From positions 1 through 64,000 of the IMG/VR virus record IMGVR_UViG_3300025655_000026: DNA of 64,000 nt; one strand, written 5' to 3'. Origin of the DNA: a virus. Each line of letters begins with the position of its first letter. Within the stretch, counting starts at the first letter, position 1. The translations under genes and the position numbers were made by a program. This document shows, piece by piece, positions 1 through 64,000 of the stretch. Below the pieces are notes generated by a model. The model was given only the letters and a program-made list of their open reading frames with translations. It was not told the DNA's origin and did no database searches.

Positions 1-1
1 A

Positions 2-1669
2 TTAGTAGAAGCCGAAAATTTGTTTGATTATATTGAAGAAAGAGTAAAGGCTAGTAAAGATACTGATGAAGATAAAGACGACGAAGATGAAGACGATGAT
101 TGGGAAGCAAAAGATATTATGGCCGCTTTTGAGGAAGTGAATACATATATTGAGGAGGATAAGGCTTGGAGGGCTAATGAAAGAGATGCGTATAGCATGG
201 ATGAACAAACTACTGACGATTCAATTTCTATTAGCCAAACTATTGAAACAGAAGAAGAAAGAAGAATGCTACAAGCACTATCGTATGCTGATGTAGATAT
301 TTTATTAGCAATAGAATTAATTCAAAATAAAAAAATAATTTCAGTAACAAAGGAAATGAAAAACGAATTAAGAACGGCATTAAAAAACATAAGGCAAATG
401 TTATCCCAAAGAAAACTAATGACAATAGAACAAAATCTTAGCCAATGGGAAAAAGAAATCAATAATTCTTTAAGTTTAACAGAGCGAGAAGATTACTATG
501 TTCCAGTTTCGGTCATGCCCGAAGAAATTTTTAAGAAAATACCCGAATTAGGGGAATATAATCCGAATGAAATCGTTGATAAAATCAATAAGTTTTTTAC
601 AGATTTAGAAGAGTTGCTAAAAGACTGGCAATCTCAAAATATTTATGAATATCGCCCAAGAACAGGTCAAGCCCAAACTGGTTTTGAAGAAATTAAAAAC
701 CCAAATGTTGATGTTAGAGCATTACTTAGTGCTAGCAATACTGTTCTTAGACCTTCAAGGAAACCAATTCCCCAATATCTACTAGACCAAAAAGAGGCTT
801 TAACAAAATTAATTGAAGCAATAAATAACTATTTTGTAAATCCGATTACTTCGGGAAGAATGCCTATTGCTATTCCCGACTATGCTAGAAGACTTGGATT
901 TAGAGAAGTCAATAATATTGCAGAAAGTCTAAACATAGAAACGACTATGGGTAGAGCATATGTAAGAGCAACGACAGATAGCGTTGCGACTATTGGAGTA
1001 GATGACATTGAAGCATTAACTAGTTTTTTTGGTGATGTTTTCACCAAAGGAGTAAAAGCAGAAAAAGGATTAATAGAGTCGGGTCAAAGAGCAGTTAAGG
1101 CATTAAATGAAATATTTGGTGCTAAAGAATCTAATGCTAATTATATTTCTGCCGTCATATATGATATTATGAATGAGACTAATGATTTTAAATTAAAGGA
1201 TAGTAAAATCAAATCTTCTCGTTCTTCTAGAAAAACAATAGAAGAAAGAAATAAACAATTTGAAGAGGATTATCAAAGTGGAAAATCATTTTCTGTATTT
1301 GGCTTACCTCTTTATTTAGATGAGAATGAAGGAATGTTTAGCCAACACCCCGATAAAAAAATGAAATCGGCCTATGATGCATTGGTCAATGTTATAAAGC
1401 AACAAGGAAATGACATAACTGTTATGCTTAAAGCCCTGCTTGAAGCACACGATGCAATTCGTAAAGCACTTGGCAAAGAAGTTCAATATGGCTTTATTCC
1501 TCTAAGTGACTACAATTCAGTTATGAACTATCTTGATGGTGAAAATTTTGATTTGACTACTTTTGAAATTGAGAATATTGTCAAGTCCTATGATTCACAT
1601 AAGAATATTGGAAATGAATATGGAATTAGTGACGAAGATGTGTATTTGATTAAGGCTAACTTTAGGTGA
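2..1669 (+). CDS. Hypothetical acidic protein, 5' end cut by window
   Basis: The reading frame is open from base 2, so the true start is probably upstream; a TTG at 20 is only the first possible start inside the window. The product (about 555 residues visible) begins with a very acidic Asp/Glu stretch near residues 15-40, followed by Lys/Glu-rich helical sequence with coiled-coil character. I recognise no enzyme motif. It sits directly before an acetyltransferase and the large terminase, and its TGA stop (1667-1669) lies inside the AGGTGA Shine-Dalgarno of the next gene. It is one of three long, AT-rich, charged proteins of unknown role in the + strand block (others at 8.4 and 20.5 kb). A virion or packaging role is inferred from position only. 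Confidence 0.7.
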   Translation, partial: LVEAENLFDYIEERVKASKDTDEDKDDEDEDDDWEAKDIMAAFEEVNTYIEEDKAWRANERDAYSMDEQTTDDSISISQTIETEEERRMLQALSYADVDILLAIELIQNKKIISVTKEMKNELRTALKNIRQMLSQRKLMTIEQNLSQWEKEINNSLSLTEREDYYVPVSVMPEEIFKKIPELGEYNPNEIVDKINKFFTDLEELLKDWQSQNIYEYRPRTGQAQTGFEEIKNPNVDVRALLSASNTVLRPSRKPIPQYLLDQKEALTKLIEAINNYFVNPITSGRMPIAIPDYARRLGFREVNNIAESLNIETTMGRAYVRATTDSVATIGVDDIEALTSFFGDVFTKGVKAEKGLIESGQRAVKALNEIFGAKESNANYISAVIYDIMNETNDFKLKDSKIKSSRSSRKTIEERNKQFEEDYQSGKSFSVFGLPLYLDENEGMFSQHPDKKMKSAYDALVNVIKQQGNDITVMLKALLEAHDAIRKALGKEVQYGFIPLSDYNSVMNYLDGENFDLTTFEIENIVKSYDSHKNIGNEYGISDEDVYLIKANFR

Positions 1670-1673
1670 TGTT

Positions 1674-2186
1674 TTGGCTGAAATATTTACTGCTAACGAC
1701 ATTTCTTTTAAGGAAATGAGTGAAGATGAAGCAGTAAAGACTTTTCAAAAAGATGGCTATTTTGATTATGTAAAAAGAGTCGTTAGATACAAAGCACTTC
1801 CTAATGAATCTGTTTGGGCGAGAAACCCCGCTACTATGTTTGTGGCTTTTAACAAAGAAACTCCTGTCGGAGTTATTGGGTTTTCAACTTATGGAAAATA
1901 TCTATTAGGTGCAGGAATTCATGTGCGAAAAGAATACCGTAATAGGGGTTTAACTCCTATTCTTATCAATGAAATGCTAAAACATAAAGGTGGCAAAAAA
2001 ATCCTCGTAAGTATAGCCAATAAAAATATTGTCAATTCTTATAGGAATGCAGGTTTTAAAGATATGGAGATTGGAAATCTACCTACTGAGATTAGAGAAG
2101 GAGCAGTTATTTCAAGAGAGGCTGGTTCGGAATTAGTTGAAAAATTTATGCTTCATGAAACAGGTTGGTTTGAAATTTTGAGGTGA
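1674..2186 (+). CDS. GNAT-family N-acetyltransferase
   Basis: About 170 residues, the usual size of a single GNAT domain. The central segment around residues 75-105 carries a beta-strand followed by 'VRKEYRNRGLTPILI', which matches the acetyl-CoA-binding motif A (R/Q-x-x-G-x-G/A) in shape, and a later 'NSYRNAGFKD' matches the C-terminal GNAT pattern. GNAT enzymes transfer an acetyl group from acetyl-CoA to an amine; the substrate here is unknown. The start is a TTG placed 4 nt after AGGTGA. It lies immediately upstream of the terminase, so it may modify a host or virion protein, but this is inference. Family assignment is fairly secure. Confidence 0.8.
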   Translation: MAEIFTANDISFKEMSEDEAVKTFQKDGYFDYVKRVVRYKALPNESVWARNPATMFVAFNKETPVGVIGFSTYGKYLLGAGIHVRKEYRNRGLTPILINEMLKHKGGKKILVSIANKNIVNSYRNAGFKDMEIGNLPTEIREGAVISREAGSELVEKFMLHETGWFEILR

Positions 2187-2191
2187 TTGTA

Positions 2192-3610
2192 TTGAATATA
2201 AACAATCTCAATTTTGAACACCAAATGGATATGAATATGTCTAGGAATTCATTTCCATATTTCTTTGAGCATGTTCTTGGTTTCCAAATGACAAAACATC
2301 AAGCCGAATGGAAAGGCTTGATGGATGATACAAAGAGAACAGTTATTATGTGTAGTCGTGGTCATGGAAAATCTGTTTTTATGAGAGCATGGGTTGTTTG
2401 GAATCTATGTTTTCAAGAACCTCCATATCAAATGGTCTATATGTCTTCTAACCAAAAGCAGACAAATATGCACATGAAATCTATTTCAAAAATGTTTAGT
2501 CATCCTATCCTTGAGAAATTTAAGCCCGAAGGAAACAAAGGTTGGGCTGTTGAAGAAATGAATTTGGCCAATGGTAATTCTATTGTTGCTCGTTCAGTCA
2601 ATTCTCAGTTTCGTGGTCTTCATCCTCAAGAAGTTATTATTGACGACCCTTTGAAAGAGTTTAGCGTAAGCGGTATTCAAAAAGTCACAGATTGGTTTTT
2701 TGGTGACTTGACTCCTGCTATTCATTCTTCTGCTAAAGTTCGTATTATCGGAACGCCTTTCAGTTACACAGATATTTACCAACAACTCTCGGAAAATTCA
2801 GTTTATACGATGAGAGTTTACCCCTGTTTGAATTCTCTTAATGAACCACTTTGGCCTGAACGCTGGAACTACGAATCTTTAATGGAACGAAAAGAAGAAA
2901 TGGGTTCACTTCTATTTACTAGAGAATATATGTGTGTTCCTATTTCTACTGGAACTTCTCTTTTCAATCCCGAATTTTTAGAAAGTGCAAAGAACAAAGA
3001 TTTAGTTCTAAAACCAATCCGTAGAGAAGGCCACAAATACTTTGTTGGTATTGACCCTGCTATTTCTACTGATGGAGATTACAATGTCATTACTGTTCTT
3101 GAAATGGATGAGAATGAAAATAAATCTATTGTGTATATTGACCGAGCAAAGAATGTTGAGTTTAGAGAAAACATACAGAAGGTTAAAATTGTTAATAAAC
3201 TGTTTAATCCCGAAGCAGTATTTTTTGAAAGTAACGGGTTCGCTAAATCGTTCATTCAAGAGATTAGAAACACGGCTGATATTCGGCTACATGATTTCAC
3301 TACAACTCGTAGAAAGAAACAGGAGATTATTCTTAATTTACAAATGACTTTAGAGAACGGCAAAATGAATTTCCCTTATGGAAATGAAGAAAGTCGTAAG
3401 GTTACTGGAGAATTGATTAGTGAATTATCTATGTTTGCCATTAATGAAAATGGCAAATTTGAAGGTATTGGCGCACACGATGACATGGTTATGAGTTTGG
3501 CTTTGGCTAATGCCGCAACTTTCCAATCTACTGATAACTTTATTTTATTAGACGATATGGGAATATTTGACGACACTCCACGCTCTCCTATAATGGGGCT
3601 AAATTTCTAA
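2192..3610 (+). CDS. terL: Terminase large subunit
   Basis: The packaging motor protein cuts concatemeric DNA and drives it into the prohead using ATP. The N-terminal ATPase domain has Walker A 'CSRGHGKS' (about residues 53-60) and Walker B 'VIIDDP' (about 145-150). The C-terminal RNase H-like nuclease domain has 'GIDPAISTDGDYNVI' (first acidic residue), 'VFFESNGFAKSF' (second) and 'AHDDMVMSLALA' (third). Length, about 473 residues, is normal for TerL. I prefer the TTG at 2192, five bases after GAGGTGA; a GTG at 2183 lies inside that Shine-Dalgarno and an ATG at 2225 is another option. No small terminase gene is recognisable nearby. Confidence 0.95.
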   Translation: MNINNLNFEHQMDMNMSRNSFPYFFEHVLGFQMTKHQAEWKGLMDDTKRTVIMCSRGHGKSVFMRAWVVWNLCFQEPPYQMVYMSSNQKQTNMHMKSISKMFSHPILEKFKPEGNKGWAVEEMNLANGNSIVARSVNSQFRGLHPQEVIIDDPLKEFSVSGIQKVTDWFFGDLTPAIHSSAKVRIIGTPFSYTDIYQQLSENSVYTMRVYPCLNSLNEPLWPERWNYESLMERKEEMGSLLFTREYMCVPISTGTSLFNPEFLESAKNKDLVLKPIRREGHKYFVGIDPAISTDGDYNVITVLEMDENENKSIVYIDRAKNVEFRENIQKVKIVNKLFNPEAVFFESNGFAKSFIQEIRNTADIRLHDFTTTRRKKQEIILNLQMTLENGKMNFPYGNEESRKVTGELISELSMFAINENGKFEGIGAHDDMVMSLALANAATFQSTDNFILLDDMGIFDDTPRSPIMGLNF

Positions 3611-3620
3611 GGTGATTAAG

Positions 3621-4973
3621 ATGGTAGAGGCAGAAAAATTAATTGAGGCCAAGCCATTAATTGAACAATTAGAAGAGTTAGACCAAGAAGAAAAAGAAAT
3701 CCTTAGTCAAGTAGAAGGAGATTTGAAACTGTCTTTTGGCCTTACTCATGTTATGTCGGAGATTGAAGAGATACAGAAGTTATCAACTGATTACAACATA
3801 AATGCAACCGATGCTAGAAAACAATTAGATTTTTTCCCAAATGAATATATCGTTCAAGACCAAACAGTTCCCGACCTCGTTAAAAAGATGAGGAATGCTC
3901 GTAGAGGACTAAAAGGCGAGCAGAGAGAAAAGATGGCAAAGGCTATTGATACTATGATTGATGCTTATGCTGACCACATACACAAGTGCATTGATTCTAT
4001 TACATGGGTCACTCCATACAAAACAACTTTGCTTAAGATGCGATTTAACGAAAAGGACTTACAAAAACTCTACAAAATGAAAGATGTAGATATTCGTAGA
4101 GAAACAGTTGATGCTCTATGCAAGTATTGGGAAGCCGATTTGTCCCAAAGAGAAATGGCTTTTGGAAAAGAATATAGTCAATTACAAAAGACAATGAATG
4201 AGGCTAAGAAAGAATTTAGAGGGGCTATCAATAAAATTACAGACCAATCAATTACAAAGTCTAAAAGAGAAAGGATAGAAGATTTTGTTCTCAAGGCGGT
4301 TTGTGAAAATCAAGGAATTAATGCTAATAGAATTCATGACCTTATGCCAACTAATCTGTATAATGCATCTTCACCAAATACCATTGCTAAGATGATTAAT
4401 AAATTAGATATTGCTTCTGTTGATGGGGCATACTATAAGATGCCATCTATGTTAAAGAAAAATATTTGGGCTTATACTGCGGCATTCATTGACTCGGATG
4501 GATATATTACACTTGACCGCAATATGAATCCTAGAGTTGGACTGGTGGCTACGGGAGAGAGAGGAAAGGCTTTCATGCAGGAAATGCATAAGTCAATTGG
4601 CTTTGGTCGTATGCACCTTGACCAAAAATCTCCTCAAGACACACGGCTGATTAATAGATTGAACTTTTATTCTCAAGACGATGTTACTAATCTTTTAACT
4701 AAGTGCTTACCACATTTTAAATTGAAAAAATCAAATGCTGAATTGCTTCTTGAGTTGATTAGGATGAAGAAGTCATTTAAGAAAGAAGATTGGTATAAAG
4801 ATAGATGTGATGAAATTTTTAAACTTATGAAGTGGGAGAACCATAAAGACCATGTTGGATTTGATTGGTCTAAGGAAGGTATTTACCTTGATGACATTCA
4901 AAAGTATAAAGACAATTGTAAAATGTCTGTAATGGATTCTCTTGAACAAATTGGAACTCCTATGGTGGTTTAG
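3621..4973 (+). CDS. Helical / winged-helix protein with C-terminal LAGLIDADG domain
   Basis: About 450 residues. The first 210 are helical and charged with likely coiled coils. Residues about 215-275 look like a winged-helix DNA-binding domain. From about residue 280 a LAGLIDADG homing-endonuclease-like domain begins with 'AAFIDSDGYITL', which keeps both acidic residues of the motif, followed by alternating strands and the helix 'SNAELLLELIRMKKS'. LAGLIDADG proteins cleave DNA as homing endonucleases, but domains of this family also serve as structural or regulatory DNA binders. The ATG at 3621 follows GGTGA at 3611-3615; the GTG at 3612 lies within that Shine-Dalgarno and is rejected. Its place directly after terL suggests a packaging-related partner or an inserted mobile domain. 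Confidence 0.7.
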   Translation: MVEAEKLIEAKPLIEQLEELDQEEKEILSQVEGDLKLSFGLTHVMSEIEEIQKLSTDYNINATDARKQLDFFPNEYIVQDQTVPDLVKKMRNARRGLKGEQREKMAKAIDTMIDAYADHIHKCIDSITWVTPYKTTLLKMRFNEKDLQKLYKMKDVDIRRETVDALCKYWEADLSQREMAFGKEYSQLQKTMNEAKKEFRGAINKITDQSITKSKRERIEDFVLKAVCENQGINANRIHDLMPTNLYNASSPNTIAKMINKLDIASVDGAYYKMPSMLKKNIWAYTAAFIDSDGYITLDRNMNPRVGLVATGERGKAFMQEMHKSIGFGRMHLDQKSPQDTRLINRLNFYSQDDVTNLLTKCLPHFKLKKSNAELLLELIRMKKSFKKEDWYKDRCDEIFKLMKWENHKDHVGFDWSKEGIYLDDIQKYKDNCKMSVMDSLEQIGTPMVV

Positions 4974-4975
4974 TT

Positions 4976-5395
4976 ATGCCAATTACTCATAAAAAAGATG
5001 GTTGGTATTGGGGCGGAAGAGGGCCATTTAAATCTAGAAAAAAAGCAGTTGAAGTTGCACAGGCCGCTTATGCTAGTGGCTATGTAAAGAAATCTTGGAA
5101 AAGTATTCTTAAGATTGAAAGTGAAGTTGATGGTAGAAAGGTTAGAACTTCGCCCGAAGAATCAATTGACTTTTTGACTTACAGGAGTTGGGCTTGGCAA
5201 TCTAAAAAAGCGAGAGAATCAGAAGGAATGACAGGCGGATTTAAAGACAAAGAACATTTAGAATTGATTACAACTCCAAAAGGAAAAGCACTTGGCTATG
5301 ATGTTAAAGGCGATGAACTCAAAAGATGGATTAGAACTTGGAATGCCGAGTTTGGTGAAAAACTAGGGGCAATATATCCAACAGGTGATGAATGA
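4976..5395 (+). CDS. Small phage-type protein with GWYWG...PF motif
   Basis: 139 residues. The N-terminus 'HKKDGWYWGGRGPFKSR' followed by 'AAYASGY' is a short aromatic module that I associate with head-region proteins of many tailed phages, where it occurs alone or fused to other domains; its function is not established. Residues about 40-46 read 'SWKSILK', a variant of the W-x-x-I-L-K motif repeated in several neighbours. The ATG begins two bases after the preceding stop. The stop (5393-5395) overlaps the next start. Position in the packaging/head cluster suggests a virion or assembly protein. Confidence 0.7.
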   Translation: MPITHKKDGWYWGGRGPFKSRKKAVEVAQAAYASGYVKKSWKSILKIESEVDGRKVRTSPEESIDFLTYRSWAWQSKKARESEGMTGGFKDKEHLELITTPKGKALGYDVKGDELKRWIRTWNAEFGEKLGAIYPTGDE

Positions 5396-5769
5396 TGTGG
5401 CAAGAAATTCTTAAGAAAGAAAAGGATGCTTGCTACTATAAAGTTAAATCAAGATATAAAGACTGGCCTAGTGCTTATGCTAGCGGGGCTTTAGTTCAAT
5501 GTCGTAAAGTCGGTGCAGATAATTGGGGAAATTCGGTTGAAAAAGGCGGAGATGATTTCGCAAGAGAAAAGAAAGAAGGACTTCATGGTTGGTTTTCAAG
5601 AGCAGGAGGAAGTGGTTCGGAAACAGGTTGGGTTTCTTGTCAATCTTGTGAAGATGATAAAGAAGGAACAAAACCTTGTGGAAGAACAGATGCTTCTAAA
5701 GGAACTAAACAAAGATGTAGGCCAACTTGTGCCGCCTGTAAAACATATAAAAGGAGGAAAGGAGAATGA
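5395..5769 (+). CDS. Cys-rich small protein, 'GLHGWFSR' family
   Basis: 124 residues. It starts with 'MWQEILKKEKD', one of the recurrent W-x-x-I-L-K N-termini of this genome. The central 'GLHGWFSRAGGSG' and the Cys-rich tail (WVSCQSC, KPCG, RCRPTCAACK) match a family of small virus-encoded zinc-binding proteins of unknown function, similar as I recall to the group catalogued as DUF5872. ATG at 5395 is preferred over the overlapping 5392 because GGTGA lies at 5384-5388. Its stop overlaps the next ATG by four bases (ATGA), so the two are probably translated together. No enzymatic function can be read from it. Confidence 0.75.
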   Translation: MWQEILKKEKDACYYKVKSRYKDWPSAYASGALVQCRKVGADNWGNSVEKGGDDFAREKKEGLHGWFSRAGGSGSETGWVSCQSCEDDKEGTKPCGRTDASKGTKQRCRPTCAACKTYKRRKGE

Positions 5770-6185
5770 GCGATTGGAAAGATATACTAAAAGCCCCACT
5801 ATTAACAGATGAAGAAGAAAAAGAAATTGCTGATTTGATGCGGTTTAGAAATATGACAAGAGAAGAAGCCGAAAGAAAAGTGAGAAAGGATGCTGGTAAA
5901 TTAGATTCTAAAACACCAGTAGGTAGATTTGTTAAAAGTAGTTGCGGAACAGAAAAAATGCATGGCGGTTGTGGTTGCGATGAATGCCGAGAAAAGACTA
6001 ACAAATCTTATTGTCCTCATTGTGATGGAAATGCACCAAAAAGCGAATGCGTTTGTGGAAAAATGGAAAAGAAATTGTTTGGTAATCAAAAGGTAATTGC
6101 GGCCAAAGCACCACCAAAGGATGAAATTACTGGTGCAGATTTCAAAGCCCTTCGTGGAGAAAAAAAGAAACTAATGAAAGAATAA
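5766..6185 (+). CDS. Cys-rich zinc-binding protein with N-terminal MSDWKDILK
   Basis: 139 residues. The first nine residues, 'MSDWKDILK', give the clearest copy of the shared head-region motif. A charged helical segment follows, then a cysteine cluster (SCGTEK...GGCGCDEC...YCPHCDG...CVCG) that could bind two zinc ions, and a basic C-terminus. Start is fixed by the ATGA overlap with the preceding gene and by the AGGAGG-like run upstream. It belongs to a run of four small tagged proteins between the terminase and portal. Function unknown; a packaged or assembly-associated protein is inferred. Confidence 0.75.
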   Translation: MSDWKDILKAPLLTDEEEKEIADLMRFRNMTREEAERKVRKDAGKLDSKTPVGRFVKSSCGTEKMHGGCGCDECREKTNKSYCPHCDGNAPKSECVCGKMEKKLFGNQKVIAAKAPPKDEITGADFKALRGEKKKLMKE

Positions 6186-6200
6186 CATTGAGTGATGAAT

Positions 6201-6488
6201 ATGGATTGGAAAGAAGTTCTAAAAAAAGATAAAGAAGATATGCGAGTAGGAACAGTATATCCATCCGATAGAGCAGGTAAAAAAATAATGATGCTAACCC
6301 ATGAAGGTAAGAAAATCCATGCTGGTGCTAAAGGCTATGGTAATTGGAAAGGTAAAGGAAAGAATCGTGGCGGTGGCACACATCATAATCCAAAACGCAG
6401 GGCTAATTTTAAAGCGAGACATAACTGCGACCAATGTAAAGGTAGAATTACAACTCCTAGATGTTTAGCCTGTAAAAAACTATGGTGA
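6201..6488 (+). CDS. Small basic zinc-ribbon protein with MDWKEVLK N-terminus
   Basis: About 95 residues, strongly basic and glycine-rich in the middle. It starts 'MDWKEVLKKDKED' and ends in 'FKARHNCDQCKG...RCLACKKLW', a CxxC...CxxC zinc ribbon. The 'RRxxFKARHNC' segment is reminiscent of small proteins found beside phage portal genes. I chose ATG 6201 because the GAGTGA at 6190-6195 is well spaced for it and it begins exactly with the MDWK motif; 6195 is also possible. The basic charge would suit DNA or RNA contact. Function unknown. Confidence 0.7.
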   Translation: MDWKEVLKKDKEDMRVGTVYPSDRAGKKIMMLTHEGKKIHAGAKGYGNWKGKGKNRGGGTHHNPKRRANFKARHNCDQCKGRITTPRCLACKKLW

Positions 6489-6542
6489 GAGTAAACAGTT
6501 AAAACCCATGCCCACTACAAATGATTTAGGGGAGTCTTGACT

Positions 6543-8195
6543 ATGGCCGAAGAAAACCGCAGATTCTCCATAACGAATCTATTTAGGAGAAAAACCCCTA
6601 CTCCTGCTGATAGACAAATTTACAGCATGGGAATTCAAGAGAGGCAAAACAATAACATAATGACTGCGCCAATTATTTATTCAATTGTTCAGCAATCAGT
6701 TATTGTAAGAACTTGTATTACTCAACTTAAGCAGGAAGTATTTCGTAGAGGCTATCTTTGGGAAAAGGCATACGAAGCCCGTTGTAGAGACTGCGGGAAA
6801 GAACATCAACGGCCTGTTCAAGAATGCGCCCGTTGTGAATCAACTCAATTAGATAAGCCCGACCCAAAGCAATTAGAATACGCTGAGAAGTTTATGGATG
6901 GCTATGTGAATAAAGCCGAACAATTGTTTATTGATGTGCTACAAGAACTTGAAGATGATTTAAACATCATGGATGATGCATACATTGTTCTCGTCAAAGA
7001 ATATTTTATTGATGGCAATGGTCAAATTAGAATGCACCGAATCAAAGAAGTGTTTAGAGGCGACCCCGTTACTATGATGATTTATTGTGATGATGAAGGC
7101 ATTCGTGGAACAAAGGGATTTACTTGTGTGAATCACCGTCAATTTATTTCTACTGAACCCCATGAAGTTTGTGAGATTTGTAATGGAAATCTTTTCCCTA
7201 TTCATTATGTAAATCGTGTCGGTGGCCAAGACCAATATTTCTTAGAAGGAGAAGTTCTTCATTTTAGCAAATATAATCCTAGTCGTCTTTACGGTCTTTC
7301 TCCAATTCTAACTCTCTATAATCTTGTCATGACTCTTATTGCTATGGAGAACTATGTCAATTCATCTTACACAAAGAGTAGAATGCCGAGAGGACTACTC
7401 GCAGTCCAAACTAGAAACATGGACTCAATGAGGAACTTTTGGAGAGCAACAAAAGAAAAGATGGAAGCCGACCCTCATTTTATTCCTGTTATGGGAATTG
7501 AAGCCGAGAATGGAAAGGGTGCGGTTGAATGGATTAAGTTCATGGATAGCCTCAAAGAAATGGATTATGTTTCTGTAAAGGATGATTTGCGAGATAGAAT
7601 TTCAGCATTCTATGGAGTAAGTAAAGTGTTTATGGCTGATAATACTACAAGCGGTGGATTGAATAATGAAGGTATGCAAATCCTAGTAACCAATAGAGCC
7701 GTTCAAAAAGCACAAACTGTTTACAACAATTATGTTTTCCCGTTCCTCATTAGGCAATTTGGAATTACTGATTGGAATTTGAAACTCCCACCAAGCGAAG
7801 AAGAAGATGAAATTGCCATACTTCGTAAGCGTGAAATTGAAGTTAATATTGCCGCATCAATTAAGAATCTTGGTTTTGAAATTGAAATGGATGAAGATGG
7901 TAACTTTACTTATAGTAAGCCCGAACCAAAAGAAGAGAAGCCTCCAATGGGTGAAGAAGGAAACAATGCAGAACTTGACCCTCTTGCTGGCTCTAATTTA
8001 GACCAAAGGGATTTAGATGAAATGCAAAGGAATTTTGCACAAGGCGGAGAACAACAATCAAAGCCACAAGAGAACCCGCCAGCCACAAGGAATAAAAGGA
8101 GAATGAGCGTAGGCCCAGATAAGAGATTAACTGGTTTACCCAAAGAAGCAGGAAACCAAAATGTAGATTCAAGAAGCGAAAGGAGAGTTGGATGA
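6543..8195 (+). CDS. Portal protein with inserted zinc-ribbon segments
   Basis: About 550 residues, the expected size for the dodecameric portal that forms the DNA entry ring of the prohead and binds the terminase. Recognisable portal features include 'TAPIIYSIVQQSVIVRTCI' near the N-terminus, the clip/wing region, 'LHFSKYNPSRLYGLSPI' and 'ISAFYGVSKVFM' with 'NNEGMQILVTNRAV'. Unusually it carries two cysteine clusters: CRDCGKEH...CARC at about residues 80-102 and CVNHR...CEIC at about 197-222. The C-terminal 100 residues are acidic then basic and likely disordered. ATG 6543 follows GGGGAG with good spacing. Stop overlaps the next ATG. Confidence 0.9.
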   Translation: MAEENRRFSITNLFRRKTPTPADRQIYSMGIQERQNNNIMTAPIIYSIVQQSVIVRTCITQLKQEVFRRGYLWEKAYEARCRDCGKEHQRPVQECARCESTQLDKPDPKQLEYAEKFMDGYVNKAEQLFIDVLQELEDDLNIMDDAYIVLVKEYFIDGNGQIRMHRIKEVFRGDPVTMMIYCDDEGIRGTKGFTCVNHRQFISTEPHEVCEICNGNLFPIHYVNRVGGQDQYFLEGEVLHFSKYNPSRLYGLSPILTLYNLVMTLIAMENYVNSSYTKSRMPRGLLAVQTRNMDSMRNFWRATKEKMEADPHFIPVMGIEAENGKGAVEWIKFMDSLKEMDYVSVKDDLRDRISAFYGVSKVFMADNTTSGGLNNEGMQILVTNRAVQKAQTVYNNYVFPFLIRQFGITDWNLKLPPSEEEDEIAILRKREIEVNIAASIKNLGFEIEMDEDGNFTYSKPEPKEEKPPMGEEGNNAELDPLAGSNLDQRDLDEMQRNFAQGGEQQSKPQENPPATRNKRRMSVGPDKRLTGLPKEAGNQNVDSRSERRVG

Positions 8196-8419
8196 TGACA
8201 GAAGATACACGACAAAAAGAAATTAGACTAAAGAAAGAGTTAGCACAACTTCGTGCAAAACATGCGAATGAAGATAGAGTGGTAAAACCAACTAGAGATT
8301 TTTCTATGGGAATTCCTGCTGATACTTCACACAAAGCAAAACTAAGTTCGGCAGATTCGCCCGATGTAATTTTACTTCCCAAACACCGAAGAGGCAATAA
8401 AGAAAACATTCCATATTGA
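8192..8419 (+). CDS. Small charged hypothetical protein after portal
   Basis: 75 residues, rich in Lys, Arg and Glu, with a predicted N-terminal helix ('LKKELAQLRAKHANED') and a polar tail. ATG 8192 overlaps the portal stop by four bases and an AGGAGAG lies upstream; ATG 8195 is equally possible. Its stop at 8417-8419 is part of the GAGGTGA used by the next gene. No family recognised. Translational coupling to the portal suggests a head-assembly role. Confidence 0.65.
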   Translation: MMTEDTRQKEIRLKKELAQLRAKHANEDRVVKPTRDFSMGIPADTSHKAKLSSADSPDVILLPKHRRGNKENIPY

Positions 8420-8429
8420 GGTGAAGTAA

Positions 8430-10487
8430 ATGAATTCTTCAAATGTGCTTAAAGCAAAAGGAGATAAAACCTTTAGCAGTTTTGATGAATTATATGCTTA
8501 CGAAGCACAAACAGACCCCAATTTGAAAGATAACTTTGCATCTAATGAATTAAAACTTGAGGGTCTAAAACAATATACTCTTTCTAACGAAGATAAAAAA
8601 CAAATAGATAATGCTAGAAAATTCAATAAGCAAATAGATGAATTAAATGATAGTCTAGGTGTTAAAAGAAAAAAAGGAACTGACTATAAAATTTATTCAA
8701 CTACGCCATCTTCTAAAAGTTTATTTCCATTTATTACAAATTCTTATTTATTTGTTGAGTTTTTAAATTTCCTTAACAGTTGTATGACAATGAGAGCGAA
8801 TGAGAAAATCGCTAATTACTTTTCATCTGGTATTTTAAACTACATTAAGATGGCTGAATATGAATCGCCAATTGAAGAAGATAAATATACTCAAGAGGAT
8901 ATAGATAAGGCAAAAGAATTAGAAGAAGAATTGTCTATGATTTGTGAAAAAGCACAAAATTTTGCCCTTAAAAAATATTCAAATATTAATGGATTTAAAG
9001 CAGTATCTTTGGCCTATGAAAAAATGTATAATAAAAAATATCTCACGGCAAAAGATAAGAGATTAAAGGGTTCTGCTATTAAAGATATTATTTATTATTT
9101 GAATACTGATTTAACTCCTAAAGAAGAAATAACTGGAATAATTACTATTATGAAAAAACATAAAATAGACATAGATAATAGAAATAAAATTCTAGAAGAT
9201 TTAGACGAAGCCAATAAAAAAGCATTGGAAGAAGGCAGATTAAAGGGAGAACTAACTCGTAAACTCCAAAGAGAACATAGAAATAAAGAGATGGAGTTAG
9301 CAAAAGAAACGGATTCAGTTAAAATAACAGAATACATGGATTCTCTACCTGAAGGAATTAAAGAAGAAGTTATTGAACAATATAAAGAAATAGTAATACC
9401 ACAGATTAAATCTCGCATTGAAGCAAAAGAAAATAAAGATACACCTTTTAATTCCACAGAAAAGAATGAATTAGAAAAAAGACTTGAAAATTACAAAAAA
9501 ATGCTAGTAGAAACTAAAAATAAATATGATTCCTTTATGAAAGAAAGAAATAAAGAATTGAAAACTATTGAAGATAAAATACAGAATGCAAAAAAAGTAT
9601 TTCAAGAGTGGAGTGAATCAACAGTTGGAAATAGAAAACCAAATGAATATAGTCTCAAAGACCAACAATTAGAAAAAAAATTAGCAGAGTTTAGAAAACA
9701 AATAGATGAAATTAATCAAAAAAATAAAAAAGAGAAAGAAAATTTGTTAGACAAAATAAAAATTACTAAAGAACAAATTAGTTCAACAGAAAATGCTTTA
9801 AAAGAAAAGGGAGATAGTGAGTCATCAATTGATGAATTACAACTTTTTTTGGATGAGTATAATTTTAATTATATGCATTTAGATATTTTACATAGGAAAT
9901 TTATGAATGATTTAGTGGATGAACAATTACAAGATTACACAGATGAAATCAATCAAAAATTTAAAGATATTAAAGAAAGTAAAAAGATGGAGTTTAATCG
10001 CATTGAGAGAGTCAAAGAACAAATTGATTTTTTAGTAGATAATGCAGAAGAAATCATACGAATAGCAAATCTAGTTGATTCAATTAATGCTAATAAAGGA
10101 GAATTATTTATTGAATCCAAAGAGGATGAAGAAATAGATAAGAATAAATTTATAAAACAAGTTAAAGAAGCAAAGGATGCCTACATTGAATCTGGAAATC
10201 ACATTGAAGATATTATAAAATTACTTTCTAAATTGGAAAAAGAATATGAAGAGGTTTCGGATTTCTTAGAAGAAATAACAGAAGATAGCGAATCCGAAGA
10301 AGCAAAAACAGATATTAATGAAATCATAGAAGATATAGATGAGGAAATAAATGATTCCTTAGTTAATAGAGATAGAATTTTTAGAGAAATAAATAGCAAA
10401 ACAAAAGACCTCAATGAAGAAATAGAAACATTAACTCAGTTGATAACAGAAACAAAAAAGATTGGATTTAAAAAATATAAGGAGTGA
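8430..10487 (+). CDS. Large coiled-coil protein, function unknown
   Basis: 685 residues, very rich in Lys, Glu, Asp and Asn, and more AT-rich than its neighbours. The first 200 residues look globular and helical with a hydrophobic patch ('KSLFPFITNSYLFVEFLNF'). The rest is almost continuous heptad-like coiled coil (about 270-670). No signal peptide or membrane segment is evident. GAGGTGA at 8418-8424 sets the ATG. It lies between portal and protease, where other viruses place scaffolding or internal head proteins, so an internal-core or scaffold role is plausible but unproven. Its N-terminus 'MNSSNVLKAKGD' contains only a weak echo of the local tag motif. Confidence 0.75.
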   Translation: MNSSNVLKAKGDKTFSSFDELYAYEAQTDPNLKDNFASNELKLEGLKQYTLSNEDKKQIDNARKFNKQIDELNDSLGVKRKKGTDYKIYSTTPSSKSLFPFITNSYLFVEFLNFLNSCMTMRANEKIANYFSSGILNYIKMAEYESPIEEDKYTQEDIDKAKELEEELSMICEKAQNFALKKYSNINGFKAVSLAYEKMYNKKYLTAKDKRLKGSAIKDIIYYLNTDLTPKEEITGIITIMKKHKIDIDNRNKILEDLDEANKKALEEGRLKGELTRKLQREHRNKEMELAKETDSVKITEYMDSLPEGIKEEVIEQYKEIVIPQIKSRIEAKENKDTPFNSTEKNELEKRLENYKKMLVETKNKYDSFMKERNKELKTIEDKIQNAKKVFQEWSESTVGNRKPNEYSLKDQQLEKKLAEFRKQIDEINQKNKKEKENLLDKIKITKEQISSTENALKEKGDSESSIDELQLFLDEYNFNYMHLDILHRKFMNDLVDEQLQDYTDEINQKFKDIKESKKMEFNRIERVKEQIDFLVDNAEEIIRIANLVDSINANKGELFIESKEDEEIDKNKFIKQVKEAKDAYIESGNHIEDIIKLLSKLEKEYEEVSDFLEEITEDSESEEAKTDINEIIEDIDEEINDSLVNRDRIFREINSKTKDLNEEIETLTQLITETKKIGFKKYKE

Positions 10488-10494
10488 AATAAAC

Positions 10495-10845
10495 ATGGAT
10501 TGGATGAAAGTTCTAAAAGAAGAAATTGTTGAGACTGATGCTGATATTTTATCTTCTCTTGATGATAAACAAAGAAAGCGACTTAAGAAAACACTTCAAT
10601 CAGCCGAACCGACTGAATTTTTCGGTCAAGATTTTACAAAACTCGGAGAACTTATTGAAATTATGAGCGAACTAAATTTAGTTAAAGCCGATAAGAAACT
10701 CAACAAGAAGATGAAATCAATGGATGAACGGAATATTGATATTGTAGCCACCGCTACCAAACTTCGTAAGGAGTATGAATTGTTGTTTAGGCAACTCTAT
10801 GATATGGTCTATCCTAAGAGAATGGAGGATGAAGTAAATGAGTGA
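10495..10845 (+). CDS. Small helical protein with MDWMKVLK N-terminus
   Basis: 116 residues, all-helical by composition, charged. The start ATG at 10495 is supported by GGAGTGA at 10481-10487 and gives 'MDWMKVLKEEIVE', matching the recurrent motif; earlier in-frame starts lie within the preceding gene. The stop overlaps the next gene by eight bases. No known domain. Its position between a coiled-coil protein, another tagged small protein and the ligase points to the head-assembly set. Confidence 0.7.
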   Translation: MDWMKVLKEEIVETDADILSSLDDKQRKRLKKTLQSAEPTEFFGQDFTKLGELIEIMSELNLVKADKKLNKKMKSMDERNIDIVATATKLRKEYELLFRQLYDMVYPKRMEDEVNE

Positions 10846-11083
10846 AGATAATTCAATTAATGAAGACCTGTTAGCCATCGTTAAGGCATTGGCTGATAAG
10901 GTTGAGAGTCTAGAAAAAACAATTTACGCTAAAGATAGTCTTTTGATGAAGGCTGGCTTAGTCGTTACCCAAAGTCCAACTCCAAGCATGAATAGAACTA
11001 TTGGTGGTTCTTCTACCATTAGCGGAGATATTTCTAAAATGGATTGGAGTGATATTCATAAGATGATTAAGGAGTATGAGTAA
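10838..11083 (+). CDS. Small protein with C-terminal MDWSDIHK motif
   Basis: 81 residues. An N-terminal helix with heptad pattern ('LLAIVKALADKVESLEKTI') is followed by a Ser/Thr/Gly-rich linker and the C-terminal 'KMDWSDIHKMIKEYE'. The same kind of C-terminal ending closes the protease-scaffold protein ('SMDWADVHRLVGGNY'). This shared end suggests that both bind the same partner in the prohead. Overlaps its neighbours by a few bases on both sides, consistent with coupled translation. Confidence 0.7.
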   Translation: MSEDNSINEDLLAIVKALADKVESLEKTIYAKDSLLMKAGLVVTQSPTPSMNRTIGGSSTISGDISKMDWSDIHKMIKEYE

Positions 11084-11084
11084 A

Positions 11085-11318
11085 ATGCCTGAAAGAGTAA
11101 CTAAAGAAGAAAGAATGATTAGTCTAGCCATTGAAAAGGCTCGCCTAGCAAAAGAAATGCTACAAGAGGAATCTATTCATGAAAGACTTCCTGTTGAAGA
11201 TGATAGCCAAGAAGTGAAAATCACAAAGCCAAAGAATCTACGAGCAGAAAAAATTCAAAATCAAACTGCTAAAGATGAAGGCTACGGATTGGCTGGAGAA
11301 GTTACAGACAATTCGTGA
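11085..11318 (+). CDS. Small charged hypothetical protein
   Basis: About 77 residues, highly charged, with a helical N-terminal half and a polar C-terminal half. ATG 11085 lies ten bases after AGGAG (11070-11074); the ATG at 11076 is too close to that site. The stop TGA at 11316-11318 overlaps the GTG used by the ligase gene. No recognisable family. Confidence 0.6.
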   Translation: MPERVTKEERMISLAIEKARLAKEMLQEESIHERLPVEDDSQEVKITKPKNLRAEKIQNQTAKDEGYGLAGEVTDNS

Positions 11319-13831
11319 TTTCCATGAAACTCTCTAGCATTGAGAAAGATAAGCAACCTTCGGTTGAAATTCTTCGCCTATTTGAAAAGGTTAGAGTCGC
11401 CTATCTTTCTGCTAATGAAGACCCAAAAGAATATGGTAATCGCTGGAGAAGCGCAGTTAAGTTAATAGAAGAATCATATAATGAATATGATTCTGCTGGA
11501 AAAGAAATGAAAAACTTCGTTGAAGAAAAAGACTTAGAGGATAAGGAAGTAAATAATCCTCAAAGCCAAACTGCTAGAAGAGTATATCAAGGAATAAAGC
11601 AACTAAGATATGCTTCGGAATTAGTAGATGACCCATTTGCTAGAAGATTTAAAGAAAATGTATTAGAAGAACTCTTAGGAAATCCCGAAAGCATGATTAA
11701 ATTCGTTCACTATGCTTTGAGAAGTGATTCTAAATCTTTGCCTAAAGAAGTATGGGCGATAAAAGATATGGGAGAAGACACTTTAACTGATGGACTACAA
11801 GGGCTTGATTTGCAGGAAGAAGATATTGCTCTTTACATCATTGAGCATTATGGTGACGGTAAAGATTCAAAGAAAGTAGAAAAAGAAGTTAAACAGGCTT
11901 TAGATATGTTGGAACTTCTTTATTTCTCAAGATATGATAAAGAAGATTATTCAGCATTAAAAGATATTGAAAAGGCTGAAAAATCAGAAAGTGATTTTAT
12001 AATTCCAAATAAACCAATGTATCGCATTTTTGATATTGATGATATTAATGAACTTAAAGGCTTTAGTGGTAATTGGGTCGTTCAAGAAAAATACGATGGT
12101 ATGAGAGTTCAACTCCATAAGATTGATAATAACATCAAAGTCTTTTCTTACAATGAAAAAGATATTACTGATAAGTGTGAAGATATTGTGAAAGAACTTC
12201 GTGCAAAGAAGTTCGGAGATTGTATTCTTGATGCTGAACTTATTTTATTTGATGGAGATGAAGCCCTACATAGAGCAGATACTATTGCTCATGTTTTCAA
12301 AAATAAATATCCCGATGCTAAACTAAGATGTTCAGTATTTGATATTCTAAGACACGAAGAACAGAATCTAGCAGATGAAGAACTAGAAAAGAGAATTACT
12401 ATTTTGTTCAATAATTATTCGGGTGACTCTACTGATGCTTTGGCTTTCCCATCTAAGAAAGATACTAGAATGGCTGACAACTTAAAAGATATTGAAGAGT
12501 ATGCTAAAGAGATTATGGAAATGCCTACGGCAGAAGGAGTTGTCATTAAAGATGCAACCTCTACTTATTATATCGGCACAAAGAAAAATCCAAAGTGGAT
12601 TAAGTGGAAGAAGTTTGTAGACCTAGATTTGATTGTCCTTGATAAAAAGGAAACAAAATCCAATTTATTCTCTTATAGTCTAGGGGCAGGGCCAGTAAAT
12701 GAGGAAAATAAGTTCACTAAAGAAATTGATGGAATCCTATACTTAGATGTGGGTAAGGCACTCAATACTTCAATTGAAGTTGATGTAGGTGACATTGTAA
12801 GAGTTAAGGTAGATGAAGTAAAACCTAGTGAGGATAGATTTACTGTTTATTCAGCAAAGGTCATTGAAGTTCCCGAAGTAGAATATCCCGATAAGATTGT
12901 TACTTTGGAAATGTTGGCTCAAGATACAAAGAAGTCGCTTAACTATAATGTAGAAGCACTTGAAAAAGGAATTAGAATTACTGACCATATTCACGGAGAG
13001 GCCACCATTATTATGAAAGGTGAATTAGATGGTTTTACTATCTATGGCTTTGAACAAAATAATCTAATGTCTAAAAATGCAATTGCTGATTTGAATGTTT
13101 GGAAAGAGGCGGCAGTTGAAATCATGAAAACTAAAAATAGTGAGATGTTTAATGCTATATTCCAATTCCTTAAAGAAAATGGTGAAAAAGATTTAGCAGA
13201 CATTGATGAATTCTTAAAGAAACAAATTCCTTCTTTATACGAAGATACTGTTGGCTCGGATAAAAAAGAACTTGTAAAGTGGCTTAAAGTTAGAAAAGAT
13301 GATGGGATTCAATTTGTAAATAAAAAATTCCAAGCCGACCCAACAAAAATTCTTTCGGAAGATGAAGATGAATTGAATGGTGAAATTCTAAAACAATACA
13401 AAACTCCCGAAGAATATAGAAAAGGCAACTTTAAGATTTATGACCGTGAAGATGGTAACTTGAATGTTGTTATGTCTTTAGGCGATGAAAAAATCAATTG
13501 GTTTATTGATATTGAAGATAGTGTAGATATTTTTGATTTGTTTGGAAAAGCAGGTAAGTTTCCAGCGAGAGTTGCAGATACTATACAAAGAGATAAGGTC
13601 ATTGATTCGGGAGAAGTGGAATTAGGTATTCAAAGAAATGGCTATCATGAATATTTCTTAGAAGGAAATAAATTCCAAACTAAGTTTCATGTTAGATACC
13701 TTCCCGTTAAAGATAAGAAAATGTGGTTAGCATGGACTGGATATAAGCAAAAACCTGCCAAAATAGAAGGGGATGAGGGTTTATGGAATATAAGAGAAGA
13801 TAAATATGCAAATGCCGAAATACCAAAATAA
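11315..13831 (+). CDS. ATP-dependent DNA ligase in the head operon, with extended C-terminus
   Basis: 838 residues. An N-terminal helical domain of about 230 residues precedes a nucleotidyltransferase core: motif I 'EKYDGMR' with the AMP-accepting lysine, motif III-like 'SVFDILR', motif IV 'EGVVIKD' and motif V 'PKWIKWKK', then an OB-fold with 'DVGDIVRVKVDEV'. These seal nicks by the ligase-adenylate route. After the OB-fold are about 300 extra residues; the last 130 ('NWFIDIEDS...FHVRYLPV...MWLAWTGYK') loosely resemble the 3'-phosphoesterase-type beta-barrel of LigD, a weak call. GTG 11315 overlaps the previous stop; ATG 11324 is an alternative. A second, unrelated-looking ligase sits in the replication block at 56.7-58.2 kb, so this one may serve packaged DNA. 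Confidence 0.85.
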   Translation: MISMKLSSIEKDKQPSVEILRLFEKVRVAYLSANEDPKEYGNRWRSAVKLIEESYNEYDSAGKEMKNFVEEKDLEDKEVNNPQSQTARRVYQGIKQLRYASELVDDPFARRFKENVLEELLGNPESMIKFVHYALRSDSKSLPKEVWAIKDMGEDTLTDGLQGLDLQEEDIALYIIEHYGDGKDSKKVEKEVKQALDMLELLYFSRYDKEDYSALKDIEKAEKSESDFIIPNKPMYRIFDIDDINELKGFSGNWVVQEKYDGMRVQLHKIDNNIKVFSYNEKDITDKCEDIVKELRAKKFGDCILDAELILFDGDEALHRADTIAHVFKNKYPDAKLRCSVFDILRHEEQNLADEELEKRITILFNNYSGDSTDALAFPSKKDTRMADNLKDIEEYAKEIMEMPTAEGVVIKDATSTYYIGTKKNPKWIKWKKFVDLDLIVLDKKETKSNLFSYSLGAGPVNEENKFTKEIDGILYLDVGKALNTSIEVDVGDIVRVKVDEVKPSEDRFTVYSAKVIEVPEVEYPDKIVTLEMLAQDTKKSLNYNVEALEKGIRITDHIHGEATIIMKGELDGFTIYGFEQNNLMSKNAIADLNVWKEAAVEIMKTKNSEMFNAIFQFLKENGEKDLADIDEFLKKQIPSLYEDTVGSDKKELVKWLKVRKDDGIQFVNKKFQADPTKILSEDEDELNGEILKQYKTPEEYRKGNFKIYDREDGNLNVVMSLGDEKINWFIDIEDSVDIFDLFGKAGKFPARVADTIQRDKVIDSGEVELGIQRNGYHEYFLEGNKFQTKFHVRYLPVKDKKMWLAWTGYKQKPAKIEGDEGLWNIREDKYANAEIPK

Positions 13832-13877
13832 CCGTGTAACTTAAATAGTAGATTGTTGAACGAGGAGGATGAAAGCC

Positions 13878-15032
13878 ATGACGCTTATGCTAAAGGCTGA
13901 GAGAAATGATGAATTTCAAATCCTGAAAAGCGATGAACTAATGATTGGAGGATATGCGAGTATTGAAATCGTAGACAAACAAAACGATTTGATTACACTA
14001 AAAGCACTTAACGAAGCAGTTCAAAAATTTATGGAGAAAGATAGATTTAGAAATGTAATGACAAATCACTCAAATGTTCAAGTTGGAGAAGTAGTAAAAT
14101 CATACAGAGATAAAACGGGGAGGATATGGAAAACAGAAGTAGACGATGTGGGCTTCTTTGTTGTAATTAAACTCCGTGATGATATTGAAAAAGCAAAAGA
14201 AATAAATAGAGGTATTCGCAAAGGGTCGTTAAGGTCGTTTAGCATAGGAGGACAAGCGTTACAGAAGGTGAAAAAATCTCATCCCGAATTAGGTGAATAT
14301 AACGAGATTAGTAAACTAGAATTACACGAAGTAACTATATGCGAAAAAGGAATTAACCCCGAAGCGAAGTTTGACATATTAAAACAAGAAAAAGGAAGTG
14401 AAACAATGAGCAAAATGGAAAAAGCATTGGCAGAACTAGACGCACTTATGGCAGAGGTAAACACTTTGCGTAAGGAAGAAATGAACGAAGAAATGGAAAG
14501 CATGGCTATGCCCGAAGAAGAGGAAGAGTCTATGGGATATTCCGATGAGGAAGCAAAGTCTCTTGTTCCAACAGAAGACGGTGCTGGAGTTGAAATCGGT
14601 GAGCCAGCAGACCGTGTTGTGATTGACAACGGAAACCCAACAGGTAGCGATATGCCAGTTGTTAAGGCTTTTAACAACGATGAAGTTTCAACTCTTAACC
14701 TTACAAATGGAAACATTGAGAAGGCTTACGAGGCTTTCCGAGCAGAACAACTTGAGAAGTTGGCTTTCTCACAATTGCAGAAGTCTTTTGAGGCTCGCTT
14801 TGAAAAAGAACTTTCAAGCCGAGAAGATATGCTCGCAAAGCAAAACTATGATGCGGCAACTGAAATTGCTTCTCTTAAAGAAGAATTTAGTGAACTCCGC
14901 AAATCTTTGACTGCTGAAAAAGATGCCATTGTAAAGGCTCAAGAAGCAGTTCGTGCAAACATTCCATCAATGGATGACATTGCCTCAATGGATTGGGCTG
15001 ATGTTCACCGCTTGGTTGGAGGAAATTATTGA
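13878..15032 (+). CDS. Prohead protease fused to scaffold-like domain
   Basis: About 384 residues. The N-terminal 165 residues form an XkdF/HK97-type serine protease: 'GYASIEIVDKQNDLI', then 'TNHSNVQVGEV' with the catalytic His, and 'GSLRSFSIGG' with the nucleophile Ser, ending in 'ELHEVTICEKGINPEA'. The remainder is acidic, helical scaffold-like sequence with a long coiled coil, ending 'SMDWADVHRLVGGNY'. In HK97-like viruses such a protein fills the procapsid, then cleaves itself and the capsid. ATG 13878 follows GAGGAGGA at 13863-13869; the ATG at 13869 overlaps that site. The stop is part of GAGGTGAT before the capsid gene. A TTAAATAG at 13841-13848 could be an archaeal promoter element. 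Confidence 0.9.
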   Translation: MTLMLKAERNDEFQILKSDELMIGGYASIEIVDKQNDLITLKALNEAVQKFMEKDRFRNVMTNHSNVQVGEVVKSYRDKTGRIWKTEVDDVGFFVVIKLRDDIEKAKEINRGIRKGSLRSFSIGGQALQKVKKSHPELGEYNEISKLELHEVTICEKGINPEAKFDILKQEKGSETMSKMEKALAELDALMAEVNTLRKEEMNEEMESMAMPEEEEESMGYSDEEAKSLVPTEDGAGVEIGEPADRVVIDNGNPTGSDMPVVKAFNNDEVSTLNLTNGNIEKAYEAFRAEQLEKLAFSQLQKSFEARFEKELSSREDMLAKQNYDAATEIASLKEEFSELRKSLTAEKDAIVKAQEAVRANIPSMDDIASMDWADVHRLVGGNY

Positions 15033-15041
15033 GGTGATATT

Positions 15042-16343
15042 ATGGGATACATTAACACAATTGCAGATTTAGAAGCACAAAGTTACGGACTGAACATGGC
15101 AGGATATGCTGGAAACGATTTGTTGAAAGCGGCTGGCGGACTAAGTGGGCTACATACTCCCCACGATGGAGCGCAAACCGCACCAACAGGTTATTTGGCT
15201 AACCTTTACAATCAAGTTTATGGCCAAAAAGTTTGGTCAATGTTGAACCGAGAATGCAACGCACTTTCAGTTATCTCAAAGCGACCATACACTTCAAGCG
15301 GTTGGAGAGTTCTAAGTGAGCGACCTGCTGGTGGTTCAAGCGCACAACTTTCAGTTGGAACATCGGGTGCTATTGGTGCTTCCGCAACTTCGGCTGATTT
15401 GATTGGTGGTGTGCCAGAAAATCAAAGCATTGGTAGCGGTGGTCTTCAAGCCATTGCACCAACATATGCTCAACTATACCTTTCTCCAAAGACTGTTGCT
15501 CATCAATTTGAGTTCAGCGAAATTGCTTTGGAAATGGCAAAAATTGATGATGGTATTGGTGACATTAGAGCGCAAATGAGAGAAGACATGGGTAAGCATC
15601 ACGCTGAAATGCAAAACAAGATGTTGGTTATGCCTTTGGAATTCTACGGTGAACCTACCGCTTTGTCTACTCTAGAAGATAACTACACTTCACTTTACAA
15701 AGTTGTTACTTCCACCGCAGAAATTGACATTGCTGATACAGACAACCTTTACTCCGAAGCACAAGGCGATTTGATTAACAACATTTACGGCTCAAACAGA
15801 ACAAGTGCTTCTTTCCTTGATGCTACTGTTGATTACGGTGACGGATATGTTGCGGCAGATGTGCGAAGTCTTACACTTACTCGTCTTAACGCAATGATTC
15901 GTGATTTGAGAATTGAAGGCGGTTCACCAAAGGTTATTTTGACTGGTTACGATACTATTCAAGCATTGGCTGACCTTCTTCAAGCACAAGAGCGATTTAT
16001 GGATAGAAAAGAAATTGTTCCAACTGTGAACGGTGTTCGTGGTGTAAAGGGTCAAGAAGTTGGATTCCGTGTTTCAACTTACTACGATATTCCTTTGATT
16101 CCAGTCAAAGACATGGCTTCAACCACACATTCATCTGTTACTGGTATTTCCGATATGTTGTTCCTTGATACTGACCATTTGTGGCTTTCAGTCATGAAGC
16201 CAACTCAATATCTTGAGGATGGTATTACCAACGGAAACCCATTCGGTGTTGGTCGTCTAGGTAATACTGGACTTTACCGAACCATTGGTGAAGTCGGTTG
16301 TTCATTCTTTAAGGGTCAAGGCAAGATTACGAACCTTCAATGA
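15042..16343 (+). CDS. Major capsid protein, HK97-fold type
   Basis: 433 residues. Placement directly after the protease-scaffold, the length, and alternating strand-rich and helical segments ('QFEFSEIALEMAKIDDG', 'IEGGSPKVILTGYDTIQAL', 'IPLIPVKDMAS', 'DTDHLWLSVMKPTQY') fit an HK97-type capsid subunit. Codon use here is less AT-rich than in the surrounding unknown genes, as is common for highly expressed capsid genes. The start is fixed by GAGGTGAT at 15031-15038. The first 60 residues are low in charge and helical and may be trimmed by the protease during maturation (inference). Confidence 0.88.
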   Translation: MGYINTIADLEAQSYGLNMAGYAGNDLLKAAGGLSGLHTPHDGAQTAPTGYLANLYNQVYGQKVWSMLNRECNALSVISKRPYTSSGWRVLSERPAGGSSAQLSVGTSGAIGASATSADLIGGVPENQSIGSGGLQAIAPTYAQLYLSPKTVAHQFEFSEIALEMAKIDDGIGDIRAQMREDMGKHHAEMQNKMLVMPLEFYGEPTALSTLEDNYTSLYKVVTSTAEIDIADTDNLYSEAQGDLINNIYGSNRTSASFLDATVDYGDGYVAADVRSLTLTRLNAMIRDLRIEGGSPKVILTGYDTIQALADLLQAQERFMDRKEIVPTVNGVRGVKGQEVGFRVSTYYDIPLIPVKDMASTTHSSVTGISDMLFLDTDHLWLSVMKPTQYLEDGITNGNPFGVGRLGNTGLYRTIGEVGCSFFKGQGKITNLQ

Positions 16344-16353
16344 GGTGATTTAA

Positions 16354-16620
16354 GTGGCTTTTTCATATACAGTTACTTCAAACACCGTGTTTGGTAATAA
16401 GCGAATTGTCTTTGGAAGTTTCACCAATGGCGTAAGTGATACTGGCGGAGAAGTTGCTACTGGTCTAAAAACAGTAGATTTCTTCATTCCTATCGGTAGT
16501 AGCCTACCTCTAACGGCTCAAATCAATGAAACTTTCCCTCTTTCTAGCGGGAATGTTACGATTGTTACTGACCCTGATTTAGACGGATATTGGATGGCTA
16601 TTGGCGACGGTTTGGTTTGA
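16354..16620 (+). CDS. Small beta-rich virion protein after capsid gene
   Basis: 88 residues, mostly beta, with 'VFGNKRIVFGSFT' near the start and 'DTGGEVATGLKTVDFF' in the middle. Small proteins with this pattern are common next to phage capsid genes and may be decoration or structural proteins; the exact role is not known. GTG start, preceded by TGAGGTGATTT, in which the capsid stop is embedded. Likely abundant virion component. Confidence 0.7.
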   Translation: MAFSYTVTSNTVFGNKRIVFGSFTNGVSDTGGEVATGLKTVDFFIPIGSSLPLTAQINETFPLSSGNVTIVTDPDLDGYWMAIGDGLV

Positions 16621-16629
16621 GGGATTTTT

Positions 16630-16971
16630 TTGGCTTACATGGAAATCTCTGAATCATCACCATTAAGAAGATTCAAGTGCAATATTCGCTTTACAGAAGT
16701 TTCTGTGGTGAAGGGGGAAAGAGTAGAAGTTCCTAATGATTGGGCTATTTCTGCTTTGAGTCATAACGACCTTCTTTTCTCCTTCACCGCAGAAGATGAA
16801 GCATTCTTCAAGGGATTGAACGAGGCTCGCATTGCTTTAATTAACAGACAAGTGGAAGAAGAAATTCTTTCCCCAAAGGATGCGATTGCTTTATTCATTC
16901 CAAAGAAGTCTAAGCCAATTTCTGTTCCTAAAGCAACACCTGCTAAGAAGTCTAAGGCAAAGAAAGAGTAA
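16630..16971 (+). CDS. Small virion-region protein with Lys-rich tail
   Basis: 113 residues. The first 90 are a mixed alpha/beta domain ('RFKCNIRFTEVSVVKGERVEVP'), and the last 20 form a Pro/Ala/Lys-rich basic tail (PKATPAKKSKAKKE) resembling histone-tail composition. TTG start at 16630 after GAGGGA. A basic flexible tail could touch DNA or the acidic capsid interior. No family recognised. Confidence 0.6.
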   Translation: MAYMEISESSPLRRFKCNIRFTEVSVVKGERVEVPNDWAISALSHNDLLFSFTAEDEAFFKGLNEARIALINRQVEEEILSPKDAIALFIPKKSKPISVPKATPAKKSKAKKE

Positions 16972-17042
16972 TCTTTCAGCCATAGATTTTGGAATTGAAT
17001 TAAATAGGTGAACACATAAGGACATAAACAGGGGAACTTAGT

Positions 17043-17336
17043 ATGGGGTTTGCTGGTGGTTGTAGAACAAGTGGAGTATTGACTGCGAGTGCAGTTGTCA
17101 CAAAGGGTAGAGCATTATTGGTTAGTGTTCATGCTTGTGAAGTTGGCGGAACTACACCCGTTACAATTAAAATCTACGATGGCACTTCATCAAGTGGAAA
17201 AGAAATTGCTAGGCTAAATATTGCCGCAGGTCAAACAATTGAGTTTGATATGCATGGTGTTATTTGCGACAATGGAATTTACTTTGAAGAAGTTGCGGCA
17301 GGTGGAGATTCAGCAGTCTCTATTGAGTTTGCTTGA
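17043..17336 (+). CDS. Small beta-sandwich-like virion protein
   Basis: 97 residues, Gly/Ala/Val-rich, composed of predicted beta strands ('VTIKIYDGTSSSGKEIARL', 'GQTIEFDMHGVICDNGIYFEEV'). The pattern is typical of small jelly-roll or beta-sandwich decoration proteins of phages. A gap of about 70 bases upstream contains GAATTAAATAGG (16996-17007), similar to the TTAAATAG before the protease gene and possibly an archaeal TATA-type element. A GGGGAA lies upstream of the ATG. Confidence 0.65.
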   Translation: MGFAGGCRTSGVLTASAVVTKGRALLVSVHACEVGGTTPVTIKIYDGTSSSGKEIARLNIAAGQTIEFDMHGVICDNGIYFEEVAAGGDSAVSIEFA

Positions 17337-17345
17337 GGCGTTATT

Positions 17346-17750
17346 ATGGCGGCATTGAATCACGATACTAGACTAGTTATGACTATTCTTTTTGTTGGAA
17401 CACTTAGCGGAGCGAATGTATTCTTTTATGCTCAATACGGAACAGGATTTCCTTATGGGCCGATGACGCATTCTGTTCTCTTTGGGCTAGGAACAATTGG
17501 TTCTATTATGGTCATGAAAGCCGTCTTTGATTTGGCTCTCAATGATAAAATTGAACTATGGCTTCTTGATAGAAAGATTTCAGCATATTGGGCTAGAAAG
17601 GCTAGAGATGCTGAACAGCGAACTAAATTAGTAGAAAGCGCAAAGCAATACTCTAACAACTTCGGTTCTTCTCCATTCCAACAACCTCAAATGCTAAGTC
17701 AAGAAGATTCCAATTCAGTTGGAAATGAATTTTTGATTGGGCTACAATGA
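17346..17750 (+). CDS. Small membrane protein with two transmembrane segments
   Basis: 134 residues. Two hydrophobic helices are visible, about residues 10-30 ('MTILFVGTLSGANVFFYA') and 42-65 ('SVLFGLGTIGSIMVMKAVF'), followed by a charged helix and a Gln/Ser-rich soluble tail. It begins the cassette of two membrane proteins and a small GTPase. The short spacing between the genes implies joint expression. In tailed viruses membrane proteins in the late region often act in lysis or egress, but nothing here resembles a known holin strongly enough to name it. Confidence 0.7.
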   Translation: MAALNHDTRLVMTILFVGTLSGANVFFYAQYGTGFPYGPMTHSVLFGLGTIGSIMVMKAVFDLALNDKIELWLLDRKISAYWARKARDAEQRTKLVESAKQYSNNFGSSPFQQPQMLSQEDSNSVGNEFLIGLQ

Positions 17751-17759
17751 GGGTTATGA

Positions 17760-17975
17760 ATGCTAGGCGACATACTAGGTATGACCGATACTGACTTCAT
17801 GTATAACCAAAGCAGAGCGCATTCTGCTGACATTTTCTTTTTGAAAATGAGAGCATGGTTTTGGGGCAGTTGTGCTACATTGTCGGCTTTATTGATTGGT
17901 AACATCATGGGAGTATTTGATTTAAATATCATGGGTTGGTTGATTGAGTCTGTAAAGTCCTTTTGGGGGCATTAG
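17760..17975 (+). CDS. Small single-span membrane protein
   Basis: 71 residues with one clear hydrophobic segment around residues 33-53 ('WFWGSCATLSALLIGNIMGVF') and a second, weaker amphipathic stretch at the end ('IMGWLIESVKSFWGH'). Starts with ATG nine bases after the previous stop and a GAGGGTT. Its stop lies two bases before the GTG start of the GTPase gene. Partner of the flanking membrane protein and GTPase by position; function unknown. Confidence 0.65.
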   Translation: MLGDILGMTDTDFMYNQSRAHSADIFFLKMRAWFWGSCATLSALLIGNIMGVFDLNIMGWLIESVKSFWGH

Positions 17976-17976
17976 G

Positions 17977-18639
17977 GTGTCGCTACTAACAGGCTTTGCC
18001 GTTGTAATAACAGAAGCGGTCTTCTCTGTTTACAAAAAACTACACGCAATTAACTTCGGAGTCTATGGGGCGACAATGGTTGGCAAAACTACTTTGGCTC
18101 ATCAACTTACTACGAGAGGAGAAGTTCAACAAATAAACGAAAGAACGGTTGGGCTACATAGAGCATCAAGAAAGTCAATAAAAATTGATGGCCAAACAAA
18201 TACCATTAAGAGTGCTGATTTAGGAGGAGAAGCAATCTATTGGAAAGAATGGGTTAAAGATATGCAATTAAGAAAGCCAAAATATATTATTTTCATGATA
18301 GACCATAGGCACTTAGATAATTCTTCAAATCTTGACCATCAAGTAGCATGGAAGTTTCTTGTAGATACTGTTTGCTCATCAATGTGGCCTACTGGAAAGA
18401 AAAAGAAAGAAGAAGACTATCCTTTAGCCATAGGTATTTGGGCTAATAAATATGATATTTGGGGAAAGAAATATGATAACGATGAGCCTATTGAAAAACA
18501 TGAAATATTTGAACCGTTTAAGTATGGAATGAGGAAGTTGAACGAGAAGGGAATACCCTGTTTCAAATATATTGTTTCAGCAAAATCTGACCCCGAAATG
18601 GTGTATAGAGGAATTATTACAATGATAAAGGATTACTGA
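17977..18639 (+). CDS. Arf/Ras-like small GTPase with N-terminal hydrophobic helix
   Basis: 220 residues. All five G-box motifs are readable: G1 'GATMVGKT' (31-38), G2 candidate Thr57 in 'ERTVGL', G3 'DLGGE' (81-85, Arf-like where Ras has DTAGQ), G4 'NKYD' (157-160) and G5 'SAK' near the C-terminus. The last residue of DLGGE is Glu instead of the usual Gln, so intrinsic hydrolysis may be altered. Residues 3-18 are hydrophobic and could anchor or insert in a membrane. It follows two small membrane proteins with almost no spacing. Small GTPases switch partner binding with GTP or GDP; the target here is unknown. GTG start at 17977. Confidence 0.85.
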   Translation: MSLLTGFAVVITEAVFSVYKKLHAINFGVYGATMVGKTTLAHQLTTRGEVQQINERTVGLHRASRKSIKIDGQTNTIKSADLGGEAIYWKEWVKDMQLRKPKYIIFMIDHRHLDNSSNLDHQVAWKFLVDTVCSSMWPTGKKKKEEDYPLAIGIWANKYDIWGKKYDNDEPIEKHEIFEPFKYGMRKLNEKGIPCFKYIVSAKSDPEMVYRGIITMIKDY

Positions 18640-18644
18640 TTATT

Positions 18645-19172
18645 ATGTGGAAAGATATTCTTAAGGCTCTTGAAAGAATTGCTTTGAGTGATAAGGATAA
18701 AATAAAAATAGAAAAAGTTCCACAAGAAGTTTCATTCAAACCCAATGGACTATGGTATTCATTTAGTTTAGGAAGTGGCTGGATGAGAGGAAATATGTTA
18801 GATTATGGCTGGTTAGAATCATATCAATATATGTTATACTTAGATACTTCCGAATTAAACATTTTACAAATTAAAAACTTAGAAGATGCTAATGCTTTTT
18901 ATAGCAGATGGAATCGTGGAAAACGCAGAAACCAATGGGATAGTGTTGCTTTTTACTATGATGGAGTAGAATTATTAAACTATAATAATTGGGTTGAAAA
19001 ATATGGTAGCGATAATCCTGTTATGGAAGAATTTGGTGGATGGGATATGGATTCGGGATGTATTTGGAATACTCAAAATTTAAAAGTTAAAAAAGTCAAA
19101 CCTATTGAAGAACGCCACTACAAAAGACAACATAAAGAACAATTGAGTTTATATGATGATATAGAGGAGTGA
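18645..19172 (+). CDS. WDxxSGCIW-family protein with MWKDILK N-terminus
   Basis: 175 residues. It begins 'MWKDILKALERI', the recurrent tag, then a globular domain with 'NGLWYSFSLGSGW', 'YLDTSELNILQI' and 'GWDMDSGCIWN'. The GLW-S...WD-x-x-SGCIW pattern recurs in uncharacterised bacterial and phage proteins that I associate tentatively with an ADP-ribosyltransferase-like fold; no catalytic residue can be assigned from reading alone. A tagged, possibly packaged enzyme would parallel T4 Alt, but this is speculation. Lies five bases after the GTPase stop. Confidence 0.65.
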   Translation: MWKDILKALERIALSDKDKIKIEKVPQEVSFKPNGLWYSFSLGSGWMRGNMLDYGWLESYQYMLYLDTSELNILQIKNLEDANAFYSRWNRGKRRNQWDSVAFYYDGVELLNYNNWVEKYGSDNPVMEEFGGWDMDSGCIWNTQNLKVKKVKPIEERHYKRQHKEQLSLYDDIEE

Positions 19173-19176
19173 TTAA

Positions 19177-19887
19177 ATGTATCAACAACCAAACATTATA
19201 GGAATGCAACAACAACCAATGGGTTTTCAAAATCCACAAGGGGCAAATGTAATGAATGCTTTTTTACCAAAATTACCTAGAGCGAGAAGTGCAGGTATTA
19301 TTGAAGAGTATATTTACGATGAGCAAAAGCCAAAGAAAAAACTTAAGGAAATTAAAAAAGTTCTTCTTCCCGAAAAGAAAAAGTTTCTTTTCTTTAAATA
19401 TGGTAAAAAGTTTAATTTAAAAGACAGATGTATTGTTTGCGGAACTCAACATTTTTGGGAGGCTGGAGATACATTAAGACCGCCTATTCCATTAACAGAA
19501 GTTACAAAAGGTAGACCGATGAAAGGAACATATTGTCCTAAACACGCTAGCACATTTATGCAAATGGAAATGCTTGAACAACAAATACTTGCAGAAGAAA
19601 ATGGGTTAGAATTTACTGCGTTTAAACCTAAAATGCCAAAGGTTCTAAAAAGTGGCCCAATCAATAACCTTAACAAAGCAGATGTTATGGCTCTAACTGC
19701 GACAGGATGGATAATCAAGCCACCGAGCATTTCTACAACGGAGTCGGCCACACAAGAAGCGCATAGAATCGTTAATGAAATTAATATTTTAACAGAACAA
19801 TTAAACTACTTGATGATACACAAAGGAGTTGAGGCAAATGGGAGTAAGCACGAATACATTGAATTCAGCAATGACGGCACAGAATGA
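19177..19887 (+). CDS. Hypothetical protein with zinc-binding centre
   Basis: 236 residues. A Gln/Pro/Asn-rich N-terminus (first 25 residues) leads to a basic stretch (KPKKKLKEIKK), a 'CIVCGTQHFW...YCPKHAS' cluster at about residues 87-126 that can bind one zinc, and a helical C-terminal part. GAGTGATTAA precedes the ATG. Its 3' end overlaps the next gene by about 50 bases, in another frame. No family recognised; the location is between the GTPase cassette and neck genes. Confidence 0.65.
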   Translation: MYQQPNIIGMQQQPMGFQNPQGANVMNAFLPKLPRARSAGIIEEYIYDEQKPKKKLKEIKKVLLPEKKKFLFFKYGKKFNLKDRCIVCGTQHFWEAGDTLRPPIPLTEVTKGRPMKGTYCPKHASTFMQMEMLEQQILAEENGLEFTAFKPKMPKVLKSGPINNLNKADVMALTATGWIIKPPSISTTESATQEAHRIVNEINILTEQLNYLMIHKGVEANGSKHEYIEFSNDGTE

Positions 19888-20479
19888 TGCGACATTTAAG
19901 ACGGTGAATAACCTCTTGTCGCTTCAAGATAATCATGTTGAAGAATTTCTTCAATATCATGGTGAATCGTTTTTGGGCGCATTAGAAAAAATGATGGAAG
20001 ATGTTACTGAAAGAGTAGTTTCACAAATGTTAGCAAAACTAGCATTTATTCAAGACGGTGGAAACATAAAGGTTAATGCTGATTCTTTAAGAGAATATGA
20101 AAGAATTACTCAAGAGAATATTGATTTGGATATTCAAAAGATTCTAAGTGCGGCATTAAATGCAGAAATTATTAATCAACGAAAGATGGCTAAATCTCAA
20201 TACCTTGAATCACAAGGCTTTGGTAATCCAGCAGGAATGCAGGGAGTTCAAGTTGCTCAAGGTGCATATGGTCAAAGCCAACAAATGTATGCTCAAGGAT
20301 TTAATGCTACTCAAAACGGAAGTGGCTATCCAGTTCCACCAGCAGGACAAGATGGATATGGAAGACCATATTGGATTGACCCACAAACAGGACAAATGAG
20401 TTATGAGCCTCCTAAGAGTGGTTTGGGATTAATGAATGTTGCACAAAAAGGGGCGGCTTGGGCTAAGTGGTTAATGTGA
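19838..20479 (+). CDS. Hypothetical protein with Gln/Gly/Tyr-rich C-terminus
   Basis: About 213 residues. The N-terminal 120 residues are helical, and the C-terminal 90 are rich in Gln, Gly, Tyr and Pro ('YGRPYWIDPQTGQMSYEPP'), including a WW-domain-like hint that is too short to call. AGGAG at 19824-19828 supports ATG 19838, inside the end of the preceding gene. Low-complexity tails of this sort often mediate multivalent contacts; the role is unknown. Confidence 0.65.
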   Translation: MGVSTNTLNSAMTAQNDATFKTVNNLLSLQDNHVEEFLQYHGESFLGALEKMMEDVTERVVSQMLAKLAFIQDGGNIKVNADSLREYERITQENIDLDIQKILSAALNAEIINQRKMAKSQYLESQGFGNPAGMQGVQVAQGAYGQSQQMYAQGFNATQNGSGYPVPPAGQDGYGRPYWIDPQTGQMSYEPPKSGLGLMNVAQKGAAWAKWLM

Positions 20480-20489
20480 GGAGATTTGA

Positions 20490-22445
20490 ATGGCAGTTCA
20501 AATCTTTTGGAATAATCGTAAAATAGATATGAGCGATGCAAAGGCTCTTTTAAAAGCCGAAATGTTGGGCTATATTATGGGAACAGAAGAATCTAGAACA
20601 TTCATACCAAATCTTAATGAAGCCGAAAGAAAGTTTGATGATAGTGATTATGAAAATTATCCCGAAGAAGATATGGAAAAAATGTATATAGAATTTGAAA
20701 AAATGCTAAACGAAATTCTTGAAATGTCACTAGATGATGTAATCAGTCAATTACCACAAAAAAAATATGGTAATTTGGCAGAAAGAGTTCAAGAACGAAA
20801 AGAACAAATTGAAAATAAAAAACTTAAAGATTTATTAGAAGGCAACACTATTAATATGATTAGTGGTGCTGGCGCATATGAATTGGGTAGAAAACTAGAA
20901 GGACTACCAATGATAGATTTCTTTGAAGAAATTAAAGGACAGACTGTTGAATTAGATTTTGTTTTTAAACAAAGAATAAAAGATGATAAGTCTTCTTTTA
21001 TAATAACAACAACAAACCCTAAAAATGAAGAAATACACAATATTACAATTGGCTTTTCTGACCATTCTACCGTTAGAGATGTTAAAGAAAAAGCCTTAGA
21101 AAAATATGGTATTTACAATGCAGGTTTTACAGAAGCGAGAAAAAAAGACCCGTATGTTGTATCTAAAGGAAAGGAAACAATAAAATTTAATCTTGACTTG
21201 GCTGAAATTTTAAAAGATGGTAAACTTCTACCTAAAGGAACATTAGTAGAATTAACTCCTGAATTAGACGAAAATGGCGACCACGCATTTATAGAAATTG
21301 ATAAAGATGGTAAAAAAATAAAAAAACTATTGTATAAAGAAATTGGCAAAAGAACTCTTAAAACTAAAGAGTATGAAGAAATATTAGAACGAATCAAAAC
21401 ACAAAAAATAGATGAAGATATTATTTCAATAGATGATAAGCCATATCGTTTAATATTCAACGAACAAAGCCGTTCAACTAACATTACTGATTGGATTGAA
21501 GAAGATGTTAATAAATTCATAACAGATAACATGGAAAAATTTCAATCAGCCTTAAAACCTTATTTAGATGACCCGTTAATTGTGGCAACTGGAAAAGTTA
21601 ATTTAGATATTAAGACTAGTATTACTAAAGTTAGCGGAGGAAAAGAAGTAATAGAAGATATAGATTATGAAACTTACACACTAATGGAGGAAGAAGATTT
21701 ACTTCCCATTGTAGAAGAAGACATTGGGTATTTAAAAGAAGACATTACTATTTATGAAGAAAATCTTAAATTGCTCAATAAAACACAAAAGAATATTGTA
21801 AATAAAAATAAACCTATGAGAGATAGAGTAATGGAATATAAATCAAATATAAATGAGTTAAAGGAACAAAGAGAGAATCTAAGAGAAAGGATTGCTTCTC
21901 AGCAAAAAACATCTAATTCAGCAAAAAAAATAGGATTTTCGGATGAAGAAACATTAAGAAGATATGACAAACTTATTGAAGAATTTTCCGAAGTAAAAGA
22001 ACTTACTAAAATACTTAATTACATAGTAAGAGAAAGAGAAGAAATAAAAAATAAATTAGAAAAAACTAAATCGCTATTGTCTTCTCTTGAGAAATACCTC
22101 AAAGATAGAAATATTAGTGCTTTACAATTAATGTATAGGGAAGAAAAAGATAAAAAGAAACAGCCCTACGAAAAATATACTACTCAAGAAAAATATATTT
22201 CAAGAAATCCCTTTCAAGAACTTTCAAGTTTTTTGACTTTTATTGCAGAAGTAAAAACAAAAGGTTTGCCAATTTATTACGAAGTTATTGTTGATAGTAT
22301 AGGAAAAATTGACATAAATCCATCTAAGTATTCTAGAACAGGCCAAAAAGGAAGAATGAAAAGGTCATATGATAGCGAAATTGCCGATGGACTTAGAAAC
22401 ATGGTAAACAAAATTAATCGTTTAAAGAATGAAATTGGGGGATGA
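20490..22445 (+). CDS. Large charged coiled-coil protein, function unknown
   Basis: 651 residues, AT-rich, with many Lys and Glu. The first 200 residues are mixed. A segment near 175-225 ('IITTTNPKNEEIHNITIGFSDHSTVRDVKEKALEKYGI') has ubiquitin-like strand-helix spacing but is not a confident match. Residues about 410-570 form a long coiled coil. GAGGAGATTTGAATG gives a clear start. It is the third of the large unknown proteins (2-1669, 8430-10487). It lies just before the neck genes. Confidence 0.7.
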   Translation: MAVQIFWNNRKIDMSDAKALLKAEMLGYIMGTEESRTFIPNLNEAERKFDDSDYENYPEEDMEKMYIEFEKMLNEILEMSLDDVISQLPQKKYGNLAERVQERKEQIENKKLKDLLEGNTINMISGAGAYELGRKLEGLPMIDFFEEIKGQTVELDFVFKQRIKDDKSSFIITTTNPKNEEIHNITIGFSDHSTVRDVKEKALEKYGIYNAGFTEARKKDPYVVSKGKETIKFNLDLAEILKDGKLLPKGTLVELTPELDENGDHAFIEIDKDGKKIKKLLYKEIGKRTLKTKEYEEILERIKTQKIDEDIISIDDKPYRLIFNEQSRSTNITDWIEEDVNKFITDNMEKFQSALKPYLDDPLIVATGKVNLDIKTSITKVSGGKEVIEDIDYETYTLMEEEDLLPIVEEDIGYLKEDITIYEENLKLLNKTQKNIVNKNKPMRDRVMEYKSNINELKEQRENLRERIASQQKTSNSAKKIGFSDEETLRRYDKLIEEFSEVKELTKILNYIVREREEIKNKLEKTKSLLSSLEKYLKDRNISALQLMYREEKDKKKQPYEKYTTQEKYISRNPFQELSSFLTFIAEVKTKGLPIYYEVIVDSIGKIDINPSKYSRTGQKGRMKRSYDSEIADGLRNMVNKINRLKNEIGG

Positions 22446-22447
22446 AA

Positions 22448-23770
22448 ATGGCAATATCATCATCACCTAGCGACTACACCAAAACTGTAAATGGTGTAAA
22501 TTATTCTTCGGGCTTTGGCTATTACACAGATATTTATGCCGTTGCTGACCTTTTACAAATTCCCGATTTTAGCGCATCTACTAATCCAACTGCTGAACAA
22601 GTCGGTGCAATTATTAAGCGAGTGGAGGGAACAGTTGATGATAAAGCAAAGCGTTCATATCGGCCTATTATCTATAAAAATGAAGTTCATGATTTTGAAA
22701 TCAGTAGACCTCCTGTTAAAGCATACTACGGTGGCTACTTGGGTTTTGTTCAACTTACTACAATGAAAGTGACTAAAATTATTTCTCTTAGAATTTGGCA
22801 GGGAGATTCATATAAAGAAATCGCTTCTGCTCATGCTTCAATTAAATTACTTGATAACTTTAGAGACATTTACCAAATCAAATTACAACTTCCCGATTCG
22901 GGAGCAACTTTTACATTAGTTGCCGATACTGCTAGCATAGGTGTAAATGAATTTGATGTTTCTTTAGGAAAGAAAACTGCGGCAAAGGAAATAGAATATT
23001 GTGTTAATGAAGTATTTCCATCCCAAACCTCTCAATTCACAGGGGCTACTCAACCAAAGAGTATTAGTGGAGATAGCCCAAATACAACCAAAAATATATC
23101 CGATTTCTTTTATGCTTATTCCGATGATGACGATTCTACGAAGATACAAATTTCTTCATTGTTAATGGGAGAAGATGGTTCGGATTGTAATATCATTATC
23201 TCTACTCAACAAACCTGCACTACGACAAATGCTAGTGTTAATCTCACAGTTGCCGATTCATCAAAACTAGTTGTCGGTATGGTTGTTACTGGAACAGGAA
23301 TTGATAGCAACACTACTATCTCAAGTATTACTGATTCAACAACAGTTGTTTTGAGTAAGATTGCTACTGCTGATGGAACAGATGAAACACTTACTTTTAC
23401 TGCTACTAACTTGAGCATTCCTACTATTGCCACAGTAGAACAATTTACTGATAAGCAGGATATGAAAAGATTAGGTTCATTTTGGGCGATTGGAGATGAA
23501 GGCAAATTATTCTTCTTGAGAGATTATCCTTATCATACAAACAATTCAATTATTGTTACTTATGTGGCTGGAGATGCTAGAGTTCCTGCGGCTATTCATG
23601 AAGCAACAACAAAACTAGTTGCGGCAGAAATTCTAAGGCACGATGACCAAACAATTTTAATTGCTGAAACAGGGGCAAATATTTCTACAAAGGAAAAATA
23701 TGACATACTTAGAAAAGAGGCTATGGATATATTAACAGGCGCATCGGATATGGTTTTCTTGATTGATTGA
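22448..23770 (+). CDS. Neck / head-tail connector protein with inserted beta domain
   Basis: About 440 residues. The N-terminal 'IYAVADLLQIPDF...VGAIIKRVEGTVDDKAKRSYRP' and the C-terminal 'AAIHEATTKLVAAEILRHD' are helical segments like those of gp6-type head-tail connectors, which join the portal to the tail. Between them lies a large beta-rich insertion, including 'KLVVGMVVTGTGIDSNTTI', a pattern common in phage structural proteins. This makes it several times longer than a simple connector. Start ATG 22448 follows GGGGG and overlaps no coding need; ATG 22442 is an alternative overlapping the previous stop. Confidence 0.7.
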   Translation: MAISSSPSDYTKTVNGVNYSSGFGYYTDIYAVADLLQIPDFSASTNPTAEQVGAIIKRVEGTVDDKAKRSYRPIIYKNEVHDFEISRPPVKAYYGGYLGFVQLTTMKVTKIISLRIWQGDSYKEIASAHASIKLLDNFRDIYQIKLQLPDSGATFTLVADTASIGVNEFDVSLGKKTAAKEIEYCVNEVFPSQTSQFTGATQPKSISGDSPNTTKNISDFFYAYSDDDDSTKIQISSLLMGEDGSDCNIIISTQQTCTTTNASVNLTVADSSKLVVGMVVTGTGIDSNTTISSITDSTTVVLSKIATADGTDETLTFTATNLSIPTIATVEQFTDKQDMKRLGSFWAIGDEGKLFFLRDYPYHTNNSIIVTYVAGDARVPAAIHEATTKLVAAEILRHDDQTILIAETGANISTKEKYDILRKEAMDILTGASDMVFLID

Positions 23771-23771
23771 T

Positions 23772-24011
23772 ATGTCACAAGAACTTTTAGAAACAATAAA
23801 ACAAATTAAAGGAATAGATGTTTCTAAGATACAAGAATTAATAGAGATTCATACTGAAAGACAAAAAGCAATGATAGAACTTTCAGCAATACTAGGACAA
23901 GATGTGAGTTTTACAGAAAATGAAATACTTCAAAATATTGCAGACCATTACGCTAATGAAGTTCTAAAAGATGTAGAAAAGAAATTATTGGGGGTTTTTT
24001 CAAATGGATGA
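23772..24011 (+). CDS. Small helical protein between neck genes
   Basis: 79 residues, almost entirely helical ('LLETIKQIKGIDVSKIQELIEIHTE'). ATG 23772 begins one base after the preceding stop. The stop overlaps the next ATG by eight bases. Position between the connector and tail-terminator-like genes suggests a head-completion role. No family recognised. Confidence 0.6.
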   Translation: MSQELLETIKQIKGIDVSKIQELIEIHTERQKAMIELSAILGQDVSFTENEILQNIADHYANEVLKDVEKKLLGVFSNG

Positions 24012-24513
24012 AGTTAGCCTCCTTATTGATTTAATTTCTACTAATTGGTCTAGTTCAGCAACAACTTTACTTTCCGAAGGAGTAATTACTGCTGACCATA
24101 TTACAACTCCTAATTTTGTAGATGTAAGAACTCTAGAAAGAGGTCGTGGAGTTCGCTATGACCTTTCTTCAAAAGATGTGATTATATTCTTTGAAGATAG
24201 CCAAACAATTGATTACCCTACTGTTGGATATGATATACGCAATGAGAGTTATTCTTTTACTATGCACATTCGCACGATTCAAGATGAAAGGGCTGGAGAA
24301 GATGGTGATTTTGGAAAAGATAGGTTAAGAGTTTTATACTTGATAGCCCGTCATGCGCTTGAGCGTAGTAGGAGGGGCTATACCGCAAGTGATGGTTCGT
24401 GTTTCAGTCAATTGTTTGTAGGAAACAGAAGCGAATCAAATGACCGAGCGAAAAGACTCTTTGGCTATAAGGTTACAGTAGAAGCCAAAAGATTTGCAGT
24501 TTCAATACCTTAG
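24004..24513 (+). CDS. Tail completion / terminator-like protein
   Basis: 169 residues with an alpha/beta pattern: helix 1 ('SLLIDLISTNW'), then strands 'KDVIIFFEDSQT', 'ESYSFTMHIRTI', a long helix 'RLRVLYLIARHALERSRR' and a final strand 'YKVTVEAKRFAV'. That order and size fit tail terminator proteins that cap siphovirus tails, and it precedes the tail tube gene as expected. The call rests on pattern and synteny. ATG after a GGGGG run. Confidence 0.6.
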   Translation: MDEVSLLIDLISTNWSSSATTLLSEGVITADHITTPNFVDVRTLERGRGVRYDLSSKDVIIFFEDSQTIDYPTVGYDIRNESYSFTMHIRTIQDERAGEDGDFGKDRLRVLYLIARHALERSRRGYTASDGSCFSQLFVGNRSESNDRAKRLFGYKVTVEAKRFAVSIP

Positions 24514-24540
24514 TTTGTTTGTATGTAAGAGGGAAAAGAA

Positions 24541-26499
24541 ATGACGACTGATTGTGGAGATATATTTTTAGGAAGCGGGGCGAGTATAACATTTGTTCCC
24601 GAAAATGACATTTACTTTCCTTCTACTAATGGCGGAAGTGCTTTTGACGGAGTAACTTCTCTTACCGAAATTACAGCCGCCTCTTCATTTAGCAATGTTT
24701 TTTCTCTTGTAAATAATTTGTATGTTGGTTGTATTATTGAGCGATATGGAGTTGGCTCAAATACATATACTGATGAAGTTACAACTGTTACTTTCAATAG
24801 CGATACTAAGACTGACTATTCGGCTGACTATTTAGTATTCACTATTCTCCCTAGTGATGGTGGGGCGGCTTCAACACACGCATTTTGGTTTGATGATACA
24901 GGTGCAATTTCCGAACCTTCTCATGGTGCTGATGCAAGTAGTTCAGTAGATATTTCCAATGCTGGTGTAATTACAAAAGAAGAATTTGCCGCACTTTTTA
25001 CTACTGCCGTAAATGCGGTTTCAAATATTTCTGCTACGAGAAGTGGTAATGTAGTTACTGTTACTAATACTTATGGTGGAAATAATTCTGCCGCTACAAC
25101 CACAAGCGATTCAACCAATTTATCTCTAGTAAGAACAGTCGCAGGAAACGAATCAGCAACTCCTGCTTCTTTCCAAGATTGCGCTAGAATTACTTCAAAT
25201 ACTGATACTACGATTACTTTTAGTCCTGCACTTACTCCTGCTTCGGGAGATTACTTCGTTATTACTCAATATGGCGCACCTGTTCCTGCACCAACTGATA
25301 CTGCAAAAAGACTTCTTTCCGATGAATGGCTTGGTTTGGTAGAAAGCATTACTTTCCCAACAACAGAAGTTGAAATGAAACAGGTTAATCTTGCTCTTGG
25401 AGGTTCTAGAAATTGGACTTATCAATATAAAGGAATTGAAACCGCTAGCGGTGGAAGTATTAATTTAGTTTCTAATCATGCCGCTTGGCTCTATTATTTC
25501 TTTGGCCGATGCACAGGAGTTAGCGCAACTACTTCTGTTGAAGCAACTACTGACAACTTTACTGCCGCTTCTTCGGGCGCAACTTACATTGATTATGGTT
25601 CAGTTACAGAAACAGGGCCAATCTTCTATCGTTCTGTCGGAGATAAACTTTGTCCTCCAATTGCTAAACACTTAGATAATTACGCTAATATGGATAAATT
25701 AACTCTTCCGATTATTGCTAGTGGAGAAATTGATAATGAAATCACCTATACTTTTGCAGAACAAAACGGAGAACTTCTCCCATCTTTCTCTCTTGAACAA
25801 GTATTCAGCAAATTACCTTCAAGTGATACTTATAGAACTACGACTACTACTTACGAAGATACAAATTTCGTAACGATTGCTAGAGGTAATAGAGTTAATA
25901 CTATGACAATTACTGCTAATGAAAATGAAGAAATTAAAATGACTATGGATTTGTCTACTCGCACAATCCATAATCTTGAAAGCGATGAAGTATATGATGC
26001 TAGAAGAGGAGTTACTGATGAAACTGCTTTCTTTAATTATGATTCCGAATCTAAATTTAGAGAACCTTTCTTTTTCTCAAGTGGCTACTTGAAAGTATTT
26101 GGTGTTCAATTCCTAAAGATTAATTCAATTACTTTAACTATGAATAATTCTCTAACAGAAAGAAGATTTATTGGCGTTGGAAATAAATCAATTCAAGAAG
26201 CAATTCCAGCACAACGAACTTATGAACTACAATTTACAGGTCATGTGACTGATGATAGACTTTATCAAGAATTATTGAATCAAGATGAGAATACTTCGGA
26301 AACGGATGGCCAAATGGTTGAACTTAACTTTTCTAAAGCAAATGGTGAATCATTTACATTAAAGTTTAAAGATTACATGGTTTCTGCTAATAATTTCCCA
26401 TTACCCGATGATAAAGGGCCAGTTGTCGTAGAAACAACAATTATGCCAAGAAACTTAGAAAGTTGCTCAGTAACAACCCATTGGATTTTACAGGGGTGA
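24541..26499 (+). CDS. Major tail tube protein (large, with inserted domains)
   Basis: 652 residues, Thr/Ser/Asn-rich and almost all beta. Core tail-tube features appear after residue 260: 'LLSDEWLGLVESITFPTTEVE', 'NWTYQYKGIETASGG', and C-terminal 'AQRTYELQFTGHVTDDRLYQELL', typical of tube proteins that form stacked hexameric rings. The first 250 residues hold an extra beta-rich domain. Standard tube proteins are 150-350 residues, so this one is enlarged. No sheath gene follows, so the tail is non-contractile. GAGGGAAAAGAAATG sets the start. Confidence 0.75.
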   Translation: MTTDCGDIFLGSGASITFVPENDIYFPSTNGGSAFDGVTSLTEITAASSFSNVFSLVNNLYVGCIIERYGVGSNTYTDEVTTVTFNSDTKTDYSADYLVFTILPSDGGAASTHAFWFDDTGAISEPSHGADASSSVDISNAGVITKEEFAALFTTAVNAVSNISATRSGNVVTVTNTYGGNNSAATTTSDSTNLSLVRTVAGNESATPASFQDCARITSNTDTTITFSPALTPASGDYFVITQYGAPVPAPTDTAKRLLSDEWLGLVESITFPTTEVEMKQVNLALGGSRNWTYQYKGIETASGGSINLVSNHAAWLYYFFGRCTGVSATTSVEATTDNFTAASSGATYIDYGSVTETGPIFYRSVGDKLCPPIAKHLDNYANMDKLTLPIIASGEIDNEITYTFAEQNGELLPSFSLEQVFSKLPSSDTYRTTTTTYEDTNFVTIARGNRVNTMTITANENEEIKMTMDLSTRTIHNLESDEVYDARRGVTDETAFFNYDSESKFREPFFFSSGYLKVFGVQFLKINSITLTMNNSLTERRFIGVGNKSIQEAIPAQRTYELQFTGHVTDDRLYQELLNQDENTSETDGQMVELNFSKANGESFTLKFKDYMVSANNFPLPDDKGPVVVETTIMPRNLESCSVTTHWILQG

Positions 26500-26503
26500 T
26501 TCT

Positions 26504-26626
26504 TTGCCTAGTCGTAGAGAAAAAATAATGCTACAGACAATCGTAGTAGAAACACCTACTCCAGTTCCTAAAAAGAAAGGGCGAAAGCCAAAAAAGGAGG
26601 TTGTTGAAGAACAATCTAACGAATAA
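26504..26626 (+). CDS. Tiny basic protein with AT-hook-like stretch
   Basis: 40 residues from a TTG that follows GGGGTGAT by the same spacing used for other TTG-started genes here; the tail-tube stop is inside that Shine-Dalgarno. The C-terminal half reads 'PKKKGRKPKKE', an AT-hook-like basic core, ending in an acidic tail. It may be a real short gene or a leader for the chaperone genes downstream. The reading frame and ribosome site are visible; function is unknown. Confidence 0.5.
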   Translation: MPSRREKIMLQTIVVETPTPVPKKKGRKPKKEVVEEQSNE

Positions 26627-26674
26627 TATTCCACCAACACCGTTTGTTTGTTTGTTGGTTTTTGAGGTGGAAAT
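26627..26674 (+). terminator. Possible hairpin with T-run before chaperone genes
   Basis: CCAACA (26633-26638) can pair with TGTTGG (26652-26657) around a GTTT-repeat loop, and is followed by TTTTT. The stem is only six pairs, so it could be a weak terminator or attenuator that lowers chaperone-gene expression relative to the tail tube, or merely a low-complexity run. Confidence 0.3.
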
Positions 26675-27040
26675 ATGGAAAAAAAAGTTGTAACTGATAA
26701 GAGTGTGCTATTTGCACTAAATGAGCCTAAGTGTCACTTTATTAAAGTGGCCGAAGACATAGACGAATACCTTAAGGTTTGGGTCAAAGAACCTACATGG
26801 TTAGAAGTTGATAAAGCCATGAATAGCATGATGAAGATTGATGCTAAGAGTCAAAACTTTGACCTTGACCTAAATGCAATGTATCGTTTTATGGTTGAAA
26901 ACTTTGTTGTAAAGACTGAACCAATGCTTTCAACCCTTGATATTCTCCGTTTGAGTCCTTATGTTGGAAATCAACTAAAGGAAATTTTACCTAATCCATT
27001 TGATGCTTTTAGCGAGGATGAGGAAAAAAACGAAAATTGA
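26675..27040 (+). CDS. Tail assembly chaperone, G-like
   Basis: 121 residues. Located between tail tube and tape measure, where siphoviruses encode the paired chaperones that coat the tape measure during tail assembly. The sequence is mixed helical ('LDLNAMYRFMVENFVVKTEP', 'LDILRLSPYVGNQLKEIL'). Near its end the zero-frame codons GAA AAA AAC contain the heptamer A AAA AAC (27025-27031), a classic -1 slip sequence. The downstream frame reached by a -1 shift is the next gene, as in the lambda G/GT system. GAGGTGG precedes the ATG. Confidence 0.75.
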   Translation: MEKKVVTDKSVLFALNEPKCHFIKVAEDIDEYLKVWVKEPTWLEVDKAMNSMMKIDAKSQNFDLDLNAMYRFMVENFVVKTEPMLSTLDILRLSPYVGNQLKEILPNPFDAFSEDEEKNEN

Positions 27041-27246
27041 GGGCGGCAATTAAAGGAGGTAAAGCCGAACCTTCTACTGTTTCCCTCATAATTGTATATA
27101 CATTAGCAAAGGCTTTAGGGATAAGCCCCCTGCAAGTGTATGAGATGCCAGCCGATTTGGTTCTAAGTATGTTAAGCATTCATAAGATATTTGAAGAATT
27201 AAAGGCAGAAGAAATTGAAAAAGCCACTAAGAGTTTAAAGAGGTGA
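27022..27246 (+). CDS. Tail assembly chaperone, T-like (probably -1 frameshift product)
   Basis: The frame opens at 27022, after a TGA at 27019-27021, so the slip heptamer at 27025-27031 lies within its open stretch. Read after a -1 shift it continues with 'RKLRAAIKGGKAEPSTVSLI' and about 65 more residues, including 'KALGISPLQVYEMPADLVLSML'. An independent TTG start at 27037 overlapping the G stop is also possible. Purine-rich GAGGATGAGG just upstream of the slip could act as the stimulatory Shine-Dalgarno-like element, and a CGGC/GCCG (27044/27064) mini-stem lies downstream. Confidence 0.7.
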   Translation, partial: GKKRKLRAAIKGGKAEPSTVSLIIVYTLAKALGISPLQVYEMPADLVLSMLSIHKIFEELKAEEIEKATKSLKR

Positions 27247-27252
27247 GAATAA

Positions 27253-28749
27253 ATGGCAACGAATCAAGATATTGTAAATACATTAAGAGAATTAATAGAT
27301 TTACAAAAAGGATATTCAAATGCCGTAAAAGAAACCTCAAAAGAATTAACTGCTCAAGAAAGAATTGCGAAAAGAAGAAATGAAAAAGCAGAAGAATATA
27401 ATACTCGTTTAGGAAAAACAATTGCTACATTAACTGCGGTTGATGGAAAAATGGGTAAGTTCAAACGATTTTCATATGGTTTCTTACCAAAAGGTTTCTT
27501 TCGTGCGATGAACGCAACTGCTTCAAGTTTAGAATCAATAGATATTGCTGTTGGAAGAGTTAGAAAAGGAATAGAAAAAACTAGTAAAATAAAATCTTTG
27601 TTTGGTAGAACTATGACTATGGGTTTTAAAGATTTTGATAAAATGGGTTCTCAAATACGGGCGGCACAAACTGCTCAAGAAACTTACTATGGTAGAAGCA
27701 CTAGTGCCGCATTTAATCGTAGAGGTAGACAATATTACATGACCCCCGATGCCGCAGAAAGGCAAATGATTGGTCGCCAAAAGGCTGAAAAAACACTTAG
27801 AAGAAAAAGAGCATTAGAAGTAGGCGGAATGATTACTGGAATAAGAAAAAGAGAAGAACCTCTAAGTTTACAGAATATGAAAAAAGCGGCAGTTAAATTC
27901 TATGAAGGAATAAAAAATACTGATTGGGGAAAGATTATAAATTTAACAAAAAAATATGTCATACGGGCGGCAATTCTATTTACAGGTGTAGTCTTTAGAG
28001 CCGTTGGTATAGTAGTTCTTTTGTATATGCTATTCAAAGGATTTTGGCCACAAATCAAAGAAAGCGTGATGGCCGCATGGGAAGCAATAAAGCAAGTTGG
28101 GATGATTGCTCTCGCTGGATTAAATATGGTTTGGGAAGGATTAAAAGGAGTTTGGAATGCTTTCTTTGGAGATGGCGATTTAGTTTCTTTAATTGATAGT
28201 TTATTAACAATTGCTGGTGGATTACTTATTTTTGCTGGAGGTCTTGTAATAACTGCCTTGACTGCTGGATTAGTTTTGCTTGGTGGCCTACTTATGGAAA
28301 CGGGCGCAAGATTACTTACCTTTTTGGGTAATTTTTTCAGTAAAACAGGGTCTTTGGTGAACAAAATCGCTACTACTATTGCGGCTATTCTTGGAGTCGT
28401 TATGTTTATTGTTTCGGGCGCATGGGCGGCAGTAATTGCGGCCGCTATTGGATATTATGTCGCTAAGAAATTTGCAGGATTTTTGGGCTTCCATGCTGAC
28501 GGAGGAACAGTTACTTCTCCTTTACAGATTGTTGGTGAGCGTGGCCCTGAAATTGCCGCTTTACCGAGAGGAACTAAAGTTATGACAAATACTCAATCAA
28601 AGAATATGGTTGGTGGAAATACTTTCAACATTACAATTAATGCTAGAGATACTTCGGATGCGGAATTAAGAAGAGTCGCTGATAAAATAGGACAAATGAT
28701 TAACGGTAAGATTAACAGAACTACTTCTTCTAGAACATTAGGTGCGTGA
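27253..28749 (+). CDS. Tape measure protein
   Basis: 498 residues. A charged helical N-terminal half is followed by strongly hydrophobic helices (about 230-260, 315-345, 375-410) and a C-terminal 'HADGGTVTSPLQIVGERGPE' with 'ALPRGTKVMTN', the ending typical of many phage tape measures. The protein sets tail length and passes through the tail at DNA ejection; membrane-active segments fit that role. It is short for a tape measure, so a short tail is expected (inference). GAGGTGAGAATAAATG start. Confidence 0.9.
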   Translation: MATNQDIVNTLRELIDLQKGYSNAVKETSKELTAQERIAKRRNEKAEEYNTRLGKTIATLTAVDGKMGKFKRFSYGFLPKGFFRAMNATASSLESIDIAVGRVRKGIEKTSKIKSLFGRTMTMGFKDFDKMGSQIRAAQTAQETYYGRSTSAAFNRRGRQYYMTPDAAERQMIGRQKAEKTLRRKRALEVGGMITGIRKREEPLSLQNMKKAAVKFYEGIKNTDWGKIINLTKKYVIRAAILFTGVVFRAVGIVVLLYMLFKGFWPQIKESVMAAWEAIKQVGMIALAGLNMVWEGLKGVWNAFFGDGDLVSLIDSLLTIAGGLLIFAGGLVITALTAGLVLLGGLLMETGARLLTFLGNFFSKTGSLVNKIATTIAAILGVVMFIVSGAWAAVIAAAIGYYVAKKFAGFLGFHADGGTVTSPLQIVGERGPEIAALPRGTKVMTNTQSKNMVGGNTFNITINARDTSDAELRRVADKIGQMINGKINRTTSSRTLGA

Positions 28750-28753
28750 TTAA

Positions 28754-29401
28754 ATGCGAGAATTCTATGTTTATTTAAAATTGAAATCTTTTGATGGAAC
28801 TGATTTACAATTAGATACAATTCCATTAAGAGCGAATTCTGTTAGCATTTCAACAGATAAAACAATCCCCGATTTCCCTATTCCTTTAAGTGGTTTAACT
28901 ACTGGAGAATCAGTTACATTGGCTTTAGATTTAGGTATGTCAAGTAAAAGAGTTTCAATTAGTGGATTTATTAACGCTACTCCTCTAAAAAGAAGCCATA
29001 CTGATTCCGAATCAAGAACTTTTACTGCACATGAAATTGCACAATTAATTGCTTCGGGAGTTGATTCAACAGGTGCGGCAGTAAATCAAGCATTGGATGA
29101 ATTAGTGGTTTTAATTCCTTCTTATGTTGATTCTAACTATGCTTATAGAAGTGGGGTTAATACTTTAAAACCAACATCAACAAGTGAAGCAGATACTCCT
29201 CTTATTCCTTTTACTTTTAGAGCGAGAGGAAGTAGCAATGATAAAGATAACAAATATGTTCCTATTTCATTTGGCTTTCCCGATACAACAACTGCTACTG
29301 GATTGAAAGGATATATTCGTTCTTTTAGTGTAGACTTTGCGGCAGATACAGTGGAACTTTCTTTTAGTATGGAGTTTGTTGTGGCGACTGTTGTTCCTTG
29401 A
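28754..29401 (+). CDS. Tail tip / distal tail-like protein
   Basis: 215 residues, beta-rich, following the tape measure where distal tail proteins lie. The N-terminal 'VYLKLKSFDGTDLQLDTIPL' and 'SVSISTDKTIPDFPIPLSGL' plus the C-terminal strand pair 'YIRSFSVDFAADTVELSFSM' suggest a tube-like beta barrel. Precise role not established. The tape-measure stop GCGTGA lies just before TTAAATG. Confidence 0.6.
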   Translation: MREFYVYLKLKSFDGTDLQLDTIPLRANSVSISTDKTIPDFPIPLSGLTTGESVTLALDLGMSSKRVSISGFINATPLKRSHTDSESRTFTAHEIAQLIASGVDSTGAAVNQALDELVVLIPSYVDSNYAYRSGVNTLKPTSTSEADTPLIPFTFRARGSSNDKDNKYVPISFGFPDTTTATGLKGYIRSFSVDFAADTVELSFSMEFVVATVVP

Positions 29402-29410
29402 GGTGGCTAA

Positions 29411-30532
29411 ATGTATTCAATCTTTACAGGAAATCAGCGTTCTCTCGTATTTCCTGTAATGTGTAATGGATTCGCAACTATTGATTATAGTGCCAATATT
29501 CCCGATGCTAATTCTCCATCTATTACTAGCGATGAAGCGGCATATGGAATTTGGGTTCATGAAGGAGATTTTACTTTTGAAAGTGTAATTACTCCATATG
29601 ATATTAATGGCTATGGAACATATGATGCCTCAAGAACTCCTCCAACTATTACTGCTTCAAAGAAAATTATGCCAGCATTAGGCCAATCTGTCTACGATGC
29701 TGGAAATGAAGGAAACTATGAAAGCGAACTATATCTATCAAGAGCGAATCGCTTGACTCATGAAATGATGATTTTTTACAGTAGTGATTTTCAAATTAGC
29801 CTAGTAAATACTTCGCTACACAATGAAAATCAGCCAGCAGAATACAAGATTAGAGTTAGAATAAGATTAGGAAGCACAACAGAAATTATTGATAGTGATA
29901 CTGTCATTAGTTCCAACATTACTAGAAACTATACTTATAGTGGAGTGGCTGGTTTCAATCAAGATGGTAAAATTAAATATGATAGTTCGGGTCAAACAGT
30001 TACATCAGTAAGTGGCTCAACTCTTGTGGTGTCAAGCACTAGTGATTTCTACGCTGGTTTAGAATTATTTTATCGCAATGGGTGGGATTATTTGAGCATG
30101 GGAAAAATTGTTTCAGTAGATTCGGCCACAGACCTCACCATGTCGGCTAATGTAGATACTTCTTCAACTGGAACTGTATATGTTTATGATGCACAAGACC
30201 CTCTCTACATCAACAATTTATTTCATATTGCCTGTTCTTGGAGTGATACTTATAAGACCTTGAATATTTATTTTAATGGCCTACTCGTCAAGACTGCTAC
30301 TCATTCCCAAACAGATACCTTTACTTTTGCGAGAGAAGATTTCTATATTGGGGCTAATGGTCAAGGGGCGAATGGGAGTGAATCAGCAATTACAAATAAG
30401 CAATTCATGGGAGAAATGCATGAAATGGCCATATTAAATTATACAAAAGACCAATTCGCAGGAAGAAATAATCTTCTTCCAAATTATGATAATACTCTTC
30501 TTTATCTTCGGTTTGAGGAGGTTGATTTGTAA
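29411..30532 (+). CDS. Virion protein with LamG/concanavalin-like lectin domain
   Basis: 373 residues. The sequence from about 35 to 365 matches the layout of a laminin-G/concanavalin-A-type jelly roll: 'YGIWVHEGDFTFESVI', 'LFHIACSWSDTYKTLNIYFN', 'EDFYIGANGQGANG', 'FMGEMHEMAILNY'. Such domains bind glycans on cell surfaces. An inserted 'VTSVSGSTLVVSSTSDFYAG' beta repeat is similar to those of other tail proteins. Likely part of the tail tip or an adhesin for host sugars. GAGGTGGCTAAATG start; the stop overlaps the next ATG by one base. Confidence 0.75.
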   Translation: MYSIFTGNQRSLVFPVMCNGFATIDYSANIPDANSPSITSDEAAYGIWVHEGDFTFESVITPYDINGYGTYDASRTPPTITASKKIMPALGQSVYDAGNEGNYESELYLSRANRLTHEMMIFYSSDFQISLVNTSLHNENQPAEYKIRVRIRLGSTTEIIDSDTVISSNITRNYTYSGVAGFNQDGKIKYDSSGQTVTSVSGSTLVVSSTSDFYAGLELFYRNGWDYLSMGKIVSVDSATDLTMSANVDTSSTGTVYVYDAQDPLYINNLFHIACSWSDTYKTLNIYFNGLLVKTATHSQTDTFTFAREDFYIGANGQGANGSESAITNKQFMGEMHEMAILNYTKDQFAGRNNLLPNYDNTLLYLRFEEVDL

Positions 30533-33500
30533 TGACATTATCTGTTACTCCTTCAAGATATGAAGCACCTACCAATCCTCAATTTTACTCTACTTCCGTT
30601 ACAGATGGAAATAGAATATATACGGCAGTTGTTCCTAATGGAGATGTTTCTTTTACAGTTGAAGGATTTGGTGGTTCTGTTACAGAATATTCAAATCTTA
30701 CTAACACCAAAGGATTTAGAATTAAATGTTATGATGCCTTAACTGGAGAAGGAATTCAGTTTAATCCATCAACTATTGACTTTGAAACATACGATTATTT
30801 TGTTTTAGTTTATTCGGATGACGATTATCAGCATCACTTTGCTAGAATTAAGGAAATAATCACAGAAGATGAAGAAGGAGATGCTTTTGAATTTGAACCT
30901 AAACTCGGAAATGAAATTCCAAAAAATACTAAGTTTATTATTTTTAAAGGGCCAAGTAAAGCAACAGATGTAGTTGCTATTTCATTAGGAATACTTCAAG
31001 ATTCTACTAGGGCGCATCTAAGATATAGAATGTCATGTTCTAGGCCATTGTTTTATTTTTATGATGGATTGGATAAAGAAGGAGAACTTAATCATAATAC
31101 TAAGTATTATGTTATGAGAGAAGATGGAACTGCTAACAGTTACACTCTTGATAATACAAAAGATGTAGATACTTTTAGAACAGTTCAAGACTTTGGCCAA
31201 ACAATTGTAGATTATAGTAAATATTCTTTAAGAGTTACTTTAACTGATACACTAAGAACAATAGATGTAGAAAGTGGAGGAAATATCACTCTAAATGAAG
31301 GCGGAACAATGGTCGCAGATAGAACAGACTACAATCAGTTTCTACCGAATGCTAGAAGAGATTCCGATGATGACATTACAACAAGAGTTTATACTGGAGA
31401 ACAAAGATATTTGCACTACGATTATTCTCCTCTTAGGGCTAACTTTACCTATGGGGTATATACACATCAAACTTATGATTCAGTTAATGGAAGAGGTGGA
31501 TTTTCGGAAACTAAGATTGTAGATACCTCAAGAATTCTACAAAAGAAAATTACTGAATTCACAGACTACAAAGTTAGACATATTGTTCATAGAGCAAACA
31601 TAGATGATTGGTTTGCACTTGAAGCAACATTTAGTAGTGACGCAGGTTCTCATGTATTTACTTTTGATACTACTTTTGATTTAGATGGTTTCATTAATGT
31701 TGGAGATGAATTAAAAATTGATAGCCGAATTTACATTGTTCAAACAATTGGTTCGTTTAGTGGTTTTTCGCAAACAATTACAATGAGAAATAGAAGCCGT
31801 TTAGAAACTGAGTCTATTTTAACTTCGGGATATTATACTCCTACTTCTGAAGCAATTGTTTATAGAAGGTGTTACAATTTTACAGATAAAACATTAATGG
31901 TTGATTTTGACCTTATAGATAACAGATATTCTAAATTAAGCGTTTCTTTTTCTTCGCTTAATATGACAGAATTGTTTGCTACGGTTTCTGCCGTAGATGC
32001 AAAAAGAAAAATGATTACTTTGGCTTTTGATGGAGATTCATATTATGATGACCCATTAAGATACGCTTTAGGACAATTTTTAATTCATGTAGAACGGTTT
32101 AATGGTGAGATTGAAAACATTTCAAGTAAGAAAGAGAATGGCCAAACTGTTTTTGAAATTAAAGGAAGAGATAAATTCAATAAATTGATTTCTCCAATTG
32201 TGAATCTTAATAGTTTGTTTAGTGAAGATATTGTTTATTCTAGCAATAGTCCATATAACAAATTAGGGAATATCAAATCCTCTAGCACATATAGTATTGC
32301 ATTAGGGGCAACTACTTTAGCAACAGGTGCTAGTGGAAGTAATTTTGATATTCTTCCAGCCGTAGGAGATAACTTATTTACTGCTAATGGATATATTGGA
32401 AAGGTGACTGCTGTTTCTGCTGACCCGATAATTTTAACTTTTACTCCTGCAATTACAGAAGCAAATAGCGAAGCAATTTATGTTGAAACAGAAAAGAACT
32501 ATGTATTTACAAAGGCTCTAGGCTCTAGTTCGCTGGCTAATGCTACTACCACTTCTTTAACAGGTTCAGCAAATAAAGGAGTTTTCTTTACGGCAGGAAA
32601 TGAAATATCTTCTGTTGATGGTTCGGAAGGTAATTCGCTAACAGGAAGCAGTAGTAACACTCATCCAAAGGCAATAGGCTACTCAATAACTCACCCAAAT
32701 TCAATTAGTGAAGATTTTTCTTTCCAAGCGAAATTGACTGATGAATTTGGTGGAAGTGCTGATTCGGATTTTGATACTGTAAATGCTTTAATTGATTTTG
32801 AAATTGTTTCTATTTCTCAAAAAAATAATGTCAATGTTATTGAATTAGCCCCATATGTTCCAGTTACTTTAGGAAGAAAAGTAGAATATTATGATTATAC
32901 TGATGAACAAACATTTACTTCGCATGGAACAATAAGTTATATTGGTGGCTCTCCTCCATGTTTACTTCATTTAACTAATTCTTCTGCATATACTTTAAAG
33001 GTAGGAGAGGCATTATATGTAGGTTCTTCTAAAACATTTATAGGCAAAATATTATCAATTCATAGTTTCACTACTTCTTCTGTGATAGTTAAAATATTTT
33101 TAGATAGAACAATTTATAATTATGGTATTGGAGATGAAATTTTTTCTTCTAATAAAGTAATTACTGATTTAGCAGTAATTAATGGGGCGCACTTATGGGG
33201 AGGAAAAATATTAATTCACCCACATTTAAATTATACTAGCGATGGGTTAGTTCCATTTAATGTAGAAAATACGGTTGGAAGCGGAGATTATAATTCTAAA
33301 TACGGACAAATGTATTATAAACCCGTAAGTAGTAGTTTTGGTAAATTTAATTTAAACTTACCAATAGTTAAAGCATCTAACAAACAAATTACTAAATTTT
33401 ACATTAATAATAGTGCGTTAAATTATCTATATCAATCTTATCAATTTAAACCGAATCTAAGTTCTAATATCATATCATTTGGTCAAACAGACTCTTCTTA

Positions 33501-36500
33501 TAGAACTCTTCCTTTAGATTATAGAGGAATAGGTAGTCCTTTTGGATATAATATAGCGACTTCTTTGATTCATCAAAATGAATATAATAACCTACCACTT
33601 AGAAATTCTGGAGGAGATGGAGGACTAATATTTTATAATAGTAAATTTACAGATATAGACCAATCGGCCAGTAGACTATTCATGTATGTAGTTGGAGATT
33701 TACTGCCTTATTCTTCTTTAAGAAAAGATAGTTTAATGTCGGGCAATAAAACAATAAATAACTACGATTTGTTTTTATTAGAAAATAAAAAAGCAACAGA
33801 CTCTTCAATTGAAGGAGGAAATAGATTACTTTTGAAAGATAGTAATTTTCAATCAATTTCTTTCAATACTGATACTGATATATCTACATTGAAAAGATTT
33901 GGATTAATGCGACTTACAGAAATTTGCTTTGATTCACTTTATAATCAAGTAAATCCTGAAAAACCAATATTGAAAAAATATGGAACAAATTATTCCTCTT
34001 ATATTACCTCTTCTTCTATTACAGATTTAGGAGGAATAGTTTCTATTAGTGGAACGAGCATTGTATTTAGTGGAACTGTTTCTTTAGTTAATGGAGATAA
34101 GATTTGTGATGAATATGGTAATTTTATAGGAACGATTGATAGCGGTTCGGGAACAACATATACTCTTCAAGCAGATGGATATTTGACGAATGGCGGATTA
34201 GCGGCTTTAAATGCTATTAAAGTAGAAGCACACGGATATACACATCAAATATATGGAAGAAATGAAGTGGATTCTTTATTTGAATTAGATTGGGGGAATA
34301 TTCATCCATTAAAGGGTGCGGTTGTTCCCGAAGATTCGGCTTTGGGGGGAGACACTTCCGATGAAATATATATTGCTAATGGTGGCACAGTTTCGCAAAC
34401 AGACCAAGAAATTTATTTGTCCTTTGCATTAGAAGCCAGTAGTTCACCAATTAGTTCTTATTCTATAATCGGTGGCGGAAATAATGCTGATTTAAAAGTT
34501 ATTTTGGACTATTGTAAAAACCAACAATCGCATGAAGGACTCATAGGAGTGGCATTAGATAGATATGATATTGAAAATGGTGGTAAGCATCCATTGGTTG
34601 AAGGAAATACAACTCAGGTATTAAAGGACTCAAAAGCCAATAGTGTTGGAAATGTGGAATTACCAGTATTAACCTCCGACTATCATTTCAAAGAATATAA
34701 AGTTCCTATTTCTGCTTCAACTAGTTCTCCAAGTAATACTAGCGATGATTCTAAAAGCGCAGATGGAGCATATATGGTGTTTAAGCCTAGATTATGGATT
34801 GGAACTGCTTCAAATGCAACAATAAAATCATCAAATGATAATTTAAATAAAAGCACTATTAATATTAATCCTAGCGGTGGATATAGTAATGGATTTTTAC
34901 AATTTATTGATTTGACTGGTTGCTATTTGATTCCCGAAGATGGAACTAATATTGATGGTAGCGCAAAAACAGGCGGAACTCAATATCAAAGAATTTCTAT
35001 GACAGATGTAATCCCTAGTGATTTAATTTATATTTATTCACATGAAGTTAGTGATTCCGATGTGCATGACCACCATCTTATTACTGATGTGGGTTTAACT
35101 AATAATACTGCATATAGAATTCTACAACCAAATGAGGTTTGTTTTTACGACTTTATGCCTAAAGACATTTACATCAATATGCTACGACCTTCTTATACAA
35201 AAAAGGCTAATAGAAATGAAACTTATAATATCAATAAAGGCTATTTTTATAGAGATGGAACTGATAATGGAAATGAATTGACTTTAGACGAAGGAGTTCT
35301 TTCTATGTTCGTGCCAATTGATACTGATAATATTAATGGAGAAAGCAGAATGGTTGTTATCAATACTGATGAGTTTCATGACAATATTTTACCCGAAGGA
35401 GAACATGGATTGTATTTTAGTGATGGAGATAATTCTAGCAAAGTAACATTATCAGTTAAAAAACATGATACTAATAACCATTCAGTTGTTTTTTCAAAAT
35501 TATTAAATTTAAATGGTATAGTTTCTGTTTCCGAACCATTTACTGTAACTTCTAATTCCGAATTAAAGATTAATCCATCAAGAGCATGTATTGGAACAAC
35601 CGCTACTGTTTGTTTAGAAGCAGAAGATTTAATCAACGAATTATTTGAACAAAATGGAATTGATTTCTCAATTCCAGAGAATACTGATTACCCTCTTTAT
35701 TTAGCACCTAATTTCAAAGGCGTAGATTTGTATGCGGCAATTCGCTATATTATGGAAAGGAAGGATATGGTTTTGAGAGAAGAAAATGGAACTTTTTCTA
35801 TTACTCAAGATAATGATTCTACTCATTATAGTAATATTATTCTTAATGATACTGATAAATTCAAAATATATGAATTTGAAAAGGCCACGACTTTATTTGA
35901 CTTCTACAATGACATTATTGTTTATGGTAATACTCACAAAGCAGAACGCAAAGATTTGAGAAGTGTTCAAAAGCGAGGAAGAAAAACATTAGAACATCAC
36001 GATAAAACTTTACTAACTCAAGACGAAGTAGATAGAAAAGCCATTGAATTACTTCGCCTACATACTACCTTTAATCAAAAATTAATTATGACTGTTAGCC
36101 ACGAAGGACTTTCTCAATTAAGGGCTGGAGATATTATCAATGTTGAAATTAAACAAGAAAACATTGAGTTAGGGCAATACATGGTTCTTCAAATAGAGCA
36201 TGAATTAACAGGTCTTATGAAATTAGAATTAGGTAGATATTCAAAACAATTATCGGATTTGTTCTCGGAATTACTTGTCACTCAAAAGCAAATCAATTCC
36301 AATTTGAGAAATGAAACCTTCAATGAAAAGAGCGTAACATACAACTTTTTAGATACCATCAATATCAAAGAACTACGCCTGTTGATTCGTAAGCGACAAG
36401 CAATTGGTGGTTTTACTCTAGGCTTTAGTGAAACGCTAAATACAGGTGATAACCCATTAGGATTTGATGGGGGAACAATCACCATCACGGATTTGTATGA

Positions 36501-36516
36501 GGAGGATTTGGCTTGA
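30532..36516 (+). CDS. Giant tail tip / tail hub protein
   Basis: 1994 residues, the largest protein in the window and almost all beta. The first 1600 residues are Ser/Thr/Asn-rich with many repeat-like beta segments. The last 350 residues look like a tail hub (gpD/central tip) domain: 'LYAAIRYIMERKDMVLREEN', 'DFYNDIIVYGNTHKAER' and 'QLRAGDIINVEIKQ...GQYMVLQIEHELTG'. These hubs close the tail and contact the host. It may combine a hub with side domains for adhesion. GAGGAGG before the ATG. Next gene starts four bases before its end. Confidence 0.8.
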   Translation: MTLSVTPSRYEAPTNPQFYSTSVTDGNRIYTAVVPNGDVSFTVEGFGGSVTEYSNLTNTKGFRIKCYDALTGEGIQFNPSTIDFETYDYFVLVYSDDDYQHHFARIKEIITEDEEGDAFEFEPKLGNEIPKNTKFIIFKGPSKATDVVAISLGILQDSTRAHLRYRMSCSRPLFYFYDGLDKEGELNHNTKYYVMREDGTANSYTLDNTKDVDTFRTVQDFGQTIVDYSKYSLRVTLTDTLRTIDVESGGNITLNEGGTMVADRTDYNQFLPNARRDSDDDITTRVYTGEQRYLHYDYSPLRANFTYGVYTHQTYDSVNGRGGFSETKIVDTSRILQKKITEFTDYKVRHIVHRANIDDWFALEATFSSDAGSHVFTFDTTFDLDGFINVGDELKIDSRIYIVQTIGSFSGFSQTITMRNRSRLETESILTSGYYTPTSEAIVYRRCYNFTDKTLMVDFDLIDNRYSKLSVSFSSLNMTELFATVSAVDAKRKMITLAFDGDSYYDDPLRYALGQFLIHVERFNGEIENISSKKENGQTVFEIKGRDKFNKLISPIVNLNSLFSEDIVYSSNSPYNKLGNIKSSSTYSIALGATTLATGASGSNFDILPAVGDNLFTANGYIGKVTAVSADPIILTFTPAITEANSEAIYVETEKNYVFTKALGSSSLANATTTSLTGSANKGVFFTAGNEISSVDGSEGNSLTGSSSNTHPKAIGYSITHPNSISEDFSFQAKLTDEFGGSADSDFDTVNALIDFEIVSISQKNNVNVIELAPYVPVTLGRKVEYYDYTDEQTFTSHGTISYIGGSPPCLLHLTNSSAYTLKVGEALYVGSSKTFIGKILSIHSFTTSSVIVKIFLDRTIYNYGIGDEIFSSNKVITDLAVINGAHLWGGKILIHPHLNYTSDGLVPFNVENTVGSGDYNSKYGQMYYKPVSSSFGKFNLNLPIVKASNKQITKFYINNSALNYLYQSYQFKPNLSSNIISFGQTDSSYRTLPLDYRGIGSPFGYNIATSLIHQNEYNNLPLRNSGGDGGLIFYNSKFTDIDQSASRLFMYVVGDLLPYSSLRKDSLMSGNKTINNYDLFLLENKKATDSSIEGGNRLLLKDSNFQSISFNTDTDISTLKRFGLMRLTEICFDSLYNQVNPEKPILKKYGTNYSSYITSSSITDLGGIVSISGTSIVFSGTVSLVNGDKICDEYGNFIGTIDSGSGTTYTLQADGYLTNGGLAALNAIKVEAHGYTHQIYGRNEVDSLFELDWGNIHPLKGAVVPEDSALGGDTSDEIYIANGGTVSQTDQEIYLSFALEASSSPISSYSIIGGGNNADLKVILDYCKNQQSHEGLIGVALDRYDIENGGKHPLVEGNTTQVLKDSKANSVGNVELPVLTSDYHFKEYKVPISASTSSPSNTSDDSKSADGAYMVFKPRLWIGTASNATIKSSNDNLNKSTININPSGGYSNGFLQFIDLTGCYLIPEDGTNIDGSAKTGGTQYQRISMTDVIPSDLIYIYSHEVSDSDVHDHHLITDVGLTNNTAYRILQPNEVCFYDFMPKDIYINMLRPSYTKKANRNETYNINKGYFYRDGTDNGNELTLDEGVLSMFVPIDTDNINGESRMVVINTDEFHDNILPEGEHGLYFSDGDNSSKVTLSVKKHDTNNHSVVFSKLLNLNGIVSVSEPFTVTSNSELKINPSRACIGTTATVCLEAEDLINELFEQNGIDFSIPENTDYPLYLAPNFKGVDLYAAIRYIMERKDMVLREENGTFSITQDNDSTHYSNIILNDTDKFKIYEFEKATTLFDFYNDIIVYGNTHKAERKDLRSVQKRGRKTLEHHDKTLLTQDEVDRKAIELLRLHTTFNQKLIMTVSHEGLSQLRAGDIINVEIKQENIELGQYMVLQIEHELTGLMKLELGRYSKQLSDLFSELLVTQKQINSNLRNETFNEKSVTYNFLDTINIKELRLLIRKRQAIGGFTLGFSETLNTGDNPLGFDGGTITITDLYEEDLA

Positions 36517-36866
36517 TTACTGATGAATTAAAAGAGGCAATAGCGACTTATTTAGCAACTGCCGCTAGTCCGTATATTGATAGTGCTAAAATTGGTTTGG
36601 GTGGCAATTCCACAAACCCTACTTCTACTGATTTAGATGTAGAGATTGCTGGAGTAAGCCCTTCCATCATTCGTTCAAAATCAGACATAAATGTAATTGA
36701 AGTAAAATTATCTGTTAGTGGAACATATATTCAAGGAAAGGTTATTCGGGAAGCGGGGCTTTTTAATTCAACAGGCAATATGCTTCAAAGAGTAAACTTT
36801 GATGGAGTCGGCCCATTTTCCACAGATGAAACACTAGAGATTTTTATTATCATGGAGGTAGAATGA
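36513..36866 (+). CDS. Small tail fibre-associated protein
   Basis: 117 residues. It contains 'VIREAGLFNSTGNMLQRVNF', a segment common in proteins at the base of phage tail fibres and collar domains. TTG start overlapping the hub stop (TTGA). It sits between hub and fibre genes, so it may link the two. Moderate confidence from motif and context. Confidence 0.65.
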   Translation: MITDELKEAIATYLATAASPYIDSAKIGLGGNSTNPTSTDLDVEIAGVSPSIIRSKSDINVIEVKLSVSGTYIQGKVIREAGLFNSTGNMLQRVNFDGVGPFSTDETLEIFIIMEVE

Positions 36867-36867
36867 T

Positions 36868-38955
36868 ATGGTAACAAACCCAAATTTTTTCGGACAAAGC
36901 ACAACTGGAACGCCTAATCAAATTGAAGATGGAGTAGATTTCCCTCATACTGGTTTAATCAAAACATTGGCTTTGGGAATGAAAGGCAATTATGTCATTA
37001 ATGGATTTGATATTACTCCTTCATCGGAAACTGCGGGAACAGTTTCAACTGGAACTATTATGAGAGATGGCCAAGTAATTAGCATTAGTGGTGGCTCTCC
37101 TCCATATGCAATTACATTAGATACTACATATACAAATGGCTATCATTTATTAGTTGTTGATTCTTCAAATACAGTTGTTGTAAGAAATCCTAATTCACCT
37201 ACAATTGGTGCTGATAAAGTTCCAGCATATAATGATGGAGATGTAATTATTGCAGTTTTAACTCATACTGGCGTTAATCCATTTGATATTCAATATCTTA
37301 CTGTTAGTAAAACCAAAAACAGTTTAAGCATTGGAGAAGGAAGTGGAACATATAGCGAAGAAATGTCTATTACGAGCGATGGAACTGATGTTACTTTTAC
37401 AGGTTCTACAAATACAAATATGGACTTTACACCTTCGGGAAGTGGGAAAGTAAGAATTACGACTGGAGATTTAGAGGTTCAAAATGGAAACTTTGAAGTT
37501 CCTAATGGTTATGCTGAAATTACAGTTGTTGAAAGCATTACTGATGGAGGAGGCGCAGGATTAAGTGCTGGTGCGCCAGTTTATCCAACCAATTACTCTT
37601 CGGGAAAAATTACAGTTCAATTGGCTGATGCTACAATTTCAGCAAGTAAATATCCTGCTATTGGATTAGTCTATGATACCATTACTGCTGGTGGGAATGG
37701 TAAAGTGGTTGTTCAAGGATTAACAGGAGATATTTCTGCAACTTTGTTTGATGCAGGTTCTTATTCCGAAGGTGACATTATCTATCTTTCACCGAATATT
37801 GGAAAACTGACTAATACTCGCCCAACGGCTGATGCAGACGCAATTCAAAACATTGGAAGAATTGTTCATCTTTCTACATTTACTGCTGGTTCTTCGGGAA
37901 CGGCTAAGATTCTCGTTCAAGGTTCGGGTCGTTCAAACGATGTAACGAATGATGGTTTCATTACTACAAATGCTTCTTCTATTCCTTCCGCTAGACAAAT
38001 TACTGCTGGAACTGATATTAGTTTCACAGATGCAGGGGCAGGTTCAACTTTAACTATTGATAATACTTCTACATTAGATTCTGTTACTACAAGAGGGGCA
38101 ACTACTGGAAATGAAATTAGTGTTGGCACTACCACGATTACAGGGGCTTTTTTACCACAAAAAATAGGAACTTTAGATGCTGATGCAACAGTTATTGTTA
38201 ATTATGCAGATGCTAGTCAAAATGCTACTGCAAATAGATTTACTTTGCCATCAGCCGCAATTAACGATGGAAAAATACTTTTCATTAAAAATTTAAATGC
38301 GACTACAATCATGGAAATTTTTACTTCCGATGTTTTTGAAAATGGTGGAGTAAGCACAGATTCAAGATATGTTAGTCCAACTACATTAAATCTAAAACCA
38401 TATCAAAGTATTATACTACAAGCCCTTACTGATTCTACAATCATCCCTTTAAGCCCAACTCCTACAACTTTAGCATCGGGATGGTATATTCTTGATAGCG
38501 ATGAAACAGGAAGTGGAGGTATTGCTAATGTTGTTGATGATACTTCCCCACAATTAGGTGGAAACTTGGATTTAAATTCACAAGACATTACAGGAACAGG
38601 TGATATAAACATTACAGGAACAATTACTGCTTCTTCTACTATTACTACTACTTCTACTATTAGTGCCGCAACACTTACTGCTACTAAATTAGATACTGAT
38701 ACTAAATCAATATCATCAATACTAACTTCTGCTGATGCTGGTAAATATCTTTTTGTTGATGCAAGTGTAACAATTACTTTACCCTCCACTCATTCCGCAG
38801 GTGAACAATATACTATTTTAGCGAAAGGCGTTAATGTAACTTTAGATGGTAATGGAAACAATATGAACGGTTCAACATCAACAATTACAATTACTGCATA
38901 TAATGGTGTAACTTGTATTTCCGATGGAACAAACTGGATTGTATTAGGTGCGTGA
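36868..38955 (+). CDS. Tail fibre protein
   Basis: 695 residues, Thr/Ser/Gly/Asn-rich. A fibre-base N-terminus ('VINGFDITPSSETAG') is followed by beta domains, including 'YPTNYSSGKITVQLADATIS', and a C-terminal part with 'VVDDTSPQLGGNLDLNSQDI' and 'GDINITGTI', a repeat type widely seen in marine phage fibres. The end, with 'ILAKGVNVTLDGNGNNMNGS', is a short beta-helix tip. Probably trimeric and host-binding. The final LGA-stop junction (GGTGCGTGA) matches that of the tape measure gene. Confidence 0.75.
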   Translation: MVTNPNFFGQSTTGTPNQIEDGVDFPHTGLIKTLALGMKGNYVINGFDITPSSETAGTVSTGTIMRDGQVISISGGSPPYAITLDTTYTNGYHLLVVDSSNTVVVRNPNSPTIGADKVPAYNDGDVIIAVLTHTGVNPFDIQYLTVSKTKNSLSIGEGSGTYSEEMSITSDGTDVTFTGSTNTNMDFTPSGSGKVRITTGDLEVQNGNFEVPNGYAEITVVESITDGGGAGLSAGAPVYPTNYSSGKITVQLADATISASKYPAIGLVYDTITAGGNGKVVVQGLTGDISATLFDAGSYSEGDIIYLSPNIGKLTNTRPTADADAIQNIGRIVHLSTFTAGSSGTAKILVQGSGRSNDVTNDGFITTNASSIPSARQITAGTDISFTDAGAGSTLTIDNTSTLDSVTTRGATTGNEISVGTTTITGAFLPQKIGTLDADATVIVNYADASQNATANRFTLPSAAINDGKILFIKNLNATTIMEIFTSDVFENGGVSTDSRYVSPTTLNLKPYQSIILQALTDSTIIPLSPTPTTLASGWYILDSDETGSGGIANVVDDTSPQLGGNLDLNSQDITGTGDINITGTITASSTITTTSTISAATLTATKLDTDTKSISSILTSADAGKYLFVDASVTITLPSTHSAGEQYTILAKGVNVTLDGNGNNMNGSTSTITITAYNGVTCISDGTNWIVLGA

Positions 38956-38959
38956 TATT

Positions 38960-39853
38960 TTGTATTGTTCTATTGCTGGCTCAAATGCCGAAACAAAAGC
39001 GAATGCTTTTACTTTATCCGAATTAACATTACATTCGGAAACAACAGTATCAGTATCAAGCGTAGTTACAGAATTAGATGTAAGTCCAACAGATATTGTT
39101 TTGGCTTTAGAGCAATCAACAGATACTATGGCGGCATATACCTTTACAGGAACATTACCTTCTTTTACTTCTACTTCTGCTACATTATCAGTAAGTGGAA
39201 ATAACCCAAGAGGTTCTTGTTTTAATAGTGATGGAACAAAATTTTATGTTACTGGAACAGATGCTTATATTCGTGGATATGATATACCCCTTCCTACACC
39301 ACCTACACCTAATGTCAATGCTTATAATATTAGTTTGGCTAGTATATCAAGTTCTAAAAGCGGAATTGGATATGGCGGTCAAGGTTTGTTCTTAAAACCC
39401 GATGGAACAATTTTGTATGTTGTTGAATCTGCTAATGTTAGAACTTTAACTTTAACTACGCCTTATGATGTTAGTTCTTACTCTTCCTCTACAACAAGTA
39501 TTTCTTCAGTTGTAGATAGTGATGGTGACACAATATCGGGATTAACTGGAATTAGATTCAATAATGATGGAACTAAATTTTTTGTATGTTATCGGAAATC
39601 TCAAGGAACATATGTTACAACTGCGAATCGTGCTAAGATAGCAGAATTCTCTCTATCAACTCCCTATGATGTTAGTAGTTATACTTTCGTATCAAGTATG
39701 GATTTTGGACTAAACATCGGAATACAGGTCGCCCCCGACACTACTACGCTTCCTGCTGGTTTCGCATGGAATGCTAACGGAACTGCCCTTTTTGTAGCGG
39801 GTGTTCATCAAGATACAACACAAAGCGCAGTTAAAGTTCTAATGTATTCGTAA
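38960..39853 (+). CDS. Beta-propeller-like adhesin
   Basis: About 297 residues. Four or more repeats of a blade-like pattern are visible: 'CFNSDGTKFYVTG', 'FLKPDGTILYVVE', 'RFNNDGTKFFVCY', 'AWNANGTALFVAG', alternating with 'TPYDVSSYS' strands. This resembles NHL/WD40-like beta-propellers used for ligand binding. It directly follows the tail fibre, so a receptor-binding role is likely. I prefer TTG 38960 after GTGAT; GTG 38948 overlaps the fibre gene. Confidence 0.65.
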   Translation: MYCSIAGSNAETKANAFTLSELTLHSETTVSVSSVVTELDVSPTDIVLALEQSTDTMAAYTFTGTLPSFTSTSATLSVSGNNPRGSCFNSDGTKFYVTGTDAYIRGYDIPLPTPPTPNVNAYNISLASISSSKSGIGYGGQGLFLKPDGTILYVVESANVRTLTLTTPYDVSSYSSSTTSISSVVDSDGDTISGLTGIRFNNDGTKFFVCYRKSQGTYVTTANRAKIAEFSLSTPYDVSSYTFVSSMDFGLNIGIQVAPDTTTLPAGFAWNANGTALFVAGVHQDTTQSAVKVLMYS

Positions 39854-39875
39854 AGTTTATTTTATACACTTACTT

Positions 39876-40721
39876 GTGCCGATTGTGAGAGTTTCCATCT
39901 ATGAAGTAAGTCCGAGAGATGGCCTCCAATCTCTACCACATTTTATCCCTACTGAACTCAAAAAGGAATTTATTTCTTCTTTGTATGAGGCTGGATTCAA
40001 AGATGTAGAAGAAACGAGCATGGCTCATCCTAAATTAGTTCCGCAAATGGCTGATGCTCAAGAAGTATTCCAACGAGGCGCAGTCTTAGTGATGAACCGT
40101 AAAGGATATGAAAGAGCAATAGAAATGGGTGCTAAGAAAATAAACTTAGTATTTTCTCCATGTGAAACTTTCAATATGAAAAACATGGGTAAAACCCGTA
40201 GTGAAATAATCTTAATGTATAAAACATTTTTAAATGTGCCAAAGAAAGATGTTAGAGTTTATATCTCAATGGCTTTCGGTTCTCCTTATTCTGGTAAATT
40301 TGACAAAAAATTAATTAGAAATTGTATTAGAGATGCTAAGATGTTTGGAAATACAGTTGTATTTGCTGATACTGTTGGTTGTGGAACTCCTAAACAAGTT
40401 AAGATATTTGCACAAATAGCAAAAGAAGAAAATATGCGGTGCGCTTTACATTTACATCATAAAGGAGATGAAGATAAAGCAATTGAATTAGTAAAGGCTG
40501 GACTATTTGCTGGAATAAAACAATTTGATTCTAGTTTGGGTGGATTAGGAGGTTGCCCTTTTACTGAAAATAGCGGGGCTAATATTTCTACTGAAACGCT
40601 AGTTAAACATTTAAATTCTTGGGGATTCAGTTGTGGGATAAGTCCTAGCGATTTAGTTACACCAAAAAGATTAGTTTCTAAGATATTAGAGATACAAAGC
40701 CAACCGCTTTTAGTCTTATGA
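39876..40721 (+). CDS. HMG-CoA lyase-like enzyme (DRE-TIM metallolyase), auxiliary metabolic gene
   Basis: 281 residues, a full TIM-barrel lyase of the HMG-CoA lyase family. Visible active-site features are 'EVSPRDGLQ' (Arg14, Asp15), the metal ligands His192 and His194 in 'ALHLHHKGD', the catalytic loop 'GGLGGCPFTENSGAN' with Cys227, and Asn236. HMG-CoA lyase splits 3-hydroxy-3-methylglutaryl-CoA into acetyl-CoA and acetoacetate; related enzymes act on homocitrate or other acids, so the exact substrate is uncertain. The canonical metal-site Asp after the second His is not obvious. GTG start. It is the last gene of the + strand block, just before the terminator. Confidence 0.85.
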   Translation: MPIVRVSIYEVSPRDGLQSLPHFIPTELKKEFISSLYEAGFKDVEETSMAHPKLVPQMADAQEVFQRGAVLVMNRKGYERAIEMGAKKINLVFSPCETFNMKNMGKTRSEIILMYKTFLNVPKKDVRVYISMAFGSPYSGKFDKKLIRNCIRDAKMFGNTVVFADTVGCGTPKQVKIFAQIAKEENMRCALHLHHKGDEDKAIELVKAGLFAGIKQFDSSLGGLGGCPFTENSGANISTETLVKHLNSWGFSCGISPSDLVTPKRLVSKILEIQSQPLLVL

Positions 40722-40754
40722 AATTTTGACCTAAAAAAAATCCAAAAAAAATTA

Positions 40755-40787
40755 GGGGGGAGAATCCTAAGACTCTCCCCCCGTTTT
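40755..40787. terminator. Bidirectional hairpin terminator between convergent operons
   Basis: GGGGGGAGA (40755-40763) pairs perfectly with TCTCCCCCC (40774-40782) around a ten-base loop. On the + strand the stem is followed by GTTTTT; on the - strand it is followed by TAATTTTTTTT. It lies exactly where the + block (ending in the lyase gene) meets the - block. The stop codon of the last - strand gene falls in the loop. This is the strongest stem-loop I noticed in the window. Confidence 0.85.
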
Positions 40788-40937
40788 TCTAACGAAGTTA
40801 GTTTTACTAGACCAAATGCCACCGCATTCTCTACACTCCCAAAGTTTAACTTGGTCACTAGAACCAACATAAAATCCTTGTAGACGCTTTGCCAAACTTG
40901 GCTTTTTACAATAAGCGCAAATCTGTTTCAATGTCAT
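40767..40937 (-). CDS. Small zinc-ribbon protein
   Basis: 56 residues, with 'CAYCKK' and 'CRECGGIW', a two-knuckle zinc ribbon at residues 7-10 and 35-38. The ATG overlaps the stop of the upstream gene (ATGA) and a GAGGT lies upstream. The stop sits in the loop of the terminator hairpin. Zinc ribbons of this size bind nucleic acid or protein partners; no specific role can be given. Confidence 0.7.
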   Translation of the reverse strand: MTLKQICAYCKKPSLAKRLQGFYVGSSDQVKLWECRECGGIWSSKTNFVRKTGGES

Positions 40938-41086
40938 TTACGCCTAACCTCTTCTTTACCAATAAGGCGATTCATGTATTCTTCAACGGATTCCTCCGTG
41001 ATATTAGAACCACCGAATGCGGCAAAAAAGAGAAGCATAAGTGTAATAAGAAACAGAAGTAGCCAAAACCATTCCCAACCTGTCAT
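40934..41086 (-). CDS. Small single-span membrane protein
   Basis: 50 residues. A hydrophobic helix at residues 6-24 ('WFWLLLFLITLMLLFFAAF') is followed by a charged tail ('EESVEEYMNRLIGKEEVRRK'). GGTGATG at its start includes the stop of the exonuclease gene, so it is coupled to it. Its stop overlaps the next ATG. Short membrane proteins are often missed; function unknown. Confidence 0.65.
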   Translation of the reverse strand: MTGWEWFWLLLFLITLMLLFFAAFGGSNITEESVEEYMNRLIGKEEVRRK

Positions 41087-41679
41087 CACCAATCAACCTC
41101 CAAATCCACAAACTTTTCACCATTAATAGAAAACGCTTTTACAATTCCGTTTTCTTTTCCATAATTCCACAAATCATAAACTAATTGTGTATCTTTCATA
41201 CAATACTCAACTACTTCATCATATTGACCCATTTTCCATAACTTAGGTGCATCAGCACTATCCATTAATTTAAAATCATTCATTGTGCATTTTACCAAAT
41301 TCTTTAATTGAAATCTTTCTCCATGATTCTTTAAAAGAATCTTAGAAGTGTCAATATATTGTTCTTCTTTCAAGAATTTATTAATACAGAAAATATCCAT
41401 TGAATCTCTTAGAACAGGCAAATCAAAGGCCGCTAAATTATGACCTAATAATAAGCCACCTTTTTCAAAATGGTCATCTAAATCATATTTTAATTCACTA
41501 AGAGATTTAATGACATGCCCCGACTTTGCGAAATTACTTACAGGTTCATCAACATAAACAGTTCCAGTATTTCCATCCCAAGTCGCTACGGTTGAAACTT
41601 GAAACATATGGGTATTTGAAAAACCGCCTATGTCATGCGACATATTTTTTGTTTCAATGTCTAAGGCTAGAACAGACAT
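41086..41679 (-). CDS. DEDDy-type 3'-5' exonuclease, DnaQ/PolB-like
   Basis: 197 residues. Three exonuclease motifs are present: Exo I 'LALDIET', Exo II 'LGHNLAAFDLPVL' and Exo III 'YCMKDTQLVYDL' (Y-x3-D, so DEDDy class). These enzymes remove nucleotides from 3' ends using two metal ions. As the viral PolB has an atypical Exo II region (see its entry), this separate enzyme might supply proofreading or trimming; that is inference. ATG at 41679 is the only good start. Confidence 0.85.
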   Translation of the reverse strand: MSVLALDIETKNMSHDIGGFSNTHMFQVSTVATWDGNTGTVYVDEPVSNFAKSGHVIKSLSELKYDLDDHFEKGGLLLGHNLAAFDLPVLRDSMDIFCINKFLKEEQYIDTSKILLKNHGERFQLKNLVKCTMNDFKLMDSADAPKLWKMGQYDEVVEYCMKDTQLVYDLWNYGKENGIVKAFSINGEKFVDLEVDW

Positions 41680-41684
41680 GGTGG

Positions 41685-41909
41685 TTATTCACCCGACCAT
41701 AGTTTAGAAACTTTTTCCTGTTCTTTGTCTACCTTCGGCTTTTCTTCTGTGACAATTGCTCTCTTAAGGAACACTACAATGTTTGACCCTGCTACTGTTA
41801 CCATAGAAGAACATTCCCATCCATCCTCTCCATAAGTGTTTAGCGTTTCAATAATTACTTTTGGCCCTTTCGTTACATCAAATACTAAATATGTGTTTTC
41901 CCACTTCAT
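41685..41909 (-). CDS. Small DUF4177-like protein
   Basis: 74 residues: 'KWENTYLVFDV', 'LNTYGEDGWECSSMV' and 'NIVVFLKR' match the short two-layer pattern of DUF4177-type proteins (strand, helix with G-x-x-GWE, strand), whose function is unknown. A charged C-terminal tail follows. The ATG overlaps the stop of the helicase-like gene. Confidence 0.65.
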   Translation of the reverse strand: MKWENTYLVFDVTKGPKVIIETLNTYGEDGWECSSMVTVAGSNIVVFLKRAIVTEEKPKVDKEQEKVSKLWSGE

Positions 41910-43381
41910 TCTATATCCTCTCCAATCAATCGTATGTATCTATACTTTCCATGTGTCTTTTCATCAAACTTATGTTCAATTTCTTTAAAATGCCTGTAAA
42001 TCTGTGCTTTTGATTTTCCTGTTTTCTCAATCATTTCTTCTAGGAATTTGCTTTTATGAGTATATCCCTCTTCATCTTTTTCTGTTTCATCGTAAATTGT
42101 CATGAATTGAGGCTCAAGTGATTTTTCAGCGATGCTCGCCTTACGAACCTTTAGGCTCTGTTCAAGCCAAGAAACCAGACTGATATAACACTTCCTCATA
42201 ATAATGGCCGCTTCTCGCACATGCTGGCCAGTTACTAAGAAGCGGGAGTCTTTATCTTTAATGTTGAGACTGCGAGCAATACAAACTAATACGCTCATCT
42301 TTGTCAAATTGACCATCAATCGTGTAGTAAAGTTGGAAGCCAACTCAGCAACTTCTTTGCGACTCTTTGTTAGTTCGGCTCTCATATTCTTATATTCAAG
42401 AATCAAGTTAGCATTGAATCCGTCAGCAAAACGAATCGTCTTAGTAGCATCTCCACCCATTTCTTCATGATGTGTCTTTAACATAGTATAGATTTCTATG
42501 AGAGCATTGACATACTTATCAATGGGTTGATTAACTTCTTCAATCGTTCCAACCTTTGCTAATTGCTCAAGTCTCATTTGATGTTGAATGTGGTCGGGAA
42601 CATCAACAACATACATAACCATCCTTTGAAGCACACCCTTTTCAGCAATCACATTGTTAAGATTGGGTGGAGGATAAGTCATAGCCAATACTGAACGCTC
42701 GGAATAGCAGTTTAGGATTTGTCCTCCAAAACTTTGTAGGGCTTTTGAAATAACCCAAGATTCGCCAGCGAGAGTATTCATTAGTGTGTTTAGATAAACA
42801 ATTGAGTTCTCTTTGTGTTGGCTTTGCTTAAAGATACCCGAATATTCAAATTCATCCCAATGGGCTAAACCACTTCCTTCAAGGAGTCCAGCAACTCTTT
42901 CATATGACTTTTCTCCTTCTTCATCAATTTCTTGATTGTAAGTTCCTAAAAGAACAGAATCAGTATAATCAGTAACTCCAAAAATATCAAATCTTCTTGG
43001 CATAATAAGTCCATCAATAGGAGATACCAAATGAGGATGATTGTTTGTGGCATTTATTCTTTCAAAAGTTCTAGACGCAACTGGCCCTACAAAGTTCCAA
43101 AGCGTAGATTTTCCTGTTCCCGAAGTTTGAATCCAACAAAAGTGTATTCGGGAATCTTCACGGTTTCTTCCAGTTGGAATAGTCACAAAGTCTTTACAGA
43201 CTTGTCCTAAAATTGTAAAGAAAGACATTGCGGCAGGTATTTCATTATAGTGAGATACCTTAGCGGCATCTGCTTGAAACTCCGCTACAATTTTTGGTAG
43301 GTCTTCGGTTAAGGGTTTAGCAGTTTCTTCAACTACTTCCCAATCTTCTTCGTTTATTTCATATTCGCTATATTTACTCAT
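41906..43381 (-). CDS. AAA+ ATPase, putative MCM-like replicative helicase
   Basis: 491 residues. Walker A 'TSGTGKST' (about residues 85-92), Walker B 'LAHWDEFEYSG' (about 172-182), an arginine-containing sensor region 'RSVLAMTYPPPN' and 'GVLQRMVMYVVDVPD' fit AAA+ helicases. The C-terminal 'FLEEMIEKTGKSKAQIYRHF...KYRYIRLI' is a winged helix, as found at the end of MCM proteins. It lacks an obvious N-terminal zinc/OB domain, so it is shorter than cellular MCM. It sits between the XPF-like nuclease and the exonuclease in the replication operon. Helicase role is inferred. Confidence 0.7.
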   Translation of the reverse strand: MSKYSEYEINEEDWEVVEETAKPLTEDLPKIVAEFQADAAKVSHYNEIPAAMSFFTILGQVCKDFVTIPTGRNREDSRIHFCWIQTSGTGKSTLWNFVGPVASRTFERINATNNHPHLVSPIDGLIMPRRFDIFGVTDYTDSVLLGTYNQEIDEEGEKSYERVAGLLEGSGLAHWDEFEYSGIFKQSQHKENSIVYLNTLMNTLAGESWVISKALQSFGGQILNCYSERSVLAMTYPPPNLNNVIAEKGVLQRMVMYVVDVPDHIQHQMRLEQLAKVGTIEEVNQPIDKYVNALIEIYTMLKTHHEEMGGDATKTIRFADGFNANLILEYKNMRAELTKSRKEVAELASNFTTRLMVNLTKMSVLVCIARSLNIKDKDSRFLVTGQHVREAAIIMRKCYISLVSWLEQSLKVRKASIAEKSLEPQFMTIYDETEKDEEGYTHKSKFLEEMIEKTGKSKAQIYRHFKEIEHKFDEKTHGKYRYIRLIGEDIE

Positions 43382-44073
43382 ATTTTCACCTTTTCTTCGG
43401 ATTGAAGTGTAGATAGAATCCTTTTGGCTAGGGTTTCGCCAATTCCATCTACGGCCTGTATTTCAAATACAGAGCATTCACCTATTTCCATAATAGAACC
43501 AAAAGTGTCTATTAGGGCTTTTGCCTTTTTATAGGAAACGCCTTTGATTCCAGTTAATACATCTAATCTCAAATCATCTGTTGTTATTCTCTTAAATACT
43601 TCGGGTCTAATTACTTCTCTTTTCATTGGTTTTATTTTACAAATAGAAGTTATAATCTGTGCCGCTTCTTCTTCATTAGAAACCCAAAATGGTTTAGCAT
43701 CAGTATCTAAAGTAATTCTACCTATTGCACCTAGAAATTTATTCCTTAGCATTATTGCTCTTGAAGCAATTGGCATTTTACTATCAGCATTTTCAATAAC
43801 GGCCATGATTGCTTCATCAATTGAACCATATATGATAACGATGCAATGATTGTAATGTCTATCCATATTATCTAATTGAGTCCAAATCCGTTTAGACATA
43901 ACAGACCCTAAAAAGTCAATAGAAGATTTTGCTTCAAAACAAACATCATCAAAAACATAGTCACCGATTTCTAACCATCTTTTATCGGTTTTAATATTGA
44001 GAGCCTTTGCCTGTTTTTCTACAAGAGAATATAACTTAGACTTCTCAGTTTCTCTACTATCAATAATTAACAT
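43378..44073 (-). CDS. XPF/ERCC4-type structure-specific nuclease
   Basis: 231 residues: an ERCC4 nuclease domain with 'LIIDSRETEKS', 'EIGDYVFDDVCFEAKSSIDFL' (the usual V-ERK-x3-D becomes FEAK-S-S-I-D, keeping Glu, Lys and Asp but with Arg changed to Ala), followed by two helix-hairpin-helix motifs ('LTGIKGVSYKKAKALI', 'IQAVDGIGETLAKRIL'). Archaeal Hef/XPF proteins cut branched DNA at forks and flaps. This short version has no helicase part. The start overlaps the previous stop. Strong family call. Confidence 0.9.
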   Translation of the reverse strand: MLIIDSRETEKSKLYSLVEKQAKALNIKTDKRWLEIGDYVFDDVCFEAKSSIDFLGSVMSKRIWTQLDNMDRHYNHCIVIIYGSIDEAIMAVIENADSKMPIASRAIMLRNKFLGAIGRITLDTDAKPFWVSNEEEAAQIITSICKIKPMKREVIRPEVFKRITTDDLRLDVLTGIKGVSYKKAKALIDTFGSIMEIGECSVFEIQAVDGIGETLAKRILSTLQSEEKVKI

Positions 44074-44077
44074 ATTC

Positions 44078-45103
44078 TCACTCCTTTGGGTATCTCCAAC
44101 ACTTACCTACGCAATATCCATCGGAAATCAATTTACCGCAAGAAGGAGTATTGTAATTACCATAAACTGTAAACTTGGCATGTTTTCTAGTAGTAGATTC
44201 ATCCCAATCCAGCCACACATCTTCTTTCTCTCCAAAGACGACCTTTAGTTCTTCTACAACTAGATTCAACACCTTTTGCTTATCCTCCATTGTTTTCAAA
44301 TTTTGATTGAGGCTTAACAAATCCCGATACCATGCTACTAGATAGGCTCTTGAAATGTGTGCTGGATTTTCGCTCATTGTAGCATGATATAGGCAGGGAA
44401 GTATGGGTAAAGTTCCATCGTGGCTAGGAACATCAACTTCTCCTTCTATGTCTTCAATAGGCGGTGCTTCGGGAAATATCACTTTGATTGAACCCTCCTT
44501 GCGATAGGGGATAGTGCGGGGGTATTTAGCCAAAGTGTGTAAAGTGGCTAAACCATTCTGTAAATCCTCGTAAAAGAGAGGGATGCAATAGTAAGGATTT
44601 CCATTTTCATCCCTTGATGAAAGGTTCACGGTATTCGGCACTCTACGCAATCTGCTAATTTGTCCTACTCTATCATCTAAAGTAGAGTTAGTTCCTAACA
44701 ACGATTTGATTTGTTTAAAGAATACCTGTATGTTGCGAATTGATTGTGTTCTTTCACCTTCAATAAAAAGGTGAAAGCCTCTACCCGAAAAGAATAGAGA
44801 ATGTTCCCAATCATTTTCTTTTACATAATCCATAACAATACATACATCATTGAATGCCTCTTTTAGAGATTCATCCTCATGTGCATCAAAATCAAGAAAG
44901 ACTCTATTGATGATAACTGAATGTTCCATCTTTGCATTGTCGCTAAACTCATCAAAATCATAAACCGTTGTGTAGACATTGGTTTTATTATTTTGAGTTT
45001 GAACAAACTCAAGATATTCATTCTTCGTTTGAACTATCTTTCTCTTCATCTGTGGTGCGTTCTTGATGTGACTCCCCGCCCACACTTCTCTCGGAAACTT
45101 CAT
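44078..45103 (-). CDS. Primase, PriS catalytic domain fused to PriL-like Fe-S domain
   Basis: About 341 residues. The archaeo-eukaryotic primase core shows 'NRVFLDFDAHED' (metal-binding Asp pair), 'SLFFSGRGFHLFIE' (S-x-H-type motif) and 'SRLRRVPNTVNLSS' (basic nucleotide motif). The C-terminal 120 residues resemble the PriL iron-sulphur domain, with four spaced cysteines: one in 'LPCLYH' and three in 'PSCGKLISDGYCVGKCWRY'. Fused PriS-PriL primases are known from the archaeal plasmid pTN2. It makes primers for replication. ATG 45103 follows GGAGGT; the TTG at 45118 overlaps that site. Confidence 0.85.
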   Translation of the reverse strand: MKFPREVWAGSHIKNAPQMKRKIVQTKNEYLEFVQTQNNKTNVYTTVYDFDEFSDNAKMEHSVIINRVFLDFDAHEDESLKEAFNDVCIVMDYVKENDWEHSLFFSGRGFHLFIEGERTQSIRNIQVFFKQIKSLLGTNSTLDDRVGQISRLRRVPNTVNLSSRDENGNPYYCIPLFYEDLQNGLATLHTLAKYPRTIPYRKEGSIKVIFPEAPPIEDIEGEVDVPSHDGTLPILPCLYHATMSENPAHISRAYLVAWYRDLLSLNQNLKTMEDKQKVLNLVVEELKVVFGEKEDVWLDWDESTTRKHAKFTVYGNYNTPSCGKLISDGYCVGKCWRYPKE

Positions 45104-45392
45104 TTTTATTACCTCCAAAATTTACAGTTGCGCTTTCAAGCATATTTCTAATTGTTCCTGCTACTTCTCCTTGAATATGTGCCATTACAATTTCACGGAA
45201 AGCATCTTCTAAAGTTAATCCTACATAGCCATCATTGATTTTAGTTTCTCTAGCCAATTGAAATCTTTCAATTACATTCATTTCAGAATAAACTTCTTGA
45301 GATAAAGAACTAATAGTATTTTTAAGATTGGAAATCTCAGTAAAAGACCAATTTTTATTCAATACCTTAGTTTTTATTAATTCCTCTATCAT
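45018..45392 (-). CDS. Small hypothetical protein overlapping primase start
   Basis: 124 residues, helical N-terminal two thirds ('IERFQLARETKINDGYVGLTL') and a very polar Ser/Glu/Asp tail. Its 3' end overlaps the primase gene by about 86 bases in another frame, an unusually long overlap that would constrain both. The tail is coded within that overlap, which may explain its low complexity. No family seen. Confidence 0.6.
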   Translation of the reverse strand: MIEELIKTKVLNKNWSFTEISNLKNTISSLSQEVYSEMNVIERFQLARETKINDGYVGLTLEDAFREIVMAHIQGEVAGTIRNMLESATVNFGGNKNEVSERSVGGESHQERTTDEEKDSSNEE

Positions 45393-45395
45393 AAT

Positions 45396-46301
45396 TCACA
45401 CCCATGTATCATCTTGCGCTCCGTCACAAATACCAAAATAAGAACAATGAGCGCAGGTTTTGTAAAAGAACTTAGTTGGAAAATGTTCTGTTTCGTAGGC
45501 TTGAATTAATTTAGCAATGTTATCCTTAACAGAAGTCATTGTTCTTTTCTTAATTTCTTCAACATAGATATAATTAGAAACAGGGTAATACCATCCCCAA
45601 TGACTTACTTTCATATCTCTCGTTAATCCATTCTTTTCAAGAACTTCATCGGAAGCCTGTTCAATAAGCAATTGATAGAAAGCCATTTCTTGACGCATTG
45701 AACTTGATTTGTAGTCTTTCCAACCTCCAGTTTTAAACTCAAAAGGAATTAGATTACCATTCTCAATAAAGATGCGGTCAATAATACCTTGAATATGAAT
45801 AACATAATCCTGCTTCAATGGATATTTTTTACTTATATCTTTAGGAATAGTAATTTCAGCATCAAATTTACCTTCATTTACAATTGGTAAAAACTCATGA
45901 ACTTTATCTTCACTTCTAGCCTCAATATATCGTTGGGCTTCAAACGCCGCAACAGTCATTGAAACATCAAAATAATCATCAATAGGAAAAAGTCCTGTGC
46001 AATAATCAATGACTTCATCAGCAGACATATTTTCTGCTTTCTTAAGGTCAAATTGATTAAAGAAGTTCTCACGATGATTGTGAAGAACAGTTCCTTTTCT
46101 CATTGCTTCCGATTGGTCTTGAGGCAATCGTTGAATATACCCAAAGTCATATTTCTTAGGACACCATTCATGCGCCCCCAAAGAAGATTTAGTAATCTTC
46201 AAAATTGGCTTACTTGGGTCTTCATATGCGCTAGCATCCCATTGATAGGTAAACTCTCGCATTGATTTAATTCTCGCTTCATATCTTTCATCTTTATTCA
46301 T
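45396..46301 (-). CDS. Cas4/RecB-type PD-(D/E)XK nuclease with Fe-S cluster
   Basis: 301 residues. Nuclease motifs are 'KGTVLHNHREN', 'GIIDRIFIENGNLIPFEFKTG' (the D...E-x-K core) and 'RQEMAFYQLLI' (motif QxxxY). Four cysteines that can hold an iron-sulphur cluster are one near the N-terminus ('HEWCPKKYDFGY') and three near the C-terminus ('CAHCSYFGIC'). This is the Cas4/AddB-like arrangement of exonucleases used in recombination or end processing. No CRISPR array or Cas1/Cas2 is nearby, so a replication or recombination role is likely. Confidence 0.88.
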   Translation of the reverse strand: MNKDERYEARIKSMREFTYQWDASAYEDPSKPILKITKSSLGAHEWCPKKYDFGYIQRLPQDQSEAMRKGTVLHNHRENFFNQFDLKKAENMSADEVIDYCTGLFPIDDYFDVSMTVAAFEAQRYIEARSEDKVHEFLPIVNEGKFDAEITIPKDISKKYPLKQDYVIHIQGIIDRIFIENGNLIPFEFKTGGWKDYKSSSMRQEMAFYQLLIEQASDEVLEKNGLTRDMKVSHWGWYYPVSNYIYVEEIKKRTMTSVKDNIAKLIQAYETEHFPTKFFYKTCAHCSYFGICDGAQDDTWV

Positions 46302-46521
46302 TTATTTTCACTCTCCTATGTGTTCCACATCTGTTTCCATCAAAGTCAGCCCAACTCTTACATCTTTCATTTGTAGAACCCGATATGGCTCTACATCTAA
46401 ATTCATCGGGTGTAGGCTTTCTTCTACATACTGAACAGATTGGAGTATAATTTGGTTTGCTAGACTTATGCGGCCTAGCATTAAATTTACCTTCGCATAA
46501 TATACAAAATACTGTTGCCAT
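46294..46521 (-). CDS. Small multi-zinc-finger protein
   Basis: 75 residues with seven cysteines and a histidine: 'CILCEG', 'CSVCRRKP', 'RCRAI', 'RCKSW', 'RCGTH'. This can form one zinc ribbon plus a 'CxAxxxxxxxxCxxxxxxxxxRCxxH' finger, the latter common in small phage proteins. ATG 46521 overlaps the PolB-C stop (ATGA). Probably a nucleic acid-binding accessory protein. Confidence 0.7.
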   Translation of the reverse strand: MATVFCILCEGKFNARPHKSSKPNYTPICSVCRRKPTPDEFRCRAISGSTNERCKSWADFDGNRCGTHRRVKINE

Positions 46522-47429
46522 CAAAACCACTCTTCTAAACTCATTTGCATTGTTCCGTTTCTAATACCCGAAACCAACCAGCCCATAGCATTGTAAATTG
46601 GTTCGGCTTTCTTAATTACCTGTTCTGCATAATGTTCCCAATCGGGAGTATAATTATCAAAATCAGCATAAGTTACTCCAGCAACATATTCTACTTGTCT
46701 AGTTTCTTTAGTTAAAGGATGAATAAAAGTTTCATCTGTTTTTACCTTTAAATGCAAATAAGAATCTTCAAACTCCATATCTTTCTGTTGCCAACAATAT
46801 ACAATACCTGCTATTCCAGCAGAAATACTGGGTCGCTTATTTTCTAAAGTTTTAAAATTAGAAACAGATTCTTGACAAGGCATTGAATTCTTATTCTTCT
46901 TATAGCCACAAATTTTCTTATCCCCAATTAAATCCTTAAGATTATGCTTATGATTAAATCTACATCGTAGATTAAATCTATTTTCTTTAAGACGGCTTCT
47001 TTTAATAATTGACTCTAAAGGTATTTGTCCTTTCAAGGTTTCTTGAAAGATATTGTAAAGATGCGTGTTGATTTCCTTTTGAGTCTTTTGAGACACCCAC
47101 ATTTTTAATGCATCAGTTTGAACTTGCTTTGCTAGTTTTGTTTCGCTAACTCTTTTAGCAGTAAACCCTGTCATTGTAAATTTAGGCTTATCTAAGAAAA
47201 CATTATCTTCCCAAATAATCATTCCAGCATTTCTGTTTTTCGTAGTGCCAACGCCAAGAGCCGAATAAAACTTCTCAAATTCCAACACAACGGGATGTTG
47301 TTCAAGTCCGAGAACATTCGGGAACTTTTTCCTAACTTCACTTTGAATCACCTCTAATTTTTCTTTTGCTTCTTCAATACTATCTACTTGAACATAGATA
47401 GAATCAGTATGACCATAGACTACTTTCAT
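46521..47429 (-). CDS. polB: DNA polymerase B, C-terminal part (motif C, thumb, PIP box)
   Basis: 302 residues. Starts a few residues before motif C 'VVYGHTDSIYV', where the usual YGDTDS has His for the first Asp but keeps the catalytic second Asp. It then follows the PolB palm and thumb ('KPKFTMTGFTAKRVSETKLA'), with a Cys/His insertion at about residues 155-185 ('LRCRFNHKH...KICGY...MPCQES'), and ends 'TMQMSLEEWF', a PCNA-interacting peptide (Q-x-x-L-x-x-W-F). The other half is encoded at 48565-50238, 1.1 kb upstream in the same operon. The two chains should assemble into one polymerase. Confidence 0.9.
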   Translation of the reverse strand: MKVVYGHTDSIYVQVDSIEEAKEKLEVIQSEVRKKFPNVLGLEQHPVVLEFEKFYSALGVGTTKNRNAGMIIWEDNVFLDKPKFTMTGFTAKRVSETKLAKQVQTDALKMWVSQKTQKEINTHLYNIFQETLKGQIPLESIIKRSRLKENRFNLRCRFNHKHNLKDLIGDKKICGYKKNKNSMPCQESVSNFKTLENKRPSISAGIAGIVYCWQQKDMEFEDSYLHLKVKTDETFIHPLTKETRQVEYVAGVTYADFDNYTPDWEHYAEQVIKKAEPIYNAMGWLVSGIRNGTMQMSLEEWF

Positions 47430-47677
47430 CACATCACATCTGTAAAAATAATTCCTATTGGCTCATTCTTTAATTCAGCAATGGATTCTTGACATTCTCT
47501 AACTGCTAATCCAATTTTGTCTTCTTTATTCATATCAACATGAATAGCATTTATATCTTCTAAAACATCATCTAAATCATTTCTGATTTCTTTCAAAGAA
47601 TTCAGTAGATTGTTGATTGTTTTCTGCAATAATCCAATTGTTATAGTTTGTTCTTTAATTATTTCTTCTAAATTCAT
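47429..47677 (-). CDS. Small coiled-coil protein between polymerase halves
   Basis: 82 residues with an uninterrupted heptad-like helix ('LLQKTINNLLNSLKEIRNDLDDVLEDI') and a short hydrophobic C-terminus. Its stop overlaps the PolB-C start (TGATG) and its ATG overlaps the preceding gene's stop. Coupling raises the chance that it helps join the polymerase halves, but this is only positional. Confidence 0.65.
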   Translation of the reverse strand: MNLEEIIKEQTITIGLLQKTINNLLNSLKEIRNDLDDVLEDINAIHVDMNKEDKIGLAVRECQESIAELKNEPIGIIFTDVM

Positions 47678-47829
47678 AATATTACCACCAGTAATGTAAT
47701 GATAGTTGCTATGTTTACAACATTAACCATCATTAATATTTTGTTGCTTCTTTTTACATTCTCCAGCAACTCGGAGAGAGTTTCTTGTGTTTCTTTTTGC
47801 ACACTAATTAATTCATCTAAATTAAACAT
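47674..47829 (-). CDS. Small C-terminal-anchored membrane protein
   Basis: 51 residues: a soluble helix ('DELISVQKETQETLSELLENV') then a hydrophobic segment from about residue 33 to the end ('MMVNVVNIATIITLLVVIL'). GAGGTGATTAAATG gives the start, with the preceding gene's TGA stop embedded in it. Looks like a tail-anchored membrane protein. Function unknown. Confidence 0.65.
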   Translation of the reverse strand: MFNLDELISVQKETQETLSELLENVKRSNKILMMVNVVNIATIITLLVVIL

Positions 47830-47833
47830 TTAA

Positions 47834-47983
47834 TCACCTCATAACTTCTATTAACTTTGATTTAAAATCACAGTTTTTATTATTACATACAATTTGTAGT
47901 TTGTTTAAACCTGCTTTATTATCGCTAGCAAAATACACCTTGAATTCTTTTTCAAGGCATTTCGGACAAATATAGTTCTTCAT
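47834..47983 (-). CDS. Small zinc-ribbon protein
   Basis: 49 residues: 'YICPKCLEK' and 'IVCNNKNCDF' form a compact zinc ribbon. GAGGAG lies 10 bases upstream of ATG 47983, which overlaps the stop of the preceding small gene. Translation earlier in the frame (to 48031) is possible but has no ribosome site. Function unknown. Confidence 0.65.
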   Translation of the reverse strand: MKNYICPKCLEKEFKVYFASDNKAGLNKLQIVCNNKNCDFKSKLIEVMR

Positions 47984-48087
47984 TTCATAACTCTCCTCAT
48001 TCTTAAAAAACAGGGATGACAAATACCCCATTCGGGATGAACAACATGCACTATGTCATAACAAACTTTACAATTATACATACTCAT
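47980..48087 (-). CDS. Very small zinc-ribbon protein
   Basis: 35 residues with 'NCKVCYD' and 'GICHPCFL', a CxxC...CxxC ribbon. Both ends overlap neighbours by ATGA, and GAGGGGGG lies upstream, which supports that it is a real gene despite its size. It may bind zinc and RNA or a protein partner. Confidence 0.6.
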   Translation of the reverse strand: MSMYNCKVCYDIVHVVHPEWGICHPCFLRMRRVMK

Positions 48088-48332
48088 AGCCCCCCTCGCA
48101 TCTCCTTTGTCTTAATAGACCAATTTTTATAAGATAAACCTTCTAAACAAATTCCCGTAATTAAGCCAACCACTCCATCAAGAGTCTCAACATTTAGTAA
48201 TATTAAAAGAATAAAAAAAGACCAAATCCAATGATGAATATGATACTTTCCTATGATAATAGAAGAAACTCTTGGTGTAAGATATTTTGCTAATGAATAG
48301 CCTAATATCAAACCAATACTGTATTCAATCAT
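48084..48332 (-). CDS. Small membrane protein with two to three spans
   Basis: 82 residues from ATG 48332: hydrophobic segments at about 6-20 ('IGLILGYSLAKYL'), 36-50 ('WIWSFFILLILLNV') and 55-68 ('GVVGLITGICLEGLSY'). The residues 'KYHIHHW' before the second span could bind metal. ATGA overlaps on both sides. Its presence between the two polymerase halves is unexplained. Confidence 0.65.
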   Translation of the reverse strand: MIEYSIGLILGYSLAKYLTPRVSSIIIGKYHIHHWIWSFFILLILLNVETLDGVVGLITGICLEGLSYKNWSIKTKEMRGGL

Positions 48333-48568
48333 ATTTCCATCTCCTTCACTATCCAAGCCATTACTCCATAAATAGGATTCGCCCCTTTAATGCACCAACA
48401 AAAGAAACTTCTTTCGTTTTCTTCTTCATATTTCTCCTGTTCTTCTTTACTCCAACGATAAAGACAAGGGCGATAAAAAGGAATATCGCCAGTTTCTTTT
48501 TCTGCTTCTTGAAAAACAATATCTCCTAAACCTTCATGGGGCGGCAATTTATTCAGTTGCGGATTCAT
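48329..48568 (-). CDS. Small hypothetical protein after PolB N-terminal gene
   Basis: 79 residues, Glu/Lys-rich with a Cys/Trp patch ('SFFCWCIKGANP'). The ATG overlaps the PolB-N stop (ATGA), so translation is probably coupled to the polymerase. No family recognised. The next gene starts inside its stop. Confidence 0.6.
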   Translation of the reverse strand: MNPQLNKLPPHEGLGDIVFQEAEKETGDIPFYRPCLYRWSKEEQEKYEEENERSFFCWCIKGANPIYGVMAWIVKEMEI

Positions 48569-50238
48569 TCTTCCATCCCCTTTGCTACAAATGCCGCAGT
48601 TCTAATGGCTTCTCTCGCACTAGCAGTAATAGATGCGGCTAAATCAACATCAGCCCATCCAAACCCTTGAAATGCGACTATACCATAAAAGGAAGCCATT
48701 AATCTTTTAACTGCCATTTGATTATTATACCACTTTTGGTATTCACCAGTATTATTCTCTCTCGCTTCTCGCATTTTTTGTTTGTAGTCGTTTCTTAATT
48801 CCTTGAGTTCTAAGACTGCTCTAGGAAGAAGACCTAATTTATCAGTTTTGTAATAAAGCATCTTTTGCTCGGATGCAAGACTGAAATCTCTAGGAGTAAG
48901 AATATTCACGCCTAATTCTGTTGGCTTAGAGGATTTAGTTTCCCATGAGATATTTCTAGCAATCATCATACTCGGATAAAGACCAGCAAAATCAAAAGCG
49001 GCCACATTTAAATGAAGTCCTTGAGTTTGTTCACTAAGAGGGTCATAAATCATAGCCCCTTCATATTCTTCTCTAACTATATCTTTATTGCCAGTCGGTG
49101 CTTTCCAATCAGCATTACGCATGAAATAGATTGAACCCATGTGTGAAGCGTAGAAACATGCATCAAATGGCGCAACTAGAAGCCTTTGTAAAGAAATAAT
49201 GGCCTCACTAGTAAAATTAGTTTCGTCAATTTTTCTTAGTAACTCTACATCTTGAAGCGCATATTGAAAGTAGGCTACTGAATCTTCTAGCCATGCCCTA
49301 CGATAGAACTCATTAGGGTCTTCAAACTTAGTTTCAGCATGTTTACCTTCACCAAAAAGTGTTTGAGAGACATACTCTAAAGATAGAGAAGGCAATGTTC
49401 CTCTTTGAGAATCATTCCATTGTCGCTCAAAGGCTAAATCAAGATTCAATGTAATTCTACCACCGATAGGTTGCTCAATTGGAGAGTAGCCTTTTTCAGC
49501 ATAGGCAAAATGATAGCCGTTGGACTTAGTAAATCCTTTAATCTCTCCAATTGGAGAGATTTTTCTAGCATCAATATCATGAACTACACATCTTTCTAAT
49601 AATTTAGGCAAATCAAACTTTAATCCAAACCAAGCAATCAACATATCGGGGTCATGATTAACCATTAAAAACAGAAATCCATTAATCATATCTTTTTCAT
49701 TTGTGAAACAAAGAAATTTAGTTTCGTAATTTTCAATAGACAACTCTTTGTAAATATCTCCACTAAATTCATTATTAGGACACCAAACAAATTGATAAAA
49801 TGTTTTGGAATAGTTATCAAAAGTCACAATAGCAGTAATAGCCCCATCGTGTTCTCCTCCCTGTTGCCATTCCATATCCCAATACCATTTACGCATAGGA
49901 TATTCATGAAGTGATTTTAATTCATCAACGCAATAGCGAAAATGATAAGGAACATCGGCTTCATATGTTTTAGCGTGTGCATCTTTTGCATTTCTATCAC
50001 TATGCTTTTCATAATAACAACGAACTAAAGATTGTCCTTCTAAATTAACCCAATCTCCTTCAACATAAGTAAATTCTCCATCTAAAAATTTACTTATTGG
50101 ATAATTCGTTGGTCTAGGCGCATTTGAATCAATATAGAAATAAGGAATAAAGTCATTAAATAGTTCTTGTTTCTCACCTTTCTCATTTCTCCAAGAAACA
50201 TAGACTGTATTTTTATTTTTATATTTACTAATAATCAT
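48565..50238 (-). CDS. polB: DNA polymerase B, N-terminal part (exonuclease, motifs A and B)
   Basis: 557 residues. N-terminal domain, then exonuclease motifs 'WYWDMEWQ' (Exo I, DxE kept), 'LIAWFGLKFDLPKL' (Exo II, where the usual Asn is not evident but FD is) and 'YFQYALQDVELL' (Exo III, Y-x3-D). The polymerase motif A is 'FDFAGLYPSMM' and motif B 'QMAVKRLMASFYG' (Lys kept, the common NSxYG is ASFYG). It ends at 'SAREAIRTAAFVAKGMEE', just short of motif C, which is encoded at 46521-47429. No intein residues are at the break. Main replicative polymerase by context. Confidence 0.93.
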   Translation of the reverse strand: MIISKYKNKNTVYVSWRNEKGEKQELFNDFIPYFYIDSNAPRPTNYPISKFLDGEFTYVEGDWVNLEGQSLVRCYYEKHSDRNAKDAHAKTYEADVPYHFRYCVDELKSLHEYPMRKWYWDMEWQQGGEHDGAITAIVTFDNYSKTFYQFVWCPNNEFSGDIYKELSIENYETKFLCFTNEKDMINGFLFLMVNHDPDMLIAWFGLKFDLPKLLERCVVHDIDARKISPIGEIKGFTKSNGYHFAYAEKGYSPIEQPIGGRITLNLDLAFERQWNDSQRGTLPSLSLEYVSQTLFGEGKHAETKFEDPNEFYRRAWLEDSVAYFQYALQDVELLRKIDETNFTSEAIISLQRLLVAPFDACFYASHMGSIYFMRNADWKAPTGNKDIVREEYEGAMIYDPLSEQTQGLHLNVAAFDFAGLYPSMMIARNISWETKSSKPTELGVNILTPRDFSLASEQKMLYYKTDKLGLLPRAVLELKELRNDYKQKMREARENNTGEYQKWYNNQMAVKRLMASFYGIVAFQGFGWADVDLAASITASAREAIRTAAFVAKGMEE

Positions 50239-50242
50239 ATTT

Positions 50243-51013
50243 TCAACCTTCTGTTACTACTGGTGCTTTTATTAACAATCTGTTATTTGACATAATTAAA
50301 ACTGGAAATTCATCTTTTACAAAGAAATTAAGCACTTCACCTTTTCTAAATAATCTATGAAGAGGAGAAGTAAATTGAACTGTTGCCGCTTCTCCATGAG
50401 TATAGACTGCATTCATTGTTTCTTCATATCTGTTTTCTGTGCTTATACGGGAACTAAACTTTACTTCACGATTATCTGTAAAATCTAATCTATATGTTCC
50501 TGCTTTCACTAATTCCATAGATTGCATACATGATTCAAAATCATCGGAAGTTAAAGTAAAGACTCCTTCAAATTTACCTGTTCCAAAAGAAGGAAGTTCA
50601 GTTGGTGAAAGAGTATAAGTTACATCGCCTAAATTCTTATTAAGAGCATTATACATTGCTAAAGAAGTATTATCTAAAATAATAGGTATTGTTGCTTTCT
50701 TACTTCCCGAAGAAAGAGTAATAAAGTCAGTCACATGAAACATTGTGTTTTCGCCAAAGGTTTTACAGTAAGAAAGAATTTGTGAAACATCACAACAACA
50801 AGTTCCATTTTCTTCACCTTGAACAGTAGTATCTGCTCGGACTAGAAAGGTTGCATCTCCATTATATACTCTCAATAAGTTATCATTGAGAACAAAATAA
50901 ACTTCTGTTCCTAAACTGCTATTGGAAAATCCATTTGAAGTAGAATATTTTCCCTTCATTTGAATGCTTTCAAGTAGTTCTCTCATTTCTTTTGTATTCA
51001 TTGTAAATTTCAT
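50243..51013 (-). CDS. PCNA-like sliding clamp
   Basis: 256 residues, the normal PCNA length. The repeated strand-helix pattern of two clamp domains is visible ('MNTKEMRELLESI', 'LRVYNGDATFLVRADT', 'FTLTSDDFESCMQSMELV', 'REVKFSSR'), and the C-terminus 'EFPVLIMSNNRLLIKAP' resembles the PCNA end. It is divergent, without the usual inter-domain sequence identity. Located between PolB and a RecA-like gene in the operon. PIP boxes on PolB-C and a P-loop ATPase support a clamp role. Confidence 0.8.
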   Translation of the reverse strand: MKFTMNTKEMRELLESIQMKGKYSTSNGFSNSSLGTEVYFVLNDNLLRVYNGDATFLVRADTTVQGEENGTCCCDVSQILSYCKTFGENTMFHVTDFITLSSGSKKATIPIILDNTSLAMYNALNKNLGDVTYTLSPTELPSFGTGKFEGVFTLTSDDFESCMQSMELVKAGTYRLDFTDNREVKFSSRISTENRYEETMNAVYTHGEAATVQFTSPLHRLFRKGEVLNFFVKDEFPVLIMSNNRLLIKAPVVTEG

Positions 51014-51732
51014 ATTTTACCCTCCTGTAATTCTTTAATTCCATTCCATTTAATGTTGGGTGGTGTTCCTTCTCTCGTAGTAAAGCGAGTTCCCACTAAA
51101 TTACCATTAGTTCTAGAACCAATGAGTTCTGCAATATAGTGAATTTCACCTTTTATGTTTTTGCGAGAACAATAGATTTCCTGTTCTAATCTACCGCCCC
51201 AATCTTTCCATGCTGGTTGCACACCAACTGGAGAATTGTCTACATATCGTTCTGTTTCATGAGTAATGTAAATAACATCACAATTTAGATTGTAGATAGT
51301 ATCTAGAAGATGATAGAATGTTTTGTTTCTAGCACCATACATATAAGGCATAACCTTAGTAACAATTCTAGGGTTTGGATTAATCTTTAACATACATGAT
51401 TCAAACCATGTATCTACTCCATCAATGATGAAGATAGGATTCTCGCCATTATCAATCTTTTCACGGACATAGCGAATAAACATATGTGAATTTTCTTCAC
51501 TCACTTCAATATCAACCACATTGTCTTTGTTTAATTCAATAGGACAATAAATTTGAATTCTATCAGTAGCATTGTGGTGTTCAATCCATGTTGATTCAAC
51601 GCCTTTATCCCAATCAAGAACATAAATTGGCCTATTAGGGAAATCAAGAGCAATACCCGTCTTTCCAGTTTTAGGTTCACCCCAAATACCTAGAACAAGG
51701 CGAGATTTTCTTTCTGCTCTCTTCTTTTCCAT
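51010..51732 (-). CDS. RecA/RadA-like ATPase (main fragment after duplication)
   Basis: About 240 residues from ATG 51732. Walker A 'GEPKTGKTG' and Walker B 'PIFIIDGVD' with 'CDVIYITHE' fit a short RecA-fold ATPase, as in viral recombinases of the Sak4 type. The full-length gene would start at 51937 but is broken by an exact 115-bp tandem duplication (51641-51755 and 51759-51873) that shifts the frame by one. Without one copy the reading frame is continuous, so the ancestral or true gene is about 268 residues. This fragment can still start internally and contains all ATPase motifs. The stop overlaps the PCNA start. Confidence 0.8.
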   Translation of the reverse strand: MEKKRAERKSRLVLGIWGEPKTGKTGIALDFPNRPIYVLDWDKGVESTWIEHHNATDRIQIYCPIELNKDNVVDIEVSEENSHMFIRYVREKIDNGENPIFIIDGVDTWFESCMLKINPNPRIVTKVMPYMYGARNKTFYHLLDTIYNLNCDVIYITHETERYVDNSPVGVQPAWKDWGGRLEQEIYCSRKNIKGEIHYIAELIGSRTNGNLVGTRFTTREGTPPNIKWNGIKELQEGKI

Positions 51733-51873
51733 TAATTCACGGAATTTATGATTAAGGAAAATCAAGAGCAATACCCGTCTTTCCAGTTTTAGGTTCACCC
51801 CAAATACCTAGAACAAGGCGAGATTTTCTTTCTGCTCTCTTCTTTTCCATTAATTCACGGAATTTATGATTAA
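51641..51873. repeat. Exact 115-bp tandem direct repeat
   Basis: Bases 51641-51755 recur without any mismatch at 51759-51873; the offset is 118 bases with a three-base spacer (GGA). The unit encodes the region around Walker A of the RecA-like gene. As 118 is not a multiple of three, the duplication breaks the reading frame. Either a recent tandem duplication or an assembly artefact. Confidence 0.95.
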
Positions 51874-51937
51874 ACTCCTCCTGTTTCTTACCAAAATTCA
51901 TGGTAGTCGCTTCACCTGTTTTGCTTGTTATACTCAT
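51752..51937 (-). pseudogene. 5' fragment of the RecA-like ATPase gene
   Basis: 61 residues from ATG 51937 (after GAGGA): a polar start ('MSITSKTGEATTMNFGKKQ') and the first copy of the duplicated sequence, including Walker A 'GEPKTGKTG', then a stop just after 'IALDFP' where the duplicated copy enters out of frame. It is the N-terminus of the intact gene. Alone it would lack Walker B and be inactive. Confidence 0.75.
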
Positions 51938-52145
51938 TTTTATTCCTCGCATTTTTCCATTGTTTTACTAATTCATCTATTTCTCTTTGATTGCTACAAA
52001 CCAATCGGACTTCTTTTGTTCCGATGTGTAACTTAATGTGATGGTTTCCATCATCCCAATTTTCTTTCATTGTAATGAAGTCTACTCTCGTTAAGTCTAC
52101 TTCCCACTTATTTTCTATTGAAAGAAAAATATCTTTAAACTCCAT
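51912..52145 (-). CDS. Small hypothetical protein upstream of RecA-like gene
   Basis: 77 residues, alternating strands and a C-terminal helix ('DGNHHIKLHIGTKEVRLVC', 'REIDELVKQWKNARNK'). Overlaps the RecA-like start by 26 bases, in another frame. No family recognised. It could be a partner of the recombinase by position. Confidence 0.55.
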   Translation of the reverse strand: MEFKDIFLSIENKWEVDLTRVDFITMKENWDDGNHHIKLHIGTKEVRLVCSNQREIDELVKQWKNARNKNEYNKQNR

Positions 52146-52350
52146 ATCCTTTCACCCCCATGTGAACTTTATACTTTGTTAATAAATATTCAGCATCTTC
52201 AAATTTCATTACTTGAATAATGAAATTAGACATTGAGTGTATCTTAACTTCAACATTTTCTTCATCATATTTATTCCAACTAATATGTTGAACATTATTA
52301 AAATGAATAAATGCTCTTTCTGTTTCAATTGCATTATCATATATTTTCAT
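52135..52350 (-). CDS. Small hypothetical beta-rich protein
   Basis: 71 residues from ATG 52350, which follows GAGGTGATATT; the open frame extends further to 52452 but lacks a ribosome site there. Sequence: 'FIHFNNVQHISWNKYDEENV' and 'IIQVMKFEDAEYLLTKYKV', a strand-strand-helix pattern. No family recognised. Confidence 0.6.
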   Translation of the reverse strand: MKIYDNAIETERAFIHFNNVQHISWNKYDEENVEVKIHSMSNFIIQVMKFEDAEYLLTKYKVHMGVKGYGV

Positions 52351-52471
52351 AATATCACCTCTTTTGAATAGGGAAACAGGTTCATGCCGCAAACTGGCAC
52401 TATCTCCGTAGCCCAAACCTTTTCCTGTTATTACTGGATAAACCCTACTCAAATTAAAGAGTCAATTCAAC

Positions 52472-53683
52472 TCAAAACCAGTCAAAGTCCTCCTCCGCAG
52501 GAACAGGAACATCAACTGGAGAACCATGTCGTGTTGTGACATAAATTCCAGCCGTATTGATTGTTGCTGGCTCAACTCCATCTTCACCTTGTCGTTGAGA
52601 TGTTCTACCAATAACAATAACAGTAGAACCAATACCAAAGTCAAGTTCAAGATGTTCGGGAATCCAACAAGTTACCATGCCAGTATCGTTTTCATAATCC
52701 ATTTCTGCATTAAGGTCAGTAATGTTGATGATACGATTTCCATTTGAAGTTGGAGTCATATTCATGTTACAAACCGTTCCATCAGTAATGATATATCGGT
52801 CTTTGGCAGGAAGTGTTTGGATAGCCATGTGCCTACGGTCTAATTCAACCAAAGGTGTTAGTTTATCACTAAACTTCTCAACAAGAATTTCTTGAATGTC
52901 ATAAGAACTAACATCACGATAGGCTTCGCTTTCGGGGTCAAGGCTGTCATTCAAAGTAAGACTGTTAAGAGTCTTAGTTGTAGCACCGTAAATATCTTCT
53001 CCGTTATCATTAGCAACACAAATAAAGTGAACCCATGTAAACGGTTGAGGTTGGAAATCAACGGCAGGTTGGTTTTTGTAAGAGAAATAATAAGGTTTCA
53101 TTTCTCCTCCCATAATTGAACCATAAAAGATACCTGCTCTACGATATTGTTCCTTTGGTAGGGGCTTACCGTAATTAGCATTCTTTCCACCACTCATATA
53201 AGATTCGGTTGCATCTAAAGGAATGTAGATTCGGCCATCTTCTAGAGTTTCAGCACCTTCGGGAAGGGCTGAAACAATCTTCTCTTGATATTGTCGGTTG
53301 TGGTATCGGGAGATAACAAACTTACCTAGAGCGTTTTCAGTTGCTTGAGCAACAATACCTTCTTCAAGAGCCTTATCGGAATCACGAAGAAATGCTTCCT
53401 TTGCTTTGTTTCTGTTCCAACTCATCATGTCTCTAGGAGCATCAAGACTTACAAAGAAGCCAAAAGCATTCTTGTAGAGACTGTCTCCACCTGTGCTTCC
53501 TTCATTTCCGCTTTGCTTGCTTCGCTTTACATTTGCTACATAATTTCGCCATAGAGAAATAGCAACAGGGTTTTCTTGTGTCAAGTTGTTCTCTTGACAG
53601 ATACCTGCATACTTCTCCATTGCTTCATCCAGTTCCATTTCTAGAACCTTCGCACCATTTTCAATTTCGGTTTCATAACTCAT
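52472..53683 (-). CDS. Putative ssDNA-binding protein (RPA/SSB-like)
   Basis: 403 residues. The N-terminal 130 are helical, then a beta-rich region ('IIDGT'-like strands, 'GSTVIVIGRTSQRQ', 'AGIYVTTRHG') that fits one or more OB folds, and the protein ends 'VPAEEDFDWF', an acidic tip with terminal aromatics as in bacterial SSB (DDDIPF) and T7 gp2.5. Such tails recruit replication proteins and are the strongest clue. It lies between RFC and the recombination genes. GAGGTGAAAAAATG sets the start. The assignment is inferred from pattern, not from close similarity. Confidence 0.55.
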   Translation of the reverse strand: MSYETEIENGAKVLEMELDEAMEKYAGICQENNLTQENPVAISLWRNYVANVKRSKQSGNEGSTGGDSLYKNAFGFFVSLDAPRDMMSWNRNKAKEAFLRDSDKALEEGIVAQATENALGKFVISRYHNRQYQEKIVSALPEGAETLEDGRIYIPLDATESYMSGGKNANYGKPLPKEQYRRAGIFYGSIMGGEMKPYYFSYKNQPAVDFQPQPFTWVHFICVANDNGEDIYGATTKTLNSLTLNDSLDPESEAYRDVSSYDIQEILVEKFSDKLTPLVELDRRHMAIQTLPAKDRYIITDGTVCNMNMTPTSNGNRIINITDLNAEMDYENDTGMVTCWIPEHLELDFGIGSTVIVIGRTSQRQGEDGVEPATINTAGIYVTTRHGSPVDVPVPAEEDFDWF

Positions 53684-53752
53684 TTTTTCACCTCATTTAC
53701 TTTTTTCTTTTTCATTTTTTTTTGCTTGTTCTATTTGTTAGTGAGTTCGTTC

Positions 53753-54664
53753 TCACATCAATTGACTAATCATCCAAGAGGCTAATACCTTTGGTGTCAT
53801 AGTCATTGACCGCCATTCTGCTTCTCCTATTGTTCTTAGAAACTTAAATTTGACATTACTATCAAGGCCATTAGAGGCAATGATAACATCATGTAGTCCA
53901 TGACAAATTTCTTTGATAGCCTTACCTTTGTAGAGCAAATCATGTATTTCACCTAAGACATTTGTATTTTTATTCAGTATTTTATCAATGATATTTTTGT
54001 ATTCGTCAAGTGTATTTTCTATCTGTTTTGCTAGGGTAGAATTACTAGACTTTGCCGCCTGTATTTCTGTAATTGCCCTACGCATATCACCGTTCATAGC
54101 ATATAAAAAGGATTCAATCTCTTCACTTGAAAACTTAGTAATTGCTTCCTTAGCGAGAATTGATGAAATGACATGCATCATATCAGCATGACCTAATGGC
54201 TTAAAATGATAGTTTGCACATCGGCTTTGAAGTGCAAAGATAATTTTGTTACGGTCATTACAGGTAATGATGAAGCGAATGTTAGAAGAGTATCTTTCCA
54301 TGATTCTCTTAAGCGCATTCTGTGCGTCTGTGGTCATCCCATCCATTTCATCTAGCAAACACATACGGAACGGAACAGAACCAATGCTGGCGTTTCTAGC
54401 GATGTTCTTAATGGCGTTCCTAACAGTCTCCAATTTTCTATCATCGGAGGCATTAATCTCAAAGAAGTTATCATTGAAATTCTCGCCTAGCATTTCTTTA
54501 CCTAGAATAATTCCAGCAGTTGTTTTTCCATTTCCCGAATTGCCATAAATTAAAACATTAGGCATTTCTTTTTCGTCAATCCAAGATTGAGCATCCATTG
54601 TAAAGTGTTGTTGTCCTACAATTTGGCTAATCTTATTAGGTCTATATTTTTCAGTCCATAGCAT
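53753..54664 (-). CDS. Clamp loader small subunit (RFC-S like)
   Basis: 303 residues, typical AAA+ clamp loader: 'LWTEKYRPNKISQIVGQ' at the N-terminus (RFC box II), Walker A 'YGNSGNGKTT' (about 40-49), Walker B 'CLLDEMDGM', sensor 'FIITCND' and the 'ALQSRCANYHF' SRC motif that supplies the arginine finger. RFC loads PCNA onto primed DNA with ATP. Close in length to archaeal RFC-S. Its probable partner, the PIP-box ATPase, lies 0.4 kb upstream in the same operon. Confidence 0.93.
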   Translation of the reverse strand: MLWTEKYRPNKISQIVGQQHFTMDAQSWIDEKEMPNVLIYGNSGNGKTTAGIILGKEMLGENFNDNFFEINASDDRKLETVRNAIKNIARNASIGSVPFRMCLLDEMDGMTTDAQNALKRIMERYSSNIRFIITCNDRNKIIFALQSRCANYHFKPLGHADMMHVISSILAKEAITKFSSEEIESFLYAMNGDMRRAITEIQAAKSSNSTLAKQIENTLDEYKNIIDKILNKNTNVLGEIHDLLYKGKAIKEICHGLHDVIIASNGLDSNVKFKFLRTIGEAEWRSMTMTPKVLASWMISQLM

Positions 54665-54673
54665 TTTTATTCC

Positions 54674-54829
54674 TCATGATACATATTGTAATACATTCAT
54701 TCTTTTAGCATAATTATATCTTCTACATTCTAAACAACGAACTTCTTTTGCTAAAGATACTTCGCAGTTATAGCAATTGTTACAGATATAAACTCTCCAT
54801 GTTAAATTTTTAATTTTTCTTAATCTCAT
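54674..54829 (-). CDS. Small zinc-ribbon protein
   Basis: 51 residues, basic, with 'YICNNCYNCEV' and 'RCLECRRY' forming a zinc ribbon. GAGGAATAAAAATG precedes the start, and its stop TGA begins the GAGGA used by RFC. Basic character suggests nucleic acid contact. Function unknown. Confidence 0.65.
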   Translation of the reverse strand: MRLRKIKNLTWRVYICNNCYNCEVSLAKEVRCLECRRYNYAKRMNVLQYVS

Positions 54830-54831
54830 TT

Positions 54832-55071
54832 TTATTCCTCTTCATAAGTCCACATAGCGGGATAATCTTCATTCACTTTGGTAAATCTACCACTAAGAAT
54901 ATTGGTTAGAGTTCCCATTGAAGGGGCATCTCTCCATTTTTTTCTTATATTTCTTTTTTTATCATTATAGGCTACTAGATTTTGAAGCCTATCATAAATC
55001 TCAACAGTATCTAAAACATCGTCTTTCAACATTATCTTTAATTTTTCAATAATTCTTACATTTCTAACCAT
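54832..55071 (-). CDS. Small helix-turn-helix-like protein
   Basis: 79 residues, basic: 'DDVLDTVEIYDRLQNLVAY' then 'RDAPSMGTLTNILSGRFTKV', in which 'SMGTLTNILSGR' resembles a recognition helix of a winged helix-turn-helix. The ATG shares a base with the stop of the ATPase gene. May be a DNA-binding regulator or an accessory of the clamp-loader genes; uncertain. Confidence 0.55.
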   Translation of the reverse strand: MVRNVRIIEKLKIMLKDDVLDTVEIYDRLQNLVAYNDKKRNIRKKWRDAPSMGTLTNILSGRFTKVNEDYPAMWTYEEE

Positions 55072-55913
55072 TAAAAATCCCCCAAAGTTCTTTGTTTAGA
55101 TTTAATTTGTTGAACTTTCTTTCTAATTTTCTTTTCTCCAAGATTTAATAATCTACATTCAGCATTGTTCAATTTAGACTTTGCATATTTTCTAAAATCT
55201 TCATCTTTTAACAATTGCTTAAGTAAGCGTTCATCTTTAACTCCTAGCCTTTTTGCTAAGGCTGGAATCTTAGAATAAGTTCCACGCTTAGGCATGGTTG
55301 GTCTACCGAAAAAGTTTCCTGTATGTGCATAGGCTAACATCTCATAAAAGTAATCTTGACTCCATCTACGCTTTACAACTCCATCAACAAATATTAATTT
55401 ATTTGGGTGTAAACTTTCAATTAACCAACTTAGTATTTGAGTATCGGATGGTTTGTTGAACTTCAACAACTCCGCCATCAAATCCCTATTAGATTCTTTG
55501 AGATATTCCATAGTCAAAGAAAATGTATCTCTTTCATAAGAGAGAGGCTTTTCGCTACGAGGCGCAATGGATTCAATGTTTTCTCGCAAAAACTCTTTGC
55601 TTCCTGCTCTCTTTATTTGACACATTGATTTAATTTCATTAGGAACAGATTTCTCATTGATTGAAGTTAATACAACTAATCCTTTGTAATGTCTAAGAAT
55701 AAATAAGACACTTTCTTTATCTATGTTATAATGAATATCTTCAATAAGAATTCCTTTTGAAATAGGCAATGACAATAAATCATTTACAAAACATTCATCG
55801 CCATAAAGAACTAATGGTTCATTCAAGAGAGAAAGAGCCTTTGTTGTTTTACCTGTTCCATTTTTTCCTGTAATTAATATTGGTCTATTATTATTCATGG
55901 TTGTTAATCCCAT
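55071..55913 (-). CDS. P-loop ATPase with C-terminal PIP box, candidate clamp loader large subunit
   Basis: 280 residues. Walker A 'ITGKNGTGKTT' is near the N-terminus, 'GILIEDIHYN' could be Walker B, then a helical C-terminal half. The last residues 'KQRTLGDF' form a PCNA-interacting box (Q-x-x-L-x-x-F) at the very C-terminus, as in archaeal RFC-L (for example a KQATLFDF-type ending). This plus linkage to RFC-S suggests the large subunit of the viral clamp loader. Core similarity to RFC-L is weak, so DnaC-like or other ATPases remain possible. ATG 55913 is favoured by an upstream GGAG. Confidence 0.7.
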   Translation of the reverse strand: MGLTTMNNNRPILITGKNGTGKTTKALSLLNEPLVLYGDECFVNDLLSLPISKGILIEDIHYNIDKESVLFILRHYKGLVVLTSINEKSVPNEIKSMCQIKRAGSKEFLRENIESIAPRSEKPLSYERDTFSLTMEYLKESNRDLMAELLKFNKPSDTQILSWLIESLHPNKLIFVDGVVKRRWSQDYFYEMLAYAHTGNFFGRPTMPKRGTYSKIPALAKRLGVKDERLLKQLLKDEDFRKYAKSKLNNAECRLLNLGEKKIRKKVQQIKSKQRTLGDF

Positions 55914-56319
55914 ATTCGCATTCTCCTTTTATTTCTACTAATCTTTCTATTCCTTCTAAAGTTAAATGTCGTCTATCCGACATAATATCTACTGCTTCTC
56001 TAAACAACTTCCATTCATCTTTTGCATCGGGAAGTTCGGGAACGAGTTCTTTTGTTTTACATAAGTTCTTGACTCCACCAATATACAAAACAGGCATTGG
56101 TCTTTTTTTGTTTTCTTTTTCTCGGTATGTTGTTTCAATACCATGTTGAAGAAGGCTTCTTCTTAGAGCCAAAATAAATTCATTTTTTCCACGAATGACA
56201 AGGCGCAATCTAACATTGTAGCCTATTTGCATTCTTTCATCTACTGACATATGTAAATTCATCTTAGACGATGAAAGCAAAATACCCGTAATTATATCCT
56301 TACTAAACACCGTAATCAC
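55891..56319 (-). CDS. Degenerate LAGLIDADG-fold protein
   Basis: 142 residues from GTG 56319. 'DIITGILLSSSKMNLHMSVD' has the helix-strand shape of a LAGLIDADG motif with the acidic catalytic positions replaced by Ser, followed by 'YNVRLRLVIRGKNEFILALR' and 'PVLYIGGVKNLCK' strands and a helix bundle, as in homing-endonuclease folds. Loss of the acidic residues suggests a DNA-binding, non-cutting role. Overlaps both neighbours by a few bases. Moderate to low confidence. Confidence 0.5.
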   Translation of the reverse strand: MITVFSKDIITGILLSSSKMNLHMSVDERMQIGYNVRLRLVIRGKNEFILALRRSLLQHGIETTYREKENKKRPMPVLYIGGVKNLCKTKELVPELPDAKDEWKLFREAVDIMSDRRHLTLEGIERLVEIKGECEYGINNHE

Positions 56320-56659
56320 ACTTGCCTTTACCTAAGAAATCAAACTTGAATCTTAGATATTCAATGCCTTCACCGATAAGATGAACCATTGCTTCTTCAT
56401 GAGCCAATTCACCTCCAAAAATAAATGTTATCTTTGTTCCTTGAAAGCAATTCATTGCTCTTGCCTGTGTTTCAGTAATATAATCAACAATGACAACATA
56501 CGGTGTTTCTTTTTCAGTAATAGCAAAGAACTTACTAAACAAACCGAGACTCAACATATTAACTTCGTCTAAATCAATATCACCGTATGCTATAAAACTA
56601 AGTGTGGTCACAAAACCATATTTATTAATCAAACCTACAACTTCTTCATCGGTGAACAT
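56303..56659 (-). CDS. Small hypothetical alpha/beta protein
   Basis: 118 residues from ATG 56659, which follows AGTGATT. Pattern: 'FTDEEVVGLINKYGF', 'MLSLGLFSKFFAITEKE', 'PYVVIVDYITETQARAMNC', 'TKITFIFGGELAHEEAMVHL'. Looks like a compact alpha/beta domain; no family recognised. Lies between ligase and the LAGLIDADG-like gene in the replication operon. Confidence 0.6.
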   Translation of the reverse strand: MFTDEEVVGLINKYGFVTTLSFIAYGDIDLDEVNMLSLGLFSKFFAITEKETPYVVIVDYITETQARAMNCFQGTKITFIFGGELAHEEAMVHLIGEGIEYLRFKFDFLGKGKCDYGV

Positions 56660-56667
56660 GATAATCA

Positions 56668-58197
56668 CTAAGCCATTCTTTCTATATCTTCTAAGGTATT
56701 AATATCTGCAACATATTTATCATCTCTAATTCTTTCCATTCTTGGAAATCTTAATCCATAATTACCATTCGCATCAGTTGAAATTAAATCAGCCTTAACC
56801 TGTAAAACAATTCTAGGTAAGAAAGTAAATTTACCATTATTGAAACTTTCAACATTGCGTTTTAATTGATTCGTTAAAGTAACTAATTGTTGGTCACTAA
56901 ATCCTGTTCCTACTTTTCCTATGGAAGTAAACCCTGTTAATGATTTAACTCCGACTTCAAAGGTAGAGAACACATTTGATTTCTTACCTTCACCATATTC
57001 GGCTGATAGAATAACAACATCAAGTTCAATTCTAGGAGGTTTGTATTTAGCCCATCCTTGACTTCTTTTACCTGCTTCATAAGGAAGAGAGGCATCCTTA
57101 ACAATAATACCTTCAAATCCATCGTTGATGGCATTATTGTAAAAAGCGAGAACATCTTCTCCTTCGGTCATTCTATGTGCTTGATTAGGAACACTAGAGA
57201 AACGCTCTAATCGTTCTCTATAAGATAAGTTCATTGTAGTTTCATTGCCCCACTTCAAACAGTCAAAGATAACCCACTTGACTAAAACCTTACTTACTGC
57301 TTCTTGAGTATTCTTAGAATGAACTCTAGTAGCCATGTGTTTGTGTTCAAGAGGATAGCCATGAGAATCTACTGGATAAATCTCTCCATCAAATATTGCT
57401 TCTTCTACTGCATATCCTTGAAGAATCTCAACTACATCAGGAAATTGATTTGTTACTACACTTCCTTTTCTATTGAAGATAATAACTGAATTACCTTTCT
57501 TATGAATTTGATACCTATTACCATCATATTTGTAATCTACAATCTTATCCTTTGGCCACTTCGCCATAGGAATTTCTTTTGCTAACATAGGTGAAATGAA
57601 CTTACCATGAACTAAATTCATTGGAGGCTCATTCCCCATTTCATAATAAGATACAACATTAGAAAGGCTATTGAAATTACAATGTTTCTTAGTATCGGTT
57701 AATTTCTTATTATAGTGTTTAGCGACTGCCTTTTCACAAATACCCGAATTAATACCATTTCTAGGCACTCTTAACCAATAGCGAATAAACCACCTTCTTT
57801 CTAATGACGACATTTCAAAAATCGCATCTTTTACTAGTTCATAAGAAGTGCTGGAAATACTAGCACAATCTAATTCTAGAAGTCTAACAATATTTTTCAA
57901 AGAAGAATGAGTAGTTGTTTCTTTACTAGATTGAAGATAATAAACTGCATCACCTAAATCGTTATGCGCTGAATAATATTCTTCTATCTCATCATCAAAT
58001 ACTTCAAACATTTTAGCCATCCATTTCTTTGCTTTGGCTAAACCAATATTATTAGATTCTAAGTCTAAAGAAAGAATCTTAACTAAACTCTCTTTATCTT
58101 CAAAATTCCCCAATGCCGTTGAAATCAACTTGACCTGTTGAGTTGGTTGTTTCAAATCTGTTGCTTCTAATAGTCTGCTCATTGTCATCCAATTCAT
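56668..58197 (-). CDS. ATP-dependent DNA ligase (replication-type)
   Basis: 509 residues. Helical N-terminal DNA-binding domain (1-200) and adenylation core with motif I 'DYKYDGNRYQI' (Lys-x-Asp-Gly), 'AIFDGEI' (motif III), 'VKWVIFDCLKW', 'EGIIVKD' (motif IV) and 'GWAKYKP' (motif V), then an OB fold with 'GLRFPRMERIRDDK'. Close in plan and length to archaeal LIG1-type ligases, which join Okazaki fragments. Distinct from the ligase in the head operon at 11.3-13.8 kb. Its first 98 bases overlap the upstream small gene. Confidence 0.95.
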   Translation of the reverse strand: MNWMTMSRLLEATDLKQPTQQVKLISTALGNFEDKESLVKILSLDLESNNIGLAKAKKWMAKMFEVFDDEIEEYYSAHNDLGDAVYYLQSSKETTTHSSLKNIVRLLELDCASISSTSYELVKDAIFEMSSLERRWFIRYWLRVPRNGINSGICEKAVAKHYNKKLTDTKKHCNFNSLSNVVSYYEMGNEPPMNLVHGKFISPMLAKEIPMAKWPKDKIVDYKYDGNRYQIHKKGNSVIIFNRKGSVVTNQFPDVVEILQGYAVEEAIFDGEIYPVDSHGYPLEHKHMATRVHSKNTQEAVSKVLVKWVIFDCLKWGNETTMNLSYRERLERFSSVPNQAHRMTEGEDVLAFYNNAINDGFEGIIVKDASLPYEAGKRSQGWAKYKPPRIELDVVILSAEYGEGKKSNVFSTFEVGVKSLTGFTSIGKVGTGFSDQQLVTLTNQLKRNVESFNNGKFTFLPRIVLQVKADLISTDANGNYGLRFPRMERIRDDKYVADINTLEDIERMA

Positions 58198-58327
58198 CTA
58201 TAATCACTTCCATATTCTTATTTATTTTTACAATCATTTCTTTAATCAAGGGAGAAATCTTCCCATTATTTGTTTCAGCATACTGCCAAAGAATACCTGC
58301 TAATTTTACCCACTCACTCTTCTTCAT
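58100..58327 (-). CDS. Small hypothetical protein overlapping ligase start
   Basis: 75 residues from ATG 58327; an amphipathic N-terminal helix ('EWVKLAGILWQYAET') then a polar tail. It overlaps the ligase gene by 98 bases in another frame. No family recognised. The long overlap could also mean that the ligase uses a later start, but its start is supported by sequence similarity to other ligases only loosely. Confidence 0.5.
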   Translation of the reverse strand: MKKSEWVKLAGILWQYAETNNGKISPLIKEMIVKINKNMEVIIDELDDNEQTIRSNRFETTNSTGQVDFNGIGEF

Positions 58328-58664
58328 CGGGTTCAACCGCCTGTAATAATCTCAAGAAATTACTAATCATTTGATTAGTAACATGGGCTTCCTGTTCTTT
58401 TTCCTGTTCAAGAAACCGATGCATTAAATGAATTAATGTTGCTTGAGTAATAGCAGGACTCATCTTAAGAAGCCCTCCTCCCCTTTGAATCTCCCAATAA
58501 GAAACAAAGGTTGCCTTTGCTAAATGATTAGCATATCGCATTTCCCCTACACTAGAATTAAAATGGTCTAGAAGAATAGGAGTTCTTCTCAATCTTTTTC
58601 TTTGCTCATCAACCCACGATGCAAATTTCTTATCGTTTGTGCATATTAAATATAATTTATTCAT
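58314..58664 (-). CDS. Small helical hypothetical protein
   Basis: 116 residues, helical, with a basic N-terminal third ('DEQRKRLRRTP'). The stop overlaps the next gene by 14 bases, and the ATG overlaps the histone-like gene stop (ATGA). No family recognised. Confidence 0.6.
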   Translation of the reverse strand: MNKLYLICTNDKKFASWVDEQRKRLRRTPILLDHFNSSVGEMRYANHLAKATFVSYWEIQRGGGLLKMSPAITQATLIHLMHRFLEQEKEQEAHVTNQMISNFLRLLQAVEPDEEE

Positions 58665-58927
58665 TTCATTCTCTCCTCAGTATTTATGAACCATTCTTTC
58701 ATCATCTGTAATTCCACTAACATAATTTGTTCGTGAACATGACTCGGTTCTAATCTAGAACCTCTACCTGTTGTTGCTGGAGGCAATGACTTCTCAATAA
58801 TAGAAGCCATCAAATCAACAAATTCCCCCATTTGTTCTTGAAAAGCACTAACTGCATTCTTTGAATGTTGTCTTTTTGGATTTGCTTTACTAAGACTTTC
58901 TTTTGCTTGAACATAACTAATTCTCAT
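58661..58927 (-). CDS. Putative histone-fold protein
   Basis: 88 residues. The order of predicted elements matches an archaeal histone: helix 1 'YVQAKESLSKAN', loop 'PKRQHSKN', long helix 2 'AVSAFQEQMGEFVDLMASII', loop with basic 'TTGRGSRLEP' (as in the G-R-K-T-V-x-x-x-D turn) and helix 3 'SHVHEQIMLVELQMM'. Histones wrap DNA as dimers; a viral one could compact or protect the genome or mimic host chromatin. The call is by eye from fold pattern and needs testing. ATG overlaps the PC4-like gene by 11 bases. Confidence 0.5.
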   Translation of the reverse strand: MRISYVQAKESLSKANPKRQHSKNAVSAFQEQMGEFVDLMASIIEKSLPPATTGRGSRLEPSHVHEQIMLVELQMMKEWFINTEERMK

Positions 58928-59120
58928 CTAATTCCCTCTTTAAAATCTCAAGAAGAAGTTTTGCTTCTTCTCTATTCATTCTAATTCCTTTAACTGTTGG
59001 TTTATCATTTTTAGCCCATCTAATATCAATGACTGGTATATTCCAATATACACCTGCACGAATAATAACTTCGTCTACATCACTTCTTACTACTCTTCCA
59101 ATCATAGGTAAGTCGCTCAA
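58917..59120 (-). CDS. PC4-like ssDNA-binding protein
   Basis: 67 residues: strand 'GVYWNIPVIDIRWAKND', then 'KPTVKGIRMNREEAKLLLEI', matching the strand-turn-helix of PC4/YdbC (K-G-I-x-L-x-x-E-x-x-x-x-L). PC4 proteins bind single-stranded DNA and act in transcription or replication. The length fits a single PC4 domain. Moderate confidence from motif alone. The ATG overlaps the next gene upstream. Confidence 0.6.
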   Translation of the reverse strand: MSDLPMIGRVVRSDVDEVIIRAGVYWNIPVIDIRWAKNDKPTVKGIRMNREEAKLLLEILKRELDEN

Positions 59121-59512
59121 TTAATCCACCCCTGTTTAAATTTATCAAGTTCCTGTCTTGAAGTAAAATATCTAGGAGTATTACCTCCACTTAAAGGATT
59201 ACATATCCAACATGCACCACCAATACTTGAAATTTGAACAATCTCAAATTGCTCATCATTTACTTCGCACACTTCTATTGTATTTACTTCGGGAACTAAA
59301 CCATACATGCGAGTAATTTCCGAAGCAACATCATGAATGTTATCTACAACATACTTGATAATGTGCGCTCTTTGAATTGGAATTTTAGGTGCAACTTGAA
59401 ACTTTACTTGGCCTGTCATGCTACAAACCTTACATTTATTTCCTTCACAAATAGGACATTTAATTTCCGCATCGTAAGGAGCAGGTAATGTAACGGTGAC
59501 GGCTTTCTTCAC
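59117..59512 (-). CDS. Zinc-binding protein with DnaJ-like cysteine motif
   Basis: 131 residues. 'IKCPICEGNKCKVCSMTG' contains the CxxCxGxxCxxCxxTG pattern of DnaJ/chaperone zinc centres, and 'GACWICNP' adds another pair near the C-terminus. Middle part is alpha/beta. Adjacent to the chaperonin genes, so a chaperone-linked role is conceivable but not shown. Confidence 0.65.
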   Translation of the reverse strand: MKKAVTVTLPAPYDAEIKCPICEGNKCKVCSMTGQVKFQVAPKIPIQRAHIIKYVVDNIHDVASEITRMYGLVPEVNTIEVCEVNDEQFEIVQISSIGGACWICNPLSGGNTPRYFTSRQELDKFKQGWIN

Positions 59513-59706
59513 TCGGCTTCCTCCACAAATTTGCGAAGTTTATATCTATTAAATCCTTTTAATAAATCATGCATAACTGTGGCATGAGTATTCCAAGCCC
59601 ATGTAAGAAAACTAACTTCTACTTCGGCTTCCCAACAATCAGCACAAAAATCACCATCAATCAAATGTTCTTTTAACATACTTCTATGACAAATACTGCA
59701 TTCCAT
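59509..59706 (-). CDS. Small zinc-ribbon protein next to GroEL
   Basis: 65 residues: 'MECSICHRSM' and 'DFCADCWEAE' make a zinc ribbon; the C-terminal half is a helix with Trp ('FLTWAWNTHATVMHDLLKGF'). Ends two bases from the chaperonin stop region and overlaps the next gene by four bases. Function unknown. Confidence 0.65.
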   Translation of the reverse strand: MECSICHRSMLKEHLIDGDFCADCWEAEVEVSFLTWAWNTHATVMHDLLKGFNRYKLRKFVEEAE

Positions 59707-59708
59707 AT

Positions 59709-61199
59709 CTATTCCTCCACTAATACGGCTACATCAGTTGTCAAGAACAAACTAGCAATAGACATTGCGGCAACAAAACTATTCTTTGTTACTTTTACGG
59801 GGTCAAAGACTCCAGCCATTTCCAAATCTTCATATTGGCATGTTAAAGCATTGTAGCCTTTATCTCTCAAGAGCGAGAGAGATAACTCTCCACCACTATT
59901 ACTAATCAAAGTAGTTAATGGTGCAATTAGAGAAGACTTTACAATTGTGTGTCCTAGAGAATCCCCTAGAGCCTCTCTAGCCTCATAGAGAGTCATACCA
60001 CCACCAATGACAATACCTTCGCTTAAAGCGGCCTTAGTAGCGTTAAGAGCGTCATCTAATCTCTCCTTCTTTTCTCTCATTTCAAGTTGAGAACCTGCGC
60101 CAACTCTAATAGTGGCTACTCCACCACTTAAGCGAGCAATTCTTGATTTGATTCTAGACAAATCAAAGCCCTCCATGTCTTGAGCAATCTCTCTCAATTG
60201 AGAAATCTTTTGAGAAGTATCGCCAACGCCTCCGATGATAGTAGTATATTCCTTGCCAATAATAATCTTCTCACATTGACCGAACTCTTCATATGAAATC
60301 AACTTAGGGTCATCTCTAGATTCATCATTGAATACTTTACCTCCGACTAAAGAACAGGTATCTTGTAATTCATCTAATTGAGCATCGCCAAAGTTAGGTG
60401 CTAGAATGGCCGCACATTGAATTGTCTTATTCATAATATTCATCATAAGATTAGCCAACGCTGAACCCTCAATTCCCTTTGAAATAATTAGAAGAGGTTG
60501 TTGCTTAACAGAAGCAATTTCTAACATAGGTAATAAATCTTGAAATGCCTTAATCTTTAGATTAGAAAGGAAAATCAAAGGATTCTCAAAAGTGCATCTT
60601 CCATCTTCATCAGCCATAAGATGAGAAATATATCCTTCATCTAAACGAACTCCTTCCCTAGTAATTAATTCAGTTCTATGAGATTTTGCTTCTTCAACAG
60701 TAACAATACCTTCTCTACCAACTGCACTAATTGCATCTTGAATCAATTGTCCTAGAGAAGCATCGTTATTAGCGGCAATCGTAGCGATGTTTAGAATATT
60801 ATCATCTTCAATAGGTGTTGCCTTATCATCTAAATACTTTAGAATGATTTCTTGGGCTTCTTCTAATTGAAGTCTTAACTCATGAATGTTAAATGTTTCA
60901 AGTTCAGCAATGCTATTACATAGAGCCTTAGCAATAACGCAAGCAGTTGTTGTTCCATCACCGCTAGAATCCTGTGCTTTACTGGCTAAGTTTTGAACCA
61001 TTTGAACTCCCATTTGAATATAAGGGTCTTCGCTTCTAACATATTTAGTGATAGTAACTCCGTCATTAATGATAATAGGAGGTTCACCTTGAAGAATAAC
61101 AGTTCTCGCTTGTGGCCCTAATGTTGGGCTAACTGTATCAGCGACTAAATTAATACCTTCAAGCAATTTGTTTTTTACTTCCTTTCCATATAAAATCAT
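59709..61199 (-). CDS. groEL: Group I chaperonin (GroEL-like), short
   Basis: 496 residues, compared with about 548 for bacterial GroEL. ATP-binding motifs are conserved: 'TLGPQARTVIL', 'IINDGVTITKYV', 'SSGDGTTTACVIA' and 'RLDDALNATKAALSEGIVIG' with 'GGG'. The ATPase Asp residues of GroEL (positions 52, 87, 398) all have a counterpart. There is no Gly-Gly-Met C-terminal tail; it ends 'AVLVEE'. GroEL folds proteins in a chamber with GroES. Archaea usually use Group II thermosomes, so a Group I gene in this otherwise archaeal-type virus is notable. ATG overlaps the preceding gene (ATGA). Confidence 0.95.
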   Translation of the reverse strand: MILYGKEVKNKLLEGINLVADTVSPTLGPQARTVILQGEPPIIINDGVTITKYVRSEDPYIQMGVQMVQNLASKAQDSSGDGTTTACVIAKALCNSIAELETFNIHELRLQLEEAQEIILKYLDDKATPIEDDNILNIATIAANNDASLGQLIQDAISAVGREGIVTVEEAKSHRTELITREGVRLDEGYISHLMADEDGRCTFENPLIFLSNLKIKAFQDLLPMLEIASVKQQPLLIISKGIEGSALANLMMNIMNKTIQCAAILAPNFGDAQLDELQDTCSLVGGKVFNDESRDDPKLISYEEFGQCEKIIIGKEYTTIIGGVGDTSQKISQLREIAQDMEGFDLSRIKSRIARLSGGVATIRVGAGSQLEMREKKERLDDALNATKAALSEGIVIGGGMTLYEAREALGDSLGHTIVKSSLIAPLTTLISNSGGELSLSLLRDKGYNALTCQYEDLEMAGVFDPVKVTKNSFVAAMSIASLFLTTDVAVLVEE

Positions 61200-61303
61200 T
61201 CAATCATCTCCATATCTTCTTCCAAAAAACCATAACAATTAGGACACTCAATTAAATCACCCTTTACGAAATTGTGGCAATGAGGACATAATACTTCGCT
61301 CAT
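61196..61303 (-). CDS. Very small zinc-ribbon protein
   Basis: 35 residues: 'LCPHCHNF' and 'ECPNCYGF', a perfect zinc ribbon with an acidic C-terminus. GGTGAAAGA precedes the ATG, and both ends overlap neighbours by ATGA. Codons are coupled to GroEL translation. Confidence 0.65.
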   Translation of the reverse strand: MSEVLCPHCHNFVKGDLIECPNCYGFLEEDMEMIE

Positions 61304-61461
61304 TCTTTCACCAACCCATAATAGCCTTCTTCCATGACAGGAAGTCCAATATATTCAGCATAGCACTTTTCACTACAAAAGTTTCTAATCCCAATCGCAG
61401 TCGGAATTTCTTTGTAGATAGGAGAAGCATCACACATGGCGCAATAATTTCTACCCGTCAT
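61300..61461 (-). CDS. Small TRASH/MYM-like zinc protein
   Basis: 53 residues with 'CAMCDASPIYKEIP' and 'NFCSEKCYAEY', a CxxC...CxxxC pattern typical of TRASH/MYM-like fingers. ATGA overlaps on both sides. Such fingers often bind metal or proteins; role unknown. Confidence 0.65.
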   Translation of the reverse strand: MTGRNYCAMCDASPIYKEIPTAIGIRNFCSEKCYAEYIGLPVMEEGYYGLVKE

Positions 61462-61673
61462 TCTTCCACCAGCCTAGTTTGAAGGCCTTTCCACAAATCA
61501 TAGTTTTGCTTCTTAGTTGGAATTGAATCTAAGAGCATATGAATAATGCTTACTAAGAATTGTAGTTCCCCTACTAAGTATCTATCAGTAATTTCTTCTC
61601 GGAATAAATCACCATTTTCTGTCAAATCTAACATTTGAGTTAGAATACTTTCATATAATTCAATATCATTCAT
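61458..61673 (-). CDS. Small helical hypothetical protein
   Basis: 71 residues from ATG 61673: helical ('IELYESILTQMLDLTENGD', 'ELQFLVSIIHMLLDSI'). It overlaps the gene before it by eight bases and the one after by four. No recognised family. Confidence 0.6.
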   Translation of the reverse strand: MNDIELYESILTQMLDLTENGDLFREEITDRYLVGELQFLVSIIHMLLDSIPTKKQNYDLWKGLQTRLVEE

Positions 61674-61752
61674 TTTTTCCACACTCGCATAATTTTTCTA
61701 TTCTATAAAATACACCACATATTTCACATTCTACTGGAATTGCACCGCACAT
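61666..61752 (-). CDS. Tiny zinc-finger peptide
   Basis: 28 residues with 'ECEICGVFY' and 'LCECGKNE', four cysteines for one zinc. Its ATG shares a base with the GroES-like stop. It could be a real micro-protein because ribosome-site spacing and overlaps fit its neighbours, but at this length chance is harder to exclude. Confidence 0.5.
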   Translation of the reverse strand: MCGAIPVECEICGVFYRIEKLCECGKNE

Positions 61753-61979
61753 TATTCTTCACCTAATACTGCTAAAATAGAACTGTATTCAACAAATAAG
61801 TAATTATCAAATTCTTCGTATCTATTCTTAGATGACCAAATTACTTTCTTACCAATGATGGATTCATCAACATCACATGAGATACATACTCCTTCATTGC
61901 GATGCATGGAAAGAATACCACTCGCTGATTTCCTTTGTTCAATTTCAACTATTACCCAATTACCAACTGCTTTCATCAT
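61752..61979 (-). CDS. groES: GroES-like co-chaperonin, short
   Basis: 75 residues (74 from the second ATG), compared with 97 for GroES. The order of GroES elements is recognisable: 'AVGNWVIVEIE', mobile-loop region 'QRKSASGILSM' (GroES has KSAGGIVL), 'IIGKKVIWSS' and the C-terminal strand 'NYLFVEYSSILAVLGEE'. The roof hairpin is reduced. It should cap the GroEL-like protein encoded 0.5 kb downstream. GGAGGTAGA lies before the two adjacent ATGs. Good but not certain. Confidence 0.75.
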   Translation of the reverse strand: MMKAVGNWVIVEIEQRKSASGILSMHRNEGVCISCDVDESIIGKKVIWSSKNRYEEFDNYLFVEYSSILAVLGEE

Positions 61980-62125
61980 TCTACCTCCAAAACTGCATCA
62001 TTATGCTCGCATATCCTACAAATATTGTTAGAGTATAAAAGAGATTCATAATATTCAATCTTTTCTTGAAGTAATTTATTCTCTTTTTTCAATTTGTTAT
62101 ATTGTATTGCGAGTCCTCTACTCAT
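61976..62125 (-). CDS. Small coiled-coil protein with Cys pair
   Basis: 49 residues (50 if the adjacent ATG at 62128 is used). Helical 'YNKLKKENKLLQEKIEYYES' with leucine-heptad pattern, then 'NICRICEHND', a partial zinc site. GAGGTGGAATGATG start; stop overlaps the GroES start (ATGA). Function unknown; dimerisation through the helix is likely. Confidence 0.6.
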   Translation of the reverse strand: MSRGLAIQYNKLKKENKLLQEKIEYYESLLYSNNICRICEHNDAVLEVE

Positions 62126-62273
62126 CATTCCACCTCATGCCTTTGTTTAAGAGTGCGGCAACCGCTAATGCTTCCTGCTCACTTTGGGTTAAGAAGAAAT
62201 TATAGTCGTCTTTCTTAACATACCATGAATCACCGAGAACTTTTGAGTCTACTTTAGTAATAATCCACTTCAT
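62118..62273 (-). CDS. Small hypothetical protein
   Basis: 51 residues, 'WIITKVDSKVLGDSWYVKKD' then a helix 'SEQEALAVAALLNKGM'. ATG overlaps the upstream stop (ATGA), and its stop lies within the next gene's start region. No recognised family. Confidence 0.6.
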   Translation of the reverse strand: MKWIITKVDSKVLGDSWYVKKDDYNFFLTQSEQEALAVAALLNKGMRWNDE

Positions 62274-62779
62274 TCTTCATCATCCTCACATTCACATTCA
62301 AAACAATTTTCACAACCGCTACATTCACCATTCTCGCATTCCCAATCAGCGTCGTCACGAAAAACAATATGGCCACAATTCCAACATGTAGTCATAGAAT
62401 TATCATGTCTGTCGTTAATATAAACAACACCGTCTTCAACATATAAATCGGGTTTTTTGTCAAAGAGCATACCGACACGGCTCGCCTCATATCGGGGCGC
62501 ATTAGGTAATTTATCAAGGTCAATGATACAGAAAATACCTGCATCAACACCGAATGAATTTGCACCATTTGTAGTTTCAACACCATTAAAAGTCCATGTG
62601 CCATCTCCACCGTTTGACCAAATAGTGAGTTCTTGACCTTTCCAATCAAATACAGAATCACAATGGTTTCCATAGTCTTGAACCTTCGCCCGATTAGATT
62701 GAAGGAATGTTGCTTCACAAAACTCACTCCATTCGTCATCGGGAATAATATAACAGGGGTCGCCAATATAATATTTCAT
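62270..62779 (-). CDS. 'GDPCYIIPDDEW' family protein with zinc-rich tail
   Basis: 169 residues. The N-terminus 'MKYYIGDPCYIIPDDEWSEF' followed by 'TNGANSFGVDAGIFCIIDL' matches a widespread phage/bacterial family of unknown function. The C-terminal 45 residues are extraordinarily Cys-rich ('CWNCGH', 'CENGECSGCENCFECECE'), able to bind two or more metals. GAGGTGAAGAAGAATG start. Role unknown. Confidence 0.7.
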   Translation of the reverse strand: MKYYIGDPCYIIPDDEWSEFCEATFLQSNRAKVQDYGNHCDSVFDWKGQELTIWSNGGDGTWTFNGVETTNGANSFGVDAGIFCIIDLDKLPNAPRYEASRVGMLFDKKPDLYVEDGVVYINDRHDNSMTTCWNCGHIVFRDDADWECENGECSGCENCFECECEDDEE

Positions 62780-62790
62780 TCTTCTTCACC

Positions 62791-63528
62791 TCATAAACTA
62801 AAATATGCATAAGTCATTAGAGCAATAGCACCAAAAGCAGTAAGGCCATACTTGATTTTATCCATCGTTGTAATTCTATACATTCTATTCAATAGTTTTC
62901 TTAATTCTTTAATTGTATAATGTTCCCATTCAATAACTTCATTTGTATTATCAGTAATATGGAAATGGAAACCATCAGTTACAATAAAACCATATTCGTT
63001 AATATTTGGAACTTCATCAATGAATTCTTCAACCTGTTCCATTCCTTTATGTGAACGGTTTGGGGCTTCTGCCTCAACGAGCCATTTGAAATTCTTAGTT
63101 CCTGTTTTTTGAGTAACTGTCAAAAGATAATCTAAATGTCTTTTCTTTCCACTAACTGTTGTAAAGGTTGGTTCTCTTGATGACTCAACTAAATAATCAC
63201 TATTTGATTTATCAAACAATTTAAAGAAAGGTTCAATCAAGGTTTCGCAAACTGCCGTTTCTGGTTTTACTGGATTAGTGAAATGACTACTATACATCAT
63301 TCTACCATTAAGTAGCGCATCCTTACCTTCGTTTGTTAAAAGAGCCAAAAGAGGTTTGTTATTTTTATTATCTCCAAAAGAGTATCTTTTGGATTTCTTT
63401 CTAGACTCTTTTTTACTTTTCATTTCTTCTAATTGCTCCGCTTCTTTCTTTTTAGAACAACTTCTAGAAGTGTGACCTTTGATGCCACAAAATCCACAAG
63501 TCATATCTTCTACTGTTATTTTTTTCAT
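62791..63528 (-). CDS. Zinc-knuckle + PD-(D/E)XK-like + membrane anchor protein
   Basis: 245 residues with three parts. A CCHC zinc knuckle 'CGFCGIKGHTSRSC' (11-24), followed by a Lys/Glu-rich linker. A central domain with 'KRHLDYLLTVTQK' and 'FKWLVEAEAPNRSHKGMEQ' resembling the D...E-x-K core of type I restriction-type nuclease domains, but with Ala in place of Lys in E-x-K, so it may be inactive. A C-terminal hydrophobic helix ('GLTAFGAIALMTYAYFSL'). This combination suggests nucleic acid binding at a membrane. GAGGTGAAGAAGAATG start. Confidence 0.65.
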   Translation of the reverse strand: MKKITVEDMTCGFCGIKGHTSRSCSKKKEAEQLEEMKSKKESRKKSKRYSFGDNKNNKPLLALLTNEGKDALLNGRMMYSSHFTNPVKPETAVCETLIEPFFKLFDKSNSDYLVESSREPTFTTVSGKKRHLDYLLTVTQKTGTKNFKWLVEAEAPNRSHKGMEQVEEFIDEVPNINEYGFIVTDGFHFHITDNTNEVIEWEHYTIKELRKLLNRMYRITTMDKIKYGLTAFGAIALMTYAYFSL

Positions 63529-63995
63529 TCTTCTTCACCTCTTATTTTTACAACATATCTATCTTGCTTGCGATGTAAAACACCATCAACATAAATGTCT
63601 AAATGATTAGGATTAGTTTTATCCCAATATCCATAGTGTCCTTCTCCTCCTAAGACATACGCACTTTGCATATTCAATTCCCAAATGTTAATTGTTCGCC
63701 AATCAGTTCCACTAAAATACGCTGAACCAAATGGATGAGTATGAATCCAACACTTAATCGGCAACTTCATACCGATAAGATTAGATGGATTGATTGTCAA
63801 ATAATCAACATATCCAGCCGTTCCAGTAGAAACAAAGATTTGATTCTTAGAATCAATTACTGCTTGAACCTCAAGCGCAGGTAAGATTTCAGTTGAAGCA
63901 TACCAAATAGCCCTATGAAAATCAAGGGTGTGTTCCATATCTTCAAATTCTTCTACTTTAGAAGTAGAAGAAATACCATGCACACAAAGAATCAT
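63525..63995 (-). CDS. JAMM/MPN-type metalloprotease-like protein
   Basis: 156 residues. The motif 'CWIHTHPFGSAYFSGTDW' gives H-x-H-P-x6-S-x2-D, the zinc-binding signature of JAB1/MPN (JAMM) isopeptidases, and an upstream Glu is present in 'STEILPALEVQAVI'. Such enzymes remove ubiquitin-like modifiers; archaea have SAMP-type modifiers, so this could interfere with host protein tagging, or act on a viral protein. The frame is open to the window edge beyond 63995, so the start may lie upstream. Stop overlaps the next gene. Confidence 0.8.
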   Translation of the reverse strand: MILCVHGISSTSKVEEFEDMEHTLDFHRAIWYASTEILPALEVQAVIDSKNQIFVSTGTAGYVDYLTINPSNLIGMKLPIKCWIHTHPFGSAYFSGTDWRTINIWELNMQSAYVLGGEGHYGYWDKTNPNHLDIYVDGVLHRKQDRYVVKIRGEEE

Positions 63996-64000
63996 GTCCC

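Follow-up and report, generated by a model that had tools for sequence, protein, structure and literature searches.

In the herpesvirus protease-scaffold and the scaffold of phage P22, the protein tails bind capsid protein. A short N-terminal head-targeting peptide, the capsid-targeting sequence (CTS), is carried by internal proteins IPI-III and Alt of phage T4, whose bodies change rapidly and vary between related phages (PMC3012670, PMC9026906). In phage P1, an N-terminal stretch of DarB is enough to bring a reporter into the phage head (PMC9024508). Encapsulin targeting peptides, which are short, usually C-terminal and sometimes N-terminal, direct cargo into a shell of the HK97 fold (PMC8346489).

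The window analyzed here, meaning the whole 64,000-nt stretch of virus record IMGVR_UViG_3300025655_000026, encodes a set of late proteins that share one short peptide. Judged from sequence comparisons, this peptide is probably a capsid cargo tag, that is, a targeting peptide, of marine archaeal tailed viruses, and one that mimics the C-terminal helix of the scaffold. As with the T4 CTS, a single short terminal peptide sits on otherwise unrelated, variable late proteins. Unlike the CTS, the tag here (W-x-[DE]-[IV]-[LI]-K) is found at either end of a protein and in linkers, is carried by 8-26 proteins per genome (about ten to twenty-five) where T4 has a handful, and occurs in an archaeal virus lineage in which a related motif ends the scaffold. 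No tag of this type was found at N- or C-termini in the T4 head region, with the T4 ip genes lying outside the stretch examined. The first-pass annotation had compared the tag to the CTS; the functional parallel is probable, but the two are unrelated in sequence and no conserved protease site follows the tag. No consensus has been found among the P1 Dar proteins, whereas here a consensus is plain to see and extends over hundreds of families. The tag resembles encapsulin peptides in being short and terminal, but those are of the SDGSLGIGSLKRS type (PMC8346489) and differ from the tag consensus, and an encapsulin is a cellular compartment whose shell takes a single cargo type or a few. The protease-scaffold here, with its acidic variable linker, predicted coiled-coil and conserved C-terminal helix, is built like the herpesvirus and P22 scaffolds, with the difference that many non-scaffold proteins bear a similar motif. 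No earlier report of the tag was found in the literature searched. Genes of magroviruses, the viruses of Marine Group II archaea, are listed in PMC10160649; the magrovirus set (PolB, DNA ligase, terminase, portal, major capsid protein (MCP) and prohead serine protease) is present, a match in gene content. The tag-bearing viruses are known from metagenomes.

All eight sites named in the first-pass annotation (five N-terminal, two C-terminal and one internal) were recovered from the window sequence where it had placed them. Its count of at least seven carriers rises to nine with the internal site and a GNAT acetyltransferase that had been overlooked. While a strict pattern, W-x-[DE]-[IVL]-[LIV]-K, matches at just four of the known sites, all nine carriers fit the looser W-x-x-[IVLM]-[LIVMH]-[KR], which has 10 matches in the 20,825 amino acids of the window, none of them within the replication module (40.8 kb onward). 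The tenth match, internal to the MCP, is taken to be a coincidence.

Table. Tag carriers and the major capsid protein in the 64,000-nt window.
Feature	Coordinates	Strand	Tag
GNAT acetyltransferase	1674..2186	+	C-terminal WFEILR* (2166-2183), protein end GWFEILR*
Two-part protein (MPITHKKDGWYWG... domain, then unknown domain)	4976..5395	+	linker SWKSILK, 5093-5113
Tag + basic PSAYASG-type domain + Cys-rich tail	5392..5769	+	MWQEILK, 5395-5415
Tag + Cys-rich protein	5766..6185	+	MSDWKDILK, 5766-5792
Tag + small basic protein	6192..6488	+	MDWKEVLK, 6201-6224; start likely 6201
Conserved head-cluster protein	10495..10845	+	N-terminal MDWMKVLK, 10495-10518
~80-aa head-cluster protein	10838..11083	+	C-terminal MDWSDIHKMI, 11039-11068
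Prohead protease-scaffold fusion	13869..15032	+	C-terminal MDWADVHRLV, 14988-15017
MCP, proposed container	15042..16343	+	internal WLSVMK at residue 381
Tag + protein of unknown function	18645..19172	+	MWKDILK, 18645-18665

Homologues of the window carriers bear the tag in differing forms. The GNAT (Pfam Acetyltransf_1, E=3.4e-7; PDB GNAT matches, E=3e-6) gave a model with a pLDDT of 87, in which the tag forms a separate terminal helix at residues 165-169. Its homologues end in WMGVLKWN*, WMEVLKWN*, WFMLLKKR*, WKKILRGD* or WESVLRR*, and across relatives the GNAT tag is consistently C-terminal with varying linker lengths, or lies between two domains. The first domain of the two-part protein has homologues in relatives. 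The protein with the PSAYASG-type domain matches phrog_727 (E=1.2e-18), and its homologues have different tagged N-termini and architectures. Homologues of the small basic protein open with MDWFDLLK, MTWFDVCK or MSWQEILK, relatives of the protein at 10495 bear MSWQSILK, MTWEDMLI or the variant MTWDYYGEGEEFILK, and the protein at 18645 (phrog_8582, E=8.7e-8) belongs to a family with 6 tagged members.

The first-pass annotation had proposed searching protein ends of related viral genomes, with replication genes and randomized sets for comparison, and enrichment was found in both sets of relatives searched. In 77 MCP loci there were 99 N-terminal and 125 C-terminal matches where shuffling gave means of 2.5 and 2.3, while 359 permuted patterns on the same loci gave medians of 3 (N-terminal) and 0 (C-terminal). 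The late strand of 12 near-complete genomes carried 179 N-terminal and 36 C-terminal tags in 756 open reading frames (ORFs) against 2.4 and 1.6 in shuffled sets, an approximately 70-fold excess; the opposite, replication strand carried 3 and 0 in 692 ORFs (shuffled, 2.9 each). Because the ORF calling was mechanical, start codons are approximate; the tag counts also take in orthologues, an inflation that is addressed by the family counts below. Among 352 ORFs from other viruses (lambda, P-SSM2, the T4 head region and HVTV-1) there was no N-terminal tag. The tag is thus real, with chance excluded by comparison with relatives.

The tag is restricted to a single capsid lineage. The same MCP is present in 26 of the 30 tag-bearing records, the other four being pieces of 29-45 kb, and in none of 6 records without tag arrays. 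The window MCP is 25% identical to its HVTV-1 and HCTV counterparts (E down to 6e-21) and a weak Pfam match to SU10_MCP; the nearest annotated capsid relatives, HVTV-1, vir335 and vir519, have no tag at their termini. A search of 84,980 prokaryote species with MSW[KEQ]DILK yielded 11 single scattered matches, none titled Marine Group II. Within genomes, the tagged share of late ORFs is 54% at >9 kb upstream of the MCP and 45% immediately upstream of it; only 1 of 156 ORFs in the tail region is tagged. The carriers had been described as head-region proteins; the tags sit on late head genes and also populate the variable late block upstream of the terminase and head genes. This distribution (late strand, head and variable block, few tail genes, one capsid lineage) fits the targeting to the prohead that had been suggested.

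With tags removed, 218 proteins of the 12 genomes fell into 110 families, and 982 proteins from all loci fell into 388 families. Alignment of family representatives (80 and 83) showed MxWxxILK common to all and no conserved column outside the tag, bearing out the earlier statement that the carriers are otherwise unrelated and not products of gene duplication; the bodies differ, and the common part is six residues. Tagged families include GNAT, tRNA nucleotidyltransferase (with a tag at both ends), PAP2 and S78 protease, and most cargo proteins have no recognizable function. Among T4 internal proteins, anti-restriction roles occur, and weak matches among the carriers to S-adenosylmethionine lyase, the HsdM N-terminal domain and a lambda Ren-like protein hint at similar roles. 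T4 internal proteins are basic, whereas the cargo families generally are not: tagged late ORFs of the 12 genomes are slightly more basic, but the near-zero median net charge across families rules out generally basic DNA-binding cargo. Apparent tag loss was also rejected, as "untagged" homologues are often carriers of relaxed variants (e.g. WQDILQ, WFEELK, WGDIHNL), mis-started ORFs or fused ORFs.

The cargo consensus is [STND]-W-x-[DEN]-[IV]-[LI]-K. The residue before the tryptophan is S/T/N/D in 116 of 155 cases (background 0.25) and the residue at +2 is D/E/N/S in 145 of 173 (background 0.27), capping-box statistics that fit an N-capped amphipathic helix and support the short helix suggested by the first-pass annotation. 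Its proposal that the viral protease cuts off the tag fared less well, although the virus encodes such a prohead protease (Peptidase_S78). Among late-strand tags of the 12 genomes every position from +6 on is unconserved, and a search of the 35 residues that follow the tag gave no convincingly enriched short motif, the T4-like [LI]xE included (142 vs 151 of 316 families). As no shared cleavage site was found, removal of the T4 type is unsupported.

The protease-scaffold (Pfam Peptidase_S78, E=5.8e-9; PHROG head maturation protease, E=3.2e-16) does end in a related motif, as had been noted: M-[DES]-W-x-[DE]-I-[HN]-x-[ML]-[VA], in which W376 and H380 never vary across 57 sequences. Its AlphaFold model is poor overall (pLDDT 52), with a helix beginning at W376 (pLDDT about 74 there), and its best PDB match, T4 gp21, is not significant (E=0.16). 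The ~80-aa protein consists of an N-terminal coiled stretch, a variable linker and the C-terminal tag; W70 and I73 are invariant across 29 aligned relatives of 26-68% identity. At 42-47% identity the motif of both proteins persists, with N or D replacing H. Scaffold and cargo had been assigned one motif; the M-x-W-x-[DE]-[IV] core is indeed alike, but the two are distinguishable at +4, where the scaffold has H/N/D (IH/IN) and the cargo L/I (IL-K). Because they can be told apart, a single shared binding site is something that we infer.

The motif spans only six residues, and single-linkage family counts can separate diverged relatives of short proteins, so a chance match or carriers that are diverged duplicates had to be considered. 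This reading is hardly credible, being contradicted by the excess over shuffles, the absence of N-terminal tags from the other viruses, the lack of conservation beyond the tag and the recognizably distinct carrier families. An element acting in translation or at the DNA level, such as a leader cassette or recombination site, would account for most tags directly following the start codon, with an A/G-rich ribosome-site consensus upstream. This too is very improbable: tags at protein ends and in linkers rule out a translation leader, and freely varying synonymous codons in an always identical reading frame rule out a DNA cassette. All six leucine codons occur at +4, so selection acts on the peptide.

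Two further readings accept a working peptide. The tag could enter the head through contact with the portal, with the 80-aa protein or with some other core protein, its likeness to the scaffold being a partial convergence. The T4 CTS does bind core proteins (PMC9026906), and the cargo and scaffold motifs differ at +4 to +7; in the deepest clade, moreover, the cargo retains ILK while the scaffold has IN or ID, so that cargo and scaffold may bind different sites. The core and end-of-protein location common to both motifs, together with the existence of C-terminal cargo tags, make this the less likely route, though it is the strongest competitor. Docking to some other factor for folding or localization rather than packaging, for instance to a membrane, an assembly site or the cpn60 chaperonin that the virus encodes, would suit the late-strand restriction taken by itself. 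We regard docking as improbable, as tail proteins must fold too and are equally late, yet are almost never tagged, a related motif closes both the protease-scaffold and the 80-aa head-cluster protein, and the tag follows the capsid lineage.

The occurrence of the tag on unrelated late proteins, with a related motif on the protease-scaffold, suggests that it is a head address label. Under this targeting model, the N-capped helix would steer a large number of unrelated late proteins into the prohead as it assembles, probably by mimicry of the scaffold's C-terminal helix; tagged proteins would join the scaffold on the inner capsid face, or the scaffold core, during shell formation, and the cargo would be kept inside the head and probably delivered with the genome. 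Here the binding partner, virion entry, cargo delivery and cargo function are what we infer from sequence. A more far-reaching version, which we hold only tentatively, is that in this lineage of abundant marine archaeal viruses about a quarter of late genes could encode a packaged, injected protein arsenal for disarming the host, with 10-25 species per virion, loaded through a generic peptide that copies the capsid-binding tail of the scaffold, such that any gene gaining six residues at either end may become cargo. If the targeting model is true, the tag would serve as a reading key that, from sequence alone, flags hundreds of functionally uncharacterized families as probable virion cargo, and would offer a portable peptide with which proteins could be loaded into an archaeal capsid of the HK97 fold. 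It would also mean that archaeal viruses evolved capsid-targeting tags independently.

All eight motif sites that the first-pass annotation named in the window are present in the sequence, and a ninth carrier that it overlooked, a GNAT acetyltransferase, has a C-terminal GWFEILR. Matches to W..[IVLM][LIVMHF][KR] were counted as N-terminal or C-terminal when the tryptophan lay within 25 or 20 residues of the respective end, and the rest were tallied apart. Across 77 related major capsid protein (MCP) loci, there were 99 N-terminal and 125 C-terminal matches, where shuffled sequences averaged 2.5 and 2.3 and permuted patterns had medians of 3 and 0; the sole permutation that equaled the real pattern at N-termini was one exchanging the two hydrophobic classes. 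In 12 near-complete genomes, the 756 open reading frames (ORFs) of the late strand carried 179 N-terminal and 36 C-terminal tags (shuffled, 2.4 and 1.6), whereas the 692 ORFs of the opposite, replication strand carried 3 and 0 (shuffled, 2.9 each), bearing out that the motif does not occur at a background rate; as these counts take in orthologues, Fisher values for the enrichment should be read with reserve, not at face value. These genomes encode 8–26 tagged proteins each, the fewest being in the window's record, which starts near the terminase and is shorter than its relatives. No N-terminal tag was found in 352 ORFs of lambda, a P-SSM2 stretch, the T4 head region, HVTV-1, two archaeal virus records and four unrelated contigs.

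Tags are mostly N-terminal, and some stand at the extreme C-terminus (WQEVIRA, WKKILRGD, WREILKGL and WQDILRW, each directly before the stop codon). In GNAT homologues, the tag ends the protein right behind the domain or behind a long linker, or separates GNAT from a second domain, and the linker position of SWKSILK inside the window's 4976 gene agrees with this; the tRNA nucleotidyltransferase is tagged at both ends. Tagging varies with genome position: of the late ORFs lying over 9 kb upstream of the MCP gene, 54% carry a tag, and the share is 45% within the 5.5 kb immediately before that gene, 8% immediately behind it and, in the tail region, 1 ORF in 156.

The earlier view that the carriers are otherwise unrelated was confirmed after tag removal, with 218 carriers falling into 110 BLAST families and the 982 carriers of all loci into 388 (270 singletons), numbers that are upper estimates because some short proteins may be unrecognized relatives. 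In two alignments of family representatives (80 and 83 sequences), MxWxxILK is all that is shared. Recognizable families are GNAT acetyltransferases, tRNA nucleotidyltransferase, PAP2-type phosphatase, pentapeptide repeats, DUF6321, DUF5754 and S78 protease, with weak matches to S-adenosylmethionine lyase, HsdM N-terminal and lambda Ren-like families. A basic PSAYASG-type domain recurs in tagged proteins of varied build in the relatives L110, L142, L152, L162 and L187, which suggests domain shuffling inside the cargo pool.

Relative to the tryptophan, position −1 is S/T/N/D in 116 of 155 cases (those with the start methionine there left out), +2 is D/E/N/S in 145 of 173, +3 is I or V, +4 is L or I, and +5 is K in 169 of 173. 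A classic helix N-capping box consists of S/T/N/D and, three residues on, D or E; because the tag has this residue pattern, it is expected to form a short amphipathic helix with an N-terminal cap. In predicted models (scaffold poor overall, GNAT good), the helix starts at the tryptophan itself in both tails. All six leucine codons are in use at +4, and conservation therefore acts on the peptide, not the DNA. One conserved carrier (10495–10845) starts in most near relatives with an expanded variant, MTWDYYxxGxEFILK, instead of MxWxxILK.

The protease-scaffold has a conserved protease domain, a variable acidic linker and a long predicted helix, and it ends in the tail MDWSDIHKMVGG, where all 57 sequences compared keep W376 and H380; an approximately 80-residue head-cluster protein has a tail of the same kind. 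In the deepest relatives (MCP ~54% identical), the tails are MSWDEINELV and MDWKDIDELV, and the cargo tags are still WxDILK. The claim that the protease-scaffold carries the motif thus stands in part, its tail being related through M-x-W-x-[DE]-[IV] but differing from the cargo tag at +4. The best available idea, which this partial agreement keeps from being a demonstration, is that the cargo tag may mimic the scaffold tail.

An exact DNA pattern encoding MSW[KEQ]DILK was searched in viral contigs and prokaryote genomes. Among the viral matches listed, nearly all lay in magrovirus-like contigs rich in tags; 26 of the 30 tag-rich records among them have the window-type capsid protein (52–72% identity), the other four being 29–45 kb pieces, and none of six control records without tag arrays has it. 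The 84,980 prokaryote genomes gave 11 scattered matches in unrelated organisms. The window, the first 64 kb of a 77.5-kb record, encodes a PolB in two pieces, ATP-dependent ligases, S78 prohead protease, portal, terminase and cpn60, a gene set that matches that of magroviruses, which are assigned to Marine Group II archaea (PMC10160649). Its capsid protein is distant kin (~25% identity) of those of the haloviruses HVTV-1 and HCTV. Other features are listed in the table; the two-piece capsid match there is perhaps an insertion or a recombinant.

Coordinates of features in the window and, in the last row, in a relative
Feature	Position	Remark
Two-part protein (4976 gene)	4976–5395	Linker tag
PSAYASG-type domain	5392–5769	
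~80-residue head-cluster protein	10838–11083	
ATP-dependent DNA ligase, larger	11315–13831	838 aa; within head gene cluster, adjoining protease-scaffold; same place in 8/8 deeper relatives examined
Protease-scaffold	13869–15032	
MCP	15042–16343	
Small GTPase-like protein (Roc/Ras/SRPRB)	17977–18639	Weak Pfam matches; adjoins two small putative membrane-spanning proteins, shortly 3′ of capsid gene
HMG-CoA-lyase-like enzyme	39876–40721	Pfam HMGL-like, E=2.7e-22; where structural and replication modules meet; auxiliary metabolic gene, uncommon in virus
Family B DNA polymerase, two genes with others between	46521–47432; 48565–50238	
ATP-dependent DNA ligase, second	56668–58197	
Capsid match in G029:C1 (record of relative L206)	30945–32348	Two abutting pieces, 57% and 72% identity to query; single open frame

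The first-pass annotation had also likened the tag to the T4 capsid-targeting sequences, which the viral protease cuts off. An adjacent protease site was looked for and none was found, and no residue past +5 is conserved in the 12 near-complete genomes. As a comparison covering the T4 head region also showed no sequence likeness, the tag is not a member of the system typified by the T4 capsid-targeting sequence (PMC9026906). By analogy, it may act in the manner of that sequence, of P1 DarB (PMC9024508) and of encapsulin targeting peptides (PMC8346489) while belonging to none of them. Judged from its sequence and distribution, the tag probably serves to target putative cargo to the capsid.

Follow-up and report, generated by a model that had tools for sequence, protein, structure and literature searches.

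Comparative evidence for a programmed −1 ribosomal frameshift between the tail assembly chaperone genes of a magrovirus-like virus, and for a probable −2 variant among its relatives

The window analysed here, a stretch of 64,000 nt of the 77,516-base IMG/VR virus record IMGVR_UViG_3300025655_000026, carries two overlapping frames, G and T, which sit between the genes for the tail tube and the tape measure protein as in the G/GT layout. The features of the locus are as follows.

24541..26499, + strand: tail tube protein gene, the upstream neighbour (Pfam Phage_tube_2, 3.9e-13; PHROG minor tail protein, 1e-14)
26675..27040, + strand: G, tail assembly chaperone of 121 aa in the zero frame (PHROG tail assembly chaperone, 2.3e-5)
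27014..27017, + strand: SD-like GAGG within GAGGATGA, 7 nt 5′ of the heptamer (anti-SD duplex peak; synonymous redraw test)
27025..27031, + strand: slippery heptamer A_AAA_AAC, in the zero frame of the G ORF
27031..27246, + strand: T, the −1 frame after the predicted shift, 71 aa followed by TGA (27244-27246) (open frame)
27038..27088, + strand: predicted 3′ stem-loop after a 6-nt spacer from AAC (fold energy, covariation in relatives)
27253..28749, + strand: tape measure protein gene, the downstream neighbour (PHROG tail length tape measure, 9.4e-8)

The end of G reads GAG GAA AAA AAC GAA AAT TGA (27020-27040), and the −1 frame, open from 27022 to 27243, closes just 5′ of the tape measure ORF; the predicted G-T fusion would comprise 119 + 71 = 190 aa. 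Both the heptamer in the zero frame and the opening of the −1 frame at 27022, on which the original prediction of a lambda-like frameshift site was built, were confirmed in the sequence.

Relatives were collected by IMG/VR scans with G, from which the loci of the best 80 of 214, the best 80 of 248 and the best 80 of 272 confirmed relatives were taken, by one DNA-pattern scan and by one GTDB contig scan. Including the window, 277 sequences were examined, of which 276 contain G (L068, a cut contig, does not), giving 186 distinct junctions, with second copies of the same places (L001, L065-L067, L069) left out before counting and the halovirus loci L126-L128 excluded from the counts. Tests on silent sites and folding used 97 clusters of <85% identity. 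A tblastn search with G against 50,697 phage records gave no match at E<=1, and the GTDB contig scan found the G/T cassette at a single locus (L125), on the 10.5 kb contig NZMJ01000011.1 of a Maricaulis MAG; as this is probably a mis-binned virus contig, it gives no host.

Of the 186 distinct junctions, 173 have T at −1, and for these the predicted lambda-like layout with its slippery heptamer holds; 12 have T in the −2/+1 frame, and in one T is largely deleted. In this last junction (L136) T is cut to 12 codons past the G stop by an apparent internal deletion with the GGGAAAC site intact; either the virus lacks T or the assembly is at fault there. An in-frame X_XXY_YYZ is present inside the overlap in all 173 junctions with T at −1, the conservation that had been proposed as a check; a relative in which synonymous change destroys the heptamer while the −1 frame is kept, named beforehand as the observation that would speak against the site, was seen in 0 of the 173. 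Elsewhere in the G bodies of the 97 clusters the pattern occupies 67 of 9982 codon positions (0.67%). The heptamers of the 173 junctions are mostly AAAAAAC (87) and GGGAAAC (48), followed by GGGAAAA and AAAAAAG (12 each), AAAAAAA (6), and GGGAAAT and GGGAAAG (4 each). As a bare string A_AAA_AAC occurs 27 times in the AT-rich window against 40.9 copies expected, and what goes beyond chance is the place of the heptamer and its conservation, not its presence as a string. A single branch separates the GGGAAA type from the rest in the 111-row tree, so that a whole slippery site was swapped for another valid one, and in L027, L030 and L035 the G stop is displaced and the heptamer stays put.

These sites bear directly on two other ways of making T. 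Transcriptional slippage on the A run, producing mRNAs of altered length, would find runs of 6-7 A at the A-type sites of 117 of 185 sequences; in the other 68, with G-type sites, no run exceeds 4 and the two frames stand in the same relation, and the SD-like motif and the stem-loop described below point to the ribosome, so that this explanation is extremely improbable. Alternatively, ribosomes could re-initiate close to the G stop and make T as a separate protein; the start codon in the window would be a TTG at 27037 that overlaps the TGA, and the SD-like motif could serve such a start. Of the 173 −1 relatives, 99 indeed have a T-frame ATG, GTG or TTG at −16 to +30 relative to the G stop, 52 of them at position −1, yet ATG accounts for only 44 of 173 within that range and 28 of 173 have none of the three from −16 to +60. 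Re-initiation moreover has no need of the −1 heptamer that all 173 retain, and the homology of T extends 5′ of any such start, up to the heptamer, which leaves re-initiation very unlikely.

Programmed −1 frameshifting by the ribosome, the preferred reading, might be aided by the sequence upstream of the heptamer, which the original prediction had described as a purine run. The segment GAGGATGAGG (27014-27023) is not a pure purine run because of one T inside, but a role as an SD-like stimulator is suggested by its synonymous codons. Pairing with an archaeal anti-SD sequence, which we assumed for this test, is strongest at the SD-like motif and exceeds that of synonymous redraws in each of the 97 clusters. 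Measured against a background codon usage taken from neighbouring genes, the Thr before GGA_AAC is encoded by ACG in 22/22 G-type clusters (5.8% background) and the Asn of the A-type heptamer by AAC in 47/47 clusters (26.7% background); within the upstream motif, Glu is GAG in 41/42 and Gly GGG in 11/15 cases for the A-type, and in 7/8 and 27/29, respectively, for the G-type. Rare synonymous codons thus appear to serve the frameshift signal. GGAGG or GGGGAG is found shortly 5′ of the heptamers of the haloviruses HVTV-1 (L126), HCTV-1 (L127) and HCTV-5 (L128) as well, and an SD-like stimulator may therefore be a general feature of tail chaperone genes in archaeal viruses.

A downstream stem-loop, missed in the earlier reading, was found here by folding and covariation as an additional element. 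In the window its helices are 27038-27043/27083-27088, 27045-27048/27078-27081 and 27054-27060/27069-27075, with the TGA of G in the base of the stem, and the fold (MFE −19.6 kcal/mol, z −3.57) was equalled by 0 of 200 shuffles. Synonymous shuffles that preserve the T protein gave a mean z of −3.19 for the A-type (p<=0.05 in 48/54 clusters), −3.34 for the −2 class (5/6) and −1.40 for the G-type (16/37), and the stem-loop, weaker in the G-type, appears to be missing in several of its lineages. Scanned by windows, the A-type shows its strongest fold signal at +8 (mean z −2.57), against a background inside G that is itself nonzero (mean z down to −1.72, A-type, window −260). Across 52 A-type sequences the named helices hold 119 double-change cells compared with 47.6 after shuffling (0/500) and 32-81 when the helices are slid; shuffles and slides served as the controls, as the structure had been picked after viewing single folds of the same sequences, which biases the pairing of the cells towards it. 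Together, the synonymous-shuffle and double-change results mark the A-type stem-loop as an RNA structure under selection. RNAalifold predicted no pairs on the 52-sequence A-type alignment, since the register of the stem slides between sequences, and Rfam had no match over window positions 26000-28000. At the halovirus loci HVTV-1, HCTV-1 and HCTV-5 the synonymous test detected no stem-loop (z 0.55, −0.31 and 0.84).

On the protein level, G matches phrog_25860 in 70 of 73 relatives, and for T a match with phrog_9001 (tail assembly chaperone) is seen in 56 of 72, at best with 2.5e-11, while the T of the window itself has no PHROG match at E 0.1. The model of G (pLDDT 83.9) finds the HHTV-2 tail assembly chaperone by Foldseek (E 1.1e-7), a weak fold match with Mu FS-gp41 (E 0.064) and, by VIA-align, weak similarity to YqbN and the HK97 chaperone (3klu, Z 6.2; HK97 2ob9, Z 3.7); Foldseek of G against the PDB gave nothing at E<=0.001. 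T, a protein conserved among the relatives, is modelled with confidence as a helical domain (pLDDT 95.4), its best BFVD match being an unnamed protein (E 1.2e-3). Aligned by hhalign with the G of halovirus HCTV-2 (94.3%, 83 columns, 30% identity), G matches up to the last residues before the predicted A_AAA_AAC of HCTV-2 itself and is, judged by this alignment, homologous to it. By homology, G and T are thus predicted tail assembly chaperones.

Comparison of the relatives, with the layout, the site, the upstream motif and the stem-loop conserved and the chaperones homologous, makes programmed −1 ribosomal frameshifting at the G/T junction highly probable. The slip itself, how efficient it is, what each of the three elements does and how the products act in assembly we infer as follows. 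Most ribosomes would read G to its stop at 27038; for a minority, the SD-like GAGG behind would pair with the 16S rRNA and the stem-loop ahead would hold the ribosome, so that the two tRNAs on A_AAA_AAC could move back by one base and T would be read to yield the G-T fusion. If lambda is a guide, many copies of G and few of G-T would coat the tape measure protein, with the T part recruiting tail-tube subunits. Counted against the −1 model are the 7-nt SD spacing, the weak or absent stem-loop of the G-type and its absence by the test used from the three haloviruses, the nonzero fold background in G and the behaviour of A_AAA_AAC in E. coli, where it is much less shift-prone than A_AAA_AAG (PMC5009743, in part).

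The 12 junctions with T in the −2/+1 frame (L093, L096, L097, L103, L106, L107, L119, L202, L258, L261, L277 and L282) all read GAA AAA AAG GAY RAT stop, and the −1 frame closes early in the seven that were inspected. In L202 the T-frame ATG is replaced by ACA and a second ATG directly adjoins the SD-like motif, so that a start codon does not explain this class. Each of the 12 carries A7 and then a G, which is just enough for both Lys-tRNAs to re-pair two bases back; AAC, the usual codon of the −1 relatives, would not allow this. From the junction sequences, −2 frameshifting in these relatives is judged probable. A +1 shift, in which the P-site AAA slips forward and AGG is read next, leads into the identical frame, is in general the commoner route into it and has been predicted for HSTV-2 (PMC5009743, in part). 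It does not require AAG rather than AAC, however, even if the Arg (AGG) that it yields may be favoured, and the SD-like motif is spaced as in the −1 relatives, at variance with the 3-nt spacing of +1 sites, which makes the +1 route rather unlikely. A final G of the heptamer occurs with T at −1 as well (16/173), so that AAG is not exclusive to the −2 class.

With −2 as the probable shift, the class would document a change in the size of the slip. In the −2/+1 class the distance to the T frame is shorter by one base than in −1 relatives such as L219 and L242, and in the HIV cassette a shorter spacer raises the ratio of −2 to −1 (PMC5009743, in part). Constraining the class to one clade was rejected (p-AU 0.0008; 72 rows, 11 of the class, with L282 and L190 left out of the tree), in a test that G-T recombination or long branches could mislead, and the same tree has at least 2 frame changes on supported branches, so that, barring recombination, the frame changed more than once. 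An independent-pairs test of frame against the last base of the heptamer found two pairs, both in the same direction and not significant. On balance, we favour with some reserve that the frameshift distance evolves within one gene family of archaeal viruses, the cassette of SD-like motif, slippery site and stem-loop having switched between −1 and −2 on more than one occasion, with both proteins kept, through a one-base change of the spacer coupled to an A-site codon that becomes AAG. If true, archaea would gain what is to our knowledge their first proposed case of −2 frameshifting, none having been found in the literature searched, and the −1 and −2 relatives would offer natural pairs for testing what determines how far a ribosome slips.

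The virus itself is magrovirus-like by gene set. Its split PolB, RFC small subunit, Hef/Xpf-like nuclease, ATP ligase, GroEL, HMG-CoA-lyase-like gene and HK97-type head genes, with morphogenesis and replication genes in two blocks of opposite direction, agree with the ICTV profile of Aoguangviridae/Magrovirales (PMC10768690). The best NCBIfam model of the ATP ligase is haloarchaeal LigA, with a score below the cut-off of the model. Two genes have ATP-dependent DNA ligase domains (window 11315-13831 and 56668-58197), the former an 838-aa ORF amid the head genes. Archaeal viruses account for 11 of the 11 records matched by the MCP in the phage collection, and the archaeal nature of the virus is supported by gene content and these matches rather than by a link to a host. 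TerL and a part of PolB also match many bacterial phages and both are therefore weak guides to the host; the matches listed for GroEL are bacterial phages and records that are either bacterial or unnamed. Marine archaea are thought to be the hosts, and Poseidoniales would be the host according to the literature.

Directly 5′ of the G start lies a conserved inverted repeat, TTCCACCAACA..GTTTGTTTGTTTG..TGTTGG..GGTGGAA (window 26629-26677), the outer arm of which can pair with the SD of G itself. Located by its first arm in 91 clusters, the repeat has as inner arm CCAACA (68), CTAACA (17), TCAACA (3) or CTTACA (1), with a complementary partner in 89 of the 91, and thus covaries; the copy in the window folds no better than shuffles (z −0.05). 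It is possibly a translational control hairpin. A shorter similar repeat, CTTA-GTTTGTTTGTATG-TAAG, is seen just 5′ of the tail tube start (window 24509-24544).

Among known systems, the slippery site of lambda is G_GGA_AAG, and unlike lambda the window has an SD-like motif and a stem-loop, and the last base of the heptamer is mostly C in the window and its relatives. Layout, presumed role and the −1 shift are shared with lambda G/GT (PMC5009743, in part). The E. coli dnaX cassette combines SD, slippery site and stem-loop in the same order as found here, but in an unrelated gene, with AAG in place of AAC and with the SD at the 9-14 nt of bacterial −1 sites instead of 7 nt, +1 sites having 3 nt (PMC5009743, in part). 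The tail chaperone of phage Mu, from a different sequence family, uses a −2 frameshift (PMC5009743, in part), which is probably also how T is reached in the 12 exceptional relatives. For archaea, the evidence of programmed frameshifting is thin, with one reported cellular case and predictions in a few haloviruses counted in one review (PMC8211752, in part), and the literature searched held no frameshift report for magroviruses or Poseidoniales. The view that −1 shifting is little shown for archaeal viruses nevertheless needs amending, since predictions are in print for the tailed viruses HVTV-1, HCTV-1, HCTV-2 and HCTV-5 (PMC5009743, PMC8211752, both in part). HCTV-2 (Saparoviridae) shares with the window the order of tail tube, G/GT and tape measure genes and the placement of A_AAA_AAC within G, at its end, its chaperone being a joined two-piece CDS in GenBank, and differs in a stop directly after AAC and a haloarchaeal host. 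With selection visible on the site and on the stimulators either side of it, this large family of uncultured viruses suggests that the rules followed by archaeal ribosomes are of the bacterial type. Given the homology with HCTV-2 and its predicted A_AAA_AAC shift, the −1 shift of tail chaperones is of a known kind; the magrovirus member is new, and the stimulators as well as the −2 class add to what was known.
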